Source: Pseudomonadota bacterium | GTDB taxonomy: Bacteria; Pseudomonadota; Gammaproteobacteria; Acidithiobacillales; Acidithiobacillaceae | Assembly: GCA_021821885.1 (NCBI GenBank) | Contig: JAKARO010000009.1 | Span: forward strand, 1-64,000 | Reading direction: 5' to 3' | Length of the DNA: 64,000 bases | Part shown: one piece after another, positions 1 through 64,000 of the stretch | Layout of the letters: the number at the start of each line of letters is the position of its first letter | Numbering within the stretch: position 1 is the stretch's first letter | Made by a program: the position numbers and the translations under genes | The notes under the pieces: model-generated | Told to the model about the DNA's origin: nothing | Database searches by the model: none | The model's input: only the letters and a program-made list of their open reading frames with translations

Positions 1-497
1 CCGTTTCCGATAGCACAAAACTGTCATCGAAAACGAGAATTCCGGGGCACGCATGGCGCAGGACGGTGAACCTCCTTTTCTGTGCCGGACCCGGTTTTTC
101 CACATACGCTGCGGCCTCGAGAGAGAGTACCGGAGGACGTACGGCCTCAGGCTTTTCTGGAGACAGACGGCCATTGTGTCCCCGTACTGGACTTCTGCCA
201 CTTCTTCTGGCCGGTTCCGGCCTTCCGTGCAGCGGCCCTGTGCCGTCCTGAAAAAACAGGATTCTCACTGCGTTCATGACGGCCCCGAACCGGCCGTCCG
301 CGTAAGGAAGTGCACGGGTTCCGGATCCTGGGGGGGAGGATTCTCCCAGAAGAACCAGGCCCCCATGGACCAGCACGCGTGCTGGAGTGATGACCACCAG
401 TCTCCTGGTAAAATGGTCCGCGCGATGGGGTTACCACCGGGCTGCCTTTCCGCTACCCGGGGCCGCCGGTCCCCACCGGCCGCCCGGAGTCGTCCGC

Positions 498-860
498 TCA
501 CAGGGCTGCGGCAATGCCTTTGGCGGCGCGGCTGGCGTCGAGGAAAATCAGGCCGAGTTTTGCTTCCTTGCGGGCAATAATGGTCAGCACGGCATCCTTT
601 CCGGCGTAGATGAGAATAACGTAACCGGATTCCCCCTTGATCATGACCTGCTCCAGGGTACCCCGGCTCAGTTCCGCTGCGGTTCTGTCTCCGAGGGACA
701 GCATGGCCGCCGGCATGGCGCCGACGCGATCCCCGTCCATGTCCTGCGCCAGGGAAGAAGCGACGGCAAGCCCGTCGAGGGAGATGATCGCCGACGCCCC
801 GATATCTGCCGCAGATCCGTCCAGTTCGTCCAGAATACTGCCAAGAACCTGTTCCCGCAT
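498..860 (-). CDS. Roadblock/LC7 domain protein
   Basis: 120-aa ORF MREQVLGSILDELDGSAADIGASAIISLDGLAVASSL...; small single-domain roadblock/LC7-like pattern. Confidence 0.7.
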   Translation of the reverse strand: MREQVLGSILDELDGSAADIGASAIISLDGLAVASSLAQDMDGDRVGAMPAAMLSLGDRTAAELSRGTLEQVMIKGESGYVILIYAGKDAVLTIIARKEAKLGLIFLDASRAAKGIAAAL

Positions 861-923
861 GATTGTCCCCTTGTGTTTTTAGCTGGTTTCACCGTCCGGG
901 AGGCGCCACGCCTCCTGAAGTCC

Positions 924-1478
924 TTACCGCTGGCGCAGGCTGATCAGGTTTTCCAGCAGCGGTCTGGACAGCCCCGATGCGCTGCTCAGCCGTTCCATGC
1001 GGTCTTCCTCGTACGCCTGGTCGATCAGGAACTGGCAGGTGTCCAGCAGCCTGCCAAGGGCGCGGGTACACTTGTGTCCCTGATCCTCCACCTCCCGGCT
1101 CTCCAGCTCCGACTGCAGGCGCTGGAAGATCAGGGCGCGCAGGATGCTGAAGCTTGCGGCCACAAAGAGCGGCGGAATCTTCGCGATCACGTGCGTTTTC
1201 CCGATCTGCTTCTGGCGCGCGTAAAAGGCATCGTCGTAGTGGCCGCCGAGCAGGTCCCGCAGCCAGGCGTTATGGGTCGCCTTCAGCGCATCAACGCGTC
1301 CGTTCAGGATCTGGCTGGTTTCAGGCTCCGCGAGCAGCCGTTCATAGAAGCGGTCGGTGATTTCAGGAACATGGGGGGCCAGCCACTGCGCGTACGTCGG
1401 CATCCATCCCGCGCAGGGCCCGGAGGCGCCGGTAAGGCGGACGAAGACTTCCAACGGGTCAGACATATGGTTCTCCAT
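924..1478 (-). CDS. Protoglobin-family (globin-coupled-sensor-like) single-domain protein
   Basis: WLAPHVPEITDRFYERLLAEPETSQIL...LKATHNAWLRDLLGGHYDDAFYARQKQIGKTHVIAKIPPLFV matches globin-sensor/protoglobin pattern; no output domain. Confidence 0.7.
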   Translation of the reverse strand: MENHMSDPLEVFVRLTGASGPCAGWMPTYAQWLAPHVPEITDRFYERLLAEPETSQILNGRVDALKATHNAWLRDLLGGHYDDAFYARQKQIGKTHVIAKIPPLFVAASFSILRALIFQRLQSELESREVEDQGHKCTRALGRLLDTCQFLIDQAYEEDRMERLSSASGLSRPLLENLISLRQR

Positions 1479-1950
1479 ATAGGTATCTAAAAAAACACAT
1501 TATTTTAAGATATTCGCACCATTGGGATGCGAAAAAAGCAGCAGGCTTCATAAGCAAAACATGTGCCATAGTCGGTAACCAGAGCTTTCAGCCCAATTTT
1601 TCGCGTTACGGTGTCCTGGACCTTTCTTCGCCCGGGGAAGGTGTCCACCGGACTGGGCGGGGTCCATGCACCCGGCATCACCGTGGTGCAGTTCAGGGCC
1701 TGCGCACCAGAAGGGAGCGTGCAGGTTTTTCCGGCAGGGAGCCCCTTTCGTGCCGGGAATGGGAAAATCCGGACCCTGTGGTGGCCGTAAAACGGGCCTC
1801 CGCCCTGTCCCGCCCCCGCCTGGCGCCTCTATCCGGACTGCCGGTGTGACTTCCAATGGCCGGCATGGTTTTTGCTGAGCACCAGCCTTGACAGGTGTTC
1901 AGGGTTAGGGTCCGAAAAATGCAGGAACGTCGGAAAGACTGGAGGCAGCA

Positions 1951-3801
1951 TTGTCTGGTGGGGTAGCCATGGACCTGAAGCTCTTTCTGGAAAGACTGGC
2001 GATGCTCTCGCGCGAACACGATTTTTCGAGCTATTTTGATCTGGTGGCCACCAGCGCCAGGGATATGCTGGATGGAGATGGGGCGGCATTTGTCCTGGTG
2101 CAGGGCGACCAGCAGCACTACCTCTTTTTCCACGGGCTTCCCGAGCCGTACAAGGCCTATGGAAAATATGCGTTTTCCATAGACGGAGGGATCAGCGGCG
2201 CCGCCATTGCCCGGAACGCGCCTGTCTTTACGGACGACTATCCCCACAGCCCCTGGGCCATAAAGGAGTTCTCGGACCTTGGCCTGAAGGGCAGCATGGC
2301 CATTCCGGTGCATGGCCGGGAATCCCGCCCGATTGGCACGCTGATCGTATCCTGGTTTAACCGCAGTCCGTGCCAGCCGGACGGGCTCCAGCTGCAGTCG
2401 GCCAGTGTTCTGGCCGACATGCTCGGGATGGCCTGGCACCGCATGGAACTTGCCAGCCATCTGGACCAGATGGCCCAGACCGACAGCCTGACCGGGGTCT
2501 ACAACCGGTACCGGCTGACCGAGCGCATCCGGGATTCCTGCCTGCGGGCCCGACGCCGCGGCCGCATGCTGGGGGTTGTCATGCTGGACATTGATGGCTT
2601 CAAGGATGTGAACGATTCCCTGGGACACCATGCCGGAGACCGCCTGCTGCGGGAAATTGTCAGCCGTCTGCGGGATATTCTCCGTTCCGGGGACGTAATC
2701 GTCCGCTACGCCGGAGATGAATTCGTGCTGCTCCTCGAAGATGTCCGCTGCTCTGCCCACCTGGCCCAGGTGCTGGTGAGGGTAAGGCTGGCCCTCAATC
2801 TCCGCATCCGGATCGATGGCCGCGAAGTAAAAGTAAGCACCAGTATCGGGGCCACACTCTATCCACAGGATCCGGGCGAGCCGGAACTGCTCCTCCAGCA
2901 CGCCGATCTGGCGCTGTACCGGGCCAAGTCCATGGGGGGAAACTGCATCTGCCACCACGATCTGGAGATTGACAACCAGACCGAATACCGGCAGTTCATC
3001 CGCGGAGAACTGCCCCGTGCCCTGGAAAAATCGGAATTTGTCCTCCACTGGCAGCCCATCATTTCCGTCCATGACGGACGCTGTACCGGGGCAGAAGCGC
3101 TGCTGCGCTGGCAGCATCCCTATCTGGGCCTGCTGCTTCCGGACCGGTTCCTGGATGTTCTGGAAGGTTCTCCTTTCATCCAGGAAGTGGGGAAATGGAT
3201 CTTCCGCAGCGTCTGCAGCCAGGGAGAGGCCTGGCGGCGCGACGGGTTTGTCCTTGACCTGCACATCAATCTCTCCACCAGGGAAATTGAAAGCCACCAG
3301 CTCTGCCAGGATATCCGCAATGTCCTGGACCAGCATCCCTACCTTCCAGCCCACAGCATCTGCATGGAAATTGTGGAACGGAAAGCGCTGCGGGACATCG
3401 GGAAAAGCAGCCAGCTCATTGCCGACTGCCGGAGCCTGGGCGTGCATTTTGCGCTGGATGATTTCGGAACGGGGCCTGCGGCCCTGCAGTACCTTCTGGA
3501 ACTGGACTGTGACCAGGTCAAGATCGACCACAGTTTTGTGATCCCCATGATGGAAAGCGCGCGCCACCGCAAGATGGTCCGCGCCATTATTGAAATGTCC
3601 CATGCGCTGGGTGTCCTGGTGACGGCCGAGGGCATCGAGAATGACGCGACCCTGAACTGCCTGCGCGAGATGGGGGTAGACCGGGGCCAGGGATTTGGCA
3701 TCGGAAGGCCCATGCCCGCCGAAGAATTTGCGCTTTTCCTGGCCGGCCGGGCCAGGGATGGCGCGGCGGGGGATGTCCGCCCTCTCCAGGGGATCGGGTA
3801 A
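1951..3801 (+). CDS. GAF-GGDEF-EAL cyclic-di-GMP turnover protein
   Basis: N-terminal GAF-like region, AGDEF variant of GGDEF (RYAGDEFVLLLED), EAL motif (GAEALLRWQHP), DDFGTG and VKIDHSFV; alternative start 1969. Confidence 0.88.
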   Translation: MSGGVAMDLKLFLERLAMLSREHDFSSYFDLVATSARDMLDGDGAAFVLVQGDQQHYLFFHGLPEPYKAYGKYAFSIDGGISGAAIARNAPVFTDDYPHSPWAIKEFSDLGLKGSMAIPVHGRESRPIGTLIVSWFNRSPCQPDGLQLQSASVLADMLGMAWHRMELASHLDQMAQTDSLTGVYNRYRLTERIRDSCLRARRRGRMLGVVMLDIDGFKDVNDSLGHHAGDRLLREIVSRLRDILRSGDVIVRYAGDEFVLLLEDVRCSAHLAQVLVRVRLALNLRIRIDGREVKVSTSIGATLYPQDPGEPELLLQHADLALYRAKSMGGNCICHHDLEIDNQTEYRQFIRGELPRALEKSEFVLHWQPIISVHDGRCTGAEALLRWQHPYLGLLLPDRFLDVLEGSPFIQEVGKWIFRSVCSQGEAWRRDGFVLDLHINLSTREIESHQLCQDIRNVLDQHPYLPAHSICMEIVERKALRDIGKSSQLIADCRSLGVHFALDDFGTGPAALQYLLELDCDQVKIDHSFVIPMMESARHRKMVRAIIEMSHALGVLVTAEGIENDATLNCLREMGVDRGQGFGIGRPMPAEEFALFLAGRARDGAAGDVRPLQGIG

Positions 3802-4485
3802 CACGCCCAACCCGGGGAAGCGGGTGGGGCTTCTGGCCAGGACCTGCAGTACGCCGGCGGTACCCGCAGCGGAACGGCCGGCTGAGGAGCCGGGATCCGC
3901 GATCCGGCCAGACCGCTTCTGCCTGCCATGGACCTGCAGAAGGCCCGTACCCGCGCAGATCCTCTCCCGCTGAGGATTCCCGGATGCAGGGAGGTAATGC
4001 GGTCTTGTCCCGGCTTTTCCAGGTTTCTGTTCCCCATACGGGATGTCCTTGCCGTACTCCCCTGGCCCATGCGCGGGGGATGCCCGTGTCCGCAACTTTG
4101 TTGGCCGGACACCGGCCGGATTCCCGGTGAAGGGGGCTTCGGGGCCGCGTCTTCCTCCCCCTGCTGGCCAGCCAGCGGTGTTTTCCCTCAGGTCCGGCAG
4201 GCGGGACGGAAATGCGGGTGCCCGTCCCGGAGCGTCAACTAAAAGGAAACGCAATAGAGAGAAAAATGAACTTTCCAGAAACAGGCAGGGGGCCGATCAT
4301 GCAGTGGAGGCCCCAAAGAGACCGCGTAACAGAATGGTGCGGAAAAGGGCAGACGCACACCAATGGTGCATCCGGAGGCCGCCATGGGGGAAATTGACCG
4401 GAAAATCCCGTCCGGGAACCGGTTGCCCGGTGGTACACGGATTGCTACTACGAAGTCCAGAGAGCCAATTCAGGGAGCAATTTCA

Positions 4486-5187
4486 ATGTCATTATCTTAT
4501 CTGGTCCACCTGGCAAACTATTCCGATGGCGTGCTGTATCTCCTGCTTGTCCTGTTTACCATCGAACTGGCCGTCATCTTCGACCGTCTGCTGTATCTTC
4601 GCGGCGCCATGGCTGAGGGGCGCAAGGTTTTGTGGACGGTTTCCAACCGGGGAAAGCTGCAGCGCCAGGACCTCGAGGAAATTGCACGGATGGCCGCCGG
4701 ACGTCCCGAAGAGTCCCTGCTGAAGGTGGCCCTGCGGCATTTCAACCTGATTCACCATTATGGGAGCGCGCGCGGAGAAGCCTTTGCCAACCGCCTCGAT
4801 GAGGCCATCTTCCTGACGACGCCCAGCCTCGACCGCCGGCTGTGGATACTGGACACCATTGTTACCCTGGCACCCCTGCTGGGGCTGTTCGGCACCATTC
4901 TGGGAATGTTCCACGCGTTCTCCATCCTGGCGGCGCCCGGCCACAGCCCTGACTCCGTGACGGGTGGCGTGGCAGATGCCCTGATTGCCACGGCGTCTGG
5001 CCTGTTTATCGCCATGATCGGGCTCCTGGGCTACAACGCCTTCAACAACGCCATCGATAAAACCATTTTCCAGCTGGAATCGCTCAAGGTGGTGCTGATG
5101 AACCGGCTGGATGGTGCCCCGGTAGTCCTTGAGGAAGCCGCGGTAGAGGCTCCGGCTGCCGGACTGTCCCAGGCCGTCGCCCAGTAA
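4486..5187 (+). CDS. exbB: ExbB/TolQ/MotA-family proton channel
   Basis: Three-TM pattern with LWILDTIVTLAPLLGLFGTILGMFHAF and GVADALIATASGLFIAMIGLLGYN; start at ATG 4486 inside longer ORF 4363..5187. Confidence 0.85.
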   Translation: MSLSYLVHLANYSDGVLYLLLVLFTIELAVIFDRLLYLRGAMAEGRKVLWTVSNRGKLQRQDLEEIARMAAGRPEESLLKVALRHFNLIHHYGSARGEAFANRLDEAIFLTTPSLDRRLWILDTIVTLAPLLGLFGTILGMFHAFSILAAPGHSPDSVTGGVADALIATASGLFIAMIGLLGYNAFNNAIDKTIFQLESLKVVLMNRLDGAPVVLEEAAVEAPAAGLSQAVAQ

Positions 5188-5221
5188 GTCCGGCCACCGG
5201 AATCCGAAGGAGGACCACGCC

Positions 5222-5620
5222 ATGCTGCCCCAGCGCCGCCCACGCAAAAAAGGCCGTGTCGAAATTATCCCGATGATTGATGTCATGCTCTTTCTGCTGG
5301 TCTTTTTCATCATGATCACCCTGCAGATGGTGACGGACAGGGGGCTCAAGATCCAGCTTCCCGGTTCCAGCCAGGCCCATGTGCTGCCCCACCCCCATTT
5401 CGTGGTGAATATCCAGGCAGATGGCCGGGTCACCCTGAAGGGAAAAACGATGGATCTGGCCGGTCTGACCCGGTTTCTGGCCGCCGATGGCGACGCGGGG
5501 GGGACGCAGATTACCGTGGCTGCCGACCGGATGGTGCCGTTCCGGGATTTTGTGCACGTCATGGGTGCCTGCAGAAAGGCAGGGGTAACCCGCATCGGCA
5601 TAGCGGCCAGGAATTCCTGA
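5222..5620 (+). CDS. exbD: ExbD/TolR biopolymer transport protein
   Basis: KKGRVEIIPMIDVMLFLLVFFIMITL typical ExbD N-terminal TM. Confidence 0.85.
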   Translation: MLPQRRPRKKGRVEIIPMIDVMLFLLVFFIMITLQMVTDRGLKIQLPGSSQAHVLPHPHFVVNIQADGRVTLKGKTMDLAGLTRFLAADGDAGGTQITVAADRMVPFRDFVHVMGACRKAGVTRIGIAARNS

Positions 5621-5622
5621 AC

Positions 5623-6459
5623 GTGTACGCCGGGGGGCTGCAGGTTCCAGCGGGCACGGCCCGGAACAGGAGCGTGAAGATGGCAGGCATGGTGCTGCAC
5701 GCAGCGGGGGATCCGGAAGGGGAGGGCATGGAACGCCGCCGCATGGCGGCGGCCATTGCCGGGGCCCTGGCCGTCGAGGCCGTGCTGGTGGCCATCGTGC
5801 TCTGGACAGGCCATGGCCGGGTGGCGGTTCCGCCGGTGGTGCACAGGACGCAGGTGATCTCCATCGAGATGGCCGCAATGCCCCCGGCACCGCCCCGGCC
5901 GGTGCCCCGGCCAGCCCCCCAAAAGGCCGTGCCACCAAGACCGGTACCTGCGCCGGTCCCGGTGCACCGGGTGGCTCCCGCACCGCGTCCGGTCACCCAT
6001 TCCGCCGCCCCCAGGCCTGTGGTCCAGAAGGCTCCGGTCCAGCCTCCCGTTCCGGTGCCACCCGCACCCGCGGTGCCGCCGGTTCCAAAACCGCAGCCTC
6101 CTGCGCCCCCGCCGGTTCCAGCACCGCAGCCTCCTGCGCCCCCGGTGATGACGGCCGCAGAACAGGCCTCCCTGATATCCCGGTATGTGGCTCTTGTGCG
6201 ACCGGTGATCGAGCAGAATCTCCGGGTGCCGGGGGAACTCCGGGCCATGGGGATGTCCGGCCGCGCGACAGTCGAATTCAGGGTTTCGCCGGCCGGCCAG
6301 GTACTCTGGGCCCGGATCGTGAAACCCAGCCCGCTTGGTGCGGTCAACCGGGCGGCCCTGGCCGCGGTAAAGGACGGGGATTTTCCGGCATTCCTCCACA
6401 AAATGGCGCCGAAGGACACCATTTTCCAGATTTCCATCGAGGTCGGCAGCTCTGGCTGA
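5623..6459 (+). CDS. tonB: TonB energy transducer
   Basis: N-terminal TM, long Pro-rich linker, C-terminal domain GRATVEFRVSPAGQVLWARIVKPSPLGAVNRAALAAVK; start uncertain. Confidence 0.82.
   Translation: MYAGGLQVPAGTARNRSVKMAGMVLHAAGDPEGEGMERRRMAAAIAGALAVEAVLVAIVLWTGHGRVAVPPVVHRTQVISIEMAAMPPAPPRPVPRPAPQKAVPPRPVPAPVPVHRVAPAPRPVTHSAAPRPVVQKAPVQPPVPVPPAPAVPPVPKPQPPAPPPVPAPQPPAPPVMTAAEQASLISRYVALVRPVIEQNLRVPGELRAMGMSGRATVEFRVSPAGQVLWARIVKPSPLGAVNRAALAAVKDGDFPAFLHKMAPKDTIFQISIEVGSSG
6078..6143 (+). repeat. 33-bp tandem duplication in the TonB proline-rich linker
   Basis: gccggttccaaaaccgcagcctcctgcgccccc then gccggttccagcaccgcagcctcctgcgccccc (2 mismatches). Confidence 0.9.
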
Positions 6460-6502
6460 TGGCCGGGCTGCGGAACAGGTTTTTACGGCAGGGGAGAGGG
6501 GC

Positions 6503-7888
6503 ATGGCGGACCGGCATTCCATACAATCCACGACAGAACCCGAAAGGATGGCTTCCGCCGGCGGCGTAGGCATGATCTGGCTGGCGGCGACGATGACGGC
6601 GTCCACCCTGCCTCTCGGCGCCCTGATTGCCACGCTTTTCCCCCATGCGGCCTTCTTTTGGGTGGTGGCGGTCGCGGCGGCGTTTTTCCTGGGCGTCGGG
6701 GTGCTGAGCCTGCCGGGGTACCGCCTGGGCATACCGACCATGGCGGTTTCCGAACGGGTGTTCGGAAAGGGGGCGAACCGCCTGGTTTCCCTCGCCAGCT
6801 GGTTTTCCCAGATCGGATGGCAGGCGGTCGTCCTGGTCCTGGTCGTTTTCACGGTCCGCAGCGTGCTGGTGTACACCCGTCTTGTCCAGGGGCCGGAAGC
6901 GCTGTATGTGGCCATCGTTTTTTCCGTCCTGGCCAATTTCGCCGTCCCGGTCGCCGGATATGGCGCGATCGTCAGGGCGCAGACGGTGTCGTCGGTCATG
7001 ATGGGGCTGTTTGCCCTATACATTTTTCTGCATCTCGGTGGCCTGCCGCTCCTCGCCCATGGCCACGGTCCCGTATCGTTCCTGCAGACCGCGGGTGCCA
7101 TCTCCCTCGCCCTGATGGGGGGGGCGCTTTCCTGGACGATGTTTGCCTCGGACTATTCCCGGTTCATCCCCAGCCGGACCCGGTCCTGGCGGGTGGCGTT
7201 CTGGCCGGCCCTGGGAGGGGCCGCCGGCGGATCCCTGGTGCTTGCCCTGTCCTTTGTGCTCTATTTCCGGGGTGGCATTGCCCTTGGCCCCTCGGGACTT
7301 TCCCTTTCGGCAGGGGGAATGGCATCGGCCCCGCTGTATCTGGGATTCTGCCTGTTCGCGATGCTGGGGCTGCTGGCCTCCAATTTCCTGAATTCCTACA
7401 GTTCGGCGTTCAGCCTGGCGGTTTTTCTGGGCAGGGACCTCGACCGCAAATGGGTCACGGTGACCGATGCGGCCCTCGCCACCGGAATCGCCCTGTATGT
7501 GCTGTTTGTGTCTCCCTCGTTCCTCGATACGTTCCAGACGTTTCTGGATCTGCTGATTCTTGTGGCGGCCCCCTGGACCGGGCTGATGCTGGTCCGGGTG
7601 CTGCTGGGTCCCGGGATTTCCGGGACCGGCCCGGAACCCCTGGAGGGCGCGGCCAGCGTGCTCATTCTGGTGGCCGGGATTGCCGCGACCGCGGCGTTCT
7701 CCGACAACCCGCTCTGGACCGGTGCCGGTGCCGGCCTGTTCCAGGATACGGACCTCTCCCCGCTGGCGGGTTTTGGCCTGGCGGCCTTTCTGGGCCTTGC
7801 CTGCCGGCCGCTTCTGCGGGCGGCCGGGAACCGGATTCCGCGCGCGGTGGCCGCGGAAGTGGCGGGGCAGCCGGGGGCCGGAGAATGA
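6503..7888 (+). CDS. Purine/cytosine permease family (NCS1) transporter
   Basis: Polytopic membrane protein; FSQIGWQAVVLVLVVF, GALSWTMFASDYSRFIPSRTRSWRVAFWPALGG typical of CodB-type NCS1; stop overlaps next start (ATGA). Confidence 0.8.
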   Translation: MADRHSIQSTTEPERMASAGGVGMIWLAATMTASTLPLGALIATLFPHAAFFWVVAVAAAFFLGVGVLSLPGYRLGIPTMAVSERVFGKGANRLVSLASWFSQIGWQAVVLVLVVFTVRSVLVYTRLVQGPEALYVAIVFSVLANFAVPVAGYGAIVRAQTVSSVMMGLFALYIFLHLGGLPLLAHGHGPVSFLQTAGAISLALMGGALSWTMFASDYSRFIPSRTRSWRVAFWPALGGAAGGSLVLALSFVLYFRGGIALGPSGLSLSAGGMASAPLYLGFCLFAMLGLLASNFLNSYSSAFSLAVFLGRDLDRKWVTVTDAALATGIALYVLFVSPSFLDTFQTFLDLLILVAAPWTGLMLVRVLLGPGISGTGPEPLEGAASVLILVAGIAATAAFSDNPLWTGAGAGLFQDTDLSPLAGFGLAAFLGLACRPLLRAAGNRIPRAVAAEVAGQPGAGE

Positions 7889-9186
7889 CCATGGCCAGCC
7901 CCACGCCCAGGATCTACCGTAGCGCCCTGCTGAATCCCCAGGGGCCAGACCACTGGGACTTTATCCCCGACGGCGCCTGTGCCGTCCGGGATGGCCGGAT
8001 TGTGGCGATGGGCCACGCCCGTGACGTTGTCCGGCTGTACGGAAGCCCGGTGGAAACCGAGGACCTCGAAGGTGTCCTGGTGCCCGGATTCGCCGATCTT
8101 CACTGCCACTGGGTACAGCACGCCGTGCAGGGACGCTACGCCGGCGAGCTGCTGGACTGGCTCGAACAGCACATCTGGACCGAGGAGGCCCGCTATCTGG
8201 ATCCTGGCGTTGCGCGGCCGGCGGTCCAGGATTTCTACCGGAATACGCTGCGTGCGGGAACGGTCATGGGAATGAGCTTCTCGAGCGTGCATGCCGGGGC
8301 CCTGCATGCGGCAATGGAAGAAATGCGCGGGGACTGGATCGTGGGCAATGTCCTGATGCCGTGCAACGCGCCCCGGGAACTCCGGGAATACAGCCTGCAT
8401 GCGGAAGAGGCCCTGCAGGGGCTGGTTTCGGGTCTGGACCGGAACCGGTATGCGGTAACCCCGCGTTTTGCCCCGAACATGGATCCCCTGTGGCTGCAGG
8501 TGGCCGCGCGGATCGCCTCCCGCAACCATCTGCCGGTCCAGACCCATCTGGCGGAAAGCCGCGCGGAAGTCGCGTGGGTCAGGAAGATGTATCCCGGTGC
8601 GGGCAGCTATACGGAGGTGTACGACCGTGCCGGACTGGTCGGGCGGCGCAGCGTGCTGGCCCACTGCATTGAAATGGGCAGAAGCGAATGGAAATGTCTC
8701 GCCGAAAGGCAGGCCTGGGTGGCCCACTGCCCCAGCAGCAACGAGGCGCTGGGCAATGGCCGGATGCCCCTGGAAACGCTCCGTGAATACCGGATTCCTT
8801 TTGCCCTGGGTTCCGATATCGGGGCAGGGCCCAGCCACAGCATGCTGCACGTCATGCAGCGGTTCCTGGCGGTCCATCGCGCCGCGGGGATCCCGGTACA
8901 GCCGGAAGAGGCCCTTTTCCGGGCCACGGCCGCCGGCGCGCAGGCCATGGGCAGAGGGGCCGTGGCGGGTTCCCTGCACCCCGGGAAAAGGGCGGACTTT
9001 GTGCTGCTGCCCGGTAGTCCCCGGGAGGAACGGGAAATCCGGGGCTGGTTTGGGGAAGTGGTGGCCGGTTCCCCCGGAGAGCTGGAGAACCGGCCCCTGG
9101 GCACCTGGCTGGGCGGGATGCGGACCGCTCCTGCCGTGGGTGGGGGCTGTCCGGAACCGGGTCCGCAAACGGGAGGCACCCGATGA
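7885..9186 (+). CDS. Amidohydrolase, guanine deaminase / aromatic nitrogen-heterocycle deaminase-like
   Basis: VLVPGFADLHCHWVQ, LPVQTHLAES, VLAHCIEM, WVAHCPSSNEALGNGRMPL, ALGSDIGAGPSHSML metal-site motifs. Confidence 0.75.
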   Translation: MTMASPTPRIYRSALLNPQGPDHWDFIPDGACAVRDGRIVAMGHARDVVRLYGSPVETEDLEGVLVPGFADLHCHWVQHAVQGRYAGELLDWLEQHIWTEEARYLDPGVARPAVQDFYRNTLRAGTVMGMSFSSVHAGALHAAMEEMRGDWIVGNVLMPCNAPRELREYSLHAEEALQGLVSGLDRNRYAVTPRFAPNMDPLWLQVAARIASRNHLPVQTHLAESRAEVAWVRKMYPGAGSYTEVYDRAGLVGRRSVLAHCIEMGRSEWKCLAERQAWVAHCPSSNEALGNGRMPLETLREYRIPFALGSDIGAGPSHSMLHVMQRFLAVHRAAGIPVQPEEALFRATAAGAQAMGRGAVAGSLHPGKRADFVLLPGSPREEREIRGWFGEVVAGSPGELENRPLGTWLGGMRTAPAVGGGCPEPGPQTGGTR

Positions 9187-10208
9187 GCGGGGAACTCGCG
9201 GAACTGCTCCGGGCGATGCCGAAGGTGGAGCTGCATCTGCACCTGGAAGGGACGCTGGAGCCGGAAATGATGCTCCGGATGGCCGCCCGCAACCATGTTT
9301 CCCTTCCATACCGGACCGCCGCGGAGGCGGCGCGGGCCTACCGGTTCCCGAACCTGCAGGGTTTTCTGGACCTCTACGCCCTGGGGGCCCGCTGCCTGGT
9401 GACGGAAGAGGATTTTTACGAGCTTGCCATGGCGTATTTTTCCCGGTGCCGGGAGCAGAACATCGTCCACGCGGAGGTCTTTTTCGATCCGCAGGGCCAT
9501 CTTGCCCGGGGGGTCGCCATGGGAACCCTGTTTGCCGGCATCGAAGCCGCCAGGGACCGGATTTTCCGGGAGGCAGGCATGACCACGGAGCTGGTGCTCT
9601 GCTTTGAGCGGGACCGGCCGGCGGCCAATACGGTGGAACTGCTTGAGGAAGCCTGCCTGGCCGGCGAGATCGTGGGCATCGGCCTTGACTCCGCCGAACG
9701 GGGCAACCCCCCCGGGAAATTCCGCGAGGTCTTCGGGGCGGCCGCGGCCCTCGGCCTCCACCGTGTCGCCCACGCGGGCGAGGAGGGGCCGCCCGCCTAC
9801 ATCTGGGAAGCGCTCCAGGTACTCCAGGCCGAGCGGGTGGACCATGGCGTGCGCTGCACGGAGGATCCGGCCCTGGTGGCGTATCTGGCGGAGCGGCGGA
9901 TTCCCCTGACGGTCTGCCCCCTTTCCAACGTGGCGCTGGGCGTTTTCCCTTCCCTGGAGGCCCACAATCTGGGGCAGCTCTTCGAAGCCGGGCTGGCGGT
10001 CACGGTGCATTCGGACGATCCCGCCTATTTCGGCGGGTATCTCACGGAAAATCTGGTCTCCGTACTCGCCGCGCAGCAGATGGGAATACGGGAAGCCGTC
10101 GCCCTGCAGCGCAACGGCATTGATGCGGCATTCTGCAGTGCGGAAAGGAAGGCCGGGCTGCACCGGCAGCTTTCCGGGTTTCTTGAGTCCTGGGGTATCC
10201 CTGTCTAG
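9183..10208 (+). CDS. Adenosine/adenine deaminase family protein
   Basis: MPKVELHLHLEGTLEPEMMLRMA, RVAHAGEEGPPAYIWEAL, RVDHGVRC, PLTVCPLSNVALGVF, VHSDDPAYFGGYL. Confidence 0.85.
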   Translation: MSGELAELLRAMPKVELHLHLEGTLEPEMMLRMAARNHVSLPYRTAAEAARAYRFPNLQGFLDLYALGARCLVTEEDFYELAMAYFSRCREQNIVHAEVFFDPQGHLARGVAMGTLFAGIEAARDRIFREAGMTTELVLCFERDRPAANTVELLEEACLAGEIVGIGLDSAERGNPPGKFREVFGAAAALGLHRVAHAGEEGPPAYIWEALQVLQAERVDHGVRCTEDPALVAYLAERRIPLTVCPLSNVALGVFPSLEAHNLGQLFEAGLAVTVHSDDPAYFGGYLTENLVSVLAAQQMGIREAVALQRNGIDAAFCSAERKAGLHRQLSGFLESWGIPV

Positions 10209-10224
10209 GAAGGAGGTGCTGTCC

Positions 10225-11220
10225 GTGAAAATCCTGCTGCGGGCTTTGTTTCTTGGAATGGCGGTTCCCGCATCCATTCTCTCCGTCTGTGCCGGGGCGC
10301 CGGATGCGTGGGCGTCTCCTGCCGTTTTTGCCCCGAAGGTGATCGTGCTGACGGCGTTTCCTCCCGAATGGCATGCCTGGACGGCGGACCCCGCATACCA
10401 TTACCGGACACTTTCCGTGAAAGGGCTGATCCGGCCCCTGGTCTGCAGCCGGAAGAAGGTGTGCGTCACCGAAAGCGGGGAAGGAGAAATCAATGCGGCC
10501 GTTACGGTGGCCGGCCTGGTGGAGGATCCGGCCCTCGATCTCCGGAACACCGTGTTCCTGCGCAGCGGGATCGCGGGGGGCGTGGATACCCGGGATTCCC
10601 CGCTGGGCAGCGTCTATATCAACAGCTGGGTCATTTCCTGGGCGTTCGGCCACCACTATCTTACGGAGGGAAAGAAGCTGTCCTGGGCCCCGCCGGGGTG
10701 CGCGGACTATTCCAGGCCGGGAAAATGCGGGGAATACCGCCAGAACACCCTGGAAAACCTGGCCTATCCGGCGGACCGGAAGCTGCTGGACGTCGCGAGA
10801 AAGGCCGGAACGGGGCTGGTCCTGGACAATTCTGCGGGGGCCGTGCGCCTCGACCGGAAATTTGGGACGGCCACCACGCCCGTGGTCCGTACGGGTGCTA
10901 CGGTCACCGGTGACGATTTCTGGATTGGCAGGGAAAACCAGGCAATCGCCCGTAAAATTGTCCGGCTGTATACCCACGGAAAAGCCCGCTACACCAATAC
11001 GGCGATGGAAGACCTGGGCGATGTCGCAGCCCTGGCCCGCTTTGGGCTGGCCTCCCACTACCTTTCCATACGCGGCATATCCGATATTGATGTCCCTCCT
11101 CCAGGGAAGACCGAAGAGGAAATCTGGAAAAAAGGGGACCTCTATGCCGGCCGACTGGCCGAACGCAACGCCGTCCTGGTGACACGGGCGGTCATCCGCA
11201 AGCTTCTGGAGGAACAGTGA
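10225..11220 (+). CDS. Purine nucleoside permease (NUP) family protein with signal peptide
   Basis: Signal peptide, then FAPKVIVLTAFPPEWHAW...GIAGGVDTRDSPLGSVYINSWVISWAFGHH; GTG start after aggaaggaggt. Confidence 0.65.
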   Translation: MKILLRALFLGMAVPASILSVCAGAPDAWASPAVFAPKVIVLTAFPPEWHAWTADPAYHYRTLSVKGLIRPLVCSRKKVCVTESGEGEINAAVTVAGLVEDPALDLRNTVFLRSGIAGGVDTRDSPLGSVYINSWVISWAFGHHYLTEGKKLSWAPPGCADYSRPGKCGEYRQNTLENLAYPADRKLLDVARKAGTGLVLDNSAGAVRLDRKFGTATTPVVRTGATVTGDDFWIGRENQAIARKIVRLYTHGKARYTNTAMEDLGDVAALARFGLASHYLSIRGISDIDVPPPGKTEEEIWKKGDLYAGRLAERNAVLVTRAVIRKLLEEQ

Positions 11221-13487
11221 GGTCCGGGGAACGGGATTTTTCCCGCAATCCCCTGCGCCTGGACGGGATGGACAAGATTCTGGGCCGGACGCCCTATCTG
11301 GACGACCTCCATCTGCGGGACCCGGATCTCCTGTTTGCCGCCACGGTCCGGACCACCCTTCCAGGGGGCGTGCTCGAGGGCATTGATTTTGGCGGGGGAA
11401 CGGACTGGTCGGACATGACCGTGGTCACCGCCCGGGACATCCCGGGAACCAACGCGGTCCGGCTCCTCGAAAACGACCAGCCGGTCCTGGTGGAAAGGGA
11501 ATTCCGCCACGCCGGCGAGGCGGCCGTCCTGCTGGCCCATCCCGACCGGCGCAGGCTCCGGAAAGCACTGCTCCAGGTGCGTCTGGCCGAGCGGCCGGCG
11601 GGTGTGCCGGTTTTCACCATTGAGGCGGCCCTGCAGGGGCAGGCGGAGACCATACCGGGGAACACCTACACGGAGTACCGCCTGGAAAAATCCGGCCCCC
11701 GCCAGGAAACCGGGCACCCGGACACGGTGATCGCGGTGGAGGTGGAAACGCCCTCCCAGGAACAGCTCTATATTGAACCCCAGGGCATGGTCGCGCGCCT
11801 GGCGCCAGACGGGGTTGTGCGCGTGGAGGGTTCCATGCAGTGTCCCTACTATGTGCTGGATGCCCTGGTCCAGTGCCTTGGCCTGCCAGCCAGCCGGATC
11901 CAGGTCGTCCAGACGGCGACGGGCGGCGGTTTTGGCGGCAAGGAAGACTTTCCCTCCGTCATTGCCTGCCACGCCGCGCTGCTGGCGCTCCGGGCCGGGG
12001 GCAGACCGGTGCGGCTGGTACTGGACCGCGCCGAGGACCTGCGGGTTACCCCCAAGCGCCATCCCTCCCGCAGCCGGGTCCGGCTGGCCGCCACCCCGGA
12101 GGGGCGCCTGCAGTCGGTGGCATTCGATTTTGATCTCGATGGCGGGGCGTACCGGACGCTCAGCCCGGTCGTTCTTTCCCGGGGAGTGATCCACGCACCC
12201 GGCCCCTACCGCTGTCCCGATGTCCGGGTGACCGGCCGGGCGGTGTTTACCAGCCATCCCCCCTTTGGCGCATTCCGGGGTTTTGGGGCGCCGCAGAGCA
12301 TTTTTGCCATGGAGGTCGCAATGGACCGCCTGGCCTCCCGGCTGGAGATGGACCCGGCCGAGTTCCGCAGAAAAAATCTGCTCTGTCCTGGAGATACCGG
12401 GCCGACGGGCGATATTGCGGGGGAGGACACCCACGCCCGGAAAGCCCTGGACGTTGCCCTGGAGCGGAGCGGCTATGCGCGCAGGCGGACGGAACATGAG
12501 GCGTGGAACCGGGCAGGAGGCCCGACCCGCCGGGGGATTGGCCTCGCCACCTTCTGCCACGGCGCGGGATTTACCGGAAATGGCGAGACGCATCTGGCCT
12601 CCCGGGTGACCCTGGCCGCCACCGCGGAAGGAAAGGTCGAACTGCTTGTTTCCAATACCGAGATTGGGCAGGGGGCGGCCACCACCCTGGTCCAGGTCGC
12701 CGCGGAGGCACTGGGCATTCCCATGGATCTGGTCGTCTTCGGGCCGGTCGACACGGCCCGGGTCCCCAACTCCGGGCCCACGGTGGCGTCGCGCACCTGC
12801 ATGGTCGTGGGAAAACTTCTGGAAAAGGCGGCCCGGCGCTTCCTGGAACAGCTCCCGCCCGCCGGTGGAAAGGGCAATGCCCCTGGCCGCCCGGACTTCC
12901 AGGAAGCCTGCCGGAAACTGCACGCGCTGGGAGGCGCTGGAGAGGTGACGGAGACCTATGCTGCGCCGCCCGGCCCCGCCTGGGATGAAAAAACGTTTCA
13001 GGGGCGCGCCTACGCCAGCTACGCCTGGGCGGCCTACGTCGCGGAGGTGGAAGTGGACCTGGTGACCTTCGAGACCCGGATCCTGCATTTTACGGCGGTC
13101 CAGGAAATTGGCCATGCCGTCAACCCGCAGATTGCCCTGGGCCAGATTGAGGGAGGAATCGTCCAGGGCATCGGCTGGGCCCTTCTGGAAAACGTCGTCT
13201 GGAACGGGTCCGGGGTGATGGCCAATGACCGCCTGGCCACCTATATCATTCCGACGTCGGCCGACATCGACGGGATCGACGTGATCCTGCTCGAAGAGGG
13301 ACAGGGCGCGGGGCCGAGGGGAGCCAAGGGCATTGGCGAGCTGCCCATGGACGGTCCCGCGCCGGCCATAGCCAATGCCGTGCGGCACGCCCTGGGCGTC
13401 GACGTCGACCGCCTTCCCCTGACACCCGAATACCTGCATGCACGGCTGGCGGAACAGCAGGAGGTTCACAGTTGGCTGTCGAAATGA
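11217..13487 (+). CDS. Xanthine dehydrogenase-family molybdopterin-binding subunit
   Basis: TATGGGFGGKEDFPSVIACHAALLAL, HPPFGAFRGFGAPQSIFAMEVAMDRLA, GPRGAKGIGELPMDGPAPAIANAV. Confidence 0.88.
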   Translation: MRSGERDFSRNPLRLDGMDKILGRTPYLDDLHLRDPDLLFAATVRTTLPGGVLEGIDFGGGTDWSDMTVVTARDIPGTNAVRLLENDQPVLVEREFRHAGEAAVLLAHPDRRRLRKALLQVRLAERPAGVPVFTIEAALQGQAETIPGNTYTEYRLEKSGPRQETGHPDTVIAVEVETPSQEQLYIEPQGMVARLAPDGVVRVEGSMQCPYYVLDALVQCLGLPASRIQVVQTATGGGFGGKEDFPSVIACHAALLALRAGGRPVRLVLDRAEDLRVTPKRHPSRSRVRLAATPEGRLQSVAFDFDLDGGAYRTLSPVVLSRGVIHAPGPYRCPDVRVTGRAVFTSHPPFGAFRGFGAPQSIFAMEVAMDRLASRLEMDPAEFRRKNLLCPGDTGPTGDIAGEDTHARKALDVALERSGYARRRTEHEAWNRAGGPTRRGIGLATFCHGAGFTGNGETHLASRVTLAATAEGKVELLVSNTEIGQGAATTLVQVAAEALGIPMDLVVFGPVDTARVPNSGPTVASRTCMVVGKLLEKAARRFLEQLPPAGGKGNAPGRPDFQEACRKLHALGGAGEVTETYAAPPGPAWDEKTFQGRAYASYAWAAYVAEVEVDLVTFETRILHFTAVQEIGHAVNPQIALGQIEGGIVQGIGWALLENVVWNGSGVMANDRLATYIIPTSADIDGIDVILLEEGQGAGPRGAKGIGELPMDGPAPAIANAVRHALGVDVDRLPLTPEYLHARLAEQQEVHSWLSK

Positions 13488-13930
13488 CCATTAATGGTTT
13501 GCCCTGCCGCAGTACGGCCGATCCGGCGTGCCGGCTTCTGGATGTCCTGCGGGAAGAATTCGGACTGCCGGGAACCAAGGAGGGATGCGGGGAAGGGGAA
13601 TGCGGAGCCTGCGCCGTCCTTGTGGATGGCCAGCTGGCCAACAGCTGCCTCGTGCCGGTGGGACAGCTGGAAGGTGCGGCAGTGACCACGATAGAGGGAA
13701 TCCCGGCCAATTCGCCGGTGGCCCAGGCCTTCCTGGCCTGCGGCGCGACCCAGTGCGGAATCTGTACCCCGGGGATGGTCATGGCTACCGTGGCCCTGCT
13801 CCAGGACAATCCCCGCTGCACCCGGGAAGACGTCCGCCGGGGTCTCAGCGGCAACCTGTGCCGCTGTACCGGCTATGCGCGGATCTATGAGGCCGTCCTC
13901 CAGGCCGCGGGAGACCTGCCCCATGACTGA
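13472..13930 (+). CDS. 2Fe-2S subunit of xanthine dehydrogenase-family hydroxylase
   Basis: GCGEGECGACAVLVDGQ and CGICTPGMVM...GLSGNLCRCTGYARI cysteine motifs. Confidence 0.92.
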   Translation: MAVEMTINGLPCRSTADPACRLLDVLREEFGLPGTKEGCGEGECGACAVLVDGQLANSCLVPVGQLEGAAVTTIEGIPANSPVAQAFLACGATQCGICTPGMVMATVALLQDNPRCTREDVRRGLSGNLCRCTGYARIYEAVLQAAGDLPHD

Positions 13931-14780
13931 ATGGCGGCGGCCGCGGCATCTCCGGGAAGCGCTGGAGCTCCTGGGAGAATCTCCGGACCGGTACCGGATT
14001 GTGGCGGGTGGTACGGATGTCATGGTGGAGCGGCATCTCCATCCGGAGAACGCGCCGGCCGGCTGGCTGGATATCAGTGGACTGTCCGAACTGCGGGGGA
14101 TCGCCCGCCTGGAAACCGGGGAACTCCGGGTCGGCGCCATGACCCCCCTGTCCGCCGTGCGCGAGGATGCGGCCGTGCGGGAGTCCTGGCCCCTGCTGGC
14201 CGCATCCGCCGCCGTTACCGGGGCCCCGGCCATCCAGAACCGGGCTACCCTGGGAGGCAACATCTGCAATGCCTCACCCGCGGCCGACAACCCCCCGGTC
14301 CTGCTGGCCTATGGCGCCGAAATCGAGATTGCGTCGGCGGGTGGGGTCCGCCGGATTCCCTACAGCGCGTTTCACGCCGGCTACCGCAGGACGGTTCTGG
14401 GCCAGGGCGAGATGGTGACCGGGCTGTGGCTGAAGCCGGTTCCGCGCGGGTCCCGGCAGTATTTCCGCAAGGTGGGTACCCGGGCGGCCCAGGCCATCAC
14501 CAAGGTAGGCCTGGCGGCGGTCGTTCCTTTCGGACCCGACGGGACGGTCCGGGGGGCGCGGTTCGGATTTTCCAGTGTGGCGGAAACACCCTGTCTGGCC
14601 CGCACCACCGCGGCCGCCCTGGAAGGACGGTCTCCGCTGGCCGTGCCGTCCGGGGAGATCGGGGCGCTGCTGGAACAGGACATTGCCCCGATTTCCGATC
14701 TCCGCTCGACCGGAGCCTATCGCAGGCAGGTGGCGGCCCGGCTGGTCCGGGAGGCCCTGCAGGCCGGCCATTTCCAGTAA
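13923..14780 (+). CDS. FAD-binding subunit of xanthine dehydrogenase-family hydroxylase
   Basis: YRIVAGGTDVMVE and ATLGGNICNASPAADNPPVLLAYGAEIEI motifs. Confidence 0.88.
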   Translation: MTEWRRPRHLREALELLGESPDRYRIVAGGTDVMVERHLHPENAPAGWLDISGLSELRGIARLETGELRVGAMTPLSAVREDAAVRESWPLLAASAAVTGAPAIQNRATLGGNICNASPAADNPPVLLAYGAEIEIASAGGVRRIPYSAFHAGYRRTVLGQGEMVTGLWLKPVPRGSRQYFRKVGTRAAQAITKVGLAAVVPFGPDGTVRGARFGFSSVAETPCLARTTAAALEGRSPLAVPSGEIGALLEQDIAPISDLRSTGAYRRQVAARLVREALQAGHFQ

Positions 14781-14793
14781 CCGGGAGGAAAAT

Positions 14794-15366
14794 ATGGAAG
14801 TTGCAGAAAACGTGTATGTGGAGGTACCCCTTCTGGACGCCACGCCGGAAAGCCTGGAGGAGTACGGGATCCTGATCGGGGAAACCGTCTGCCAGCCCGG
14901 ACTGGCCATCCCCTTCTACCAGGGCAGTGTGGAAGAGGGGCAGAACCTGGATTTCCGGTACGCCGGCCAGGCCGTCGTGCGCACGGCGCGCATCTCCCGC
15001 CGGAGCCCCGAGGTCACCTGGCTGGAACGGCATCTGCGCATGACCCAGATTTTTGTGGGTCTTGGGGGATCGCCTTTTGCGATGGTGCTGGGGAAGCCCA
15101 ACCACCAGAAAGGCGAAGAGATTCCGCGTCTGGAAGATGTCCGCGCATTCCGCCTGCCCGCCGGCCATGGGCTGATGATCCACGCCGGGACCTGGCACGA
15201 TTTCCCGATGGCGCTGGAGGAGCCCGTGACGGTACTGACGATGAACTCGGCCGAAGTCGTGGAGGCCCTGGCCCATGCGGCGTCGGCGGACGAAATGGAC
15301 ACCGGCGACGTGTTCAAGATTGATGTCCGGCGCCGGACGGGCAAGACCCTCCGGGTCCCCTTCTGA
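14794..15366 (+). CDS. Ureidoglycolate lyase (AllA)-like protein
   Basis: 190 aa cupin-like; LERHLRMTQIFVGLGGSPFAMVLGKP, VRAFRLPAGHGLMIHAGTWHDFPMALEEPVTVLTMNSAEVV. Confidence 0.65.
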   Translation: MEVAENVYVEVPLLDATPESLEEYGILIGETVCQPGLAIPFYQGSVEEGQNLDFRYAGQAVVRTARISRRSPEVTWLERHLRMTQIFVGLGGSPFAMVLGKPNHQKGEEIPRLEDVRAFRLPAGHGLMIHAGTWHDFPMALEEPVTVLTMNSAEVVEALAHAASADEMDTGDVFKIDVRRRTGKTLRVPF

Positions 15367-15380
15367 GGGCGGGAAACGGC

Positions 15381-16460
15381 ATGCAGACGCGCATTTTCCG
15401 TTTTTTCACCCGGGACCCCGCCGATACCCGCGCGCTGGAGACGGCCGTGCGGGAGGGACGGATGGACCCCCGCGAAATTGTGGCGATTATCGGCAAGACC
15501 GAAGGAAACGGCGCCGGAAACGATTTCAGCCGCGGCCTGGCGACCCTCGCCTGCACCGGATGGCTGGCCGCCCATCTCGGCTGTACGCCGGAAGAGGCCG
15601 GAGAACGGGTCGTCCTGTCCTTTTCGGGGGGGACGGAAGGCATCGTGGCGCCCCACCTGCTGGTGTTTGCGGTCTCGGGATCTCCACGGGCGCAGCCCCG
15701 GGAAGGGAAGCGGCTGGCCGTGGCCGTGGGCCATACCCGTCCCTTCCTGGCCGCCGAGGCGGGCGGGATGGCCATGGTGGAGGAAACCGCCAGGGCGGTG
15801 CACGGGCTCATGGCGGGGCTGCGGGTCGAGCCCGGGGATGTGCACCTGGTGCAGGTCAAGGGGGCGATGCCTGTCCGGGGTCCGGAATCCCTGGACGCCA
15901 CATCCGGCTGCGACATGGCGGGATCCCGGGCAGCCTCTGCCCTGGGCGTGGGCCTCGCCCTCGGAGAAATTGCCGGAACCCGCCTGGATCCCGGGGCCGT
16001 CAACCGGGACTGGGGACTGTACTCGACCCGTGCCAGTGTCTCGGCCAAGCCGGGGCTGGCACGCTCGGAGATCTGCCTTTTCGCCAATTCTGCCTACTGG
16101 GATGGCGATTTCGCCATCGCCCACGATGTCATGGAAGACATCCTGGATGTTCCCGCCATCTACCGGGTCCTGGCCCGTCTGGGGCTGCATCCCCGCAATG
16201 GCCAGCTCCCTCCGGAAGACCGGGAGCGGCTCGTGGCCATTTTTGCCAAATCCGATGCCGATCCGCGCGGAACGGTCCGGGGGCGCCGCCATACCATGTG
16301 GAGCGATGGCGACATTTCCGACATGCGCCATTCGCGCTGCGTGGTTTCGTCCCTCCTCGCGGGCGTGACGGGGGAGACCGCCGTGTATGTCTCGACCCGC
16401 GCGGAGCACCAGGGCCCGCCCGGTGGCGGTCCCGTGGCCCTGATCGGAAAAGCGCCGTGA
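15381..16460 (+). CDS. Ring-opening amidohydrolase (barbiturase / cyanuric acid amidohydrolase family)
   Basis: REIVAIIGKTEGNGAGNDFSRGLA, VVLSFSGGTEGIVAPHLLVF, VHLVQVKGAMPV, SRAASALGVGLALGE, RHTMWSDGDISDMRHSRCVVSSLLAGVTGETAVYVSTRAEHQGPPGGGPVALI. Confidence 0.82.
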   Translation: MQTRIFRFFTRDPADTRALETAVREGRMDPREIVAIIGKTEGNGAGNDFSRGLATLACTGWLAAHLGCTPEEAGERVVLSFSGGTEGIVAPHLLVFAVSGSPRAQPREGKRLAVAVGHTRPFLAAEAGGMAMVEETARAVHGLMAGLRVEPGDVHLVQVKGAMPVRGPESLDATSGCDMAGSRAASALGVGLALGEIAGTRLDPGAVNRDWGLYSTRASVSAKPGLARSEICLFANSAYWDGDFAIAHDVMEDILDVPAIYRVLARLGLHPRNGQLPPEDRERLVAIFAKSDADPRGTVRGRRHTMWSDGDISDMRHSRCVVSSLLAGVTGETAVYVSTRAEHQGPPGGGPVALIGKAP

Positions 16461-17443
16461 GCGCGGAGGCCGCACCGGCCGCCAGACCCCGTGTGGTGCG
16501 GGAGGCCCTGGTCACCGGTGTCCGGGGATCGGCCCCGGCGGAGGTCGGGGCAAGCATGGTGCTGCTCGACAGTGGCCGGTTTCTGGGGACCGTCGGAGGG
16601 GGAAGGCTGGAGCATGCGATACAGGGGGCCATGCGCGGGTTTCCGGAACAGCCCGGCTGGCGGCAGCGGACCTTCACCCTGGGCGCACTGGAAGACCAGT
16701 GCTGCGGGGGCGTGGTGGACGTTGCCATCGTGGAGGTTCCGGAGCATTTTGCCTGCCTGTACCGGGATGGGGCTTCCCGCCTGTATGCGGCGGAGAACGG
16801 GCAGGAACTCCGGCTCGCCGGGGGCACGGCCGCCGGGGGCACGGTGGTGGGGGAAGGCTGGCGCACCGGGCTGCCGGACCCGGCGGGCAGACCGCTTGTC
16901 CTCCCCGCGCAGGGGGTATTTTTTCTGCCGGCCGTCTGTCCTCCCCCGCTGTGGATTTTCGGCGCCGGGCATGTGGGACGCGAGCTGGCACGCTTTGCCG
17001 CAGGGCTGGATTTTGCCGTGACCGTGTTTGACGACCGGCCGGACTGGCTGGACCCGTCTGCCTTTCCCGGTTCCGTACGGCTGGTGGAAGGATGGAATCC
17101 GGAACTGCCGCCCGGGGATGGCCGCAGCCTGTCCGTAGCCGTCCTGACGTACAGCCACGCAACCGACTACGCCCTGCTCGAGCATTTCTGCCACGGCCAG
17201 CCCGCCTACCTTGGGGTGATCGCCAGCCGTTCCAAGGCCGCAAGGTTTTCCCGCGCCCTGGCCCGGAGGGGGATCCGGACGCCCGCCTTCCTGCACATGC
17301 CGATGGGAATCCCGGGCCTCGGCAAAAAGCCGGCGGAAATTGCCATCAGTGTCCTTGCGGAAATTCTGCAGCAGCGCCATACGGTTTCTGGTAGGGAAGG
17401 AGAGTGCCATGCAAGAGCAGAACGAAGGGTGTCCCGGTCCTGA
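16457..17443 (+). CDS. xdhC: XdhC/CoxI-family molybdenum hydroxylase maturation protein
   Basis: GSAPAEVGASMVLLDSGRFLGTVGGGRLEHAIQ, QCCGGVVDVAIVEV, LWIFGAGHVGRELARF, YLGVIASRSKAARF, GLGKKPAEIAISVLAEILQ; GTG start overlapping previous stop. Confidence 0.85.
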   Translation: MSAEAAPAARPRVVREALVTGVRGSAPAEVGASMVLLDSGRFLGTVGGGRLEHAIQGAMRGFPEQPGWRQRTFTLGALEDQCCGGVVDVAIVEVPEHFACLYRDGASRLYAAENGQELRLAGGTAAGGTVVGEGWRTGLPDPAGRPLVLPAQGVFFLPAVCPPPLWIFGAGHVGRELARFAAGLDFAVTVFDDRPDWLDPSAFPGSVRLVEGWNPELPPGDGRSLSVAVLTYSHATDYALLEHFCHGQPAYLGVIASRSKAARFSRALARRGIRTPAFLHMPMGIPGLGKKPAEIAISVLAEILQQRHTVSGREGECHARAERRVSRS

Positions 17444-17609
17444 GGACGGATTTTACCGGCAGATGCTGCTGCTGAACGGTCTGCGCATTCCGGAGGAATG
17501 GCGGGCGGAGGTCGCGAGGTATTTCTGCATTTCCTGGCGCATGGCCCGGCAGCTCCAGGCCTGCCCCATGGACCTGCGGGATGAGCCGGCTCCCGTTTTC
17601 CGTGCGTGA
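17409..17609 (+). CDS. AtzG/HpxX-like small subunit (DUF4089 type)
   Basis: 66-aa ORF immediately upstream of and overlapping an AtzE-like amidase; FYRQMLLLNGLRIPEEWRAEVARYFCISWRMARQL. Confidence 0.65.
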   Translation: MQEQNEGCPGPEDGFYRQMLLLNGLRIPEEWRAEVARYFCISWRMARQLQACPMDLRDEPAPVFRA

Positions 17610-19036
17610 GGAGAAGAAAATCCATGCGGGAAGTTTCGGCAGTGGAAATGGCCCGGAAAGTCCGGGCCGGGGAGTGGCCGGCGGAGGAAGTGCTGGAATG
17701 TTTTCTGGGGCACATACACAGAAGCGATCCTGCCATCAACGCCTTTACGCGGATTACGGAAGACCGGGCACGCCGGCAGGCGAGGGAGGTTGACCGGAAA
17801 ATCCGGGCGGGCGAGGATCCGGGCGTTCTGGCCGGGGTACCCTTCGCGGTCAAGAATCTCTTCGACCTGCGGGGCGAAATCACGGTGGCCGGCGCGACTG
17901 TCACCCGGGAGGATCCCCCTGCGGAACGGGATGCCACCATCGTCGGCAGGCTGCAGGATGCCGGTGCCGTGCTTCTCGGTGCCCTGAACATGGGGGAGTT
18001 CGCCTACGATTTCACCGGGGAAAACATCCATTATGGCCCCTCGCGCAACCCCCACGACCTGTCCCGGATGACCGGGGGTTCCAGTGGCGGCAGTGGCGCC
18101 GCGGTAGCGGGCGGGCTGGTGCCGCTGGCCCTCGGCTCGGACACCAACGGATCGATCCGGGTACCGGCCTCCCTCTGTGGCGTGTTTGGCCTCAAGCCCA
18201 CGTTTGGCCGTCTTTCCAGGAAGGGGTGCTATCCCTTCTGTCCCAGTCTGGACCATGTCGGCCCCCTGGCCCGCACCGTACGGGATCTTGCCCTTTCCTA
18301 CGATGTCATGCAGGGCCACGATCCCGGGGACCCGGTCTGCTCGGCACGGGATCCGGAGCAGGTCTTTCCGCAGCTGGACCGTGGCTGCGCGGACCTCCGG
18401 ATTGCGGTGGCCGGCGGCTATTTCCGGGAGCGGGGAACGGAAGCGGCCCTTGCGGCCGTGCGGGCCGTGGCGGCGGAACTGGAGGTCCGGGACGAGGCGG
18501 AAATTCCGGGTGTCCCGGAAGCGAGGGCCGCCGCCTATCTCATCACCAACGCCGAAAGTGCCAGCCTGCATCTGGAACGTCTCCGCCACCGGGCGGGGGA
18601 ATACGATCCGGACGTACGGGACAGGCTGCTGGCCGGATCCCTGCTGCCGTCAGACTGGCTGTTCCGGGCACAGCGTTTCCGCGCGGAATTCCAGAAGGCC
18701 GTGTACCGGGTTTTTGAGCGGTTTGATGTGCTTCTGGCACCGGCCACGCCCATGAGCGCACCGCCCATCGGGCAGCGGCAGATGGTCCTGGACGGAGAAA
18801 CCATGCCGGTCCGCCCCCATCTCGGCCTGTATACCCAGCCGCTGTCTTTCGTCGGCCTGCCGGTCGTGGTGGTGCCGGTCCGGGCAGACGGAGCGCTGCC
18901 CATTGGCGTACAGGTTGTCGCCGCCCCCTGGAAGGAGATGGATGCGCTCCGGGTGGCGGCCGTGCTGGAAGAAAAGGGATTCCGGAGTACAGTGCCGCAA
19001 CAGTGGAGGGATGCAGATGATTTCAGGGGAAATTAA
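17606..19036 (+). CDS. AtzE/HpxY-family amidase (amidase signature enzyme)
   Basis: [73 protein letters not shown] amidase signature; possible start 17624. Confidence 0.83.
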
Positions 19037-19403
19037 CCGTCCGGACATACACAGGGAGGTGATGGAGGCCTTCGTGCGCTACGAGCAGGCGCTGCTGGCC
19101 AACGATGTGGACGTGCTGGATGAACTGTTCTGGAACAGCCGTTTCACGGTCCGCTACGGCATCGCGGAAAATCTCTACGGATACGGCGCCATCGCCGGCT
19201 TCCGGGCAGCCCGTCCGGTCCCGGTGCCCGCCCGGCAGCTGGCCAACACGCAGATCACCACCTATGGACCGGATTTCGCCACGGCCAATACCGAATTCCT
19301 GCGGGAAGGGGTCCACGGCAGGCAGAGCCAGACCTGGATGCGTACCCCGGACGGGTGGAGGGTTGTGTCGGCCCATGTCAGCCTGATGCCGGGAAAGGGA
19401 TGA
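19017..19403 (+). CDS. AtzH/HpxZ-like protein (DUF3225/SnoaL-like)
   Basis: [54 protein letters not shown]...[23 protein letters not shown]. Confidence 0.75.
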
Positions 19404-19410
19404 GCCCGGG

Positions 19411-20025
19411 ATGACCGCTGCCGTGATTGTGGCCGGCGGCCGCTCCGCACGGTCCGGGCGCCAGCACAAATCCTGCCGGCGTTTCCCGGTTCCGGGCGAG
19501 CGCCGGACCTGGCTGGACCGCCAGGTGGACCAGCTGCGGCGCGCCGGGTTTGCGCCGGTTACCGTGGTGACCGGGCTCCGGCCGCGCCGCCTGCTGTCCT
19601 GCCTGCACCGCCGGGTCCGGCTGCGGCATTGCCGGACCGCCAGGTCCGGGCCGTTCCACACCCTCTGTGCCGGCCTCGGGAATGTCCGGGGACCCGTTCT
19701 GCATGTCCAGTCCGATACGGTGCTTCCGCACGTGCCGCTGCTGCGCAGGCTCCGTCATTCCGGGAAGCGGGGCAGGGCCGTCGCGACCGGCCTGCGCGAC
19801 CAGCGGGGCCATGGCGGGCACCCCCTGCTGCTTTCCGGGGCCTTTGCCGGAAAACTGCTGGACATGTTCCGGAAAGGTGGCGAAACCCGCCTCGACCGGG
19901 AACTCCGGCGGCTGTCCGCACAGGAATATGTGCGGATCCCGGTCCGTCGCCAGATCGGCCATCCCCGGCTGGACAGCCGCCGGGCCTGGCATGCCGCGCG
20001 CAGGAAACTGAAGGCGCTCCGGTGA
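19411..20025 (+). CDS. MocA/MobA-like nucleotidyltransferase
   Basis: AAVIVAGGRSARSGRQHKSCRRFPVPGERRTWLDRQVDQLRRAGFAPVTVVTG; GHGGHPLLLSG; divergent N-terminal G/K pattern. Confidence 0.55.
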   Translation: MTAAVIVAGGRSARSGRQHKSCRRFPVPGERRTWLDRQVDQLRRAGFAPVTVVTGLRPRRLLSCLHRRVRLRHCRTARSGPFHTLCAGLGNVRGPVLHVQSDTVLPHVPLLRRLRHSGKRGRAVATGLRDQRGHGGHPLLLSGAFAGKLLDMFRKGGETRLDRELRRLSAQEYVRIPVRRQIGHPRLDSRRAWHAARRKLKALR

Positions 20026-21650
20026 GGTCCGGGGCCGTTCCGCAAAGTCCGGCTGCCGGCACCAGCGGCGTGGTGTCGTCTCCCCACTGGCTGGCGTCCG
20101 AAGCCGGTGCGGAGATCCTGCGGCGCGGCGGCAACGCCGTGGAAGCCGCCATCGCCGTCTCGTCCACGCTTGCGGTGGTCTATCCCCACATGAATGGCCT
20201 CGGGGGCGACGGTTACTGGCTCGTTTCCGATGGCCGTTCGGGGTCCGTCCAGGGAATCGCGGCGGCAGGGCCGGCGGGGCGTGGCTATCACACCGGGGTG
20301 TTCCCGCCGGCGGGCCGGACAGGCATTCCCTTTCGTGGCGGTCTCGCGGCCCTGACTGTCCCGGGCGTGGCAGGAGGATGGGATCTTGCGTACGCCCATT
20401 CCCGGGAAAACTGGGGCGGCAGGCTTTCCTGGGACGTCCTGCTGGACCGCGCCATGGGGTACGCGGCGTCCGGGTTCCCCGTCAGCGCCAGCCAGTGCCG
20501 GGCCCTCCGCGACCACGCGGGGGAACTGGAGGGGCAGCCTGGCTTTGCCAGACATTTTCTGCGGGAAAACCGTCTTCCGCCCGGAGAAGGGACGGTCTGG
20601 GCCCAGCCGGATCTGGCGCGTTCCCTGCGGATGATTGCTGGTGAGGGGCCACAGGTGTTCTATCAGGGCAGACTCGCCCGCGCCATGGTCCAGGGACTGC
20701 AGCGGGCCGGAAGCCGGCTGGTGGAGGAAGATCTGCAGGCGTACCGCGCGCGCTGGGTTTCTCCCCTCCGGGTCCGTTTTGGCCGGGGAGAGCTCCTCAA
20801 CCTTCCCCCGCCTACCCAGGGCGTGGCGTCGCTGATGATCGCCGCGGTGCTGGACCGCATGGACGTGCACCGGCTTCCGCCCCTGGGTGCCGAATTCGTC
20901 CATCTGGCGGTGGAAGTGACGAAGCAGGTCTTCCGGTACCGGGATGCCCTCGTCGCGGATCCCGATTTTCAGGGCATGACGGTGGAGCACCTGCTCACGG
21001 ACCTGTCCCTCGAGCGCTGTGCCCGTTCCATCGACCGTGAATCCGCCGCATGCCCGCCGCCGGGAGGACCTGCGACCGGGGATACCGCATGGTTTGGCGT
21101 CGTGGATGCGTCCGGACGCATGGTGAGTGCCATCCAGAGTCTCTACCACGAATTCGGAACGGGTGTGGTTGCCGGGGACACCGGAATTGTCTGGAACAAC
21201 CGCGGCTGTGCCTTCTCCCTGGAGACGGGGCATGCCAACGTGCTGGCGCCCGGGAAACGGCCCTTCCACACCCTCAATCCGGCCATGTACGCCGAAGATG
21301 GCCAGGTCCGCATGGCCTACGGAACCATGGGAGGGGACGGGCAGCCCCAGACGCAGGCCGCGGTCCTGTTCCGGGCCCGGCGGTACGGCTGGCCGCTGGC
21401 GGAGGCCATTTCGGCTCCCCGCTGGCTCTACGGACGGACCTGGGGGGAGCCTGCGGCCGGACTGCGCCTGGAGTCCCGCTACGGGCGGGATGTGGCCGAA
21501 ACCCTGCAGCGCTGGGGGCATGCGGTCACCTGGGTGGAACCCTACAGCGATCTCATGGGCCATGCCGGGGCGCTGGCGTGCACCCCGGACGGATGCTGCA
21601 CCGGGGCCGCAGACCCCCGGTCGGATGGGGCCGCTGTGGCCGCCTCCTGA
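20022..21650 (+). CDS. Gamma-glutamyltransferase superfamily protein (HpxW/oxamate amidohydrolase-like)
   Basis: SSPHWLASEAGAEILRRGGNAVEAAIAVSSTLAVVYPHMNGLGGDGYWLV; ATGDTAWFGVVDASGRMVSAIQSLYHEFGTGVV Ntn-type catalytic Thr region. Confidence 0.78.
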   Translation: MRSGAVPQSPAAGTSGVVSSPHWLASEAGAEILRRGGNAVEAAIAVSSTLAVVYPHMNGLGGDGYWLVSDGRSGSVQGIAAAGPAGRGYHTGVFPPAGRTGIPFRGGLAALTVPGVAGGWDLAYAHSRENWGGRLSWDVLLDRAMGYAASGFPVSASQCRALRDHAGELEGQPGFARHFLRENRLPPGEGTVWAQPDLARSLRMIAGEGPQVFYQGRLARAMVQGLQRAGSRLVEEDLQAYRARWVSPLRVRFGRGELLNLPPPTQGVASLMIAAVLDRMDVHRLPPLGAEFVHLAVEVTKQVFRYRDALVADPDFQGMTVEHLLTDLSLERCARSIDRESAACPPPGGPATGDTAWFGVVDASGRMVSAIQSLYHEFGTGVVAGDTGIVWNNRGCAFSLETGHANVLAPGKRPFHTLNPAMYAEDGQVRMAYGTMGGDGQPQTQAAVLFRARRYGWPLAEAISAPRWLYGRTWGEPAAGLRLESRYGRDVAETLQRWGHAVTWVEPYSDLMGHAGALACTPDGCCTGAADPRSDGAAVAAS

Positions 21651-21668
21651 TCCCGGCTGGTCCCGCGG

Positions 21669-22574
21669 CTAGGGGGTCCCGGACAGGCTGCGCATTTCCT
21701 CGCCCATGCTCTCGGAAAACCGGGCTGCGGCGACCGGGAGTCCCCGGTTGCGCAGCTGGGCGCAAATGATGGGGACCGGCCGGATGTCCACGGTCGAGAC
21801 CGGCCGGTACACGGTGTTGCCGGTTTCGCCGCCCCGGGCACCGGCAGAGAGGACGAAGCCGATGTTTTCCGTGCCCTGGAGCAGCCCCCGCAGGATCTCG
21901 TAGGAATTTGTTTCGACGGCAATCCGGGTCCCGGACCGGTGGCGGTTCAGGGCCGTTTCCAGCATCTGCCGGGTGGTCAGTCCCTCGGCCGGGAGCACGA
22001 GCGGGTACTGGAGGCAGTCGCCGAGACGCAGGTCCTGCCGCCCGGCAAGCGGGTGCCCACGGTCCATCGCGGCCATGAGGGGCTGGTGGGAGACCGCCAG
22101 GACAAAGACGTCGGGGTGTTCCGGCGGCGCCACAATCACGGCGAGATCCACATCAAAGTTGAGAAGCGCACGGATGGCCGCCGCGTGTTCCGTAACCGTC
22201 ACCCGGAACGAAACGCCGGGATACTGCGCGCGGAAATCCGCAACGGCCCGGGGGACCAGGTCGGCCGCCAGCGCCGGACTCACCGCCAGGGAGATCTGTC
22301 CCCGGCGCAGGCCCTTCAGGCTGTCAATTTCCGACCGCAGCCGCTGCATGTCGGACAGGTGCCGCCGGACATACCCCATCAGGAGCTCGCCGGCCGAGGT
22401 CAGGCGCATGCCACGGGGGTGGCGCTCGAAAATGGGGGTTTCCAGCTCTTCCTCCAGGTCCTGGAGCCGCCGGTCCAGGGCCGAGGCCGTGATGAAGAGC
22501 CGGTCCGCCGCCCGCCTTACGGAACCCTCCCGGACGATGGCGTCCAGATACTGGAAAAGACGGATGTGCCGCAT
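21669..22574 (-). CDS. LysR-family transcriptional regulator
   Basis: RLFQYLDAIVREGSVRRAADRLFITASALDRRLQDLEEELETPIFERHPRGMRLTSAGELL. Confidence 0.88.
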   Translation of the reverse strand: MRHIRLFQYLDAIVREGSVRRAADRLFITASALDRRLQDLEEELETPIFERHPRGMRLTSAGELLMGYVRRHLSDMQRLRSEIDSLKGLRRGQISLAVSPALAADLVPRAVADFRAQYPGVSFRVTVTEHAAAIRALLNFDVDLAVIVAPPEHPDVFVLAVSHQPLMAAMDRGHPLAGRQDLRLGDCLQYPLVLPAEGLTTRQMLETALNRHRSGTRIAVETNSYEILRGLLQGTENIGFVLSAGARGGETGNTVYRPVSTVDIRPVPIICAQLRNRGLPVAAARFSESMGEEMRSLSGTP

Positions 22575-22823
22575 CAGTTCACCGTTGCTTTTTATGAAAC
22601 GTTCCAGGGAAAAAATAGCACTTTCCTGAAAACGCTTCCAATCCCATCATGGAACGGCAGCAAAATATCCGTTGCGCACCATATTGGTGACTTTATCTGC
22701 TCCTGCACTTTTTTCGCGCGGGAATATAAAAGGGACCACCAGTAACCATGGGCGCGGTTCGCAGTTTCAGCTGGCATGGTATTTGAATGCCATTCCGGAA
22801 AGCATGCATCGAGGGAGAACCAC

Positions 22824-25157
22824 ATGATATCGGAAAAGAATATCCGGGTCAGGCGAAGCGTCATGGCCTCACTGGGGGTACTGGTTGTAGGATACCACCA
22901 GGCCATTGCCTACGGTGCAGAAAAAACAAAACCGGATAAAAAGGTATACAAAATTGAAGGCGTAAAAAAGAATCTTTTGCGCATGGTGGACAAAAAGGCG
23001 CTGACCCAGGTAAAACCTGTCTACGGTGCGGAAACGGCGCTGATTCCCAAAGAGTTCATAAATGGGCAGGAATCCACGCAGAACGCATCGACCATCCTCA
23101 GTTTTGTCCCTGGCATAAATGCCGTCAGCACCAATCCGATTGGCGTAAAAACACACATTTCCGTGCGTGGCTTTTCCCAGACACAGGTCGGATACACCTT
23201 TGACAACCTGCCAATTGCCGATCTTTTCAACGGCGGCCTTTCAGGAGGAAACAACAACTACGCCGACCTCACCAACCTGGTCCCCGTTACCCTGGGCCAG
23301 ACCTCGGGAATCCGCGTGACCTACGGCACCCCATCCCCGGACATCAATGCGGTCGGCGCCATTGGCGGAAACATTGACTATCTTCCCCGGATGCCGGGAA
23401 AGAAAGCGTATGAATCCGTGTTTGGGGGGTACGGTTCCTTCAATACGCAAAGCTATGGTGCGGAGCTGAATACCGGGAAAACCGCGGGATACGGAAACCT
23501 CTTCATGCGGTTTTCTTCCCGCCAGACCGCGGGATATCTCCAGAATACCCCCGACCGGCTCTATTCCTATTACGCCGCGTACGATCTTCCGCAGATTTCC
23601 CCCACCTCCAGGTGGTCCCTGGTGTTCCTGCTGAACAAGAACCAGGGATCCACGCCGGCGCGGATGCCGGTGGATCTCCTCAGCCAGTATGGCCGCTACT
23701 ACCAGTGGCCTGCCAGCTTTACCTATGCCAGCAGCCATACCGAGCACATGATGGCCATACTGCAGAACAAGACCCTGCTTTCTTCCAGTGCGGTCCTGGG
23801 ATTCAAGGGGTTTTACAGCTATACGAACTCGGACCGCCTGGAATACATCAATCCGGCTGTGAGTTCACCGTATAACGGCTTTGTTACCTTCTACCTGAAC
23901 CCGGCAGAAACGGTATGCCAGTATTCCGGCAACAATTTTACGGGGGACAGCTCGCCAGCCTGTCTCGCCCAGACCATCAGCGGGGACAACTACCACAGCT
24001 ATTCCTACCAGACGGACACCTTTGGCTTCAATCCTTCCATACGCTGGTTCCATAAATATGTCGATCTGGATGCCGGAGGCCTCGCGGCCGTCTCGCTGTA
24101 CCATTCGCAGGATTATGTCTACGGGACCCCGCAGGTGCCCTATATTCCCGGATACAACAATCTCTGGGACGAGCATGGCTGGAGAATGTACAGCAAGCTG
24201 TATGCCCAGGCGAAAATCAGGCCCATCCAGGACCTGGATGTGGTGCCAGGCATCAAATACGAGATCGTGGCCACCCACCTGAACGACGTGCCGGGGTACT
24301 ACTATACGGTCGGGTCGAGCAGCGGCAATACCTACAGCGAAATCAGCCCCTATGTCGGAATCCAGTACCGGCCCATCCGGCCCCTGAAGCTGTATGCCGA
24401 TTACGCCACAGGCTACAAGTATCCAAACATTACCGCGTTCTATTCGGCCGACGGCAACGCCACGACCACCAGTCCGTCCACCCCGGTCACCATACGGCCA
24501 GAACGCGTGGACACCTACCAGTTTGGCGTCCAGTACCACCAGGGAGGACTGGAGGTCAGCACGTCCTTTTACCGGTCGGAGTTCGCCCATACCTTCAGTT
24601 CCTATTACGATCCCACTACCGGCCTGACCTACGAATACAATATCGGTTCGTCGCAGTATCAGGGAATCAACCTGGCCACCCAGTATGCGCTGGACCCGTA
24701 CGTGTCCCTGTACGGAAACTATTCCATACAGGAGGCCATCTATACGAGCAGCTCGACGAGCCAGTATGGTGTGGCAACCAGCGTGGGGGAACCCCGGCCC
24801 AATACCCCAACCTATCTTGCCGGACTGGGGCTCCTGGCGCACTACGGGCGCACGCGCGCGCGCCTGTACGCCAATCTTGTCGGCCCGCAGTACATCGAGG
24901 CGAGCACGGGGGCTCCCACCTCCGGCAGCATGCCGTCCTACACCACGATGAATTTCAACCTGTCCCACACGTTCCCGGTCGGCCTTTACGGAGTCCGGAA
25001 CGTGACGCTCAGCCTGACCGGGGTCAATCTTCTCAATTCGCAGGCCTATGTGCTGGAAAAACTGTTCCCCTACGCCAATGGCGCTCCGGGCAGCTATCTG
25101 GAAGGGGAGCCCATGATGCCGAGATCCTTCTTTGGCACCATGAAGGTGGTGTTCTGA
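22824..25157 (+). CDS. TonB-dependent outer-membrane receptor
   Basis: Signal peptide, plug domain (LSFVPGINAVSTNPIGVKTHISVRGFSQTQVGYTFDNLPI), long beta-barrel, C-terminal Phe; start at ATG 22824 after gagggagaa. Confidence 0.88.
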   Translation: MISEKNIRVRRSVMASLGVLVVGYHQAIAYGAEKTKPDKKVYKIEGVKKNLLRMVDKKALTQVKPVYGAETALIPKEFINGQESTQNASTILSFVPGINAVSTNPIGVKTHISVRGFSQTQVGYTFDNLPIADLFNGGLSGGNNNYADLTNLVPVTLGQTSGIRVTYGTPSPDINAVGAIGGNIDYLPRMPGKKAYESVFGGYGSFNTQSYGAELNTGKTAGYGNLFMRFSSRQTAGYLQNTPDRLYSYYAAYDLPQISPTSRWSLVFLLNKNQGSTPARMPVDLLSQYGRYYQWPASFTYASSHTEHMMAILQNKTLLSSSAVLGFKGFYSYTNSDRLEYINPAVSSPYNGFVTFYLNPAETVCQYSGNNFTGDSSPACLAQTISGDNYHSYSYQTDTFGFNPSIRWFHKYVDLDAGGLAAVSLYHSQDYVYGTPQVPYIPGYNNLWDEHGWRMYSKLYAQAKIRPIQDLDVVPGIKYEIVATHLNDVPGYYYTVGSSSGNTYSEISPYVGIQYRPIRPLKLYADYATGYKYPNITAFYSADGNATTTSPSTPVTIRPERVDTYQFGVQYHQGGLEVSTSFYRSEFAHTFSSYYDPTTGLTYEYNIGSSQYQGINLATQYALDPYVSLYGNYSIQEAIYTSSSTSQYGVATSVGEPRPNTPTYLAGLGLLAHYGRTRARLYANLVGPQYIEASTGAPTSGSMPSYTTMNFNLSHTFPVGLYGVRNVTLSLTGVNLLNSQAYVLEKLFPYANGAPGSYLEGEPMMPRSFFGTMKVVF

Positions 25158-25369
25158 GAACCCCGCGGCCGCTGTCCCCGGGTACTGCCAATATTCCCTC
25201 CCGCGCGTTCCTTTTCCCGGCGCTGCGCATCCCGGCCGGCCTGTCCGGCCGCGCAGGGGCGTGTCTCCCGCAGCCCCGGCCCACCCCGGCAGGAGGGCGG
25301 TCTCCGGCCGCCCGGGCGCTGGCCATCCATCCCCGGAGCCCTTTTTTTCGAAACAGCAAGGAGACCGTG

Positions 25370-25663
25370 ATGAACAAGCAGGACCTGATTATGCACCTTT
25401 CCGAATCGGTGGAGCTGACCCAGGCGAAGGCGGCGCTGGCCCTCGACAGCATCCTCCGTGCCATGTCCGGTGCCCTCCTTGAAGGCAAGCCGGTGCGGCT
25501 CGCGGGTTTCGGTACCTTTTTTGTGGGCACGCGGGCCGCCCGCCCGGGACGGAACCCGGCCACCGGGCAGAAAATCCGGATTCCGGAACGCCGGGCGCTC
25601 CGGTTCCGGGCGGGCAAGATCCTGAGAAACTCCCTGAACGGGCCCTGGAATGGCCAGGGGTAG
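25370..25663 (+). CDS. HU-family DNA-binding protein
   Basis: MNKQDLIMHLSESVELTQAKAALALDSILRAMSGALLEGKPVRLAGFGTFFVGTRAARPGRNPATGQKIRIP. Confidence 0.88.
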   Translation: MNKQDLIMHLSESVELTQAKAALALDSILRAMSGALLEGKPVRLAGFGTFFVGTRAARPGRNPATGQKIRIPERRALRFRAGKILRNSLNGPWNGQG

Positions 25664-25811
25664 GGGTTCTCGCCGCCGGGGTCTGGTGGCGGTGGACAGG
25701 CGCCACTCAGGCCTGGGCCCCAGCCCCTTTGGGGATGGCGGGGATTATGCGACAATGCCCGAAAATCCTGTTTCTGGTGCCCAGCCGTTTCCTGACCGGA
25801 CGAACTAGAGA

Positions 25812-27059
25812 ATGTCCACCGCCAGCCGCCTGGATGGCCCATCCCCCTCCGCTTCCCTTCATCCCAACGGAACGCAGTTTACGGTCCTGGGCGCGATCAG
25901 CGTTTCCCATTTTCTGAACGACAGCATCCAGTCGCTCATGCTGGCCGTCTATCCCCTGTTCCGGAGCAGCTTTTCGCTGAGTTTTGCGCAGATCGGCCTC
26001 ATCACCCTGGCGTACCAGCTGACGGCATCCATCATCCAGCCCCTGGTCGGGAATTACACGGACCGCCATCCTTTTCCCTATTCCCTGCCGCTCGGGATGG
26101 TGTCCACGTTTCTGGGGCTCCTGCTGCTTTCCATCGCGCCAGACTATCCGGCGGTCCTGGCCGCCGCCGCCCTGGTGGGCCTCGGATCCTCCGTCTTCCA
26201 CCCGGAATCCTCGCGGGTGGCCCGGCTCGCCTCGGGGGGCAGGTATGGGCTGGCCCAGTCCATATTCCAGGTCGGCGGCAATGCCGGGACGGCCATGGGC
26301 CCACTCCTCGCCGCCCTGGTGGTGATGCCCAATGGCCAGCACAGCCTGTCGTGGTTTTCCCTGGCGACGCTGGTGGCCATCGCCATCCTGGCCTTTGTGG
26401 GCCGCTGGTACCAGAACCAGCACCGCAGGCCCCGGCACGCCGCGGGAGCCGGACCGGTGCATGGCCTCACGCCGGCCGCCGTGCGGCGCAGCATGACCGT
26501 CCTGGTGCTGCTGATGTTCGCCAAATTTGTGTACCTGACCAGCATCAGCAGCTATCTCATTTTCTATCTGGTACACCGTTTTGCCATTCCGGTCCGGGAA
26601 GCCCAGTTTCACCTGTTCCTCTTTCTGGCGGCCGTCGCGGCCGGTACGGTGTTTGGTGGCCCCATTGGCGACCGCATCGGACGCCGGCAGGTGATCTGGG
26701 TCTCCCTGGCGGGAATTGCCCCCTTTACCCTGGCGCTGCCCTACGTTTCCCTGACCGCAAGCGCCATCCTGACGGTCGTGATCGGATTTCTCCTGGCCTC
26801 GGCCTTTCCGGCCATGGTGGTATATGCCCAGGAGCTGGTCCCGGGCCGGGTCGGGACCATCTCCGGACTGTTTTTTGGCCTCGCATTTGGCCTGGGAGGC
26901 ATCGGCGCCGCCGTGCTCGGCCAGGTCGCCGATGTCTGGGGGATCGTCCGGGTATACCAGATCTGCTCGTTTCTGCCGCTACTGGGATTTTTCGCCTTTT
27001 TTCTGCCCGCACGCCCGGGAGTTCCGGCGCGGCCGGCCCCGGCGGCCGGCGTGCGCTAG
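25812..27059 (+). CDS. MFS transporter, fosmidomycin-resistance (Fsr)-like
   Basis: HFLNDSIQSLMLAVYPLFRSSFSLSFAQIGLITLAYQLTASIIQPLVG; GLGSSVFHPESSRVARLASGGR. Confidence 0.78.
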   Translation: MSTASRLDGPSPSASLHPNGTQFTVLGAISVSHFLNDSIQSLMLAVYPLFRSSFSLSFAQIGLITLAYQLTASIIQPLVGNYTDRHPFPYSLPLGMVSTFLGLLLLSIAPDYPAVLAAAALVGLGSSVFHPESSRVARLASGGRYGLAQSIFQVGGNAGTAMGPLLAALVVMPNGQHSLSWFSLATLVAIAILAFVGRWYQNQHRRPRHAAGAGPVHGLTPAAVRRSMTVLVLLMFAKFVYLTSISSYLIFYLVHRFAIPVREAQFHLFLFLAAVAAGTVFGGPIGDRIGRRQVIWVSLAGIAPFTLALPYVSLTASAILTVVIGFLLASAFPAMVVYAQELVPGRVGTISGLFFGLAFGLGGIGAAVLGQVADVWGIVRVYQICSFLPLLGFFAFFLPARPGVPARPAPAAGVR

Positions 27060-27114
27060 GGGGTTTCCTGCGGGTCTGGCTGGCAGGCCGCACTCCTGGC
27101 CTGGAAAGCGCGTC

Positions 27115-28821
27115 TCAGCCGGTTTCGAGCAGAAACAGGATGATGCAGACCAGCACCAGGGACAGGATCCGCCACCAGACGATTTCCGGAAAAGCCAGCG
27201 GTGGCTGTCCTGCCGCCATGGGCTGGATGGGATCCAGCATCCGGTTCTTCTGTATGGTGAAACAGACCTCATACGCATCCTGAAAGCGGTCTGCCGGGTT
27301 CCGGCTCAGCATTTTGGCCACCATTTCATCGATCCAGTCAGGAATGTCCCGTCTTCTTTTCTTCAGGGAGACCGGCCCGCCAATGCCAAACGGCAGTTCT
27401 CCGTATCCCAGCATGCGGTAGAGGGTGACACCGAAAGAATAGATGTCGGACCGGGCATCGATTCCCCCGTTCTCCAGTGTCTCCGGGGCCAGGTAGGCAG
27501 GCGTCCCCAGATGCCGGCTGCCATTCAGGTTCCCGAGCCCGGAGACATAGGAAAAGCCGAAATCCATGATCCGGATCCCGTTTTTGTGGCCAACCAGGAT
27601 ATTTTCCGGCTTGAGGTCCCGGTGATAAATCCCGGCCCTGTGGATATCGTACAGGGCCCTGGCGATGTTTTCCGCCATGTCCAGGGCTTCTTCCAGGCGC
27701 AGGCTGCCCCGGGAAATCTTTTTTTCCAGGGTTTCCCCCTCGTGGAAATCCATCAGGATATAAAGCTGGCTCTGGTGCTTTATTTCGGACGTGTGGAAAT
27801 CCGGTGTCCATGGGCTCCGGAAATTTCGGGAAAGCCACCACTCCACCAGAAAGGCATGCCGGATATTCCCGTCCTGGAGGGAAGGCCTGGGAATTTTCAT
27901 CAGCATCCTTCCCTTTTCCCCGTCTGGCCGCGAAACCAGAAAAAAATCGGAATGGCCGCTTGAGAGCACCTTCTTTTCCAGAACATGCCCGTCGATCATG
28001 GATCCGCAGGCCGGCGCAGGGAGAAGGGGAAGGGCACAGACCATCTTCGCCAGAAATTCCGGATTTCCGGTCATGAGCCGGTCCACATGGACCGCGGCAA
28101 CAGAGGCATTGTCGTCAAAGGCCAGATCGTCTGCGTGTTCCAGGGGATTTTTTTCCCTGCCACGGCCGGCCTGCAGCGTTTCCAGAAACTGCCCCAGTCT
28201 GCGGTTCCCAAGATGGCGATAGAACCCGTCCGAACAGAGGAACAGGCAGTCTCCGGTGCAAAGCACCGATTTGGTATGGGCCGTTTTTATGTCATCGGAG
28301 AATCCTGCCGCACGGTTTACAACCCCCCCATAAAGCCCCATGGAGGTATGGTCCTCCGTGAGGAGAGTGGTGGAGCCCTCCCTGGAAAGATAGGCCCGTG
28401 TGTCCCCGGCGCTGAACACATGGCATTCCCCGCTGGCGAGAACCATGATGCAGAACGTGGCCGCCATGTTGGTGAGCTGGCTGTCGCGCTGTCCGATGCT
28501 GAAGATCCAGCGGTTGGCGGTTTCAATGGCCGAAACCATGGCTTTTTCCAGCGAAAGGGTGTCCGGGAGGCCATAATAGAAATCGCAGACGGACCGGCAG
28601 AAAATCTCGGCCGCTTCCCGTCCTCCCTCGCCACCGCTCATCCCGTCGGCAAGGACAAGCATGACCCCCCGGGAGGCAAGGCGCTCTTCCGGGGGCGCCC
28701 GGAAGCACACAAAGTCTTCATTCGTGGTCCGGCTGCCCGTGGTACTGAACAGGGAGACATGGTATCCGCATCCGGCAACTGCACTTTCATAGTGGAACCG
28801 GTCCAGAAAGCTTTCGGCCAT
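27115..28821 (-). CDS. Bifunctional PP2C-type phosphatase / Ser-Thr protein kinase with C-terminal TM
   Basis: PP2C motifs TTNEDFVCF, LVLADGMSGGEGG, AGDTRAYL, CSDGFYRHL, DDNASV; kinase motifs YHRDLKPENILV, IMDFGFSYV, GTPAYLAPE, SDIYSFGVTLY; C-terminal hydrophobic segment. Confidence 0.88.
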   Translation of the reverse strand: MAESFLDRFHYESAVAGCGYHVSLFSTTGSRTTNEDFVCFRAPPEERLASRGVMLVLADGMSGGEGGREAAEIFCRSVCDFYYGLPDTLSLEKAMVSAIETANRWIFSIGQRDSQLTNMAATFCIMVLASGECHVFSAGDTRAYLSREGSTTLLTEDHTSMGLYGGVVNRAAGFSDDIKTAHTKSVLCTGDCLFLCSDGFYRHLGNRRLGQFLETLQAGRGREKNPLEHADDLAFDDNASVAAVHVDRLMTGNPEFLAKMVCALPLLPAPACGSMIDGHVLEKKVLSSGHSDFFLVSRPDGEKGRMLMKIPRPSLQDGNIRHAFLVEWWLSRNFRSPWTPDFHTSEIKHQSQLYILMDFHEGETLEKKISRGSLRLEEALDMAENIARALYDIHRAGIYHRDLKPENILVGHKNGIRIMDFGFSYVSGLGNLNGSRHLGTPAYLAPETLENGGIDARSDIYSFGVTLYRMLGYGELPFGIGGPVSLKKRRRDIPDWIDEMVAKMLSRNPADRFQDAYEVCFTIQKNRMLDPIQPMAAGQPPLAFPEIVWWRILSLVLVCIILFLLETG

Positions 28822-28930
28822 GGTTGTACCTCATCGAAGGCGGAGTGCCGGACGTGGATGCCGGAAGGCGGGACCCCGGCCGGTCCCGCGGACTGCCGTG
28901 TGCCCGGCTCCGTCCTTCCGGCCGGATTGC

Positions 28931-29359
28931 CTAGCGTACGACCTGTACATAGAAATGCAGGGAACGTACCTCGAAACCGTGGGCCTGGTAGAAACGGTGC
29001 GCCTCTACCCTGGACAGGCCGGAATCCAGATGGATCTGCGTGCAGTCCGCTGCTTTCGCAAAATCTTTTGCCCAGCCGATAAGCCGTGTCCCGAAACCGG
29101 ATCCGCGGTATTCCGGAAGCGTGACCAGGTCATCGATGTAGAGTATTTTCCCCCAGGCCAGGTGTTCCGTGGGCCGGCACCCCAGACAGGAAACCACGCC
29201 GGTCTCCTGCTCCAGGTAGGCCAGGCGGTAACCGTGGCGGCGGATCTGGCGCAGGACCTGTCCGACAAAGTCCTCCCGGGTGAGGTTCGGCCGGAGCTGG
29301 TTCACGACAGGGTAGCAGCGGGCAATCTCGGCAGGGTTCCCGGCCAGATGGACGGTCAT
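28931..29359 (-). CDS. GNAT-family N-acetyltransferase
   Basis: LGKILYIDDLVTLPEYRGSGFGTRLIGWAKDFAKAADCTQIHLDSGLSRVEAHRFYQAHGFEVRSLHF. Confidence 0.85.
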   Translation of the reverse strand: MTVHLAGNPAEIARCYPVVNQLRPNLTREDFVGQVLRQIRRHGYRLAYLEQETGVVSCLGCRPTEHLAWGKILYIDDLVTLPEYRGSGFGTRLIGWAKDFAKAADCTQIHLDSGLSRVEAHRFYQAHGFEVRSLHFYVQVVR

Positions 29360-29444
29360 TCCGGCTTCCCCCCTGCCGCCGGGGATGCGGCCAGGTCCCG
29401 GGGCACAGGCGGAGGTCCTGCCACACTACCGGGAGCCGGGCCGG

Positions 29445-30806
29445 TCATGCCTTCCCCGGAATCCAGCGGGTGCCCGCCAGCGGAATGCCGGCCATCGCGG
29501 CCGCTTCGACGGTCAGCGCTGCCAGATCCTCCCTTTCCAGATGGTGGACATCCTGTTTCCCGCAGGCACGGGCGATGGTGGCCAGTTCCATGGTCAGGGT
29601 CCGGAGATAGTTCCGGGCGCGCTTTGCCCCTGTTTCTGGCGTCACCCGCTGTTCCAGCTCCGGATCCTGGGTGGTTACCCCAACCGGACAGCGCCCCGTG
29701 TGACAGTGGTGGCAGTAGCCCGGAAGGGTCCCGAGAGTGCGGTAGTCCGCTTCCGCGTCCTGGTGCCGCCCCCCGGAATCGGTCCACGTTCCGCTGTTGC
29801 ACCCCAGGGCCACCAGCATCCCCTGGCCGATGGAAACGGCATCGGCACCCATGGCCAGTGCCTTGGCCACGTCCGCGCCGGTCCGGATCCCGCCGGAGAT
29901 CACGAGCTGTACGGTTCCCTTCATGCCCATGTCCTCAAGGGCCTCTACGGCCTCCCGCAGGGCCGCCAGGGTGGGGATGCCCACATGTTCGATAAAGCAG
30001 CCCTGCGTGGCCGCGGTCCCCCCCTGCATGCCATCAACCACTACGACATCGGCACCCGAATGGACCGCAAGTTTGACATCGTGATAGGTGCGTGTGGCCC
30101 CCACCTTGATGTACACGGGTTTTTCCCAGTCCGTGATTTCCCGGAGCTCCCGGATCTTGATGGCCAGGTCGTCGGGTCCGGTCCAGTCCGGATGCCGTGA
30201 GGCGGAACGCTGGTCGATGCCCTCCGGCAGGGTCCGCATCCGCGCAACCCTCGGGTTCACCTTCTGCCCAAGGAGCATTCCTCCACCGCCCGGTTTTGCG
30301 CCCTGGCCTATGACCATCTCAATGGCATCGGCCCTGCGCAGATCCTCCGGGTTGAATCCATAGCGGGAGGGCAGGCACTGGTACACCAGGATCTTCGAGG
30401 CGTTTCTTTCTTCCCGGGTCATCCCCCCATCGCCGGTAGTGGTGGAGGTACCCATCGCCGTTGCGGCCTTTCCGAGGGCCTCCTTGACGTTTGCCGACAG
30501 GGCGCCAAAACTCATGCCGGCGATGGTAACCGGGATCTCCAGTTCGACCGGTTTCCGGGCAAACCGGGTCCCGAGGACCGTCCTGGTGGAGCACCGTTCC
30601 CGGTAGCCCTCCAGCGGGTAGCGGGACATGGACGCCCCAAGAAAGACCAGGTCATCGAAGTGTGGCAGTTTCCTCTTGGCGCCCAGACCCCGGATTTCGT
30701 AAAGGCCATGGGCAGCCGCATGCCGGATGTAGTCCATGGTTTTCCGGTCGTACCCCCAGGATTCCTCAAGAGACAGGTTCCGGGATGCATCCGCTGTCTT
30801 TTCCAT
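29445..30806 (-). CDS. mgsC: Glutamate synthase large-subunit-like FMN protein (N-methylglutamate synthase subunit C / GlxD type)
   Basis: TIAGMSFGALSANVKEALGKAA, TTTGDGGMTREERNASK, QGAKPGGGGMLLGQKV, VDGMQGGTAATQGCFIEHVGIPTL; next to gmaS/mgs-like genes. Confidence 0.75.
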   Translation of the reverse strand: MEKTADASRNLSLEESWGYDRKTMDYIRHAAAHGLYEIRGLGAKRKLPHFDDLVFLGASMSRYPLEGYRERCSTRTVLGTRFARKPVELEIPVTIAGMSFGALSANVKEALGKAATAMGTSTTTGDGGMTREERNASKILVYQCLPSRYGFNPEDLRRADAIEMVIGQGAKPGGGGMLLGQKVNPRVARMRTLPEGIDQRSASRHPDWTGPDDLAIKIRELREITDWEKPVYIKVGATRTYHDVKLAVHSGADVVVVDGMQGGTAATQGCFIEHVGIPTLAALREAVEALEDMGMKGTVQLVISGGIRTGADVAKALAMGADAVSIGQGMLVALGCNSGTWTDSGGRHQDAEADYRTLGTLPGYCHHCHTGRCPVGVTTQDPELEQRVTPETGAKRARNYLRTLTMELATIARACGKQDVHHLEREDLAALTVEAAAMAGIPLAGTRWIPGKA

Positions 30807-30816
30807 GCGGCCCTCC

Positions 30817-31515
30817 TCAATATTCCTGATTCGCGTTGGCATTCCAGTGGTACAGGCTCCGGGCAGAGACAATCTTCCGGAAACGGCCTGGATCCACCGT
30901 ACAGAAATTCCCGCCGGCCCTGGCGAGCAGCGATTCCACCTCCTGGTAGTCCGGTTCCGTCATGGGTTCCTCACGGGCATCCGCGCCAAGTGACCTGGCG
31001 TGCCCGCCAAGATAGATGACGGTTTCATAAAGGGAGTCCCCGAGGGCATCGCCAGCGTCCCCGCAGACCAGCAGGCGGCCGGCCTGGGCCATGAACCCGG
31101 AAAAACTGCCGACCGAGCCTCCCACGACAATGTCCCCGCCCTTCAGCGAGATGCCGCAGCGCAACCCGGCATCGCCCCCGATGACGAGCAGTCCTCCATG
31201 GGCCGAGGCACCGGCCGCATTGGAGGCAAAGCCATGCACGACGACCCGGCCACTCATCATGTTTTCGGCCAGCCCGGTACCGGCATTGCCAAAAATCTCC
31301 ATCTCCGCGGTCTGGTTCATACCGGCCGCGTAGTAGCCCACATGCCCATGCACGGTGACCCGCCAGTCGTGGGCCATCCCCACCGCAAGGTTGTGCACCC
31401 CGCCCGGGCGGTCGAGGATGACCGTCCGGCTTTCCGTTTCCGCAGGGGCACGGTGCAGGAAGGCATTGATCTCCCGCAGGGGCGTCGTCGCCAGATCAAA
31501 GCTCACGCGGTCCAT
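30817..31515 (-). CDS. mgsB: GXGXG-domain subunit (N-methylglutamate synthase subunit B / GlxC type)
   Basis: GSPC-like glutamate synthase C-terminal repeats: MEIFGNAGTGLAENMMSGRVVVHGFASNAAGASAHGGLLVIGGDAGLRCGISLKGGDIVVGGSVGSFSGFM. Confidence 0.75.
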   Translation of the reverse strand: MDRVSFDLATTPLREINAFLHRAPAETESRTVILDRPGGVHNLAVGMAHDWRVTVHGHVGYYAAGMNQTAEMEIFGNAGTGLAENMMSGRVVVHGFASNAAGASAHGGLLVIGGDAGLRCGISLKGGDIVVGGSVGSFSGFMAQAGRLLVCGDAGDALGDSLYETVIYLGGHARSLGADAREEPMTEPDYQEVESLLARAGGNFCTVDPGRFRKIVSARSLYHWNANANQEY

Positions 31516-32411
31516 ATGTACACCTCCTCTGGCGCCGGTTCGAACAGGTCGGCATCGGCAATGCCCGGCAGGTGGGCAAGAGACCGGAATTCGGAGGCTA
31601 CCGCCACATAGTCTCCGGTTTCGGCCACAATGGCGGGCTTGCAGGCAAAGGGATCCCGGACCAGGGCCAGCTGGTGCGCGGTACCCATCAGGAAGGTAAA
31701 AAAGCCGTCCAGTTCCTGAAAACTCCTTTTGACCGCCATTTCCAGCGTATCTCCCTCGCGCAGGCGCCACTCCAGGAAACGGCAGGCCGCCTCCGTATCG
31801 TTGTCCGTATCAAAATGTATGCCATGCGGCTCCAGCATCCGGCGGATGCCGTGCGGATTGGAAAGGGAACCGTTATGGACAAGGCAGAAATCCCCGCCCG
31901 CCGTAAAAGGGTGCGCCCGGTCGGGAGTCACGGCAGATTCCGTGGCCATGCGGGTATGGCCAACCATGTGGCTTCCGGAAAAATCCGCAAACCGGTATTT
32001 TCCGGCGATTTCGGCGGGAAGCCCGACGTCCTTGTACAGGACCATGTTTTTCCCGGAGGCCAGAATGCGGAGCGCGGGATACCGTTCAGATATCCACGTC
32101 CTGGCCTCTTCCGGGGGCACCAGGAACGAAACCGTGGCATGGTTGTGACGGAAATCCACCTGTGCGCGCCGGTCCAGGCCACTGCAGACGGACTGCCCAA
32201 AAACGGGCCAGTCAAACGCCGCGCCGGTCGCTGAAGACCCGGCGTAAAGGCTCAGTCTCGTGGTCTCCGGATCCGGATCTGGGACAAAAACGGCCAGTCC
32301 GGCGGAATCCGGACCCCGCTCGGTCATCCCGACCAGCATGGGCACCAGCCATTCCCCAAGACGGGAGTACAGTTCCGGCTTTTTAACCAGCAGTCCGACT
32401 ATGCCACACAT
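31503..32411 (-). CDS. mgsA: Class II glutamine amidotransferase (N-methylglutamate synthase subunit A / GlxB type)
   Basis: MCGIVGLLVKKPEL N-terminal Cys; GHTRMATESAVTPDRAHPFTAGGDFCLVHNGSLSNP. Confidence 0.8.
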   Translation of the reverse strand: MCGIVGLLVKKPELYSRLGEWLVPMLVGMTERGPDSAGLAVFVPDPDPETTRLSLYAGSSATGAAFDWPVFGQSVCSGLDRRAQVDFRHNHATVSFLVPPEEARTWISERYPALRILASGKNMVLYKDVGLPAEIAGKYRFADFSGSHMVGHTRMATESAVTPDRAHPFTAGGDFCLVHNGSLSNPHGIRRMLEPHGIHFDTDNDTEAACRFLEWRLREGDTLEMAVKRSFQELDGFFTFLMGTAHQLALVRDPFACKPAIVAETGDYVAVASEFRSLAHLPGIADADLFEPAPEEVYIWTA

Positions 32412-32438
32412 GGTGTCCCCCTGATTCAGGCTGAATGT

Positions 32439-33767
32439 TCAGAAAAATTCCAGATAGCTGGCCCGTTCCCAGTCCGACACGTGCCGCATGTATTCCAGCC
32501 ATTCCATGTGCTTGATCCGCAGGAATTCCCCGGCTACCGGTCCCAGGGCGGAGCAGAGCACGCCATCCTGCCCGAGGGCCACCAGCGCTTCCTTGAGATT
32601 CTGGGGAAGGATCCCGATGCCGGCGGAGCGGATCTCCTCCGGGGAAAGGTCATACAGGTTGATGTTCTGCGGTTCCCCGGGATCAAGACGCTGGTCCATC
32701 CCGTCCAGACCGGCCGCGATGATGGCCGCGGTTGCGAGGTAGGGATTGCAGCCGCCGTCCGGAAGGCGGAGTTCCAGCCGGCCCTTTGGAATCCGGACCA
32801 TGGAGGAACGGTTGTTGTCGCCATAGCTGATATAGGCCGGGGCCCAGGTGGCGCCCGTGAGGGACCGTCCGACCACCAGCCGTTTGTACGAGTTTACGGT
32901 CGGGGCACATATGGCCGCCAGGGCCGGTGCATGCGCCAGGATCCCCGCCAGAAAATGGTAGGCCATGGGCGAAAGATCCAGCCCGCGGGGATCCCCCGGA
33001 TCGGCAAACAGGTTTTTCTGCCCGTCGCTGAGAGACAGGTGCATGTGCATGCCGTTTCCTGGGCGGTTGGCAAAGGGTTTCGGCATGAAGGAGCAGATGA
33101 GTCCAAGGTCGTGGGCAATTTCCGAGGCGGCCATTTTGAAAAAGACAAAGCGGTCGCACGAGGTGAGGCTGTCGGAGTAGGTATAATTGATCTCGAACTG
33201 GCCATTGGCGTCCTCATGGTCTATCTGGTAGACATCCATCCCGGCAGCGGTCAGGCTTTCGACAAGACGTTCCAGAAAAGAACGGGATCTGGACAGGCCC
33301 TTGTAGTCATAACAGGGCTTGTCCAGAACGTCGCTCCCGTCGCAGGGGACGAGGTCTCCGGATGGAGTCCTGGACAGCAGGGAAAACTCGGGTTCGAGCC
33401 CCGTATGGAGCAGAAGCCCGCGTTCTTCCAGGCGTGCAACCTGTTTCTTCAGGACCACGCGGGAATCCAGCGCCCAGGGTTCACCATTCACATGGCCCTC
33501 GCAGACGACCCTGGCATAGCCGGTCTGCCAGGGCACGGGCACAAGGGTGGCCGGATCCCCTACGGCCATGAAATCCGGACCATGGGGCCCGATTCCCAGA
33601 CCCCATACGGCAAAACCCGCAAACCCTGCGCCCTCCTCCAGAATGGAGCGGAAATGGCGGACCGGAACCGATTTGGTCTTCGCCGTACCATGAAGATCGA
33701 CAAACTGGGCCAGCACATACCGGATCTGGTGCTGTTCCAGAAACTTCTGCAGCGCATCCTTGGGCAT
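32439..33767 (-). CDS. gmaS: Type III glutamine synthetase-like / gamma-glutamylmethylamide synthetase
   Basis: [93 protein letters not shown]; context. Confidence 0.78.
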
Positions 33768-34394
33768 CTACGATTCCTCCGCAGGAAAAATTCCCTTGCC
33801 ATCGGGGAGACCAGCGCTTCCCGACGGGACTGTAACGTAACCACCGGTTTCCATGGCGAGGCTGGAAATGGTCTTCCACAGGTAGGGACCATGGCTGTAA
33901 TCGCACCAGAGGAGGTAGCAGGGCAGGCCCTGGAAGGCTCCCTTCAGCAGGGTAACCCCTATGCCGGCCAGGACGGTCAGGGCGAGGGACCGGCTTTCCG
34001 GGTCCCAGGAGCCGAAATCCAGGCTGCAGGTCTGCCGGAGGAGATCGCCCGTGCCGGTCCCGGCCATGAACAGCGAACAGTCTTCCCGCGGAAACGGATG
34101 GAGTCCCGGCGCCACCGCCCCAATCCGGGTCAGGGCAGGATGGCGGCCTTCGAGCAGAAATTCGGAAACGCCAAGGCGCAGAACCAGCAGTCCCTGGCCG
34201 CTCCGGTAGGTGTTTGGCCGGTCTGGCACGGGGATACCGGAAGTCTCCAGAAAACCGGCGGCATGCCGGCCTTTCAGGCCGAGGCGGTTCCCCAGGGAAC
34301 GGTCGCTGAGGATCATGGATCCTCCTCCGGCCTGCGTGGCCTCCTGCAGGAGGCCCGGTATGGGACTGGTGCGCACGGGCGTCGGGCTAGTCAC
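33768..34394 (-). CDS. mgdD: Sarcosine oxidase gamma-like / N-methylglutamate dehydrogenase subunit D
   Basis: Position 3' of alpha subunit with overlapping GTG start; RHAAGFLETSGIPVPDRPNTYRSGQGLLVLRLGVSEFLLEG. Confidence 0.62.
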   Translation of the reverse strand: MTSPTPVRTSPIPGLLQEATQAGGGSMILSDRSLGNRLGLKGRHAAGFLETSGIPVPDRPNTYRSGQGLLVLRLGVSEFLLEGRHPALTRIGAVAPGLHPFPREDCSLFMAGTGTGDLLRQTCSLDFGSWDPESRSLALTVLAGIGVTLLKGAFQGLPCYLLWCDYSHGPYLWKTISSLAMETGGYVTVPSGSAGLPDGKGIFPAEES

Positions 34395-37299
34395 AGGGGA
34401 CCTCCTTCTGCCGGCTCTGGCCGGGATCGTAAAAGGGCAGGGCGGTGATCCTTGCCCGGACCAGCGCGCCACTGGCAAGACGAATCCGGATGGCTGTGCC
34501 TGCGGCCGCGAGTTCCCTGTCGACCATGGCCATCCCGACCCAGGCGCCGCAGGCAGCGCTGCAGGCAATACTGGTAATTCTCCCGGCAATGCTGCCATCC
34601 TGCACGACCAGACAGGATTCCTCCGGTATGGCCCCTGGAAGGGGGGATTCCAGGACGAAGCCTGCGAGCCTCTGCCTGGGCGGAGTGCGGGACAGGATCT
34701 GGAGACTCCGTTTTCCCACAAAAAAGGGTTTGTCCATGCGGACAGCCCAGTCCAGACCGGCTTCAAAAGGGGTCGTGAGGCCATCCGTGTCCTGGCCGAC
34801 GATCAGGTGGCCCTTTTCCAGACGCAGGATGCGCTGGGCTTCCACGCCAAAGGCACGAATGCCAAAGGCCCTGCCCGCCTGCAGCAGGGCTTTCCAGAGC
34901 GCTGTTCCCATGGAAGACGGCACATGGATTTCGTATCCCCATTCGCCGACAAATCCAACCCGCAGGATGCGCGCCGGAATGCCGGCAACCCGCCCCTGGC
35001 GGACGCCCAGATAGGGAAAGGATGCCGGAGCCAGGTCCACATCCGCCAGCAGGCCCAGAACCTCCCTGGACTTCGGACCGGCGAGGTTGACCGCGGCATG
35101 GGCGCCCGTCAGGTTGGCCAGGGTACAGTCCAGCTGCCAGAGCGTATTCAGGCGGACCAGTTCGCGGTAAAGGCCGGCGGCCCCGGACGAGGTGGTGGTA
35201 AAGTAAAAAAGGTCCCCGGACAGGCGGGCGACGACGCCATCGTCCAGGACGGTGCCGGCTTCATCGCACATTACGGCATAGCGGGTCATTCCGGTCTTCA
35301 GGTTTGCGTAGCGCGGCAGATAGATCCGCTCCAGAAATTCGGCGGCCCCAGGGCCAGACACTTCCAGTTTTCCCAGGGTTCCCACGTCGATCAGGCCGAC
35401 GTTCTGGCGCACGGAGCGCACCTCCGCCTGGATGGCAGCCGCCCGGTCCAGCCCGGCAGACCGGTAATATTCCGGGCGCAGCCATTCTCCTGTGCGCATC
35501 CAGACGGCATCGAGCGCAACATGCTCTTCGTGCATGGGGGTATGGCGTTCAGGGTGGAATCCCCGTCCTGCCAGAATGGCGAGCGGCACCGGATGGAAGA
35601 ACGGTCTTGCGGTCGTCGTGCCTGTCTCCCCCGGGGCGCGTCCGGTGTAATGGGCCAGAATTCGCAGGGCATTCATGCTGGAATGCTTTCCCTGGCTGGG
35701 GCCCATGCCGTTTGTGGTGTACCGTTTCAGCAGTTCCGGGCTGTCGAAGCCTTCCTGGATGGCGTTGGCATAGTCCCGGAGCTGCAGGTCCTCATCCAGA
35801 TCCACAAAATTTTTTCCGGAAGGGTGGGGAACCACCGGCCAGGGATGGCTTGGGCCGGCCGCTTCCAGAAAACGGGGACGGGGCCCGCATTCCCCGTACC
35901 CCAGAAAGGCGGCCGCCTGCTGTCCGGCCGAGGCGCCGTCCTGGAGCCGGTCTCCATAGCCATAGACGCCATTCAGCCGTCCGCAGGCAAAAATGCCCTG
36001 GGGAAATGCGCCTGGCACAAACTGCTGGAGGGTGGTGGAAAACAGCATCCGGGCGCCGGCCTGGTACAGCAGGTTTGCCGCTGGGGCCCAGCCGACGCTG
36101 ACCGCTACCCCGTCGCAGGAAATCTCTTCCAGCCCGGAGCCGGCCAGGGCCTGGCCGCCCTGGAACCGGGCCACCCGTACCCCGGCTACCCCTTTCCCGT
36201 CCGCCGTGGGCATGGCTTCATAGATGCACTTCCCGAAATGGACCGGAACGCCGAGATCCTGGACCCTGCGGCTGGATCCGCTGCCGTCCGCTTCCCGGAA
36301 GTCGAGGATCGCGGCAATCCGGATACCGTGGGCCAGCAGGTCCAGGGCTGCCCGGTAGCCATCGCTGTTCCCGCACAGGACCACCGCGTTTCGCATGGGC
36401 CGTACGGCATACCGGTATATCAGTCTCTGGGCTGCAGAGGCCAGCATTATCCCCGGCAGATCATTGTTCCGGAATACTGCGGGCTGCTCGAAGGCACCCA
36501 TGGCGAAGATGACGGCCCCCGCCCGCAGTTTGGTCATCTTCTGGCCGGATACGAGGGGAATCCAGTGGTCGGCATAATATCCGGCGGCGCAGGTGTCCGC
36601 TCTGGTCCGGATCCTGGGATGCGCCAGCACTTTTGCCCATAGCGCTTCCGTAGTGCGCCACTGGCTGTCGTCTCCCCCGCGCTGGTAGTGGCCGCTTCCC
36701 CCGGGGTGCCCGTTCTCGTCGACCAGCACGACATCGGCCCCCAGGTCCGCGGCAGACAGGGCGGCGGAAAGCCCGGAGGGGCCGGCACCAACGACCGCGA
36801 TGGAGCAGAAATCATGTTCCTTGGCGGTAAACTGGCGGGGCTGGGAAAAATCTACCCGGCCGAGGCCGGTCATGGCGCGGAACAGGCGTTCCCAGTAGGG
36901 GAACAGCCTTTTCCCGTAAAAGGCCTTGTAATAGAAACCTACCGGCAGAAAGGCCGACAGGTGGTCCAGGATGCGGGCACGGTCCCTGGAAAGGCCGCCC
37001 CACGTATTGACCGGGAAAAGCTCCATGCCATTCCGGATCTGGGTGATGTCTGCGCGGATATTGGGGACACCGCCCGACTGCATCATGGCGTTGATGTCGT
37101 GGTTGGCGAGACTGAAGATCCCGCGTGGCCGGTGGTATTTGAAGCTCCGGCCCAGGATTTTCTGCCCGCTGGCCCAGAGCGCGCTGGACACCGTATCCCC
37201 GGAGAATCCGGAAAACGGTTTTCCTTCGAAGGAAAAACACACCGGGGTTTCCCGGTCTATCCACTCCCCCTGTACGGGTGGCAGCCTTTCCCCGGTCAT
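34387..37299 (-). CDS. mgdC: Sarcosine oxidase alpha-like / N-methylglutamate dehydrogenase subunit C
   Basis: 970 aa; PVCFSFEGKPFSGFSGDTVSSALWASGQKILGRSFKYHRPRGIFS, AVVGAGPSGLSAALSAADLGADVVLVDE, C-terminal GcvT-like folate-binding region. Confidence 0.82.
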   Translation of the reverse strand: MTGERLPPVQGEWIDRETPVCFSFEGKPFSGFSGDTVSSALWASGQKILGRSFKYHRPRGIFSLANHDINAMMQSGGVPNIRADITQIRNGMELFPVNTWGGLSRDRARILDHLSAFLPVGFYYKAFYGKRLFPYWERLFRAMTGLGRVDFSQPRQFTAKEHDFCSIAVVGAGPSGLSAALSAADLGADVVLVDENGHPGGSGHYQRGGDDSQWRTTEALWAKVLAHPRIRTRADTCAAGYYADHWIPLVSGQKMTKLRAGAVIFAMGAFEQPAVFRNNDLPGIMLASAAQRLIYRYAVRPMRNAVVLCGNSDGYRAALDLLAHGIRIAAILDFREADGSGSSRRVQDLGVPVHFGKCIYEAMPTADGKGVAGVRVARFQGGQALAGSGLEEISCDGVAVSVGWAPAANLLYQAGARMLFSTTLQQFVPGAFPQGIFACGRLNGVYGYGDRLQDGASAGQQAAAFLGYGECGPRPRFLEAAGPSHPWPVVPHPSGKNFVDLDEDLQLRDYANAIQEGFDSPELLKRYTTNGMGPSQGKHSSMNALRILAHYTGRAPGETGTTTARPFFHPVPLAILAGRGFHPERHTPMHEEHVALDAVWMRTGEWLRPEYYRSAGLDRAAAIQAEVRSVRQNVGLIDVGTLGKLEVSGPGAAEFLERIYLPRYANLKTGMTRYAVMCDEAGTVLDDGVVARLSGDLFYFTTTSSGAAGLYRELVRLNTLWQLDCTLANLTGAHAAVNLAGPKSREVLGLLADVDLAPASFPYLGVRQGRVAGIPARILRVGFVGEWGYEIHVPSSMGTALWKALLQAGRAFGIRAFGVEAQRILRLEKGHLIVGQDTDGLTTPFEAGLDWAVRMDKPFFVGKRSLQILSRTPPRQRLAGFVLESPLPGAIPEESCLVVQDGSIAGRITSIACSAACGAWVGMAMVDRELAAAGTAIRIRLASGALVRARITALPFYDPGQSRQKEVPCD

Positions 37300-37562
37300 G
37301 ACGCCGGACTCCCGTAAAGATAGGTTTTCAGCACGTCTCCGGCCCCGGTATCCCGCTCGGCGACAAACCAGGTAGTGCTCGGAACATGGCACCACCATTC
37401 CCGTTTGATTCCCGGAACGCTGTTCCGGCTGAAAACGTAGTCTGCCCATGCCCCGTCGGTACACGTATCGGGGTCGGGAGACTCCCGGATCTCGCCTCCG
37501 TACAGAAATTCCGAAATGGGCCTTTTTCCATGGATCGGACAGTCCATCAGTTTCATTTCCAT
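37296..37562 (-). CDS. mgdB: Sarcosine oxidase delta-like / N-methylglutamate dehydrogenase subunit B
   Basis: MDCPIHGKRPISEFLYGGEIRESPDPD...REWWCHVPSTTWFVAERDTGAGDVLKTYLYG. Confidence 0.78.
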   Translation of the reverse strand: MEMKLMDCPIHGKRPISEFLYGGEIRESPDPDTCTDGAWADYVFSRNSVPGIKREWWCHVPSTTWFVAERDTGAGDVLKTYLYGSPAS

Positions 37563-37568
37563 ATCCTC

Positions 37569-38810
37569 TCAGTGGCCAACGGCTGCGGCACCTTTTTCCC
37601 CGGTGAGCGCAAAGTTCCGGAAACGCTCCAGGGAAAATCCGGCAGCCAGCGGATGTTCCCTGCCGGTGGCAATGGTGTGTGCCATGGTTTTTCCGGCGAC
37701 CGGGGTTGCCTTGAAGCCCCAGGTACCCCATCCCGCATCCAGATAAAATCCGCCGATGGGAGTTTTCCCCATGATGGGGGAGAAATCGGGCGTCATGTCG
37801 GCCATGCCGGCCCACTGGCGGACGATCCTGATCTGGGAAAGAAAAGGAAAAAGATCCAGGATATGGGCGGAGAGTCCCTCGGCAAAATCCAGCGTTGACC
37901 GGGTCGAATGCAGTTCATAGGGGTCCAGCGAGGCCCCAAGCACCAGCTCCCCGCGTGCGGACTGGCTGACATAAACGTGCAGGCTTCCTGAAACAACGAT
38001 GGGGTCCAGCCAGGGTTTCACCGGTTCGCTGACCATGGCCTGCAGGGGATGGACACAAACCGGGCTGGTGAGGCCCAGCATGGCGAGGATGCGCGGCGTT
38101 GCGCCCGCCACGGCACACAGGACGCTGTCCGTTTCTATGGTGCCCCGGCTTGTCTGGACCGCATGGATTTTTCCGGACCGCACGGCCAGTCCGAGCACTT
38201 CCGTTTGCTGGTGTATTTCCACGCCACGCCGGTCTGCCCCGCGGGCATATCCCCAGGCCACGGCGTCGTGTCTGGCGATCGCTCCTGGAGCATGGTAGAG
38301 GGCGCCAAGCACGGGGGCGTGCCCGCCGCCCGACAGGTCCATCATGGGCAGCTCGCGGCGCAGGATTTCCCTGTCCACCACTTCCGAGGCGATTCCGTAG
38401 TGCTTGTTGATTTCTGCGCGCAGACGCATGGTGCGCATTGCGGAATCCGAGTGGGCGAGCGTGTAGTGTCCCCGGGTTGCGTAAAAAAGGTTCAGGTCAA
38501 AATCTTCGGAAAGGTCCTGCCACAGGCGTACCGATTCATCGTAGAAGCGCACGCCTTCGGGGGTAATGTAGTTGGACCGGATGATGGTGGTATTTCTTCC
38601 GGTATTCCCCCCGCCTATATACCCCTTCTCGAGAACGCAGACGTTGCGGATTCCATGTTCCCTGGCCAGGTAGTAGGCAGCGGCCAGGCCATGGCCACCC
38701 CCGCCAATGATGACCACGTCGTAGCGGTTCCGCAGTTTTTCCGGACGGGAAAACATCCGCCCGTCCGGATGGGCGGGGTTCATGGCATACCGCAGCAGTC
38801 TCCAGGGCAT
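37569..38810 (-). CDS. mgdA: Sarcosine oxidase beta-like / N-methylglutamate dehydrogenase subunit A (FAD oxidoreductase)
   Basis: YDVVIIGGGGHGLAAAYYLAREHGIRNVCVLEKGYIGGGNTGRNTTIIRSNY. Confidence 0.82.
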   Translation of the reverse strand: MPWRLLRYAMNPAHPDGRMFSRPEKLRNRYDVVIIGGGGHGLAAAYYLAREHGIRNVCVLEKGYIGGGNTGRNTTIIRSNYITPEGVRFYDESVRLWQDLSEDFDLNLFYATRGHYTLAHSDSAMRTMRLRAEINKHYGIASEVVDREILRRELPMMDLSGGGHAPVLGALYHAPGAIARHDAVAWGYARGADRRGVEIHQQTEVLGLAVRSGKIHAVQTSRGTIETDSVLCAVAGATPRILAMLGLTSPVCVHPLQAMVSEPVKPWLDPIVVSGSLHVYVSQSARGELVLGASLDPYELHSTRSTLDFAEGLSAHILDLFPFLSQIRIVRQWAGMADMTPDFSPIMGKTPIGGFYLDAGWGTWGFKATPVAGKTMAHTIATGREHPLAAGFSLERFRNFALTGEKGAAAVGH

Positions 38811-38824
38811 GTGCCATCTCCCGT

Positions 38825-39685
38825 TCAGGTGAACACGACAGTCCGGTTTCCATGCAGGAGGACACGGTTTTCCAGGTGGTACCGTACCCCCCTCGACAGG
38901 ACAATTTTTTCTACATCCCGGCCCATGCGGACGAGATGGTCGGGTGTGTCCGCGTGGTTTACCCGTATCACGTCCTGATCAATGATCGGGCCCTGGTCCA
39001 GGTCTGGCGTGACATAGTGGCAGGTCGCGCCAACCAGCTTGACCCCTTTTGAATAGGCCTGGTGATAGGGCTGGGCGCCAACAAAACTGGGCAGAAAACT
39101 GTGGTGGATGTTGATGATCTTCTGCGGATACCGTTCACAGAAATCGGCCGGAAGAATCTGCATGAACCGGGCAAGCACCATCAGGTCGCCCTTTCCGTTC
39201 TCGAAAATCTCCCGGATGGCCGAAAACGCCCTGGTCTTGTCCCGTTCCGGTACGGGAACGTGGTAAAACGGAATCCCGTGCCATTCGACAAGACCGCGGA
39301 AGGTTTCGTGATTGGAAACGACGCAGGGAATGTCCATGTGCAGCTCTCCACTTCGCCACCGGCCCAGCAGGTCATAAAGACAGTGCCCCTGTCCGGAGAC
39401 AAGGATGATGACGCGTTTCGGTATGCGCTGGTCCGAGATCTGCCACTCCATGCCGAGTTCCCGCGCAAGGGGTGCGAACGACCGGCAAAAATCCCCGATG
39501 CCACCCGCAAGCGAATCGGCCCGGATCTGCTGCCGCATGAAAAAAATACCCTGGCAGGGATCCGCATGGTGGCTGGCTTCCGTAATCCAGCCACCCATGG
39601 CCGCGACCAGGCCGGCTACCCTGGCCACAATCCCGGTCTGGTCCGGGCAGGAAAGCGTCAATGTGCAGGATCCGGAATCTTTCAT
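38825..39685 (-). CDS. purU: Formyltetrahydrofolate deformylase
   Basis: LTLSCPDQTGIVARVAGLVAAMGGWITEASHHADP...MRQQIRAD; FMQILPADFCERYPQKIINIHHSFLPSFVGAQPYHQAYSKGVKLVGATCHYVTPDLDQGPIIDQDV. Confidence 0.92.
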   Translation of the reverse strand: MKDSGSCTLTLSCPDQTGIVARVAGLVAAMGGWITEASHHADPCQGIFFMRQQIRADSLAGGIGDFCRSFAPLARELGMEWQISDQRIPKRVIILVSGQGHCLYDLLGRWRSGELHMDIPCVVSNHETFRGLVEWHGIPFYHVPVPERDKTRAFSAIREIFENGKGDLMVLARFMQILPADFCERYPQKIINIHHSFLPSFVGAQPYHQAYSKGVKLVGATCHYVTPDLDQGPIIDQDVIRVNHADTPDHLVRMGRDVEKIVLSRGVRYHLENRVLLHGNRTVVFT

Positions 39686-39803
39686 GGTTTCCTCTGGCAG
39701 ACGTCCCTGTGGAAAGGATAGCATAATTTAACTACTAATCAACTTTATTTCTTTTGATGAAACAATCTTGTCATTCTGGGTGCCAGCTGCAAGAATCCAG
39801 GAT

Positions 39804-40409
39804 ATGGAAAACAGCGATGAAATTACGGAAGGCCTGGAACGCTATATCGGCAGTTCGATGCACAGGCTGCGGACCCGTCAGGGACTGACGATTGCCGACG
39901 TGGCCGAAATTTCCGGGATCAGCCGTGGCATGCTCTCCAAAATTGAAAATGCCCAGACCGCCATGAGCCTGGACACCCTGTCCCGCCTAAGCCGCGCTCT
40001 TGGGGTCTCCCTTTCCGAGCTGTTCCGGAATTACGATGTGCCCGAAGGCGGGGCCCAGATGGTCAAAAGCGGGGAAGGGATGGAAGTCGTCCGCCGGGGA
40101 ACCCGGAAAGGGCATACCTACCATCTTCTTGCCTACAGCCAGGGGCCCGTAAAAAGGTTTGAGCCCTTTCTCATCACCATGGATGACGAGGCGGAGCGTT
40201 TTCCCACTTTCGAGCATCCGGGGGCGGAATTTATCTACATGCTGGGGGGGAAAATCGAATACCGTCACGGGAAGAATCTCTATATGCTGGAGCCCGGGGA
40301 TTCCATGACGTTCAGCGGATCTATCCCCCATGGTCCGGAGAGGCTCGTCCAGCTGCCCATTACTTTCCTGTCCATCATCATCTACGACCAGAACCAGCCA
40401 GTTCCCTGA
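39804..40409 (+). CDS. XRE-family transcriptional regulator with C-terminal cupin
   Basis: LRTRQGLTIADVAEISGISRGMLSKIENAQTAMSLDTLSRLSRALGVSLSELF; cupin HPGAEFIYMLGGKIEYRHGKNLYMLEPGDSMTFSGSIPHGPERL. Confidence 0.88.
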   Translation: MENSDEITEGLERYIGSSMHRLRTRQGLTIADVAEISGISRGMLSKIENAQTAMSLDTLSRLSRALGVSLSELFRNYDVPEGGAQMVKSGEGMEVVRRGTRKGHTYHLLAYSQGPVKRFEPFLITMDDEAERFPTFEHPGAEFIYMLGGKIEYRHGKNLYMLEPGDSMTFSGSIPHGPERLVQLPITFLSIIIYDQNQPVP

Positions 40410-40452
40410 AGGAACTGGCCGGACCGGTTTTCGCCGGCCGCCAGGACTCCGG

Positions 40453-41865
40453 CTATTTTCTTCCGAGTACCATACCTTCGCTGCCCTCCAGATCCAGTTC
40501 GACCCGCTCGAGAATCACGGGCGATACCCTTTTGATGCGGACCAGCAGAATTCCGCCGGCCGCAAGATAGGCCAGGAATACGTAGGGGAGGATATTGAAA
40601 GGATAGGCCGGAACCGGATAGACGCTGCCGAAAAAGGCACCGGCCATCAGGACCATTCCCGAAATTCCCATAAAAAGGGCCGCGGGGCCCATCGCCCTTT
40701 TCTTGTAAAGATAGATCGGGGCCGCGAGACTGATCAGCAGGTAGACAAAAATAAAACCGAACGTGGCTACCGTTCCCGTGATGGCGTAGGTGTTCATGGC
40801 CCCCCACCCGAGCAGGAAAACCGGTCCCAGGACCGTCAGGATGGAACTGATGGTAACGGCGATGTGGGGTGTCTGGTGGCTTCCATGTACGAGTCCCATG
40901 GACCTGTGGACAAACTGGTATCTCCCCATGGAAAACAGCAGTCGCGAAGCAGCGTTGATGGAGGCGAGCACACAGGCAAAGAGGCTCATGGAGGCAATGG
41001 CGTAGAGCGGTGCCGAGAACGCTTCCATGCCCAGGAATCCGAGCAGGGTTTCCAGGGGGGCGGCATCGTTGCCAAAAACGGTGGTGTTTCCCCTGTAGGC
41101 AACCACCATCAGAAACGCCATGACCGTAAAAAAGGCGCCCGCAAAAAGCATGCTTCCCATAACCGCCCTGGGAATGTTCCGCGTTGGATCCCGGGTCTCC
41201 TTTCCAAGGGTTACGGCACTTTCAAACCCGACAAAAGAAAAGATGGCCAGAACCACCCCCTCAAACATGCCCTTCAGGGGTGCCCCCTGCATGGCAAACT
41301 GGACATGCACCGTTGCGGGATCGTAATTCTTGCCGACCACCAGAAAAACAAGGGCCGTAATTACGGTGACCGATATGGATTCAATCGCCAGGCTGATCCT
41401 GGAAGAAAGTTTTATATCCCGGTAGGCGAGATACCAGGCCAGCGTGCCAAACAGCAGGTAGCTGCCTGCCGGGGGAATCTGTACGCCAAAGGGATGGAGC
41501 GTATTGTTCACAAAAATGGCCAGTCCGGCCAGAAGGGCCATGGCGGTTCCGAGATAGGCCAGTATCAGGGACCAGCCCGCCATGCCGCCCGCTATGGGGC
41601 CCATGGATCTGGAAATGAACACGAAAAAAGAACCGGCAGCAGAAAACCGGCTCGCCAGAACCGACATGTTCAGCCCTACGATAATGAGGGCTATGGTGGC
41701 TATGATGTACACGGCCCAGGTGCCCTGGCCGGCAAGTGCGACAACGGCCCCCATATTCAGGGCAGGGGTCAGGGTGGGTGAAATGTTGGCCAAAGACTGG
41801 CCTATGGCCTCAAAGAAGCCAAGACTCGATTCCTTAAGCGCTTTCTGCTTGACATTGGCTACCAT
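40453..41865 (-). CDS. APC-family amino acid/amine permease
   Basis: SLGFFEAIGQSLANISPTLTPALNMGAVVALAG, many TM segments, SFVGFESAVTLGKETRDPTRNIPRAV; start at ATG 41865. Confidence 0.85.
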   Translation of the reverse strand: MVANVKQKALKESSLGFFEAIGQSLANISPTLTPALNMGAVVALAGQGTWAVYIIATIALIIVGLNMSVLASRFSAAGSFFVFISRSMGPIAGGMAGWSLILAYLGTAMALLAGLAIFVNNTLHPFGVQIPPAGSYLLFGTLAWYLAYRDIKLSSRISLAIESISVTVITALVFLVVGKNYDPATVHVQFAMQGAPLKGMFEGVVLAIFSFVGFESAVTLGKETRDPTRNIPRAVMGSMLFAGAFFTVMAFLMVVAYRGNTTVFGNDAAPLETLLGFLGMEAFSAPLYAIASMSLFACVLASINAASRLLFSMGRYQFVHRSMGLVHGSHQTPHIAVTISSILTVLGPVFLLGWGAMNTYAITGTVATFGFIFVYLLISLAAPIYLYKKRAMGPAALFMGISGMVLMAGAFFGSVYPVPAYPFNILPYVFLAYLAAGGILLVRIKRVSPVILERVELDLEGSEGMVLGRK

Positions 41866-42505
41866 GGTTGTTCCTCCCGGGTGAACAATGTTAACTAGCA
41901 TGAAACATGCCGCTTTCAGAAAATAAAAAAACCGATATTTATCAAAATGATGTATATTGCTGGCCAGCCTGTCTGTCGGGGGGCGCGCCAGCGCAATGCA
42001 GGGGCCGGCGGCTGGTGCGGCAATATGGTGCACGGCTGGCCTGGCGCGCATCATTTGGGATCTTCTGCAGAAATCCCGCAGGCATGCGGAGCGCGGGTAG
42101 AGGTGGCCGGGGGAAAACCCGGGAAGGGACACAGCCTTGCGGGATTGCCGGAGGGAGACGGGGAAGGGGCGTGTTCTGCGGGAGATGGCGCTGCCGGAGC
42201 GTGGCTGCCGTGCTACTGCCGGACCTGGGAAGCCTGCACAGGCCGGAAAAGCGGGGTAGCGGCACGGCACTGGCCCCGCCTTCCGGTTTCCCGGAGCGGG
42301 AACAGCCCCGGCACGCCACCAATTACGGTCCGGGCAGAGCTCTGGTGCGGGCCACGGCAAAGTCCTCCTGCCGCCTTCCGCTCCACCGGGATTCCGGACG
42401 GACGCGGGCATAGCATGAAATTTGCGTCCTGTTTCCTGCGCCGTACTTCACATGGTACCTGAAGTGGGAGAGTATTGGAGTGCGAATTGTCATGAGGACC
42501 GCAAG

Positions 42506-43246
42506 ATGACCTACGGCTTGGCCATCCGTGTGGAGGATGGGCTGGTTTTCTGCTCCGACTCGCGTACCAGTGCAGGTACCGACCACATCAATGTCTATTC
42601 CAAGATGCATACGTTTGCCTATCCGGGGAAACGGTTTTTCTGCCTGCTTTCGGCCGGAAACCTCGCGACCACCCAGGCCGTACTGCAAAGACTGCGCAGC
42701 GATATCGCCCAGCCCGGGCAGAGTCTGTGGACAGTGCCCACGCTGTCCGCGGCTGCGGACTATATTGGCCTGATCAGCGCGGATGTCCAGCGGAACCAGT
42801 CCAGCCGGGATAGCGCCAGCACGGTTTTCGAGGCCACCTTTATCCTGGGGGGGCAGATTCAGAGAGGAGAGACCGGCATCTATCTGGTCTATCCCCAGGG
42901 CAACTATATCCACGAGTCGGCAGAACACCCTTTTCTCCAGGTCGGAGAAATCAAGTATGGGAAACCCATACTGGACCGGGTGGTACATTCGGGACTTTCC
43001 CTGGAAACGGCGGGACGCTGTGCCCTGGTCTCCATGAACTCCACCATCCGGAGCAACCTGACGGTGGGGGCCCCCGTAGAACTGCTGTTCTACCGGAACG
43101 GCAGCCTGGAACCATGGAACTACCTGAATCTGGAGGAAGACGACATCTTCTACCGCTCCATTGCCGATTCGTGGAGCCAGGGGCTCACCCGCGCCATGGA
43201 TGCACTCCCGATGTTTCCCTGGGAACAGAAAAACTCTCCCGCCTGA
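42506..43246 (+). CDS. Anbu-type proteasome-like peptidase
   Basis: MTYGLAIRVEDGLVFCSDSRTSAGTDHINVYSKMHTFAYPGKRFFCLLSAGNLATTQAV; followed by ATP-grasp and alpha-E genes. Confidence 0.82.
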   Translation: MTYGLAIRVEDGLVFCSDSRTSAGTDHINVYSKMHTFAYPGKRFFCLLSAGNLATTQAVLQRLRSDIAQPGQSLWTVPTLSAAADYIGLISADVQRNQSSRDSASTVFEATFILGGQIQRGETGIYLVYPQGNYIHESAEHPFLQVGEIKYGKPILDRVVHSGLSLETAGRCALVSMNSTIRSNLTVGAPVELLFYRNGSLEPWNYLNLEEDDIFYRSIADSWSQGLTRAMDALPMFPWEQKNSPA

Positions 43247-43456
43247 ACTCCCCCAGCCACCCCCTTTTGCATCTTCTTGATGCACTTCGCACATTTATGG
43301 TGCACAGACACCGGAAAATAGCGATTTATGGGGACATACCCGCAAATCCAGACCGGCATACACCTTGCAAGATGGTTCCGGGATACCCGTGCTGGCCTTC
43401 CGGAAAGGAGGGCCCCGCACTGGCCGGCGGGTTGGGAGGAATGGAAAGTGGCAGGA

Positions 43457-44911
43457 ATGAAAAATCTGCAGTATCTGGCCAGTGGCGCCTACGACGAACT
43501 CATCCAGCCCGATGGCCAGGCACGGCCGGCGGCCGCATCCCTGCTGGAGCACCTGGAACGGCTGGGTCCGGAAAACCTCAGGGCGCGCCGCCATGCGGCG
43601 GAGGCCGCCATTCTCGCCATGGGGATTACCTTTACGGTGTACAGCGAGGCGGGGAATATCGACAGGGCATGGCCGTTCGACATCGTGCCCCGGACCATGG
43701 CCCGGTCCGAATGGACCGGCATAGAGGCAGGACTGCGCCAGCGTCTGCAGGCGCTGAACCTCTTTATCGATGACATCTACAACCGGCAGCGCATCATTGC
43801 CGATGGCGTTTTCCCGGAGGAAGTCCTGGCCGGATCCAGGAATTTCCGGGGAGCCTGCCGCGGTGTCCATCCGCCCCACGGTGTCTGGGCCAACATCTGT
43901 GGTAGCGACCTGGTGCGGGACGCCGATGGTACCGTGTATGTGCTGGAAGACAACCTGCGGGTACCCTCCGGGGTGTCCTACATGCTGGAAAACCGCCAGA
44001 TCATGAAGCGGCTTTTCCCCGAAATCTTCGCCAACTGCCAGATTCTGCCGGTAGACGACTATCCGGCAAAACTCCATGAAACCCTGGCCGCGCTTTCTCC
44101 CCGTGCCGGCGACCACCCGGTTATTGCGGTCCTGACGCCAGGCATCTACAACTCCGCCTATTTCGAACACAGCTATCTGGCACAGCAGATAGGTGCCTGG
44201 CTTGCCGAGGGACCGGATTTCTGTGTCGAGGACGATGATGTCTACCTGCGGACCATTTCGGGGCTGAAACGGGTGGATGTCATCTACCGCCGGGTGGATG
44301 ACGATTTTCTGGATCCGGAGGTTTTCCGGGAGGATTCCGTACTGGGCATTCCGGGCCTGATGCGCGCCTGGCGGCGTGGCCGCGTGGCCATTGCCAATGC
44401 GCCGGGCGCGGGTGTGGCCGACGACAAGGTGGTGTATGCCTTTGTGCCCGACATGATCCGCTATTATCTGGATGCCGAACCGCTGCTTCCCAATGTCCCC
44501 ACCTATCTCTGCATGCGGGAAAAGGACCGGGAGCATGTTCTCGCCCATCTGCACGAACTGGTGGTCAAGCCCGCGAATGAATCCGGGGGGTACGGAATGC
44601 TCATGGGACCCAGGGCCACCCTGTCGGACCGGGAGCATTTTTCCATGCTGATCCGGAGCAACCCCCGCAACTATATTGCACAGCCGGTGCTGAAGCTCTC
44701 CACGGCCCCCACCCTTGTCGGGGATGCACTGGAACCGCGCCATCTGGACCTGCGACCCTTTATTCTCCAGGGAGAGAAGACCCATGTGACTACGGGAGGG
44801 CTGACGCGGGTGGCCATGAACGCCGGTTCACTGGTGGTGAACAGCTCCCAGGGTGGCAGCAGCAAGGATACATGGATTATCGAGGAGAAACCGGCATGCT
44901 CTCGCGTGTAG
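43457..44911 (+). CDS. Circularly permuted ATP-grasp family protein
   Basis: FDIVPRTMARSEWTGIEAGLRQRLQALNLFIDDIY...VYVLEDNLRVPSGVSYMLENR...LVVKPANESGGYGMLMGP. Confidence 0.85.
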   Translation: MKNLQYLASGAYDELIQPDGQARPAAASLLEHLERLGPENLRARRHAAEAAILAMGITFTVYSEAGNIDRAWPFDIVPRTMARSEWTGIEAGLRQRLQALNLFIDDIYNRQRIIADGVFPEEVLAGSRNFRGACRGVHPPHGVWANICGSDLVRDADGTVYVLEDNLRVPSGVSYMLENRQIMKRLFPEIFANCQILPVDDYPAKLHETLAALSPRAGDHPVIAVLTPGIYNSAYFEHSYLAQQIGAWLAEGPDFCVEDDDVYLRTISGLKRVDVIYRRVDDDFLDPEVFREDSVLGIPGLMRAWRRGRVAIANAPGAGVADDKVVYAFVPDMIRYYLDAEPLLPNVPTYLCMREKDREHVLAHLHELVVKPANESGGYGMLMGPRATLSDREHFSMLIRSNPRNYIAQPVLKLSTAPTLVGDALEPRHLDLRPFILQGEKTHVTTGGLTRVAMNAGSLVVNSSQGGSSKDTWIIEEKPACSRV

Positions 44912-45888
44912 CGGAAAACCTGTACTGGATGGCCCGTTATCTGGAACGCGCAGAGGACATGAGCCGCCTGATCAATTCCACCACGTTTCTCCTTCTGGAT
45001 CTTCCGCCAGGAGCCGGATTCGGGTGGGACCTGCTCCTCCAGGTAACCGGGGAGACCGAACGTTACCAGACCCATTACGGTGAACTGTCCGAAGCGCATA
45101 TCATGCGTTTTCTGATAGCGGACCGGAGGCATCCGGGTTCCATCGTGTCCGCCATACACCAGGCCCGGGAGAACTGCCGGGTCTTCCGGAACCTGCTGCC
45201 GGGGGAATTCTGGGAACGGATCAATTCCCTTCACCTTTTTGCCCAGGATGGGGTGGAAAGCCAGGTAGCGCTGGACCGGCGGCAACGGCTGGCTTTTCTG
45301 AACGAGGTGATTTCCCGCCGCCATGGCCTGGTAGGACTTCTGGTCGGCAGCATGAGCCAGAACGACGCCTACCAGTTCATCAAGATCGGGCGCAACATCG
45401 AGCGGGCGGACATGACCAGCCGGATTGTGGACATTACCAGTGCGGTCCTCATGCCGGAGGATCCCGGTCTCCATTACACGGTCAGCCAGTCCCTCTGGGT
45501 CGGGGTCCTGCGTGCCATGAGTGGCCTGGAAATGTACAGGCAGTACGTCGAGGTACAGATACGTCCGGACCGTGTAGTGGATTTCCTGCTGCGGGACCGG
45601 AAGTGTCCCCGCAGCATAAGCAGCAGTTTTTCGGACATGGAGACGGCCCTGGCCTATCTGCCCAATTCGGCGACGCCCATGGAAACCCTGCGCCGTACCC
45701 GCCGGCGCCTTGAAATGCTGCAGATGCAGGGTCTGCGTCCGGATCTTCTGCATGAATACCTGGACCAGATCCAGAAAGACCTGGCCACGCTCCATCACAG
45801 CGTGGAGAACACCTACTTCCGTTTCCGGGAAACAGGCATCCGCCACCAGCAGGTGCGGGCCATGGGCATGGGCGCCCAGCAGTCCTGA
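44896..45888 (+). CDS. Alpha-E domain protein
   Basis: MLSRVAENLYWMARYLERAEDMSRLINSTTFLLLDLPPG; FIKIGRNIERADMTSRIVD; overlaps ATP-grasp stop. Confidence 0.85.
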   Translation: MLSRVAENLYWMARYLERAEDMSRLINSTTFLLLDLPPGAGFGWDLLLQVTGETERYQTHYGELSEAHIMRFLIADRRHPGSIVSAIHQARENCRVFRNLLPGEFWERINSLHLFAQDGVESQVALDRRQRLAFLNEVISRRHGLVGLLVGSMSQNDAYQFIKIGRNIERADMTSRIVDITSAVLMPEDPGLHYTVSQSLWVGVLRAMSGLEMYRQYVEVQIRPDRVVDFLLRDRKCPRSISSSFSDMETALAYLPNSATPMETLRRTRRRLEMLQMQGLRPDLLHEYLDQIQKDLATLHHSVENTYFRFRETGIRHQQVRAMGMGAQQS

Positions 45889-45985
45889 AAACCCGCGGAA
45901 ACCGTGCCCGGGACCTGACATTCCCGGAGCCGGAACGGCGGACCGGATTCCCGGAAATCCGCCCTTTCCCTGCCGGGCAGGGCGG

Positions 45986-46972
45986 CTAGTCCTGTCCGGC
46001 TGCCTGCCCCGGGAACCGGTTCTGGTAAAGGAGATGGCCGCTGCTGCGCTGCCGGTGGTCCAGAAGCAGAATTTCAGCCCGGACCCCGAGATAGACGTAC
46101 AGGCCGAGAGCGACGACCAGTCCGGCCGCCGCGGCCAGAATCAGAACGGCCAGCCAGAGTTCCCCGGGAGCATTCAGGGCAAACTTGAATACGAGCATCA
46201 GCCCCTCAATGGACACGGCAATGGAAATGGCCGCAATAAACCGGGTAAGGGTGCGGCGGGTGCTGCTGTGCCGGCGGATGTCCTTGCGCAGCAGCACTTC
46301 TTCCTCAAAAATCGTTTTGGCCAGATCGAATACCGCCAGGGCCAGGGTAAAAAAGATCGTGGCCTGGAAAGGGGCGTCAAAATCCTGGAGCGGCCGGGCC
46401 ATGCGCCAGATGTCGTGTACGGCCAGAAATCCCCTCATTGCAAGTGAGACACTGACCAGAAGGAGCCCCACAGAAAAAAGCAGGTAAAAAAACTTGAAGG
46501 CCGGCTCAATGCTGCGCCGGGTATCGTCTTCCTCAAGAAGGGCCAGGGCCCTTTCAAGCTCGCAGTCAGCGACCACCATTCCCACAAGCTGGCCGTCTTC
46601 CATGCGTACGGGAGCGGCAATGGTAATGCAGAGCAGGCCATTGGTAATGGAGAGATAGGGATCGGTCAGAATGGGGGCATGGGCCTCACAGGCCAGACGG
46701 TAGTAGGGACGGTGGCGGCGGTCTGTGCCGGCGCCACCGCGTTCCCGGGAAAGACGTCTTGCGGCAACGTTGTCGCCTGTCTGGATGCCCTGGGCATTGA
46801 GGAGATAGGCCAGATTAAGAAAAGGGTACCTATGGATAAGTTCCGCGAGCACCCTCCGCTGACCGGCTGAATCCTGTTCAAACAGGGCAGGACTTGCGAC
46901 CGTTTCTACGATGCCTCCCAGAAGAATCAGCAGGTCAGGGCGCATTTCGTGAAAGTGTTCGAATCGGTTCAT
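45986..46972 (-). CDS. PDC-sensor-like multi-pass membrane protein
   Basis: RYPFLNLAYLLNAQGIQTGDNVAARR...RPYYRLACEAHAPILTDPYLSITNGLLCITIAAPVR then several hydrophobic helices; no recognisable output domain. Confidence 0.6.
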   Translation of the reverse strand: MNRFEHFHEMRPDLLILLGGIVETVASPALFEQDSAGQRRVLAELIHRYPFLNLAYLLNAQGIQTGDNVAARRLSRERGGAGTDRRHRPYYRLACEAHAPILTDPYLSITNGLLCITIAAPVRMEDGQLVGMVVADCELERALALLEEDDTRRSIEPAFKFFYLLFSVGLLLVSVSLAMRGFLAVHDIWRMARPLQDFDAPFQATIFFTLALAVFDLAKTIFEEEVLLRKDIRRHSSTRRTLTRFIAAISIAVSIEGLMLVFKFALNAPGELWLAVLILAAAAGLVVALGLYVYLGVRAEILLLDHRQRSSGHLLYQNRFPGQAAGQD

Positions 46973-47393
46973 TCCGTGTTTCTCCGGATGGCTTCCCCAG
47001 AATTGAAAGCAAGTTCCGGACCAGAAACAGGAATTCTCCGTTTCTGAAAAATTTTCATTCCATGGCCTGAAAACCCTGGCGGGCACCCTGTATTGCGGCC
47101 CTGTGCAGCCCGCGCGAAAGGAGGCCAGGCGGGGTGTCCGCCATGGCCTGCCATCCCCCTGGAGGAAACGCGGGACTGCTGCACGGTTTCAGGCGGGACC
47201 GTGCCCTGCAGGCGTGCGGCAAAACCTGGACAGGGGACCTGCGGGAAACAGTCCAGGAGCAGGGCGTAATAAAAATGACATGCTGCGCACCCTTTTCTGT
47301 CATGTTTGCCATATACAATCCGCGTACCCGGAACTCCGCTGCCGGCATACGGCGGAATTTCCACAAATTTCCGATACCAAACAAGAGGTTTTC

Positions 47394-47972
47394 ATGTCTG
47401 CTGAGATTCAGGAATGGCCAAGAAGTACGCGATGGATACATATGGGATTTGCACTGGTAGTGACCTTCCTGCTTTTGAGCGAACTCGACATGAAGGCCAT
47501 ATGGAAGAAGATTGGTGAACTGCCATTCCGGCACCTGCTGTTTCATGCGCACATGTGGATTGGCATGCTCGCCGCGCTGGTTGTCGTGGCATTCTGGGTC
47601 GAAGTGATCCGGATCCCGAATCTTCGTTCACACCTTTTCCCGTACAGGGGAGAGTATCTGGAAAACATCTGCAGGGACATAAAGGGTCTTGCGGATGGAA
47701 GGCTTCCTGCCAGCGGGATGCGGGGTGGTTTGCCGGGAATGGTCCATGGACTTGGACTTCTTTCCGTGACGGGAATGGCCCTTCTGGGATTCATAATGTT
47801 TTTCCTGATCCCAAATTACGGAGCGTCTGCCCCTATCCACCTCTACCAGTTCCCCAAAAAACTGCACGACTTCCTGTCGTCTTTTGTCTGGCTGTACTGG
47901 TGGGGACATATCGGCATGGCCACACTGCATGCCGTCAAATCACCCGCTGTCCTGCGGGTATTCCGGCCCTGA
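47394..47972 (+). CDS. Cytochrome b561-like membrane protein
   Basis: TRWIHMGFALVVTFLLLSEL, LFHAHMWIGMLAALVVVAFWVEVIRI, VHGLGLLSVTGMALLGFIMFF, LYWWGHIGMATLHAV: four TM with His residues. Confidence 0.7.
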   Translation: MSAEIQEWPRSTRWIHMGFALVVTFLLLSELDMKAIWKKIGELPFRHLLFHAHMWIGMLAALVVVAFWVEVIRIPNLRSHLFPYRGEYLENICRDIKGLADGRLPASGMRGGLPGMVHGLGLLSVTGMALLGFIMFFLIPNYGASAPIHLYQFPKKLHDFLSSFVWLYWWGHIGMATLHAVKSPAVLRVFRP

Positions 47973-48446
47973 CCTGAACGGGTACCAACCCGCCGTTCGT
48001 GGCGGGGAAAGACTGTGCGGGAACCGGAGCCGCTCCGGTTCCCGCATCCCCCCGGATCTGCGCCCAGCAACGGTGTGGGGTCCCGGACCAGAACCGGCGT
48101 GATCCGGCGCGAGAAGCAGCCGCTCCTCGCCAGCCACAAAAACGGCTCCTTTTCCCCCTTCAGCCTCTGTGGCGCGGGTCTCCATCCTGTCTCCCGGGCT
48201 GCCGGAACCAGTGCCCGTCGCACAGCAATATGCCAGGACCTGCGGCATTTTTTCGCAGCGCCCAGGATGGGGAGAAGCGGGCCATCCGGCATCCGGAAAA
48301 GGCCAGGCAGGGGCGCAAGGAAGTATCCAGAAGCGGGTTTGCCTGCCTGTACCAGGCGGCACCCGGGTCCGGCCCACCATCGCGATTTCCGGCGCTGCCG
48401 TCCTCGACCGTTGACTAACATGATATCTGGATATTATACTCCTTAT

Positions 48447-48509
48447 TCCTGTCAAAGATGTTCTCTTTGTGACCTCGATTCGGCCGGCATAGCCCGGCCT
48501 TTCTTTTTT
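48447..48509 (+). ncRNA. Candidate small RNA (about 63 nt) with its own promoter and intrinsic terminator
   Basis: TTGACT (48411-48416), 18-bp spacer, TATACT (48435-48440); internal hairpin caaaga/tctttg; terminator stem ggccgg/ccggcc plus T tract. 5' end inferred. Confidence 0.4.
48482..48509 (+). terminator. Intrinsic terminator
   Basis: ggccgg-catagc-ccggcc followed by tttctttttt. Confidence 0.75.
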
Positions 48510-48678
48510 CCGGCGTATACGCCCGTACCTGGCAAATCCGCCAGATTTCCTGATTGGGTTGCAACTTGGGGAAACCGGGCTAAGGTTATAGTCTGGGCCC
48601 AGATTTCAGCTGCATTTTCCGGCCACCCGACCGGACAGCTGTAAAGTGGAACTCCCTGTTCACGCCAGGAGGCTAGTT

Positions 48679-49113
48679 ATGCGCAACCTACTGTTCACCA
48701 TGGCTTTCATGATCCCTCTTGCAGGATGGGCAGGCACCGCGGCAGCCGGTCCGGGACCGGTGACCATTCACCTCATGGCGCAAAACCATTCCGGAGAGAA
48801 TGGTACGGCTACCCTGGTACCCGAGGGCGCCAAAACCAGGGTGATCATTCACCTGGTCCACACACCGGCGGGCATCGCCCAGCCGGCACACATCCATCCT
48901 GGAACCTGCATGCACCTCAATCCCCATCCGAAGTGGACGCTTGCGAATGTAATAAACGGCCGGTCCGTGACCGTTGTGCCGGCGCCCCTGTCCACTATCC
49001 AGGGCGGAACCTATGCCATCAATGTGCACAAAAGCAAAAAGCAGATGGGCGTCTTTGTTTCCTGCGGCAATATTCCGGGGATGCACGGCCAGGCGAAGAA
49101 GAGCGGGTACTAA
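48679..49113 (+). CDS. Secreted His-rich CHRD/SOD-like small protein
   Basis: Signal peptide MRNLLFTMAFMIPLAGWAGTAAAG; VTIHLMAQNHSGENGTATLVPEGAKTRVIIHLVHTPAGIAQPAHIHPGTC; aggaggctagttATG. Confidence 0.6.
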   Translation: MRNLLFTMAFMIPLAGWAGTAAAGPGPVTIHLMAQNHSGENGTATLVPEGAKTRVIIHLVHTPAGIAQPAHIHPGTCMHLNPHPKWTLANVINGRSVTVVPAPLSTIQGGTYAINVHKSKKQMGVFVSCGNIPGMHGQAKKSGY

Positions 49114-49703
49114 AGCCTGCCATAGGCACCTTTACGCCGCCATCTGGTCTTTTCCCAGCCCGGGTTTCCAGCCGGTTTCCCTGACAGGCACCAGCCAGCG
49201 GCGCGTGCCTGCCGGGCATCCGCCATCTCCTTCGGGGGAATCGCGCGGTACGGCTTCCTCCACCACCCTGCGGTAGCGCCTGACGGAAGCGCCGGTACTG
49301 GAGGTGCCCGGCCCTTCACTGGCTGGCAGGGACGTCGCTCTTCTGTGGCTATCCTGTGAGGTACACTTGCGATGGCTATTGCCCGCATCCGGGATGCCGC
49401 CCGCATGGGTGGACCGTGCAGGTTGTGCCCTGGAAGATTTTTGCCACGGTGCACACAAAGCCAGAAAAAAGCCGGCCACCGTTGGGTCAGGAGGGGAAGC
49501 GGGTGCGGTGGAATGCCGGATGCCGTGGTCTGGCATCCGGCCAGAAAAAATCGCAGACAGGGAGATCCCAAACTCCCTGGCGTCCATGACCCTGCACACT
49601 AAGCGGGGCAGGCAGGGTTCTGGCTGCGGTAGCCGGAAAGGCAGCGTCGTGCCGGAAGCCGGCAGGAGGGGCGCCGAAAATTTCCCGGGCGGAAGGCCGG
49701 GTA

Positions 49704-49736
49704 CCGTCTGGCCGCCAGTGGAAGGCGGCCAGACGG
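49704..49736. terminator. Strong hairpin 3' of the outer-membrane protein gene
   Basis: Perfect 13-bp stem ccgtctggccgcc / ggcggccagacgg with 7-nt loop; no T tract on either strand. Confidence 0.4.
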
Positions 49737-49758
49737 CTTGAGGATTCCCGGGCGTCGC

Positions 49759-50547
49759 CTAGAAATGGTAGGCCAGACCAGCCAGGCCCCGGATCTCGTT
49801 GACGGTTGCGCTGACGCTAAGGGAAGCCGGCACATAGCTGTAGCTGGCGTGGTAGCGGTCATAGACAATACCGGCAAACGCGCTGAAATGGCTGGAGAAG
49901 GCGTAGACCCCGCGCACGCCGAGCTGCAGTACGCCGGACGATGGCGGGTTCGCTGCACCATATCCATTGGCCGAGGAGCTGGCACTGATGCCGGCGAGGT
50001 AGCCAAGGTGGCCCGTGAAATCGAACGGCCCTCCCAGGTCGGTAGTTACCTCCACACCACCGCCAGCGGCATTGTTTTCGTAGCGTGCGCTGCCTTCCCC
50101 GTTGAGCCCGGCATCAAACTTGGCGTACTGGTAGGCGAGATAGGGCCCAATCGCGACCTGGGGCGCCACTTCAAACAGTTTGCCAAGGCGCAGGTTGAAC
50201 TGCATGCCATAGCCGTTGCCGGACGATGTCCCGGTGACCGATGTGGAGCCTGACGGGCTGGTTCCGGTAATCGTACCCCCGCTAATGGCTGCACCGGCCG
50301 AATAGTTGAATCCCATATGGGCAAACCAGAGCTGGCGGTTGACGGCAGATGCGAAAATTCCGATCCCACCTACCGTATTGCCGCCGGAGGCAGAGAGAGA
50401 GCCAGAAGGATCGGAAGCGGACAGGGATGAAGGTGTAGACACCACCTGCCCATAGATGCCGATCAGATCCTGGGCTTCCCCATATTCCGCACCGAGTGCA
50501 AGGGAGGGAAGGGCGGACAGCAGAAATATTGCAGCAATCTTTTTCAT
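49759..50547 (-). CDS. Outer-membrane beta-barrel protein
   Basis: MKKIAAIFLLSALPSLALGAEYGEAQ signal peptide; alternating strands, C-terminal LAGLAYHF. Confidence 0.75.
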   Translation of the reverse strand: MKKIAAIFLLSALPSLALGAEYGEAQDLIGIYGQVVSTPSSLSASDPSGSLSASGGNTVGGIGIFASAVNRQLWFAHMGFNYSAGAAISGGTITGTSPSGSTSVTGTSSGNGYGMQFNLRLGKLFEVAPQVAIGPYLAYQYAKFDAGLNGEGSARYENNAAGGGVEVTTDLGGPFDFTGHLGYLAGISASSSANGYGAANPPSSGVLQLGVRGVYAFSSHFSAFAGIVYDRYHASYSYVPASLSVSATVNEIRGLAGLAYHF

Positions 50548-50812
50548 TGGCTTGGTCCTTGTATTGCCATTTGGCATGGTCTCAAAAATGTTTGGCAGAA
50601 AAGCTTTTCGCTGCAGCGGTCTGCCCATGCGGGAATATTAGGCTATTTTGGGGAAATGCTACCCTGCGCCGTTTCCGTATGGCCGAACTGGGTCCCTTCT
50701 ATACCACAAATGTACCATATACGCAACACGGAAAAGGGTTTCTCGTGGCCGGGCGGCTGGAGCAATCGGGCCACCCGCGGTCCTGCCCGCCGTCTTCCGG
50801 GGCCGGACCCGG

Positions 50813-51556
50813 CTACGGCGCGCCGGTACTGCGCCGGAAGACGCGGTCCACACGGGCCTGGTCCCTGGGCTTGATGACCAGCCGGTCGATGTTGACGTGT
50901 CCGGGCAGGGAGACCACCCAGCGGATGGCCTCGGCTACGTCCTCGGCCACCAGGGGTTCCATGCCGGCATATACCGCCCCAGCCGCCTCGGTATCCCCAT
51001 CAAAGCGTACCAGCGAAAATTCGGTTTGGACCATTCCGGGATCGATGGTGGTGACACGGACCGGCAGGCCCAGCCACTCCAGACGCATGGTTTCCGTCAG
51101 GGCCCGGACGGCATGCTTGCAGGCGGTGTATCCGGCGCCCCCGGCATAGGTTTCCTCTCCCGCCACGGAACCGATGTTGATTACCGTCGCCAGCGGCGCA
51201 GCGCGCAGATGTTCCCACAGGGCCTTGGTTACCCGGGCCAGCCCCAGAACATTGGTCTGGTACATCTGCAGCCATTTTTCCTCATCCAGTCCGACAAGGG
51301 GGTCCTTCCCAAGGGCCCCTCCGGCGTTGTTGACCAGTACGTCCACCGGACCGGAGATCTCCCGGGCAAAGGCAGCCACAGACTCTGGAGAACAGACGTC
51401 CAGTGGCAGGGCCGTTCCGCCGCAGCAGGCGGCAATTTCCTCCAGCCGGCGGGTGCGGCGGGCACCCAGAATGACGCGGTATCCCTGCCTGGACAGGAGT
51501 TTTGCGGCAGCCTCGCCAATCCCGGCAGAGGCACCCGTGATGACAGCGGTTTTCAT
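50813..51556 (-). CDS. SDR-family oxidoreductase
   Basis: MKTAVITGASAGIGEAAAKLLSRQGYRVILGARR; VDVLVNNAG; YTACKHAV. Confidence 0.9.
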   Translation of the reverse strand: MKTAVITGASAGIGEAAAKLLSRQGYRVILGARRTRRLEEIAACCGGTALPLDVCSPESVAAFAREISGPVDVLVNNAGGALGKDPLVGLDEEKWLQMYQTNVLGLARVTKALWEHLRAAPLATVINIGSVAGEETYAGGAGYTACKHAVRALTETMRLEWLGLPVRVTTIDPGMVQTEFSLVRFDGDTEAAGAVYAGMEPLVAEDVAEAIRWVVSLPGHVNIDRLVIKPRDQARVDRVFRRSTGAP

Positions 51557-51932
51557 CCGTCGCGCGGGACCCCGGCATTCCGGCCGGGGAGGGATAGCAC
51601 GGCGGCCGAGAACCGCCCCATTCCCGCATCTCCTTTATCGTTGGCTATCTTGGCCCTTCCATTCCATCACACCCCAGGCCCCCGGACCCGTGGACCGGAA
51701 GGGGACGATGCCCTGTACTGCAGCGGTTCCGGGCCAGTCAGGCCGGCATTCCTCCACTGGCACCTTCCGGCAGGGACGGGGTAGCGGCTGGGGTCCGTTT
51801 TTTTTGCTGCGGCCGAAGAACGGAATTCCCGCTTCTTCTGTCCGGCTGCCCTGTTCCGGTATGATTCCCCCACTGTGCCAGCGTCGTCAGGACCGGCAGG
51901 ACATGCCATCCAGGATACCATCAGGGGTCTAG

Positions 51933-52556
51933 ATGTTGAACTATTCAGCCACCATGGTGCTACTGCACCTGATCAATCTGGTCGGAATTTTTGTCTTTGC
52001 CGTAAGCGGTGCCATGCGCGGAGTCCGCAGCCAGATGGACATCTTTGGCATCCTTGTGCTGGCGGTCGTGACGGCAGTGTCCGGCGGGATCCTGCGGGAT
52101 CTGCTGATCGGCGCCATACCCCCGGAATCCATCTCCAACTGGCACGGCATCGCCATTGCCGTTTTTGCCGGTCTGGTTGTCTTTTTCTTTCACCGCCTGT
52201 TTGAGCACCTCCAGCACCCTGTCCTGCTTTTTGATGCTGCAGGACTTGGCGTCTTTGCTGCCACGGGTGCCCAGAAAGCCCTGGCCTTTGGGCTCTCTCC
52301 TGCCATGGCAGCAGTCCTGGGAATGATCAGCGGTATTGGTGGCGGGATGGTACGCGATATCCTGACCGCCCAGGTTCCGGTCGTCCTGCGCTCGGAAATC
52401 TATGCCTCTGCAGCCTTCCTGGGAGCCCTGCTGGTCCTAGCCGGGGATTACCTCCATTTTCCCCCTATCGAGAGCACCATCGCTGGCGCCGGCCTGACTT
52501 TTTTTCTCCGTACGATGGCCCTCTACCGCCACTGGAGCCTCCCCAGGCCCCGCTGA
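51933..52556 (+). CDS. TRIC-type (UPF0126/YadS-like) cation channel family protein
   Basis: FVFAVSGAMRGVRSQMDIFGILVLAVVTAVSGGILRDLLIGAIPPE; second repeat GISGIGGGMVRDILTAQVPVVL. Confidence 0.88.
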   Translation: MLNYSATMVLLHLINLVGIFVFAVSGAMRGVRSQMDIFGILVLAVVTAVSGGILRDLLIGAIPPESISNWHGIAIAVFAGLVVFFFHRLFEHLQHPVLLFDAAGLGVFAATGAQKALAFGLSPAMAAVLGMISGIGGGMVRDILTAQVPVVLRSEIYASAAFLGALLVLAGDYLHFPPIESTIAGAGLTFFLRTMALYRHWSLPRPR

Positions 52557-52612
52557 ACCCCACTGTCCAGGCAGCCCCCTGGACACCGCTTCCTGCGTGG
52601 CTTGCCTTTTTT

Positions 52613-52640
52613 CGTTAACTGTATAAAAATACAGTTAACG
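52613..52640. promoter_or_regulatory. LexA operator (SOS box) within a perfect 28-bp palindrome
   Basis: cgttaactgtat-aaaa-atacagttaacg; contains CTG-N10-CAG at 52619..52634, just upstream of lexA start 52663. Confidence 0.9.
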
Positions 52641-52662
52641 GGGTACAGGGGAGCAGGGCCGA

Positions 52663-53274
52663 ATGGAAGAGCTCAGTCCGAGACAGAAAGAAATTTTCCA
52701 GTGGATCCGGGAACGCATTGCGACGACCGGATTTCCTCCGACCCGTGCGGAACTGCAGGCCTCTTTTGGCTTCCGGTCACCCAATGCGGCGGAAAGCCAT
52801 CTGCGTACCCTGGCCCGCAAGGGATACCTGTTTCTGCAGGAAGGCACGGCGCGTGGCATACGGCTGGCCGCCGGAACTGGAGAGGCGGCAGGACTGCCGG
52901 TCGTTGGCCGGGTAGCAGCGGGACAGCCCATCCTGGCGGAAACGGCCATGGAAGGATTCCTGCCCGTAGACCGGGAGCTGTTTGCGGGGGCGGACTTCCT
53001 CCTGCGGGTGCAGGGAATGAGCATGCGCGATGCCGGGATACTGGAGGGCGACCTGCTGGCCGTATCGCGGAGAAAAGATCCGCGGAACGGCCAGATCGTC
53101 GTCGCGCGGGTGGACAATGAAGTGACCGTGAAGCGGTGGCACCAGGACGGACACCAGGTCAGCCTGATGCCTGAAAATCCGGATTTTCGGCCCATTATGG
53201 TAGACCTGCGCACCCAGTCCCTGGAGATTGAAGGTACCGTTGTTGGCCTGCTGCGCACGGGGGGGTTCCTGTGA
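52663..53274 (+). CDS. lexA: LexA repressor
   Basis: LSPRQKEIFQWIRERIATTGFPPTRAELQASFGFRSPNAAESHLRTLARKGYL; AAGQP cleavage-site-like; GMSMRDAGILEGDLLAVSR. Confidence 0.93.
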   Translation: MEELSPRQKEIFQWIRERIATTGFPPTRAELQASFGFRSPNAAESHLRTLARKGYLFLQEGTARGIRLAAGTGEAAGLPVVGRVAAGQPILAETAMEGFLPVDRELFAGADFLLRVQGMSMRDAGILEGDLLAVSRRKDPRNGQIVVARVDNEVTVKRWHQDGHQVSLMPENPDFRPIMVDLRTQSLEIEGTVVGLLRTGGFL

Positions 53275-53879
53275 TTCACGCCAGAGCGGTACTTGCCTCC
53301 GTCCCTTCCCGGAAAAAGCTGCCTGCTGTCCGTGCGGAAAGCGCGGTCCTGTCTTCCCGGCCACCGGAACCTGGCCAGTCCACGGGCAGGAACGCGGGAA
53401 CCATTACCGAATTTCACCTGCCGGAAGGGGAGACCGGTATGCCCGGTCTGCTGCTGCCTGCGATGGCCGCTCTCAGCCAGCAGGAATCCCGCTGGATCCT
53501 CTGGGCTTTTCCACCCCGCATTCCCGGTGCTGCGGTTCTGGCTGCCGCCGGAATCCATCCCGGCCGCCTGCTGGTGATGCGGCCACGCCGGTGCAGGGAC
53601 CCGCTGCCGGTTCTGGAATCCGCGCTGCGGGCCGGAAACTGCAGCATGGTCCTGGCCTGGTCACCGGCGATGGACGGGCGATCCCTTTCCCGTCTGCGCC
53701 GGGCAGCGGAAGAGGGGAACACCCTGGGGGTCCTGCTGACCACCGGGGAAACGGACCGTCCCTGCGGTGTACCCCCGCCTGTCTGGCCCGTTCCGGAGAG
53801 GCGGATCCAGGGCGGGCAACGGCCACCGTTCCGGACCAGGAGGCCAGCCGGCGTCCGCCAGCTGGCCCTGGCCTTCTAG
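53271..53879 (+). CDS. SulA/ImuA-like SOS protein
   Basis: LLLPAMAALSQQESRWILWAFPPRIPGAAVLAAAGIHPGRLLVMRPRRCRDPLPVLESALRAGNCSMVLAW; coupled to lexA. Confidence 0.72.
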   Translation: MIHARAVLASVPSRKKLPAVRAESAVLSSRPPEPGQSTGRNAGTITEFHLPEGETGMPGLLLPAMAALSQQESRWILWAFPPRIPGAAVLAAAGIHPGRLLVMRPRRCRDPLPVLESALRAGNCSMVLAWSPAMDGRSLSRLRRAAEEGNTLGVLLTTGETDRPCGVPPPVWPVPERRIQGGQRPPFRTRRPAGVRQLALAF

Positions 53880-54081
53880 TCCCGGTCTGGGCTCCCCGCG
53901 GGCAGACTCCTCCCACATGCCCCGGCCGGGTTCCTTTCCTGTGGCCCGGCATCTCCCCATATTCCCGTTCCCGGCCCGGAGACACCCGTCTCCGGCGCTC
54001 CGTTTTCCACACCCTGACGCAGGGCGAAAACAGGAATTTCCCGGAGCACCTGCCTTCCTGGTCTCTTTTCCAGAAGCAGAA

Positions 54082-54135
54082 TTTATGGAATTTTTCCATA
54101 AAAAATAGATAAAATTTATGGTTATTGAGCCATAA
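54082..54135. promoter_or_regulatory. Tandem TTATGG-N7/8-CCATAA palindromes upstream of an APC permease gene
   Basis: tttatggaa-ttt-ttccataaa (54082..54102) and ttatgg-ttattgag-ccataa (54116..54135). Confidence 0.6.
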
Positions 54136-54209
54136 TTCGGCCATTAATACGAAAATATTCTTCATATATTTGACCACATGGGAAAATTATGCCAACCTGA
54201 AAAATAGCA

Positions 54210-55853
54210 ATGAATATCCATGGAGCATGGAATATGAAAAAACCGGCAAAGCCAGGAAGCGTTTTCCGGCTGCGCCGCGAGGGTGGTCTACTCGGCCTGC
54301 TAATGGCATGTATTGGCGCCTCTATTGGTTCCGGCTGGCTGTTCGGCCCCCTGTATGCGGCACAAATGGCCGGGCCCTATGCAATTGGCTCATGGATCAT
54401 CGGAATTGCGGCAATTCTTCTTCTGGCCATAGTTTTTGCCGAACTTGGTCCGCTGATTCCAAAAGCCGGGGCTGTCGTCCATCTGGCCAATGTTGGCAAC
54501 GGGCCGATTGTAGGAAACCTCTGGAGCTGGATCCTCTTCCTTTCCTACGCCAGCATCGCACCCATTGAAGTTACGGCACTGCTTACCTACGCCAACAACT
54601 ACATTCCGGTTTTTCTGGTGCCACACACGAATCTGGTAAATGCGGAAGGTTTCTGGGTATCCGTTCTGGTACTGGCCTTTATCGTCGTGCTGAATTTCAT
54701 GACCGTGCAGTGGATCTTCCGGATCAACAGCGGAGCAACACTCTGGAAAATTCTCATTCCCCTGCTGACGGCAGCGGTTTTTCTGTTTTCAGGGTTTCAT
54801 CCGGAAAATTTCCGGACGGGCATTTCCCATGGTTCAGACAGTTTTGAGGGCATGTTTGCCGCCGTTGCCACCGGCGGCGTGATCTTCAGCCTGCTGGGTT
54901 TCCGGCATGCAATCGACCTTGCGGGAGAAAGCCGGAATCCCCGCCGTGACATACCCCTGGCCACGATCGGCTCCGTCCTGGTTACCGGGGGCATCTACCT
55001 GGTCCTGCAGGCCGCTTTCATTGGCGCCGTAGATCCTGCGGATCTCGCCCGCACCGGCTGGCTGCACCTGAATTTTCCGGGCATCAATGGCCCCTTTGCC
55101 GCGCTGGCTGCAGCTGTAGGGGCCGCGTGGCTTTCGGTCGTGCTGTACCTGGATGCCTTCATTTCCCCGGCAGGAACCGCCCTGATCTATACTGCCACCG
55201 CAGCCCGCGTGACCCTGGCCACTGCGGATACCGGTGTCTTTCCGCGGATCCTTGCGCGGGTCAACCGGTTCGGCGTGCCCTGGGCGGGGCTGGTGCTTCT
55301 CTATCTGGTGGGTGTGCTGTTTTTCCTGCCATTTCCGTCCTGGCAGAAAATGGTGGGCTACATTGCTTCCATGACCGTACTCTCGTATATCATCGGACCG
55401 GTGGCCCTGATCCAGCTCCGGAAAGCCATCCCCAATCTTGAACGTCCCTTTACGCTGCCCATGGCCGGAGTGGTCGCCCCGGCGGCGTTCGTATCCGGCA
55501 GCTGGATCATCTACTGGTCGGGAGTTGGCACGCTGAATTTCATGTTTGGCACGCTCTTTGTGATCCTTTGCCTGTATGCCCTGTGGGGAACCATACGGCG
55601 CGAGCCTCTGCGCACCATGGGATGGCAGTACATGTGGTGGATTATTCCCTATTTTCTGGTGCTCTGGGCGGCAGCCTGGATGGGTCCCGGCAGGCTCGGC
55701 GGTCTGGGCCTGATCACCTTTCCCGAAGGGATGGTACTGGTGGCGCTGGCAAGCCTCGTGATTTTCCGCTGGGCCGTCCACAGCTCGGTTTCGGATGACA
55801 CCATGCGGCTGTACATGCGCAGCCTGCGCAGTTCCGGGGCCGGGGCCCCATGA
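54210..55853 (+). CDS. APC-family amino acid permease
   Basis: GGLLGLLMACIGASIGSGWLFGPLYAAQMAGPYAIGSWIIGIAAILLLAIVFAELGPLIPKAG; possible start 54234. Confidence 0.88.
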   Translation: MNIHGAWNMKKPAKPGSVFRLRREGGLLGLLMACIGASIGSGWLFGPLYAAQMAGPYAIGSWIIGIAAILLLAIVFAELGPLIPKAGAVVHLANVGNGPIVGNLWSWILFLSYASIAPIEVTALLTYANNYIPVFLVPHTNLVNAEGFWVSVLVLAFIVVLNFMTVQWIFRINSGATLWKILIPLLTAAVFLFSGFHPENFRTGISHGSDSFEGMFAAVATGGVIFSLLGFRHAIDLAGESRNPRRDIPLATIGSVLVTGGIYLVLQAAFIGAVDPADLARTGWLHLNFPGINGPFAALAAAVGAAWLSVVLYLDAFISPAGTALIYTATAARVTLATADTGVFPRILARVNRFGVPWAGLVLLYLVGVLFFLPFPSWQKMVGYIASMTVLSYIIGPVALIQLRKAIPNLERPFTLPMAGVVAPAAFVSGSWIIYWSGVGTLNFMFGTLFVILCLYALWGTIRREPLRTMGWQYMWWIIPYFLVLWAAAWMGPGRLGGLGLITFPEGMVLVALASLVIFRWAVHSSVSDDTMRLYMRSLRSSGAGAP

Positions 55854-55909
55854 GGAGGGCGGTGGGAAGGTCCCGCAGTGCCCAGGCTCCCTGGCAGCCG
55901 AGGGGGGAA

Positions 55910-57094
55910 ATGCAGCGCGGTGCCCGCAGGTGGGTCGTCAAAATCGGCAGCAGCCTCCTGATGGACCGGGAAGGCGGTCTGCACCATGAACGGATTGCCG
56001 ACTGGCTGGGACAGATCCTGCATCTTCACGAGCAGGGAATCCAGGTCATTCTTGTTTCATCTGGTGCCGTGGGGGTGGGTACAAAACGCCTTGGCTGGGA
56101 CCAGCGGCCAGCCGAACTCACCTCGCGCCAGGCCGCTGCCAGTGTTGGACAGGCAGCGCTGATGCACAGCTTCGAGCAGATCCTCCAGGAGATTTCCGGA
56201 ACAGGGAGTCCGGTACTGCACTGTGGACAGGTCCTGCTGACCCATGAGGAACTCCGCAACCGCAGCCGGTATCTCAATGTGCGCAGTACCCTGGGAACAC
56301 TTCTGGATCATGGGGTGCTGCCCGTCGTCAATGAAAACGATGCCATTTCCTACCGCCCCATCCAGCTGGGAGACAACGATACCCTGGCAGCCCTCGTGAG
56401 CAATCTCTGGGATGCAGATCTCATGGTGCTCCTGACCGACCAGGAGGGCCTGTACGATGCGGACCCCCGCAGGAATCCGGACGCAAGCCTGCTGGGAGAA
56501 GTCATGGCAGGGGATCCCCGGATAGAAGCCCTGGCCGGCTCCGGGGGGTCTGCGGTAGGGACCGGCGGCATGCTGGCCAAAGTGCGGGCGGCCGCACGGG
56601 CGACCCGTTCCGGCACGCCCACCGTGATTGCCAGCGGGCACAGGAAAGGGGTTCTGCTGCAACTGGCTGCCGGAGAGCCGGCCGGCACCTTCCTGCACGC
56701 GCGTATCCAGCCGCTTGCCGCGCGCAAGCGGTGGCTTTCCGATCATCTGCGCGTCCGGGGTACGCTGCATATTGACAGCGGGGCCGCACATGCCCTGCGG
56801 GAGCAGGGAGCCAGCCTGCTGCCCGTGGGCGTCGTGGGCCAGGAAGGGGAGTTCCGCCGTGGTGACCTCGTCAGCTGCCGGGGCCCGAAGGGAGAGGAGG
56901 TGGCCAGGGGACTGGTCAATCTCGACGCCGAAGTCCTGCACCGCTGCCGGGGAAAACGGTCAGAAGAACTGGCGGGAGACCCGGAATGTCCAGAGGAAAC
57001 GGTCATACACCGGGACAATCTTGTGCTCACTTCCGAAGCAGTATCCGGAACCGCGAAAGAGATTCCGGCGGGGAAATCCGGCACAACTGCCTGA
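55910..57094 (+). CDS. proB: Glutamate 5-kinase
   Basis: RRWVVKIGSSLLMDREGG, QVILVSSGAVGVGTKRLGWDQRP, PVVNENDAISYRPIQLGDNDTLAALVSNLWDADLMVLLTDQEGLYDADPR, GTGGMLAKVRAA, C-terminal PUA-like; start could be 55850. Confidence 0.93.
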   Translation: MQRGARRWVVKIGSSLLMDREGGLHHERIADWLGQILHLHEQGIQVILVSSGAVGVGTKRLGWDQRPAELTSRQAAASVGQAALMHSFEQILQEISGTGSPVLHCGQVLLTHEELRNRSRYLNVRSTLGTLLDHGVLPVVNENDAISYRPIQLGDNDTLAALVSNLWDADLMVLLTDQEGLYDADPRRNPDASLLGEVMAGDPRIEALAGSGGSAVGTGGMLAKVRAAARATRSGTPTVIASGHRKGVLLQLAAGEPAGTFLHARIQPLAARKRWLSDHLRVRGTLHIDSGAAHALREQGASLLPVGVVGQEGEFRRGDLVSCRGPKGEEVARGLVNLDAEVLHRCRGKRSEELAGDPECPEETVIHRDNLVLTSEAVSGTAKEIPAGKSGTTA

Positions 57095-57289
57095 TTGTCC
57101 GCTCGCTCCCGCTGCCATTAGGGTGTCGCAGCAACCGTCCGCATCGGAAAAGAACGCCGGTTCTTTTGCCGTCAGGCAAACCCCATGGGTGAAACCAGAA
57201 GAAACCGGACGGCACGTAGGGGAGGTGGCGGAGAGTAACTTGACCAGTTGCGCGGCGAACCTCCCCGCCCTGGCAAGGCACAAACCTAA

Positions 57290-57478
57290 TCCGGCGTCTG
57301 CTGCTGGTATACCCCGCCTACATTTCATAGAACTGCCCGGTCTGCGGGGTGGCAGATGCGGAAAACCGGATGGTGCAGTCCGTGTTCCGGTGCCAGCATT
57401 GCGGTCGCACAGACCATGCCGGCGCAAACGCGGCAAAGAACGTCTCCGCAAGGGAATTGCAGTCAACGCCGGGGGAGC
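57290..57478 (+). pseudogene. IS200/IS605-type TnpB (OrfB) C-terminal zinc-ribbon remnant
   Basis: Frame VYPAYIS*NCPVCG...[28 protein letters not shown] with in-frame TAG at 57326-57328; bounds approximate. Confidence 0.65.
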
Positions 57479-57694
57479 CTGTTTCGCGGCGCAAGCCCTG
57501 AAGTGTGCCGGAACCAGAGGGAGCCGGCACGTCGAAGTGGCTGGGCCCAGGCCGCTGCTGGCAGGAAGGAATCCCCGTCCTTCCGGGCGAGGAAGATGCC
57601 AACGCAATCTATCTGGGCCTGCCATGCCCATCTGCATGCGATCAGTGCTATCATCACGCCCGCCATTGCCAGTTGCCGCCACCCGGGGTTCTCC

Positions 57695-59320
57695 GTGCTC
57701 AGCACCCATCAATTAAGCATGCAGTTTGGTTCCAAGCCATTATTTGAGAATGTCAGCGTAGAATTCGGCAGTGGCAATCGCTACGGTCTGATTGGCGCCA
57801 ATGGGAGTGGTAAAACCACCTTGATGAAAATCCTGGGCGGCGATATCGAACCCAGCTCCGGCAATGTCAGCCTAAGCAGCGGTGAGCGCCTGGGTAAGCT
57901 GCGGCAGGACCAGTTTGCTTTTGAGGACTGCACGGTGCTAGACACCGTCATGATGGGGCATCTGGAGTTCTGGCGTGTCAAGCAGGAGCGTGATCGCCTC
58001 TACGGTCTCGTCGAATTGAGTAGCGAAGAGGGCATGGCTATTGCCCAGATCGAGGGGGACTATGCTGAACTCGATGGCTACTCTGCCGAGGCGCGGGCAG
58101 GGGAATTATTGATTGGCGTTGGCATTCCGCTGGAACAGCATGGGGGATTGATGTCCTCCGTTGCCCCCGGCTGGAAATTGCGTGTGCTTCTCGCCCAGGC
58201 CCTTTTTGCCGACCCGGATATCCTGCTTCTCGACGAGCCCACCAACAACCTGGACATCCATACCATTCAGTGGCTGGAAGAATTACTGGGCACGATCAAT
58301 AGTACCATTGTCATTATTTCCCATGATCGCCATTTTTTAAATAGTGTTTGCACGCACATAGCCGATCTGGATTACGGCGGACTGCACATCTATCCCGGCA
58401 ATTATGATGAATATATGCGCGCCTCAGCTTTGGTGCGCGAACAACTGCTGGCGGAGAATGATAAAAAACGTGAAAAGATGGCGGAACTACAGGGATTCGT
58501 CAGCCGTTTTTCCGCCAATGCCTCCAAAGCCAAGCAAGCGACTTCCCGCGCTCGGCAACTGGAAAAAATCCAGCTGGAAGAGGTCAAACCTTCCAGCCGG
58601 CAGAATCCCTATTTCGTTTTTCAACAAGAGCGCAAGCTGTACCGCCATGCTCTGGATGGCAAGGATCTGGGCAAAGGCTTTCACGATTTGCGCCTGTTTC
58701 ATAAGCTGCGCCTGCACATCGAAGCGGGAGAACGGGTAGCGATCATCGGTGCCAATGGCTTGGGGAAAACTACACTGCTGCGCTGTCTTTTGGGGGATAT
58801 TGCGCTTGACACAGGTGTCGTCAAATGGGCAGAGAATTGCAAAATCGGCTATTTCGCCCAGGACTACGCTGCCGAATTCGCCCAGGATCTCAGCCTTTAC
58901 GAGTGGATGAGCCAATGGCGCAGCGAAAAAGACGATGATCAGGCCATCCGTGGGGTCCTGGGGAGACTGCTCTTCGGTCAGGAACAGGTAGACCGCAAGG
59001 TACAGGTACTTTCCGGCGGCGAAAAAGGGCGCATGCTATTCGGTAAGCTGGCCTTACAAAGGCCCAATGTCCTGATCCTCGACGAACCCACCAACCATTT
59101 GGATATGGAGTCCATTGAATCGCTCAACAATGCCCTGGAAAAATACGAGGGCACGCTGATTTTTGTCAGTCACGACCGCGAATTTGTCTCCTCTTTGGCC
59201 ACCCGCATCATTGAATTTACTGTCCAGGGGATCGAAGACTTCAAGGGTAGCTACGAAGACTATCTGCGTAGCCAAAAAAATAGCAAGGTCGTCCAGAAAA
59301 AGGCCGGAAAAGGGCGGTGA
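57695..59320 (+). CDS. ABC-F family ATPase
   Basis: Two ABC cassettes: [100 protein letters not shown] start 57695. Confidence 0.88.
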
Positions 59321-59391
59321 GCGCAAAAATTCTTCCACCCTTGAACATTTGCCCGCGCATTCCCCCTCCTGGACCGTAGGCCAGGAGGGGG

Positions 59392-59592
59392 TCAAGCGGG
59401 CCGTTTGGCCTTGCGGGGTTTTTCCATGGTCCCCTGACTCTCCACGTATCGCCGCACGGTTTCCAGCGTAGCGCCGCCGACGCTGATTGACACTCCGGCT
59501 TGCCCATCACGCCGCTGACGATCCGTCAGTGGTAAACCCGGGGTAAAAATCCAGCGGAATGAGGGTCGCAGATTTCCCGCAGAACCTGGCAA
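59392..59592 (-). pseudogene. Possible IS200/IS605 TnpA (Y1 transposase) C-terminal remnant
   Basis: QAGVSISVGGATLETVRRYVESQGTMEKP resembles TnpA C-terminal tail; truncated. Confidence 0.4.
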
Positions 59593-59614
59593 GTGTCACC
59601 CTGACTGAGGGTTT

Positions 59615-59860
59615 GCAAGCTGGGTCTCCCGTGTTGCCCTGGGCAGCACCACCTCTGGAAACCTGATTATCAAGACCCGTATCGACTCCCCCCAACGGGA
59701 TCGCTGGGCATTGTTGCGCTTTGCGATTATCGGCCCCTTGCTGGCGGCGCCACCGGCCCCTGGGGAACTGGCCTTGGCATTGAGGCGCTGGCCGCCCGGT
59801 CGTGGCGTCACGGCGCCAATCCGCAAGGGTGGGCTGGCTGAACGTTTACCACCATTCGGG
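59615..59860 (+). pseudogene. Fragment of a Mu/IS481-like transposase N-terminus
   Basis: IKTRIDSPQRDRWALLRFAIIGPLLAAPPAPGELALALRRWPPGRGVT; family pattern RWALxRFxIIGPLLAAPP; truncated. Confidence 0.45.
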
Positions 59861-59862
59861 GG

Positions 59863-60250
59863 ATGGCAGACCAGGCGCCGAAAGAACTCGGCGCCGGCTT
59901 CGATGCGCTATATGTCCAGATGGGCCGTGATTCGATCCCACCGGAGAAGCTGCTGCGTGCCCAGCTATTGATCGCGAACGGCGCTAGCCGAACAGATCGA
60001 CTACAACAACCTCCTGTTTCGCTGGTTTATGGGCTTTTCCATGGACGATCTGGTCTGGAACCGCTCCACATTTATCAGGAACCGTAAGCGCCTGCCCGAC
60101 GCTGATGTGGCCCGCACAGCCGATCTGCTCTCCAGCGGGCACTTCAGCGTGGACGGCACGCTGATCGAAGCGTTGGCCTCGCACAAGAGCTATCGGCCCA
60201 TGGGCTGGGACGAATCACCGGGCGGCGGAGGGCGCAATCACACGATAGAG
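59863..60250 (+). pseudogene. IS5/IS1182-like transposase fragment, frameshifted and truncated
   Basis: GFDALYVQMGRDSIPPEKLLRAQLLI then shifted frame EQIDYNNLLFRWFMGFSMDDLVWNRSTFIRNRKRL...LLSSGHFSVDGTLIEALASHKSYRP. Confidence 0.75.
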
Positions 60251-60302
60251 TGCGGTATTAAATTAAAAAATTAAATGGAAACATTGGATTGATTTGATTT
60301 TG

Positions 60303-60317
60303 TGGCGGAGAGAGAGG
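60303..60317 (+). repeat. Putative att copy (duplicate of tRNA-Ser 3' terminus)
   Basis: tggcggagagagagg identical to 63438..63452. Confidence 0.75.
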
Positions 60318-60435
60318 CCGCCTTACTAGCGTTCCATGCTTTCCGATACAGTGCAAAAAATCCTTGTTAATCAATTTCATTTCAAGACTTCCCGTTCTAT
60401 GCTGTTCGCATAGATTCGGTGGAATCCGTGTCGAA

Positions 60436-60456
60436 GGGTAAGACCTAGGGTAAGAC
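60436..60456 (+). repeat. 21-bp direct repeat, copy 1 (element left arm)
   Basis: gggtaagacctagggtaagac, identical to 63361..63381; itself a tandem of gggtaagac. Confidence 0.85.
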
Positions 60457-60483
60457 CTGAGCAGTTCAGCGGAGGGCGATGCA

Positions 60484-61665
60484 ATGACACTCACGGCAAG
60501 AGCAGTCACCACGGCGAAGGACGGCAGCTTCAGCGACGGCAACGGCTTGTATCTGCGGGTACGCAATGGCGGTAGTACACGCTTCTGGGTGTTCCGCTGG
60601 AAGATTGCAGGTAAAGTCCGAGAGCTTGGGCTAGGCGGTGTCTCGGTAGTGTCGCTGGCCCAGGCGCGTGACATGGCTATCGAACTCAAGAGAGCGGTGA
60701 AGAGCGGCGATGATCCGGCCCTGGTGCTACACCCCGAAGCGGCGTGCAAGACCCCGGCCTTTGCAGAGCTTGCTCAAGAGACTATCGAGGCCCTACGCCC
60801 AGGCTGGCGCAATGTGAAACATGCCGCGCAATGGGAGATGACGCTGCGGGAATACGCCTTCCCCACCCTTGGGAAAATGCTACCTGGTGACATTGGCGTG
60901 GAGCACGTCCTGCGCGTGCTCAAGCCCCTGTGGACCACCAAAACAGAAACAGCAACGAGATTGCGCCAGCGCATTGAAGCCGTTCTGGATCGCGCGGCAG
61001 TGCTTGGATACCGTGACCGCGAACGAGTGAACCCGGCAAGCTGGAAGGGCAACCTTGAGCATCTACTAGCCAAGCCCAGGGCAGTACGGGAGCGCACCCA
61101 CTTTGCGGCGGTGCCTTATCGGGAACTGCCCGGCGTCACGGCGAAGCTGCGGGATCGGCAGACCATGAGCGCGTTCTGTGTCCGCATGATTGCCTTGACC
61201 GCTTGCCGTAGTGGAGAGATTCGCGGCCTGCGTTGGGAAGAAATCGACACGGACGCCAAGGCCATGACGATACCCGGCAGCCGGACGAAAACCAAAAAGG
61301 CGCATACCGTACCGTTGAGCGCGGAGGCGATGCAGATACTTGAGCACTGCGGGCAGGCTGGCCGTGATGGTGTTGTATTCCCAGGGCGCAAGGGGCAGCC
61401 AATGACCGATGTGGCGGCGTCCAAGGAGCTTCACCTGTTCGCACCCGGCGCGACGGTTCACGGCCTGCGTTCTTCGTTCAGAGATTGGGCGGCAGACCAG
61501 ACGCGCCACAGCCGCGAAGTGGTGGAGCAGTGCCTAGCCCATGCTATCGGTTCCGTGGAGGGCAGCTATCGCCGGACGGACCTGCTGGAGAAGCGCAGAG
61601 CCGTCATGAATGATTGGGCGTCATATCTGGCTGGCGCAAAGATCGTGCGGTTGAAAGTAGTCTGA
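60484..61665 (+). CDS. Tyrosine recombinase/integrase (P4-type)
   Basis: MTLTARAVTTAKDGSFSDGNGLYLRVRNGGSTRFWVFRWKIAGK N-terminal DUF4102-like; catalytic ALTACRSGEIRGLRWEEI, TVHGLRSSFRDWA, CLAHAIGSVEGSYRRTD. Confidence 0.92.
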   Translation: MTLTARAVTTAKDGSFSDGNGLYLRVRNGGSTRFWVFRWKIAGKVRELGLGGVSVVSLAQARDMAIELKRAVKSGDDPALVLHPEAACKTPAFAELAQETIEALRPGWRNVKHAAQWEMTLREYAFPTLGKMLPGDIGVEHVLRVLKPLWTTKTETATRLRQRIEAVLDRAAVLGYRDRERVNPASWKGNLEHLLAKPRAVRERTHFAAVPYRELPGVTAKLRDRQTMSAFCVRMIALTACRSGEIRGLRWEEIDTDAKAMTIPGSRTKTKKAHTVPLSAEAMQILEHCGQAGRDGVVFPGRKGQPMTDVAASKELHLFAPGATVHGLRSSFRDWAADQTRHSREVVEQCLAHAIGSVEGSYRRTDLLEKRRAVMNDWASYLAGAKIVRLKVV

Positions 61666-61725
61666 CAGTTTGTGCCCTGGCGGATAGGTGCATAATATCC
61701 GGCTTTGCCGTATAATGTTCATAAC

Positions 61726-62046
61726 ATGATGACGCTGATCGAAACACCGCTTTTCACAAGCCTTTGGCCGGACTACTGGACCGAAGGCGAGCGCGGGGAG
61801 TTCTGTTCATTCCTGGCGCAAAAGCCGGACGTGGGCGACGTGGTTCCCCATAGTGGCGGTTGCCGAAAAGTCCGGTGGAGCCGGGCAGGGATTGGCAAAC
61901 GTGGCGGCGTGCGGGTGATCTACTACCTGAAACGGCAAAATGGCGAGATATGGCTGTTGTTGATCTACGCCAAGAGCGCCAAGGATAACGTACCGGCCCA
62001 CATACTGCGGGAGATTCGCAAGGAGATTGAAGATGCCGATGATTGA
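61726..62046 (+). CDS. RelE/HigB-like toxin
   Basis: SHSG-like PHSGGCRKVRWSRAGIGKRGGVRVIYYLKRQNGEIWLLLIYAKSAKDNVP; overlaps antitoxin ORF. Confidence 0.82.
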   Translation: MMTLIETPLFTSLWPDYWTEGERGEFCSFLAQKPDVGDVVPHSGGCRKVRWSRAGIGKRGGVRVIYYLKRQNGEIWLLLIYAKSAKDNVPAHILREIRKEIEDADD

Positions 62047-62344
62047 AAAGGAACTCATGAAACGGGACGCGCAGCGGGACATTGGGGTGGAGCTTCTCGA
62101 ATCCGTCCGGCAGATGAAGGCCGGAAAGTGCGGCACTGTCCACAAGGTTGACGTGCCCCAGGTGATACAGGCCCGTATCCAAGCCGGGCTGTCTCAATCC
62201 CAGTTTGCGGCGCTCATGGGGGTGTCTGTCCGTACCTTGCAGGATTGGGAACAGGGGCGGCGTAACCCATCGGGTGCGGCCAGCACGCTACTTCGGATTG
62301 CCGCAAAGCATCCAGAGGTAATCCGGGAGGCGCAGACGATTTGA
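62033..62344 (+). CDS. HigA/XRE-type antitoxin
   Basis: IQARIQAGLSQSQFAALMGVSVRTLQDWEQGRRNPSGAASTLLRIAAKHPEVI. Confidence 0.85.
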   Translation: MPMIEKELMKRDAQRDIGVELLESVRQMKAGKCGTVHKVDVPQVIQARIQAGLSQSQFAALMGVSVRTLQDWEQGRRNPSGAASTLLRIAAKHPEVIREAQTI

Positions 62345-62445
62345 GTTGTCCGCCATGCTCTAGGCTGATCCCCGAAAAGGTGGGCACCCTTCCCGCCCTG
62401 AGCATGGCACCTATTTCAAAGGGGCGCAGATAGGGAGCGCAGGAG

Positions 62446-63114
62446 GTGGCGACAAAGAAGCAAGATTTTTTTGCGGTAATGCGCCCTGACTTGGTTTGGT
62501 TTTTGCTTGGGGACATTGTTGCAGACGCGCACGGATTGTTCGCGCCGGATTACAGGGGCGCTGCAAAACCGCTGGACCAAATCTACAGAGCCATTCAGCA
62601 CTCACTCCTGGTGGCCGCAAGAAGCGGTGAGCTTCCAGTTCGGGTGTGGCCCCTATGGAACAAAGTCCCTGTGGAGCGCGTGGGTGACTGCTTGGACGGG
62701 AGCGGTATTGAGGCGGGCTATGGAATAGCAATCGGCGATCTGCACGAGTGGTTGAAGCACACTCACTATCCAACGGCAAAAACGCCAGAAGCATTGCTTG
62801 GGGTATTCCGCGCAAGATGGGCCACGATGCAAGATGGGCCGGAAACGAAGACGATCACGCCGAGCGGAGAACGATCATTTCAGGAGATTGGCTTCTCTAG
62901 TCTGGAGCAAGGCGAAAAGGATTCCTGGTATCGACGCAATGCCCGCGACTTTGTAGAGAAAGCCATCAATGGCGGTGCCACGCCAGACAGGAAGCACGTT
63001 ATCGAATGGGTCCTGAAGAATATCCCGGAGGCGGAAGGCTCTAGTCGGGCAACATGGGAGCGCCATATCAAAGGAGCCGTGATAGACGCGGTATATCAAA
63101 GCGTGAAACCGTGA
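62446..63114 (+). CDS. Hypothetical protein, cargo of the tRNA-Ser element
   Basis: 222-aa ORF with GTG start after gcaggag; no family recognised. Confidence 0.55.
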   Translation: MATKKQDFFAVMRPDLVWFLLGDIVADAHGLFAPDYRGAAKPLDQIYRAIQHSLLVAARSGELPVRVWPLWNKVPVERVGDCLDGSGIEAGYGIAIGDLHEWLKHTHYPTAKTPEALLGVFRARWATMQDGPETKTITPSGERSFQEIGFSSLEQGEKDSWYRRNARDFVEKAINGGATPDRKHVIEWVLKNIPEAEGSSRATWERHIKGAVIDAVYQSVKP

Positions 63115-63360
63115 AACATTGAATCCTTAATTTTCGTGCGATATTTCACGCCGCAACGAAATAATAAACAGGATCGCACAAATAAGACAGCCACATGATT
63201 GTATGTGGTTTTTCTTTTGGCTGGCGCTGTCCCCCTGACGACCGGATCACTGCTGGACGGGAACACCGCCCCCGATGGTTACAGCGTAACTGGTCCGGGT
63301 GGCTACGGCGGCAGAGATCGGGCACGATCTACCGCTGCAAAACCGTCAAGCCATGTCACC

Positions 63361-63381
63361 GGGTAAGACCTAGGGTAAGAC
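63361..63381 (+). repeat. 21-bp direct repeat, copy 2 (element right arm)
   Basis: gggtaagacctagggtaagac, identical to 60436..60456. Confidence 0.85.
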
Positions 63382-63437
63382 TTGGTCTAGCTGTAAAAAA
63401 TAAAGACCTGCAAAATAATGGCATTATCAATCAGGAT

Positions 63438-63530
63438 TGGCGGAGAGAGAGGGATTCGAACCCTCGATGGAGTGTTTAGCCCCATACTCCCTTAGCAGGG
63501 GAGCGCCTTCAGCCTCTCGGCCATCTCTCC
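63438..63530 (-). tRNA. tRNA-Ser(GCT), CCA encoded
   Basis: Reverse complement GGAGAGATGGCCGAGAGGCTGAAGGCGCTCCCCTGCTAAGGGAGTATGGGGC...GGTTCGAATCCCTCTCTCTCCGCCA; 7-bp acceptor stem, long variable arm, anticodon GCT. Confidence 0.95.
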
Positions 63531-63663
63531 GTTGGGAGGCATACTACAGCTTTTGGGTACCGATCGTCAAAATACTGAATCTTCCCTGAAGGGAATGGGA
63601 ATTTTGGCCCCAGTAAATTCGGCATTTTTGCGACCATAAGATGTATTGGATAGAATGGGGTGA

Positions 63664-63740
63664 GCGCCTATAGCTCAATCGGATAGAGCAACGGCCTTCT
63701 AAGCCGTAGGCTGGGGGTTCGATTCCCTCTAGGCGCACCA
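63664..63740 (+). tRNA. tRNA-Arg(TCT), CCA encoded
   Basis: gcgcctatagctcaatcggatagagcaacggccttctaagccgtaggctgggggttcgattccctctaggcgcacca; acceptor gcgccta/taggcgc, anticodon TCT. Confidence 0.96.
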
Positions 63741-63849
63741 ATCAAATCAACAAGTTAAGGCGGTTTCGGCGGCACGGTTCAACCAAACTTGATTTTCCGC
63801 GACACTGGCGCGACACTGAGAACAGAAAACAGTGCCGCAAAGGTGGAGC

Positions 63850-64000
63850 ATGGCGACAATCACACCAAGACTCGATGACCAGGGAAACCGGATCGGCTGG
63901 CAGGCCAGAATCCGGAAAAAGGGGTTCCCTCCGCAGGTCAAAACATTCCGCAAAAAAGCGGAAGCGGAAGCATGGGCAAGCACAGTTGAGTCAGAGATGG
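63850..64000 (+). CDS. N-terminus of a second site-specific integrase (runs off window)
   Basis: MATITPRLDDQGNRIGWQARIRKKGFPPQVKTFRKKAEAEAWASTVESEM...; typical phage-integrase N-terminus, no stop before window end. Confidence 0.75.
   Translation, partial: MATITPRLDDQGNRIGWQARIRKKGFPPQVKTFRKKAEAEAWASTVESEM

Follow-up and report, generated by a model that had tools for sequence, protein, structure and literature searches.

Analysis of the receptor TBDR1 and its surroundings suggests that an outer-membrane pump of the iron type has been wired into the purine-breakdown cluster of an acid-loving sulfur bacterium, where it would fetch purines as food. The reading that we favour, and consider probable, is nitrogen-scavenging TonB-dependent uptake of purine nucleosides or bases, under NtrC control in relatives at least. 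The window, which is the whole stretch of 64,000 nucleotides that was analysed, is part of a 1.74-Mb MAG (G000; 91% complete) of the Acidithiobacillaceae. The cargo recognised for TonB-dependent uptake consists mainly of iron complexes, cobalamin and some sugars; searches of the open literature turned up no paper on receptors of this type for purines or nucleobases, which is no proof that none exists. If the reading is true, the range of cargo known for TonB systems would be extended by a receptor class that is nitrogen-controlled and linked, through gene order and common promoter elements, to the breakdown of purines and pyrimidines, and acidophilic lithoautotrophs would scavenge nitrogen from nucleic-acid remains; the finding supplies a named receptor, regulator sites and candidate substrates.

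The receptor and the adjacent regulator occupy the following positions in the window:

22824..25157, plus strand: TonB-dependent receptor TBDR1 (PF07715, PF00593; alignment A1; tree)
21669..22574, minus strand: LysR-type regulator (PF00126 and PF03466; divergent ortholog in the loci of 12 relatives)

Both the PF07715 plug and the PF00593 barrel of the receptor scored above the Pfam cut-offs, as did the PF00126 (HTH_1) and PF03466 (LysR_substrate) domains of the regulator. The receptor start, ATG 22824, is followed by a signal-like leader recognised by eye, and an in-frame alternative ATG lies upstream at 22776. In alignment A1, a conserved KxYxI around residue 40 might represent the TonB box, and the C-terminal aromatic residue, F777, was invariant. 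The original prediction had described a minus-strand LysR gene divergent from a TonB-dependent receptor, and the open reading frames lay where it had placed them, with fitting domains; the regulator is also adjacent to the last catabolic gene, as described, although the gap to this convergent GGT-family gene, which ends at 21650, is 18 bp and not 19. Between the receptor and an MFS gene at 25812 there is a short gene (window 25370-25663) that looks HU/IHF-like by eye.

At its other end, the same cluster is opened by genes for ExbB, ExbD and TonB (4486-6459), again as had been proposed, and the recognised genes run in this order:

4486..5187, plus strand: ExbB (PF01618)
5222..5620, plus strand: ExbD (PF02472)
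5623..6459, plus strand: TonB (PF03544)
6503..7888, plus strand: NCS1-type nucleobase permease (PF02133)
7885..9186, plus strand: guanine deaminase-like amidohydrolase (profile match under the NCBIfam equivalog cut-off)
9183..10208, plus strand: adenosine/adenine deaminase family (PF00962)
10225..11220, plus strand: NUP-family protein (phosphorylase superfamily), possible periplasmic nucleosidase (PF06516; signal-like leader by eye)
11217..14780, plus strand: three subunits of xanthine dehydrogenase type, Mo, FeS and FAD (domain matches)
14794..15366, plus strand: ureidoglycolate lyase-like protein (PF04115)
15381..16460, plus strand: AtzD/TrzD-family ring-opening amidohydrolase (PF09663, NF052395)
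16457..17443, plus strand: XdhC
17409..17609, plus strand: short AtzG/HpxX-like ORF (position and sequence only)
17606..19403, plus strand: AtzE/HpxY-type amidase and HpxZ (TIGR02715 and NF033625 above cut-off)
19411..21650, plus strand: MobA-like NTP transferase and GGT-family (HpxW-like) hydrolase (domain matches)

AtzD attained the NCBIfam cut-off for cyanuric acid amidohydrolase, and HpxW could be assigned only at the level of the GGT family with the NCBIfam models. HpxY and HpxW belong to the oxalurate/oxamate steps of purine degradation (PMC12625717), in which HpxZ is placed by model NF033625. Like the hpxWXYZ genes of Klebsiella, the cluster has HpxZ, an HpxY/AtzE-type amidase and a GGT-family HpxW-like hydrolase, but it adds AtzD, the ureidoglycolate lyase-like protein and TonB uptake, and no HpxO/uricase or allantoin enzymes were among its recognised genes. 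Neither a nuclease nor a phosphatase was recognised in the cluster. Outside the family, ureidoglycolate lyase-like and AtzD genes were seen paired without the remaining cluster genes (L050:5701-7328).

Receptor orthologs are 74-77% identical, form one clade in the tree, and adjoin the cluster in nearly all relatives that have both. The order from ExbB through the GGT-family gene to LysR and receptor was kept in about 10 other Acidithiobacillaceae genomes (some contig-split or with genes lost) and was permuted in two more, G019 and G022, in which LysR and receptor, still attached as a pair, are found at the exbB end; in view of this recurrence, the arrangement is not due to chance. Among 29 family genomes, receptor and guanine deaminase were both present in 14 and both missing from 14, with one genome having the deaminase only and none the receptor only (Fisher p=2e-7); for receptor and AtzD the counts were 13 with both, one with the receptor only, one with AtzD only and 14 with neither (p=3e-6), and since kinship between genomes was ignored in these tests, independence is overstated. 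The deaminase-only exception, G008, in which a receptor ortholog was not found, has the core from xanthine dehydrogenase to GGT on a single contig; on another, at L109 (G008:C23, 951-13872), genes for an NMT1-type ABC importer and two 2OG-Fe oxygenases adjoin those for a LysR homolog and guanine deaminase, and TonB uptake genes were not found beside them. From G007 the genes for xanthine dehydrogenase, XdhC and the MobA-like protein have been lost, and no xanthine dehydrogenase match occurs elsewhere in its genome; the receptor has been kept there, together with most of the cluster. In G005 (61% complete), the receptor is reduced to a 3' remnant adjoining an MFS gene, and the purine cluster was not found. 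The GGT-family gene of G022 seems interrupted or frameshifted (L048:5137-8270). Synteny, co-occurrence and the promoter elements described below strongly support TBDR1 as the putative outer-membrane gate of the purine cluster; the original prediction is thus partly supported, the ligand itself being something that we infer.

The elements recognised upstream of exbB and between lysR and the receptor were as follows:

4233..4276, plus strand: LysR-type element upstream of exbB, CGTCAACTAAAAGGAAACG ... GAAAAATGAACTTTCC, conserved in relatives
4326..4369, plus strand: paired NtrC-like boxes upstream of exbB, starts 29 bp apart (8 and 9 of 10 consensus bases)
4431..4446, plus strand: sigma-54-like -24/-12 promoter of exbB, TGGTACACGGATTGCT (10 of 12 consensus bases, p=0.01)
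22583..22626, no strand assigned: LysR-type element by the lysR start, CGTTGCTTTTTATGAAACG ... AAAAAATAGCACTTTCC, T-N11-A, conserved in relatives
22676..22719, plus strand: paired NtrC-like boxes before the receptor, with 9 and 7 of 10 consensus bases; the window copy is degenerate (score reached by 0 of 300 shuffles)
22772..22791, plus strand: imperfect sigma-54-like element before the receptor; the window lacks the GG-N10-GC spacing, and relatives have the canonical form

The score of the exbB box pair in the window was likewise reached by 0 of 300 shuffles. The box found at receptor and exbB is the published E. coli NtrC consensus, TGCACCAnnnTGGTGCA (PMC8743547; also PMC4987338), and perfect copies of it stand upstream of amtB in G014 and G008; because of these two matches the palindromes were read as NtrC boxes, and their reading as LysR sites was rejected, the LysR element being a separate block. 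A box pair 29-30 bp apart (p<=0.01, 300 shuffles) was present in the receptor promoters of 12 of 13 genomes, the window included, with G007 as the sole exception; in 11 of these 12 promoters a sigma-54-like element followed 57-69 bp past the pair. Most exbB promoters had the same layout, with the sigma-54-like element at 76-80 bp; the pair test gave only a weak result in G007 and failed in G004, whose sequence ahead of exbB looks unrelated. Seven of eight control receptors were without an NtrC-like pair (p>=0.29); the eighth (L076:8926-15342), whose neighbours are ExbB/ExbD and peptide-ABC-like genes, has such a pair together with a strong sigma-54 element.

This arrangement resembles the NtrC/sigma-54 regulon of glnK-amtB and glnA (PMC8743547, PMC4987338) in its TGCACC-N5-GGTGCA boxes and -24/-12 promoter, but here the elements sit at a TonB receptor and at exbBD-tonB, and are degenerate in the window. 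RpoN was present, and NtrC scored above the TIGR01818 cut-off in genus-mates G002-G007; none did so in G000, at 91% completeness. Because the boxes are degenerate, the receptor sigma-54 spacing is off and NtrC was not found, nitrogen control in the window may be decayed: it may have been lost in G000, or the NtrC gene may lie in an assembly gap. In relatives at least, the receptor appears, from these promoter motifs, to be switched on by nitrogen hunger. Such control in relatives had been overlooked originally, as had a parallel receptor beside pyrimidine genes.

The LysR-type element, GTTGCgTTTTatG...AAAAATAgCACTTTA with a T-N11-A core, was found at three kinds of site: by the lysR start, in front of exbB, and ahead of an operon of nucleosidase-like and second-receptor genes. 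A strict pattern gave 15 matches in 19 genomes, and all of these lay at the lysR-receptor, exbB or nucleosidase/receptor-2 loci or upstream of them; the reversed control pattern gave 0 matches in the 19. On the exbB side the element reads GTTGCGTTTT..AAAAAGAACTTTA in relatives; the window copy diverges and misses the strict pattern, and divergent copies missed in this way are carried by the window, G004 and G007. The conserved block adjoining lysR is likely to be a LysR site.

From these genes and elements we infer the ligand, the direction of transport, the periplasmic site of the NUP-family protein and which proteins bind the elements. With energy from the cluster-encoded ExbB-ExbD-TonB, the receptor would bring purine nucleosides or bases into the periplasm, where the NUP-family protein with its signal-like leader would free the base; the NCS1 permease would then move the base into the cytoplasm. 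There, its nitrogen would be removed by guanine deaminase, adenosine/adenine deaminase, xanthine dehydrogenase, AtzD, AtzE/HpxY, HpxZ and GGT/HpxW-type enzymes, with ammonia released by downstream hydrolases and deaminases. LysR, whose effector is probably a purine or an intermediate of the pathway, and NtrC with sigma-54 (in relatives at least), sensing nitrogen shortage, would both act on the receptor and exbB promoters. Nucleosides are favoured because the NUP-family protein carries a leader, as read by eye; a nucleobase-type substrate had been envisaged originally, and the NUP and NCS1 genes fit purine nucleosides at least equally well. Nucleosides and bases are generally able to cross porins, so that it is not obvious why active uptake would be needed. 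In Bacteroides, the Rus system takes up ribose and nucleosides through SusC/SusD-like proteins, including the SusD lipoprotein, and serves ribose and carbon use. The present system is like Rus in coupling TonB-dependent outer-membrane uptake to nucleoside-cleaving enzymes, but no SusD was seen here, and both its enzymes and its control elements speak for nitrogen use.

A paralog of the receptor, TBDR2, 34% identical, ends a reductive pyrimidine cluster in five relatives (G004, G007, G014, G015 and G018), alongside genes for PreA, dihydropyrimidinase, NCS1 permeases, cytidine deaminase and nucleosidase-like proteins; no molybdenum enzyme was recognised in this pathway. The TBDR2 receptors that close pyrimidine-catabolic clusters are:

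L022:15454-17832
L067:8417-10768
L068:9096-11447
L029:2871-5234
L066:10381-12765

A more tentative reading, which is quite conceivable, is that the Acidithiobacillaceae have a nitrogen-regulated pair of TonB receptors, one for purine and one for pyrimidine nucleosides or bases, sharing a dedicated ExbB-ExbD-TonB and one LysR; if true, acidophilic lithoautotrophs would possess a class of TonB transport devoted to nucleic-acid nitrogen. Other receptors that group with the paralog in the tree lie beside PF04185 phosphoesterases (L070:2674-10283, L071:4271-8332, L062:9566-14866, L105:6520-12467), some with ExbB/ExbD/TonB, and possibly serve phosphorus scavenging; no paired NtrC boxes were found in those tested. 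The placement of TBDR1 relative to the paralog and phosphoesterase-linked clades was poorly resolved in the tree. At L073:883-7215, the neighbours of a paralog-related receptor are genes for an NCS1 permease, a flavin-dependent oxidoreductase and a ureidoglycolate lyase-like protein.

Ligands other than purine nucleosides or bases were weighed against this gene content. TBDR1 might import another ring compound of the cluster, such as urate, an oxidised purine product, or a cyanurate- or barbiturate-like imide for AtzD, in keeping with the cyanuric acid amidohydrolase match of that enzyme and with G007, where AtzD and the receptor are retained without xanthine dehydrogenase and AtzD must, for that reason, be fed another way. 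The genes adjoining exbBD-tonB, however, and kept with the receptor in G007, are those for guanine deaminase, adenosine/adenine deaminase, NUP and NCS1, and the paralogous receptor stands with cytidine deaminase and nucleosidase-like genes, so that we regard a ring-compound ligand as unlikely. Import of nucleotides, oligonucleotides or nucleic-acid fragments, to be degraded in the periplasm, is suggested by the phosphoesterases and ExbB/ExbD/TonB beside the paralog-grouping receptors; against it, the purine cluster has no recognised nuclease or phosphatase and the phosphoesterase-linked receptors tested have no paired NtrC boxes, and we consider it very unlikely.

A metal ligand is still less probable than either. 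That the receptor supplies molybdenum, or another metal, for xanthine dehydrogenase would fit the molybdenum hydroxylase, XdhC and MobA-like protein encoded in the cluster, but the receptor persists in G007 after the loss of all three, which argues against a molybdenum receptor and led us to reject the idea, and its paralog accompanies a pyrimidine pathway without a recognised molybdenum enzyme; this explanation is scarcely credible. An ordinary iron, haem, siderophore or copper receptor adjoining the cluster by chance is hardly more so. In its favour, the nearest matches, all weak, were haem/haemoglobin-type models far under cut-off, and among solved structures (PDB sequence search) PhuR was nearest, at very weak similarity (E 6e-6). 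No curated siderophore, haem or copper receptor model was reached, only haem-type models scoring at all, with 49-60 bits against cut-offs above 316. A search of 13 receptor promoters found no Fur box (best 10-13 of 19, p 0.17-0.95), and Fur regulation was rejected on this ground; the Fur-regulated siderophore or copper receptor that the original prediction had named as its counter-case was thus not what we found. Synteny and co-loss with the cluster, and LysR and NtrC elements common to receptor and exbB, likewise stand against it. Structure prediction for the receptor from two sequences (window and L040) gave a pLDDT of 26. Haem receptors such as PhuR share with TBDR1 the plug and barrel, the ExbB-ExbD-TonB partners and the C-terminal phenylalanine, whereas TBDR1, very weakly similar to solved receptors and reaching no specific model, has LysR and NtrC elements in place of a Fur box.
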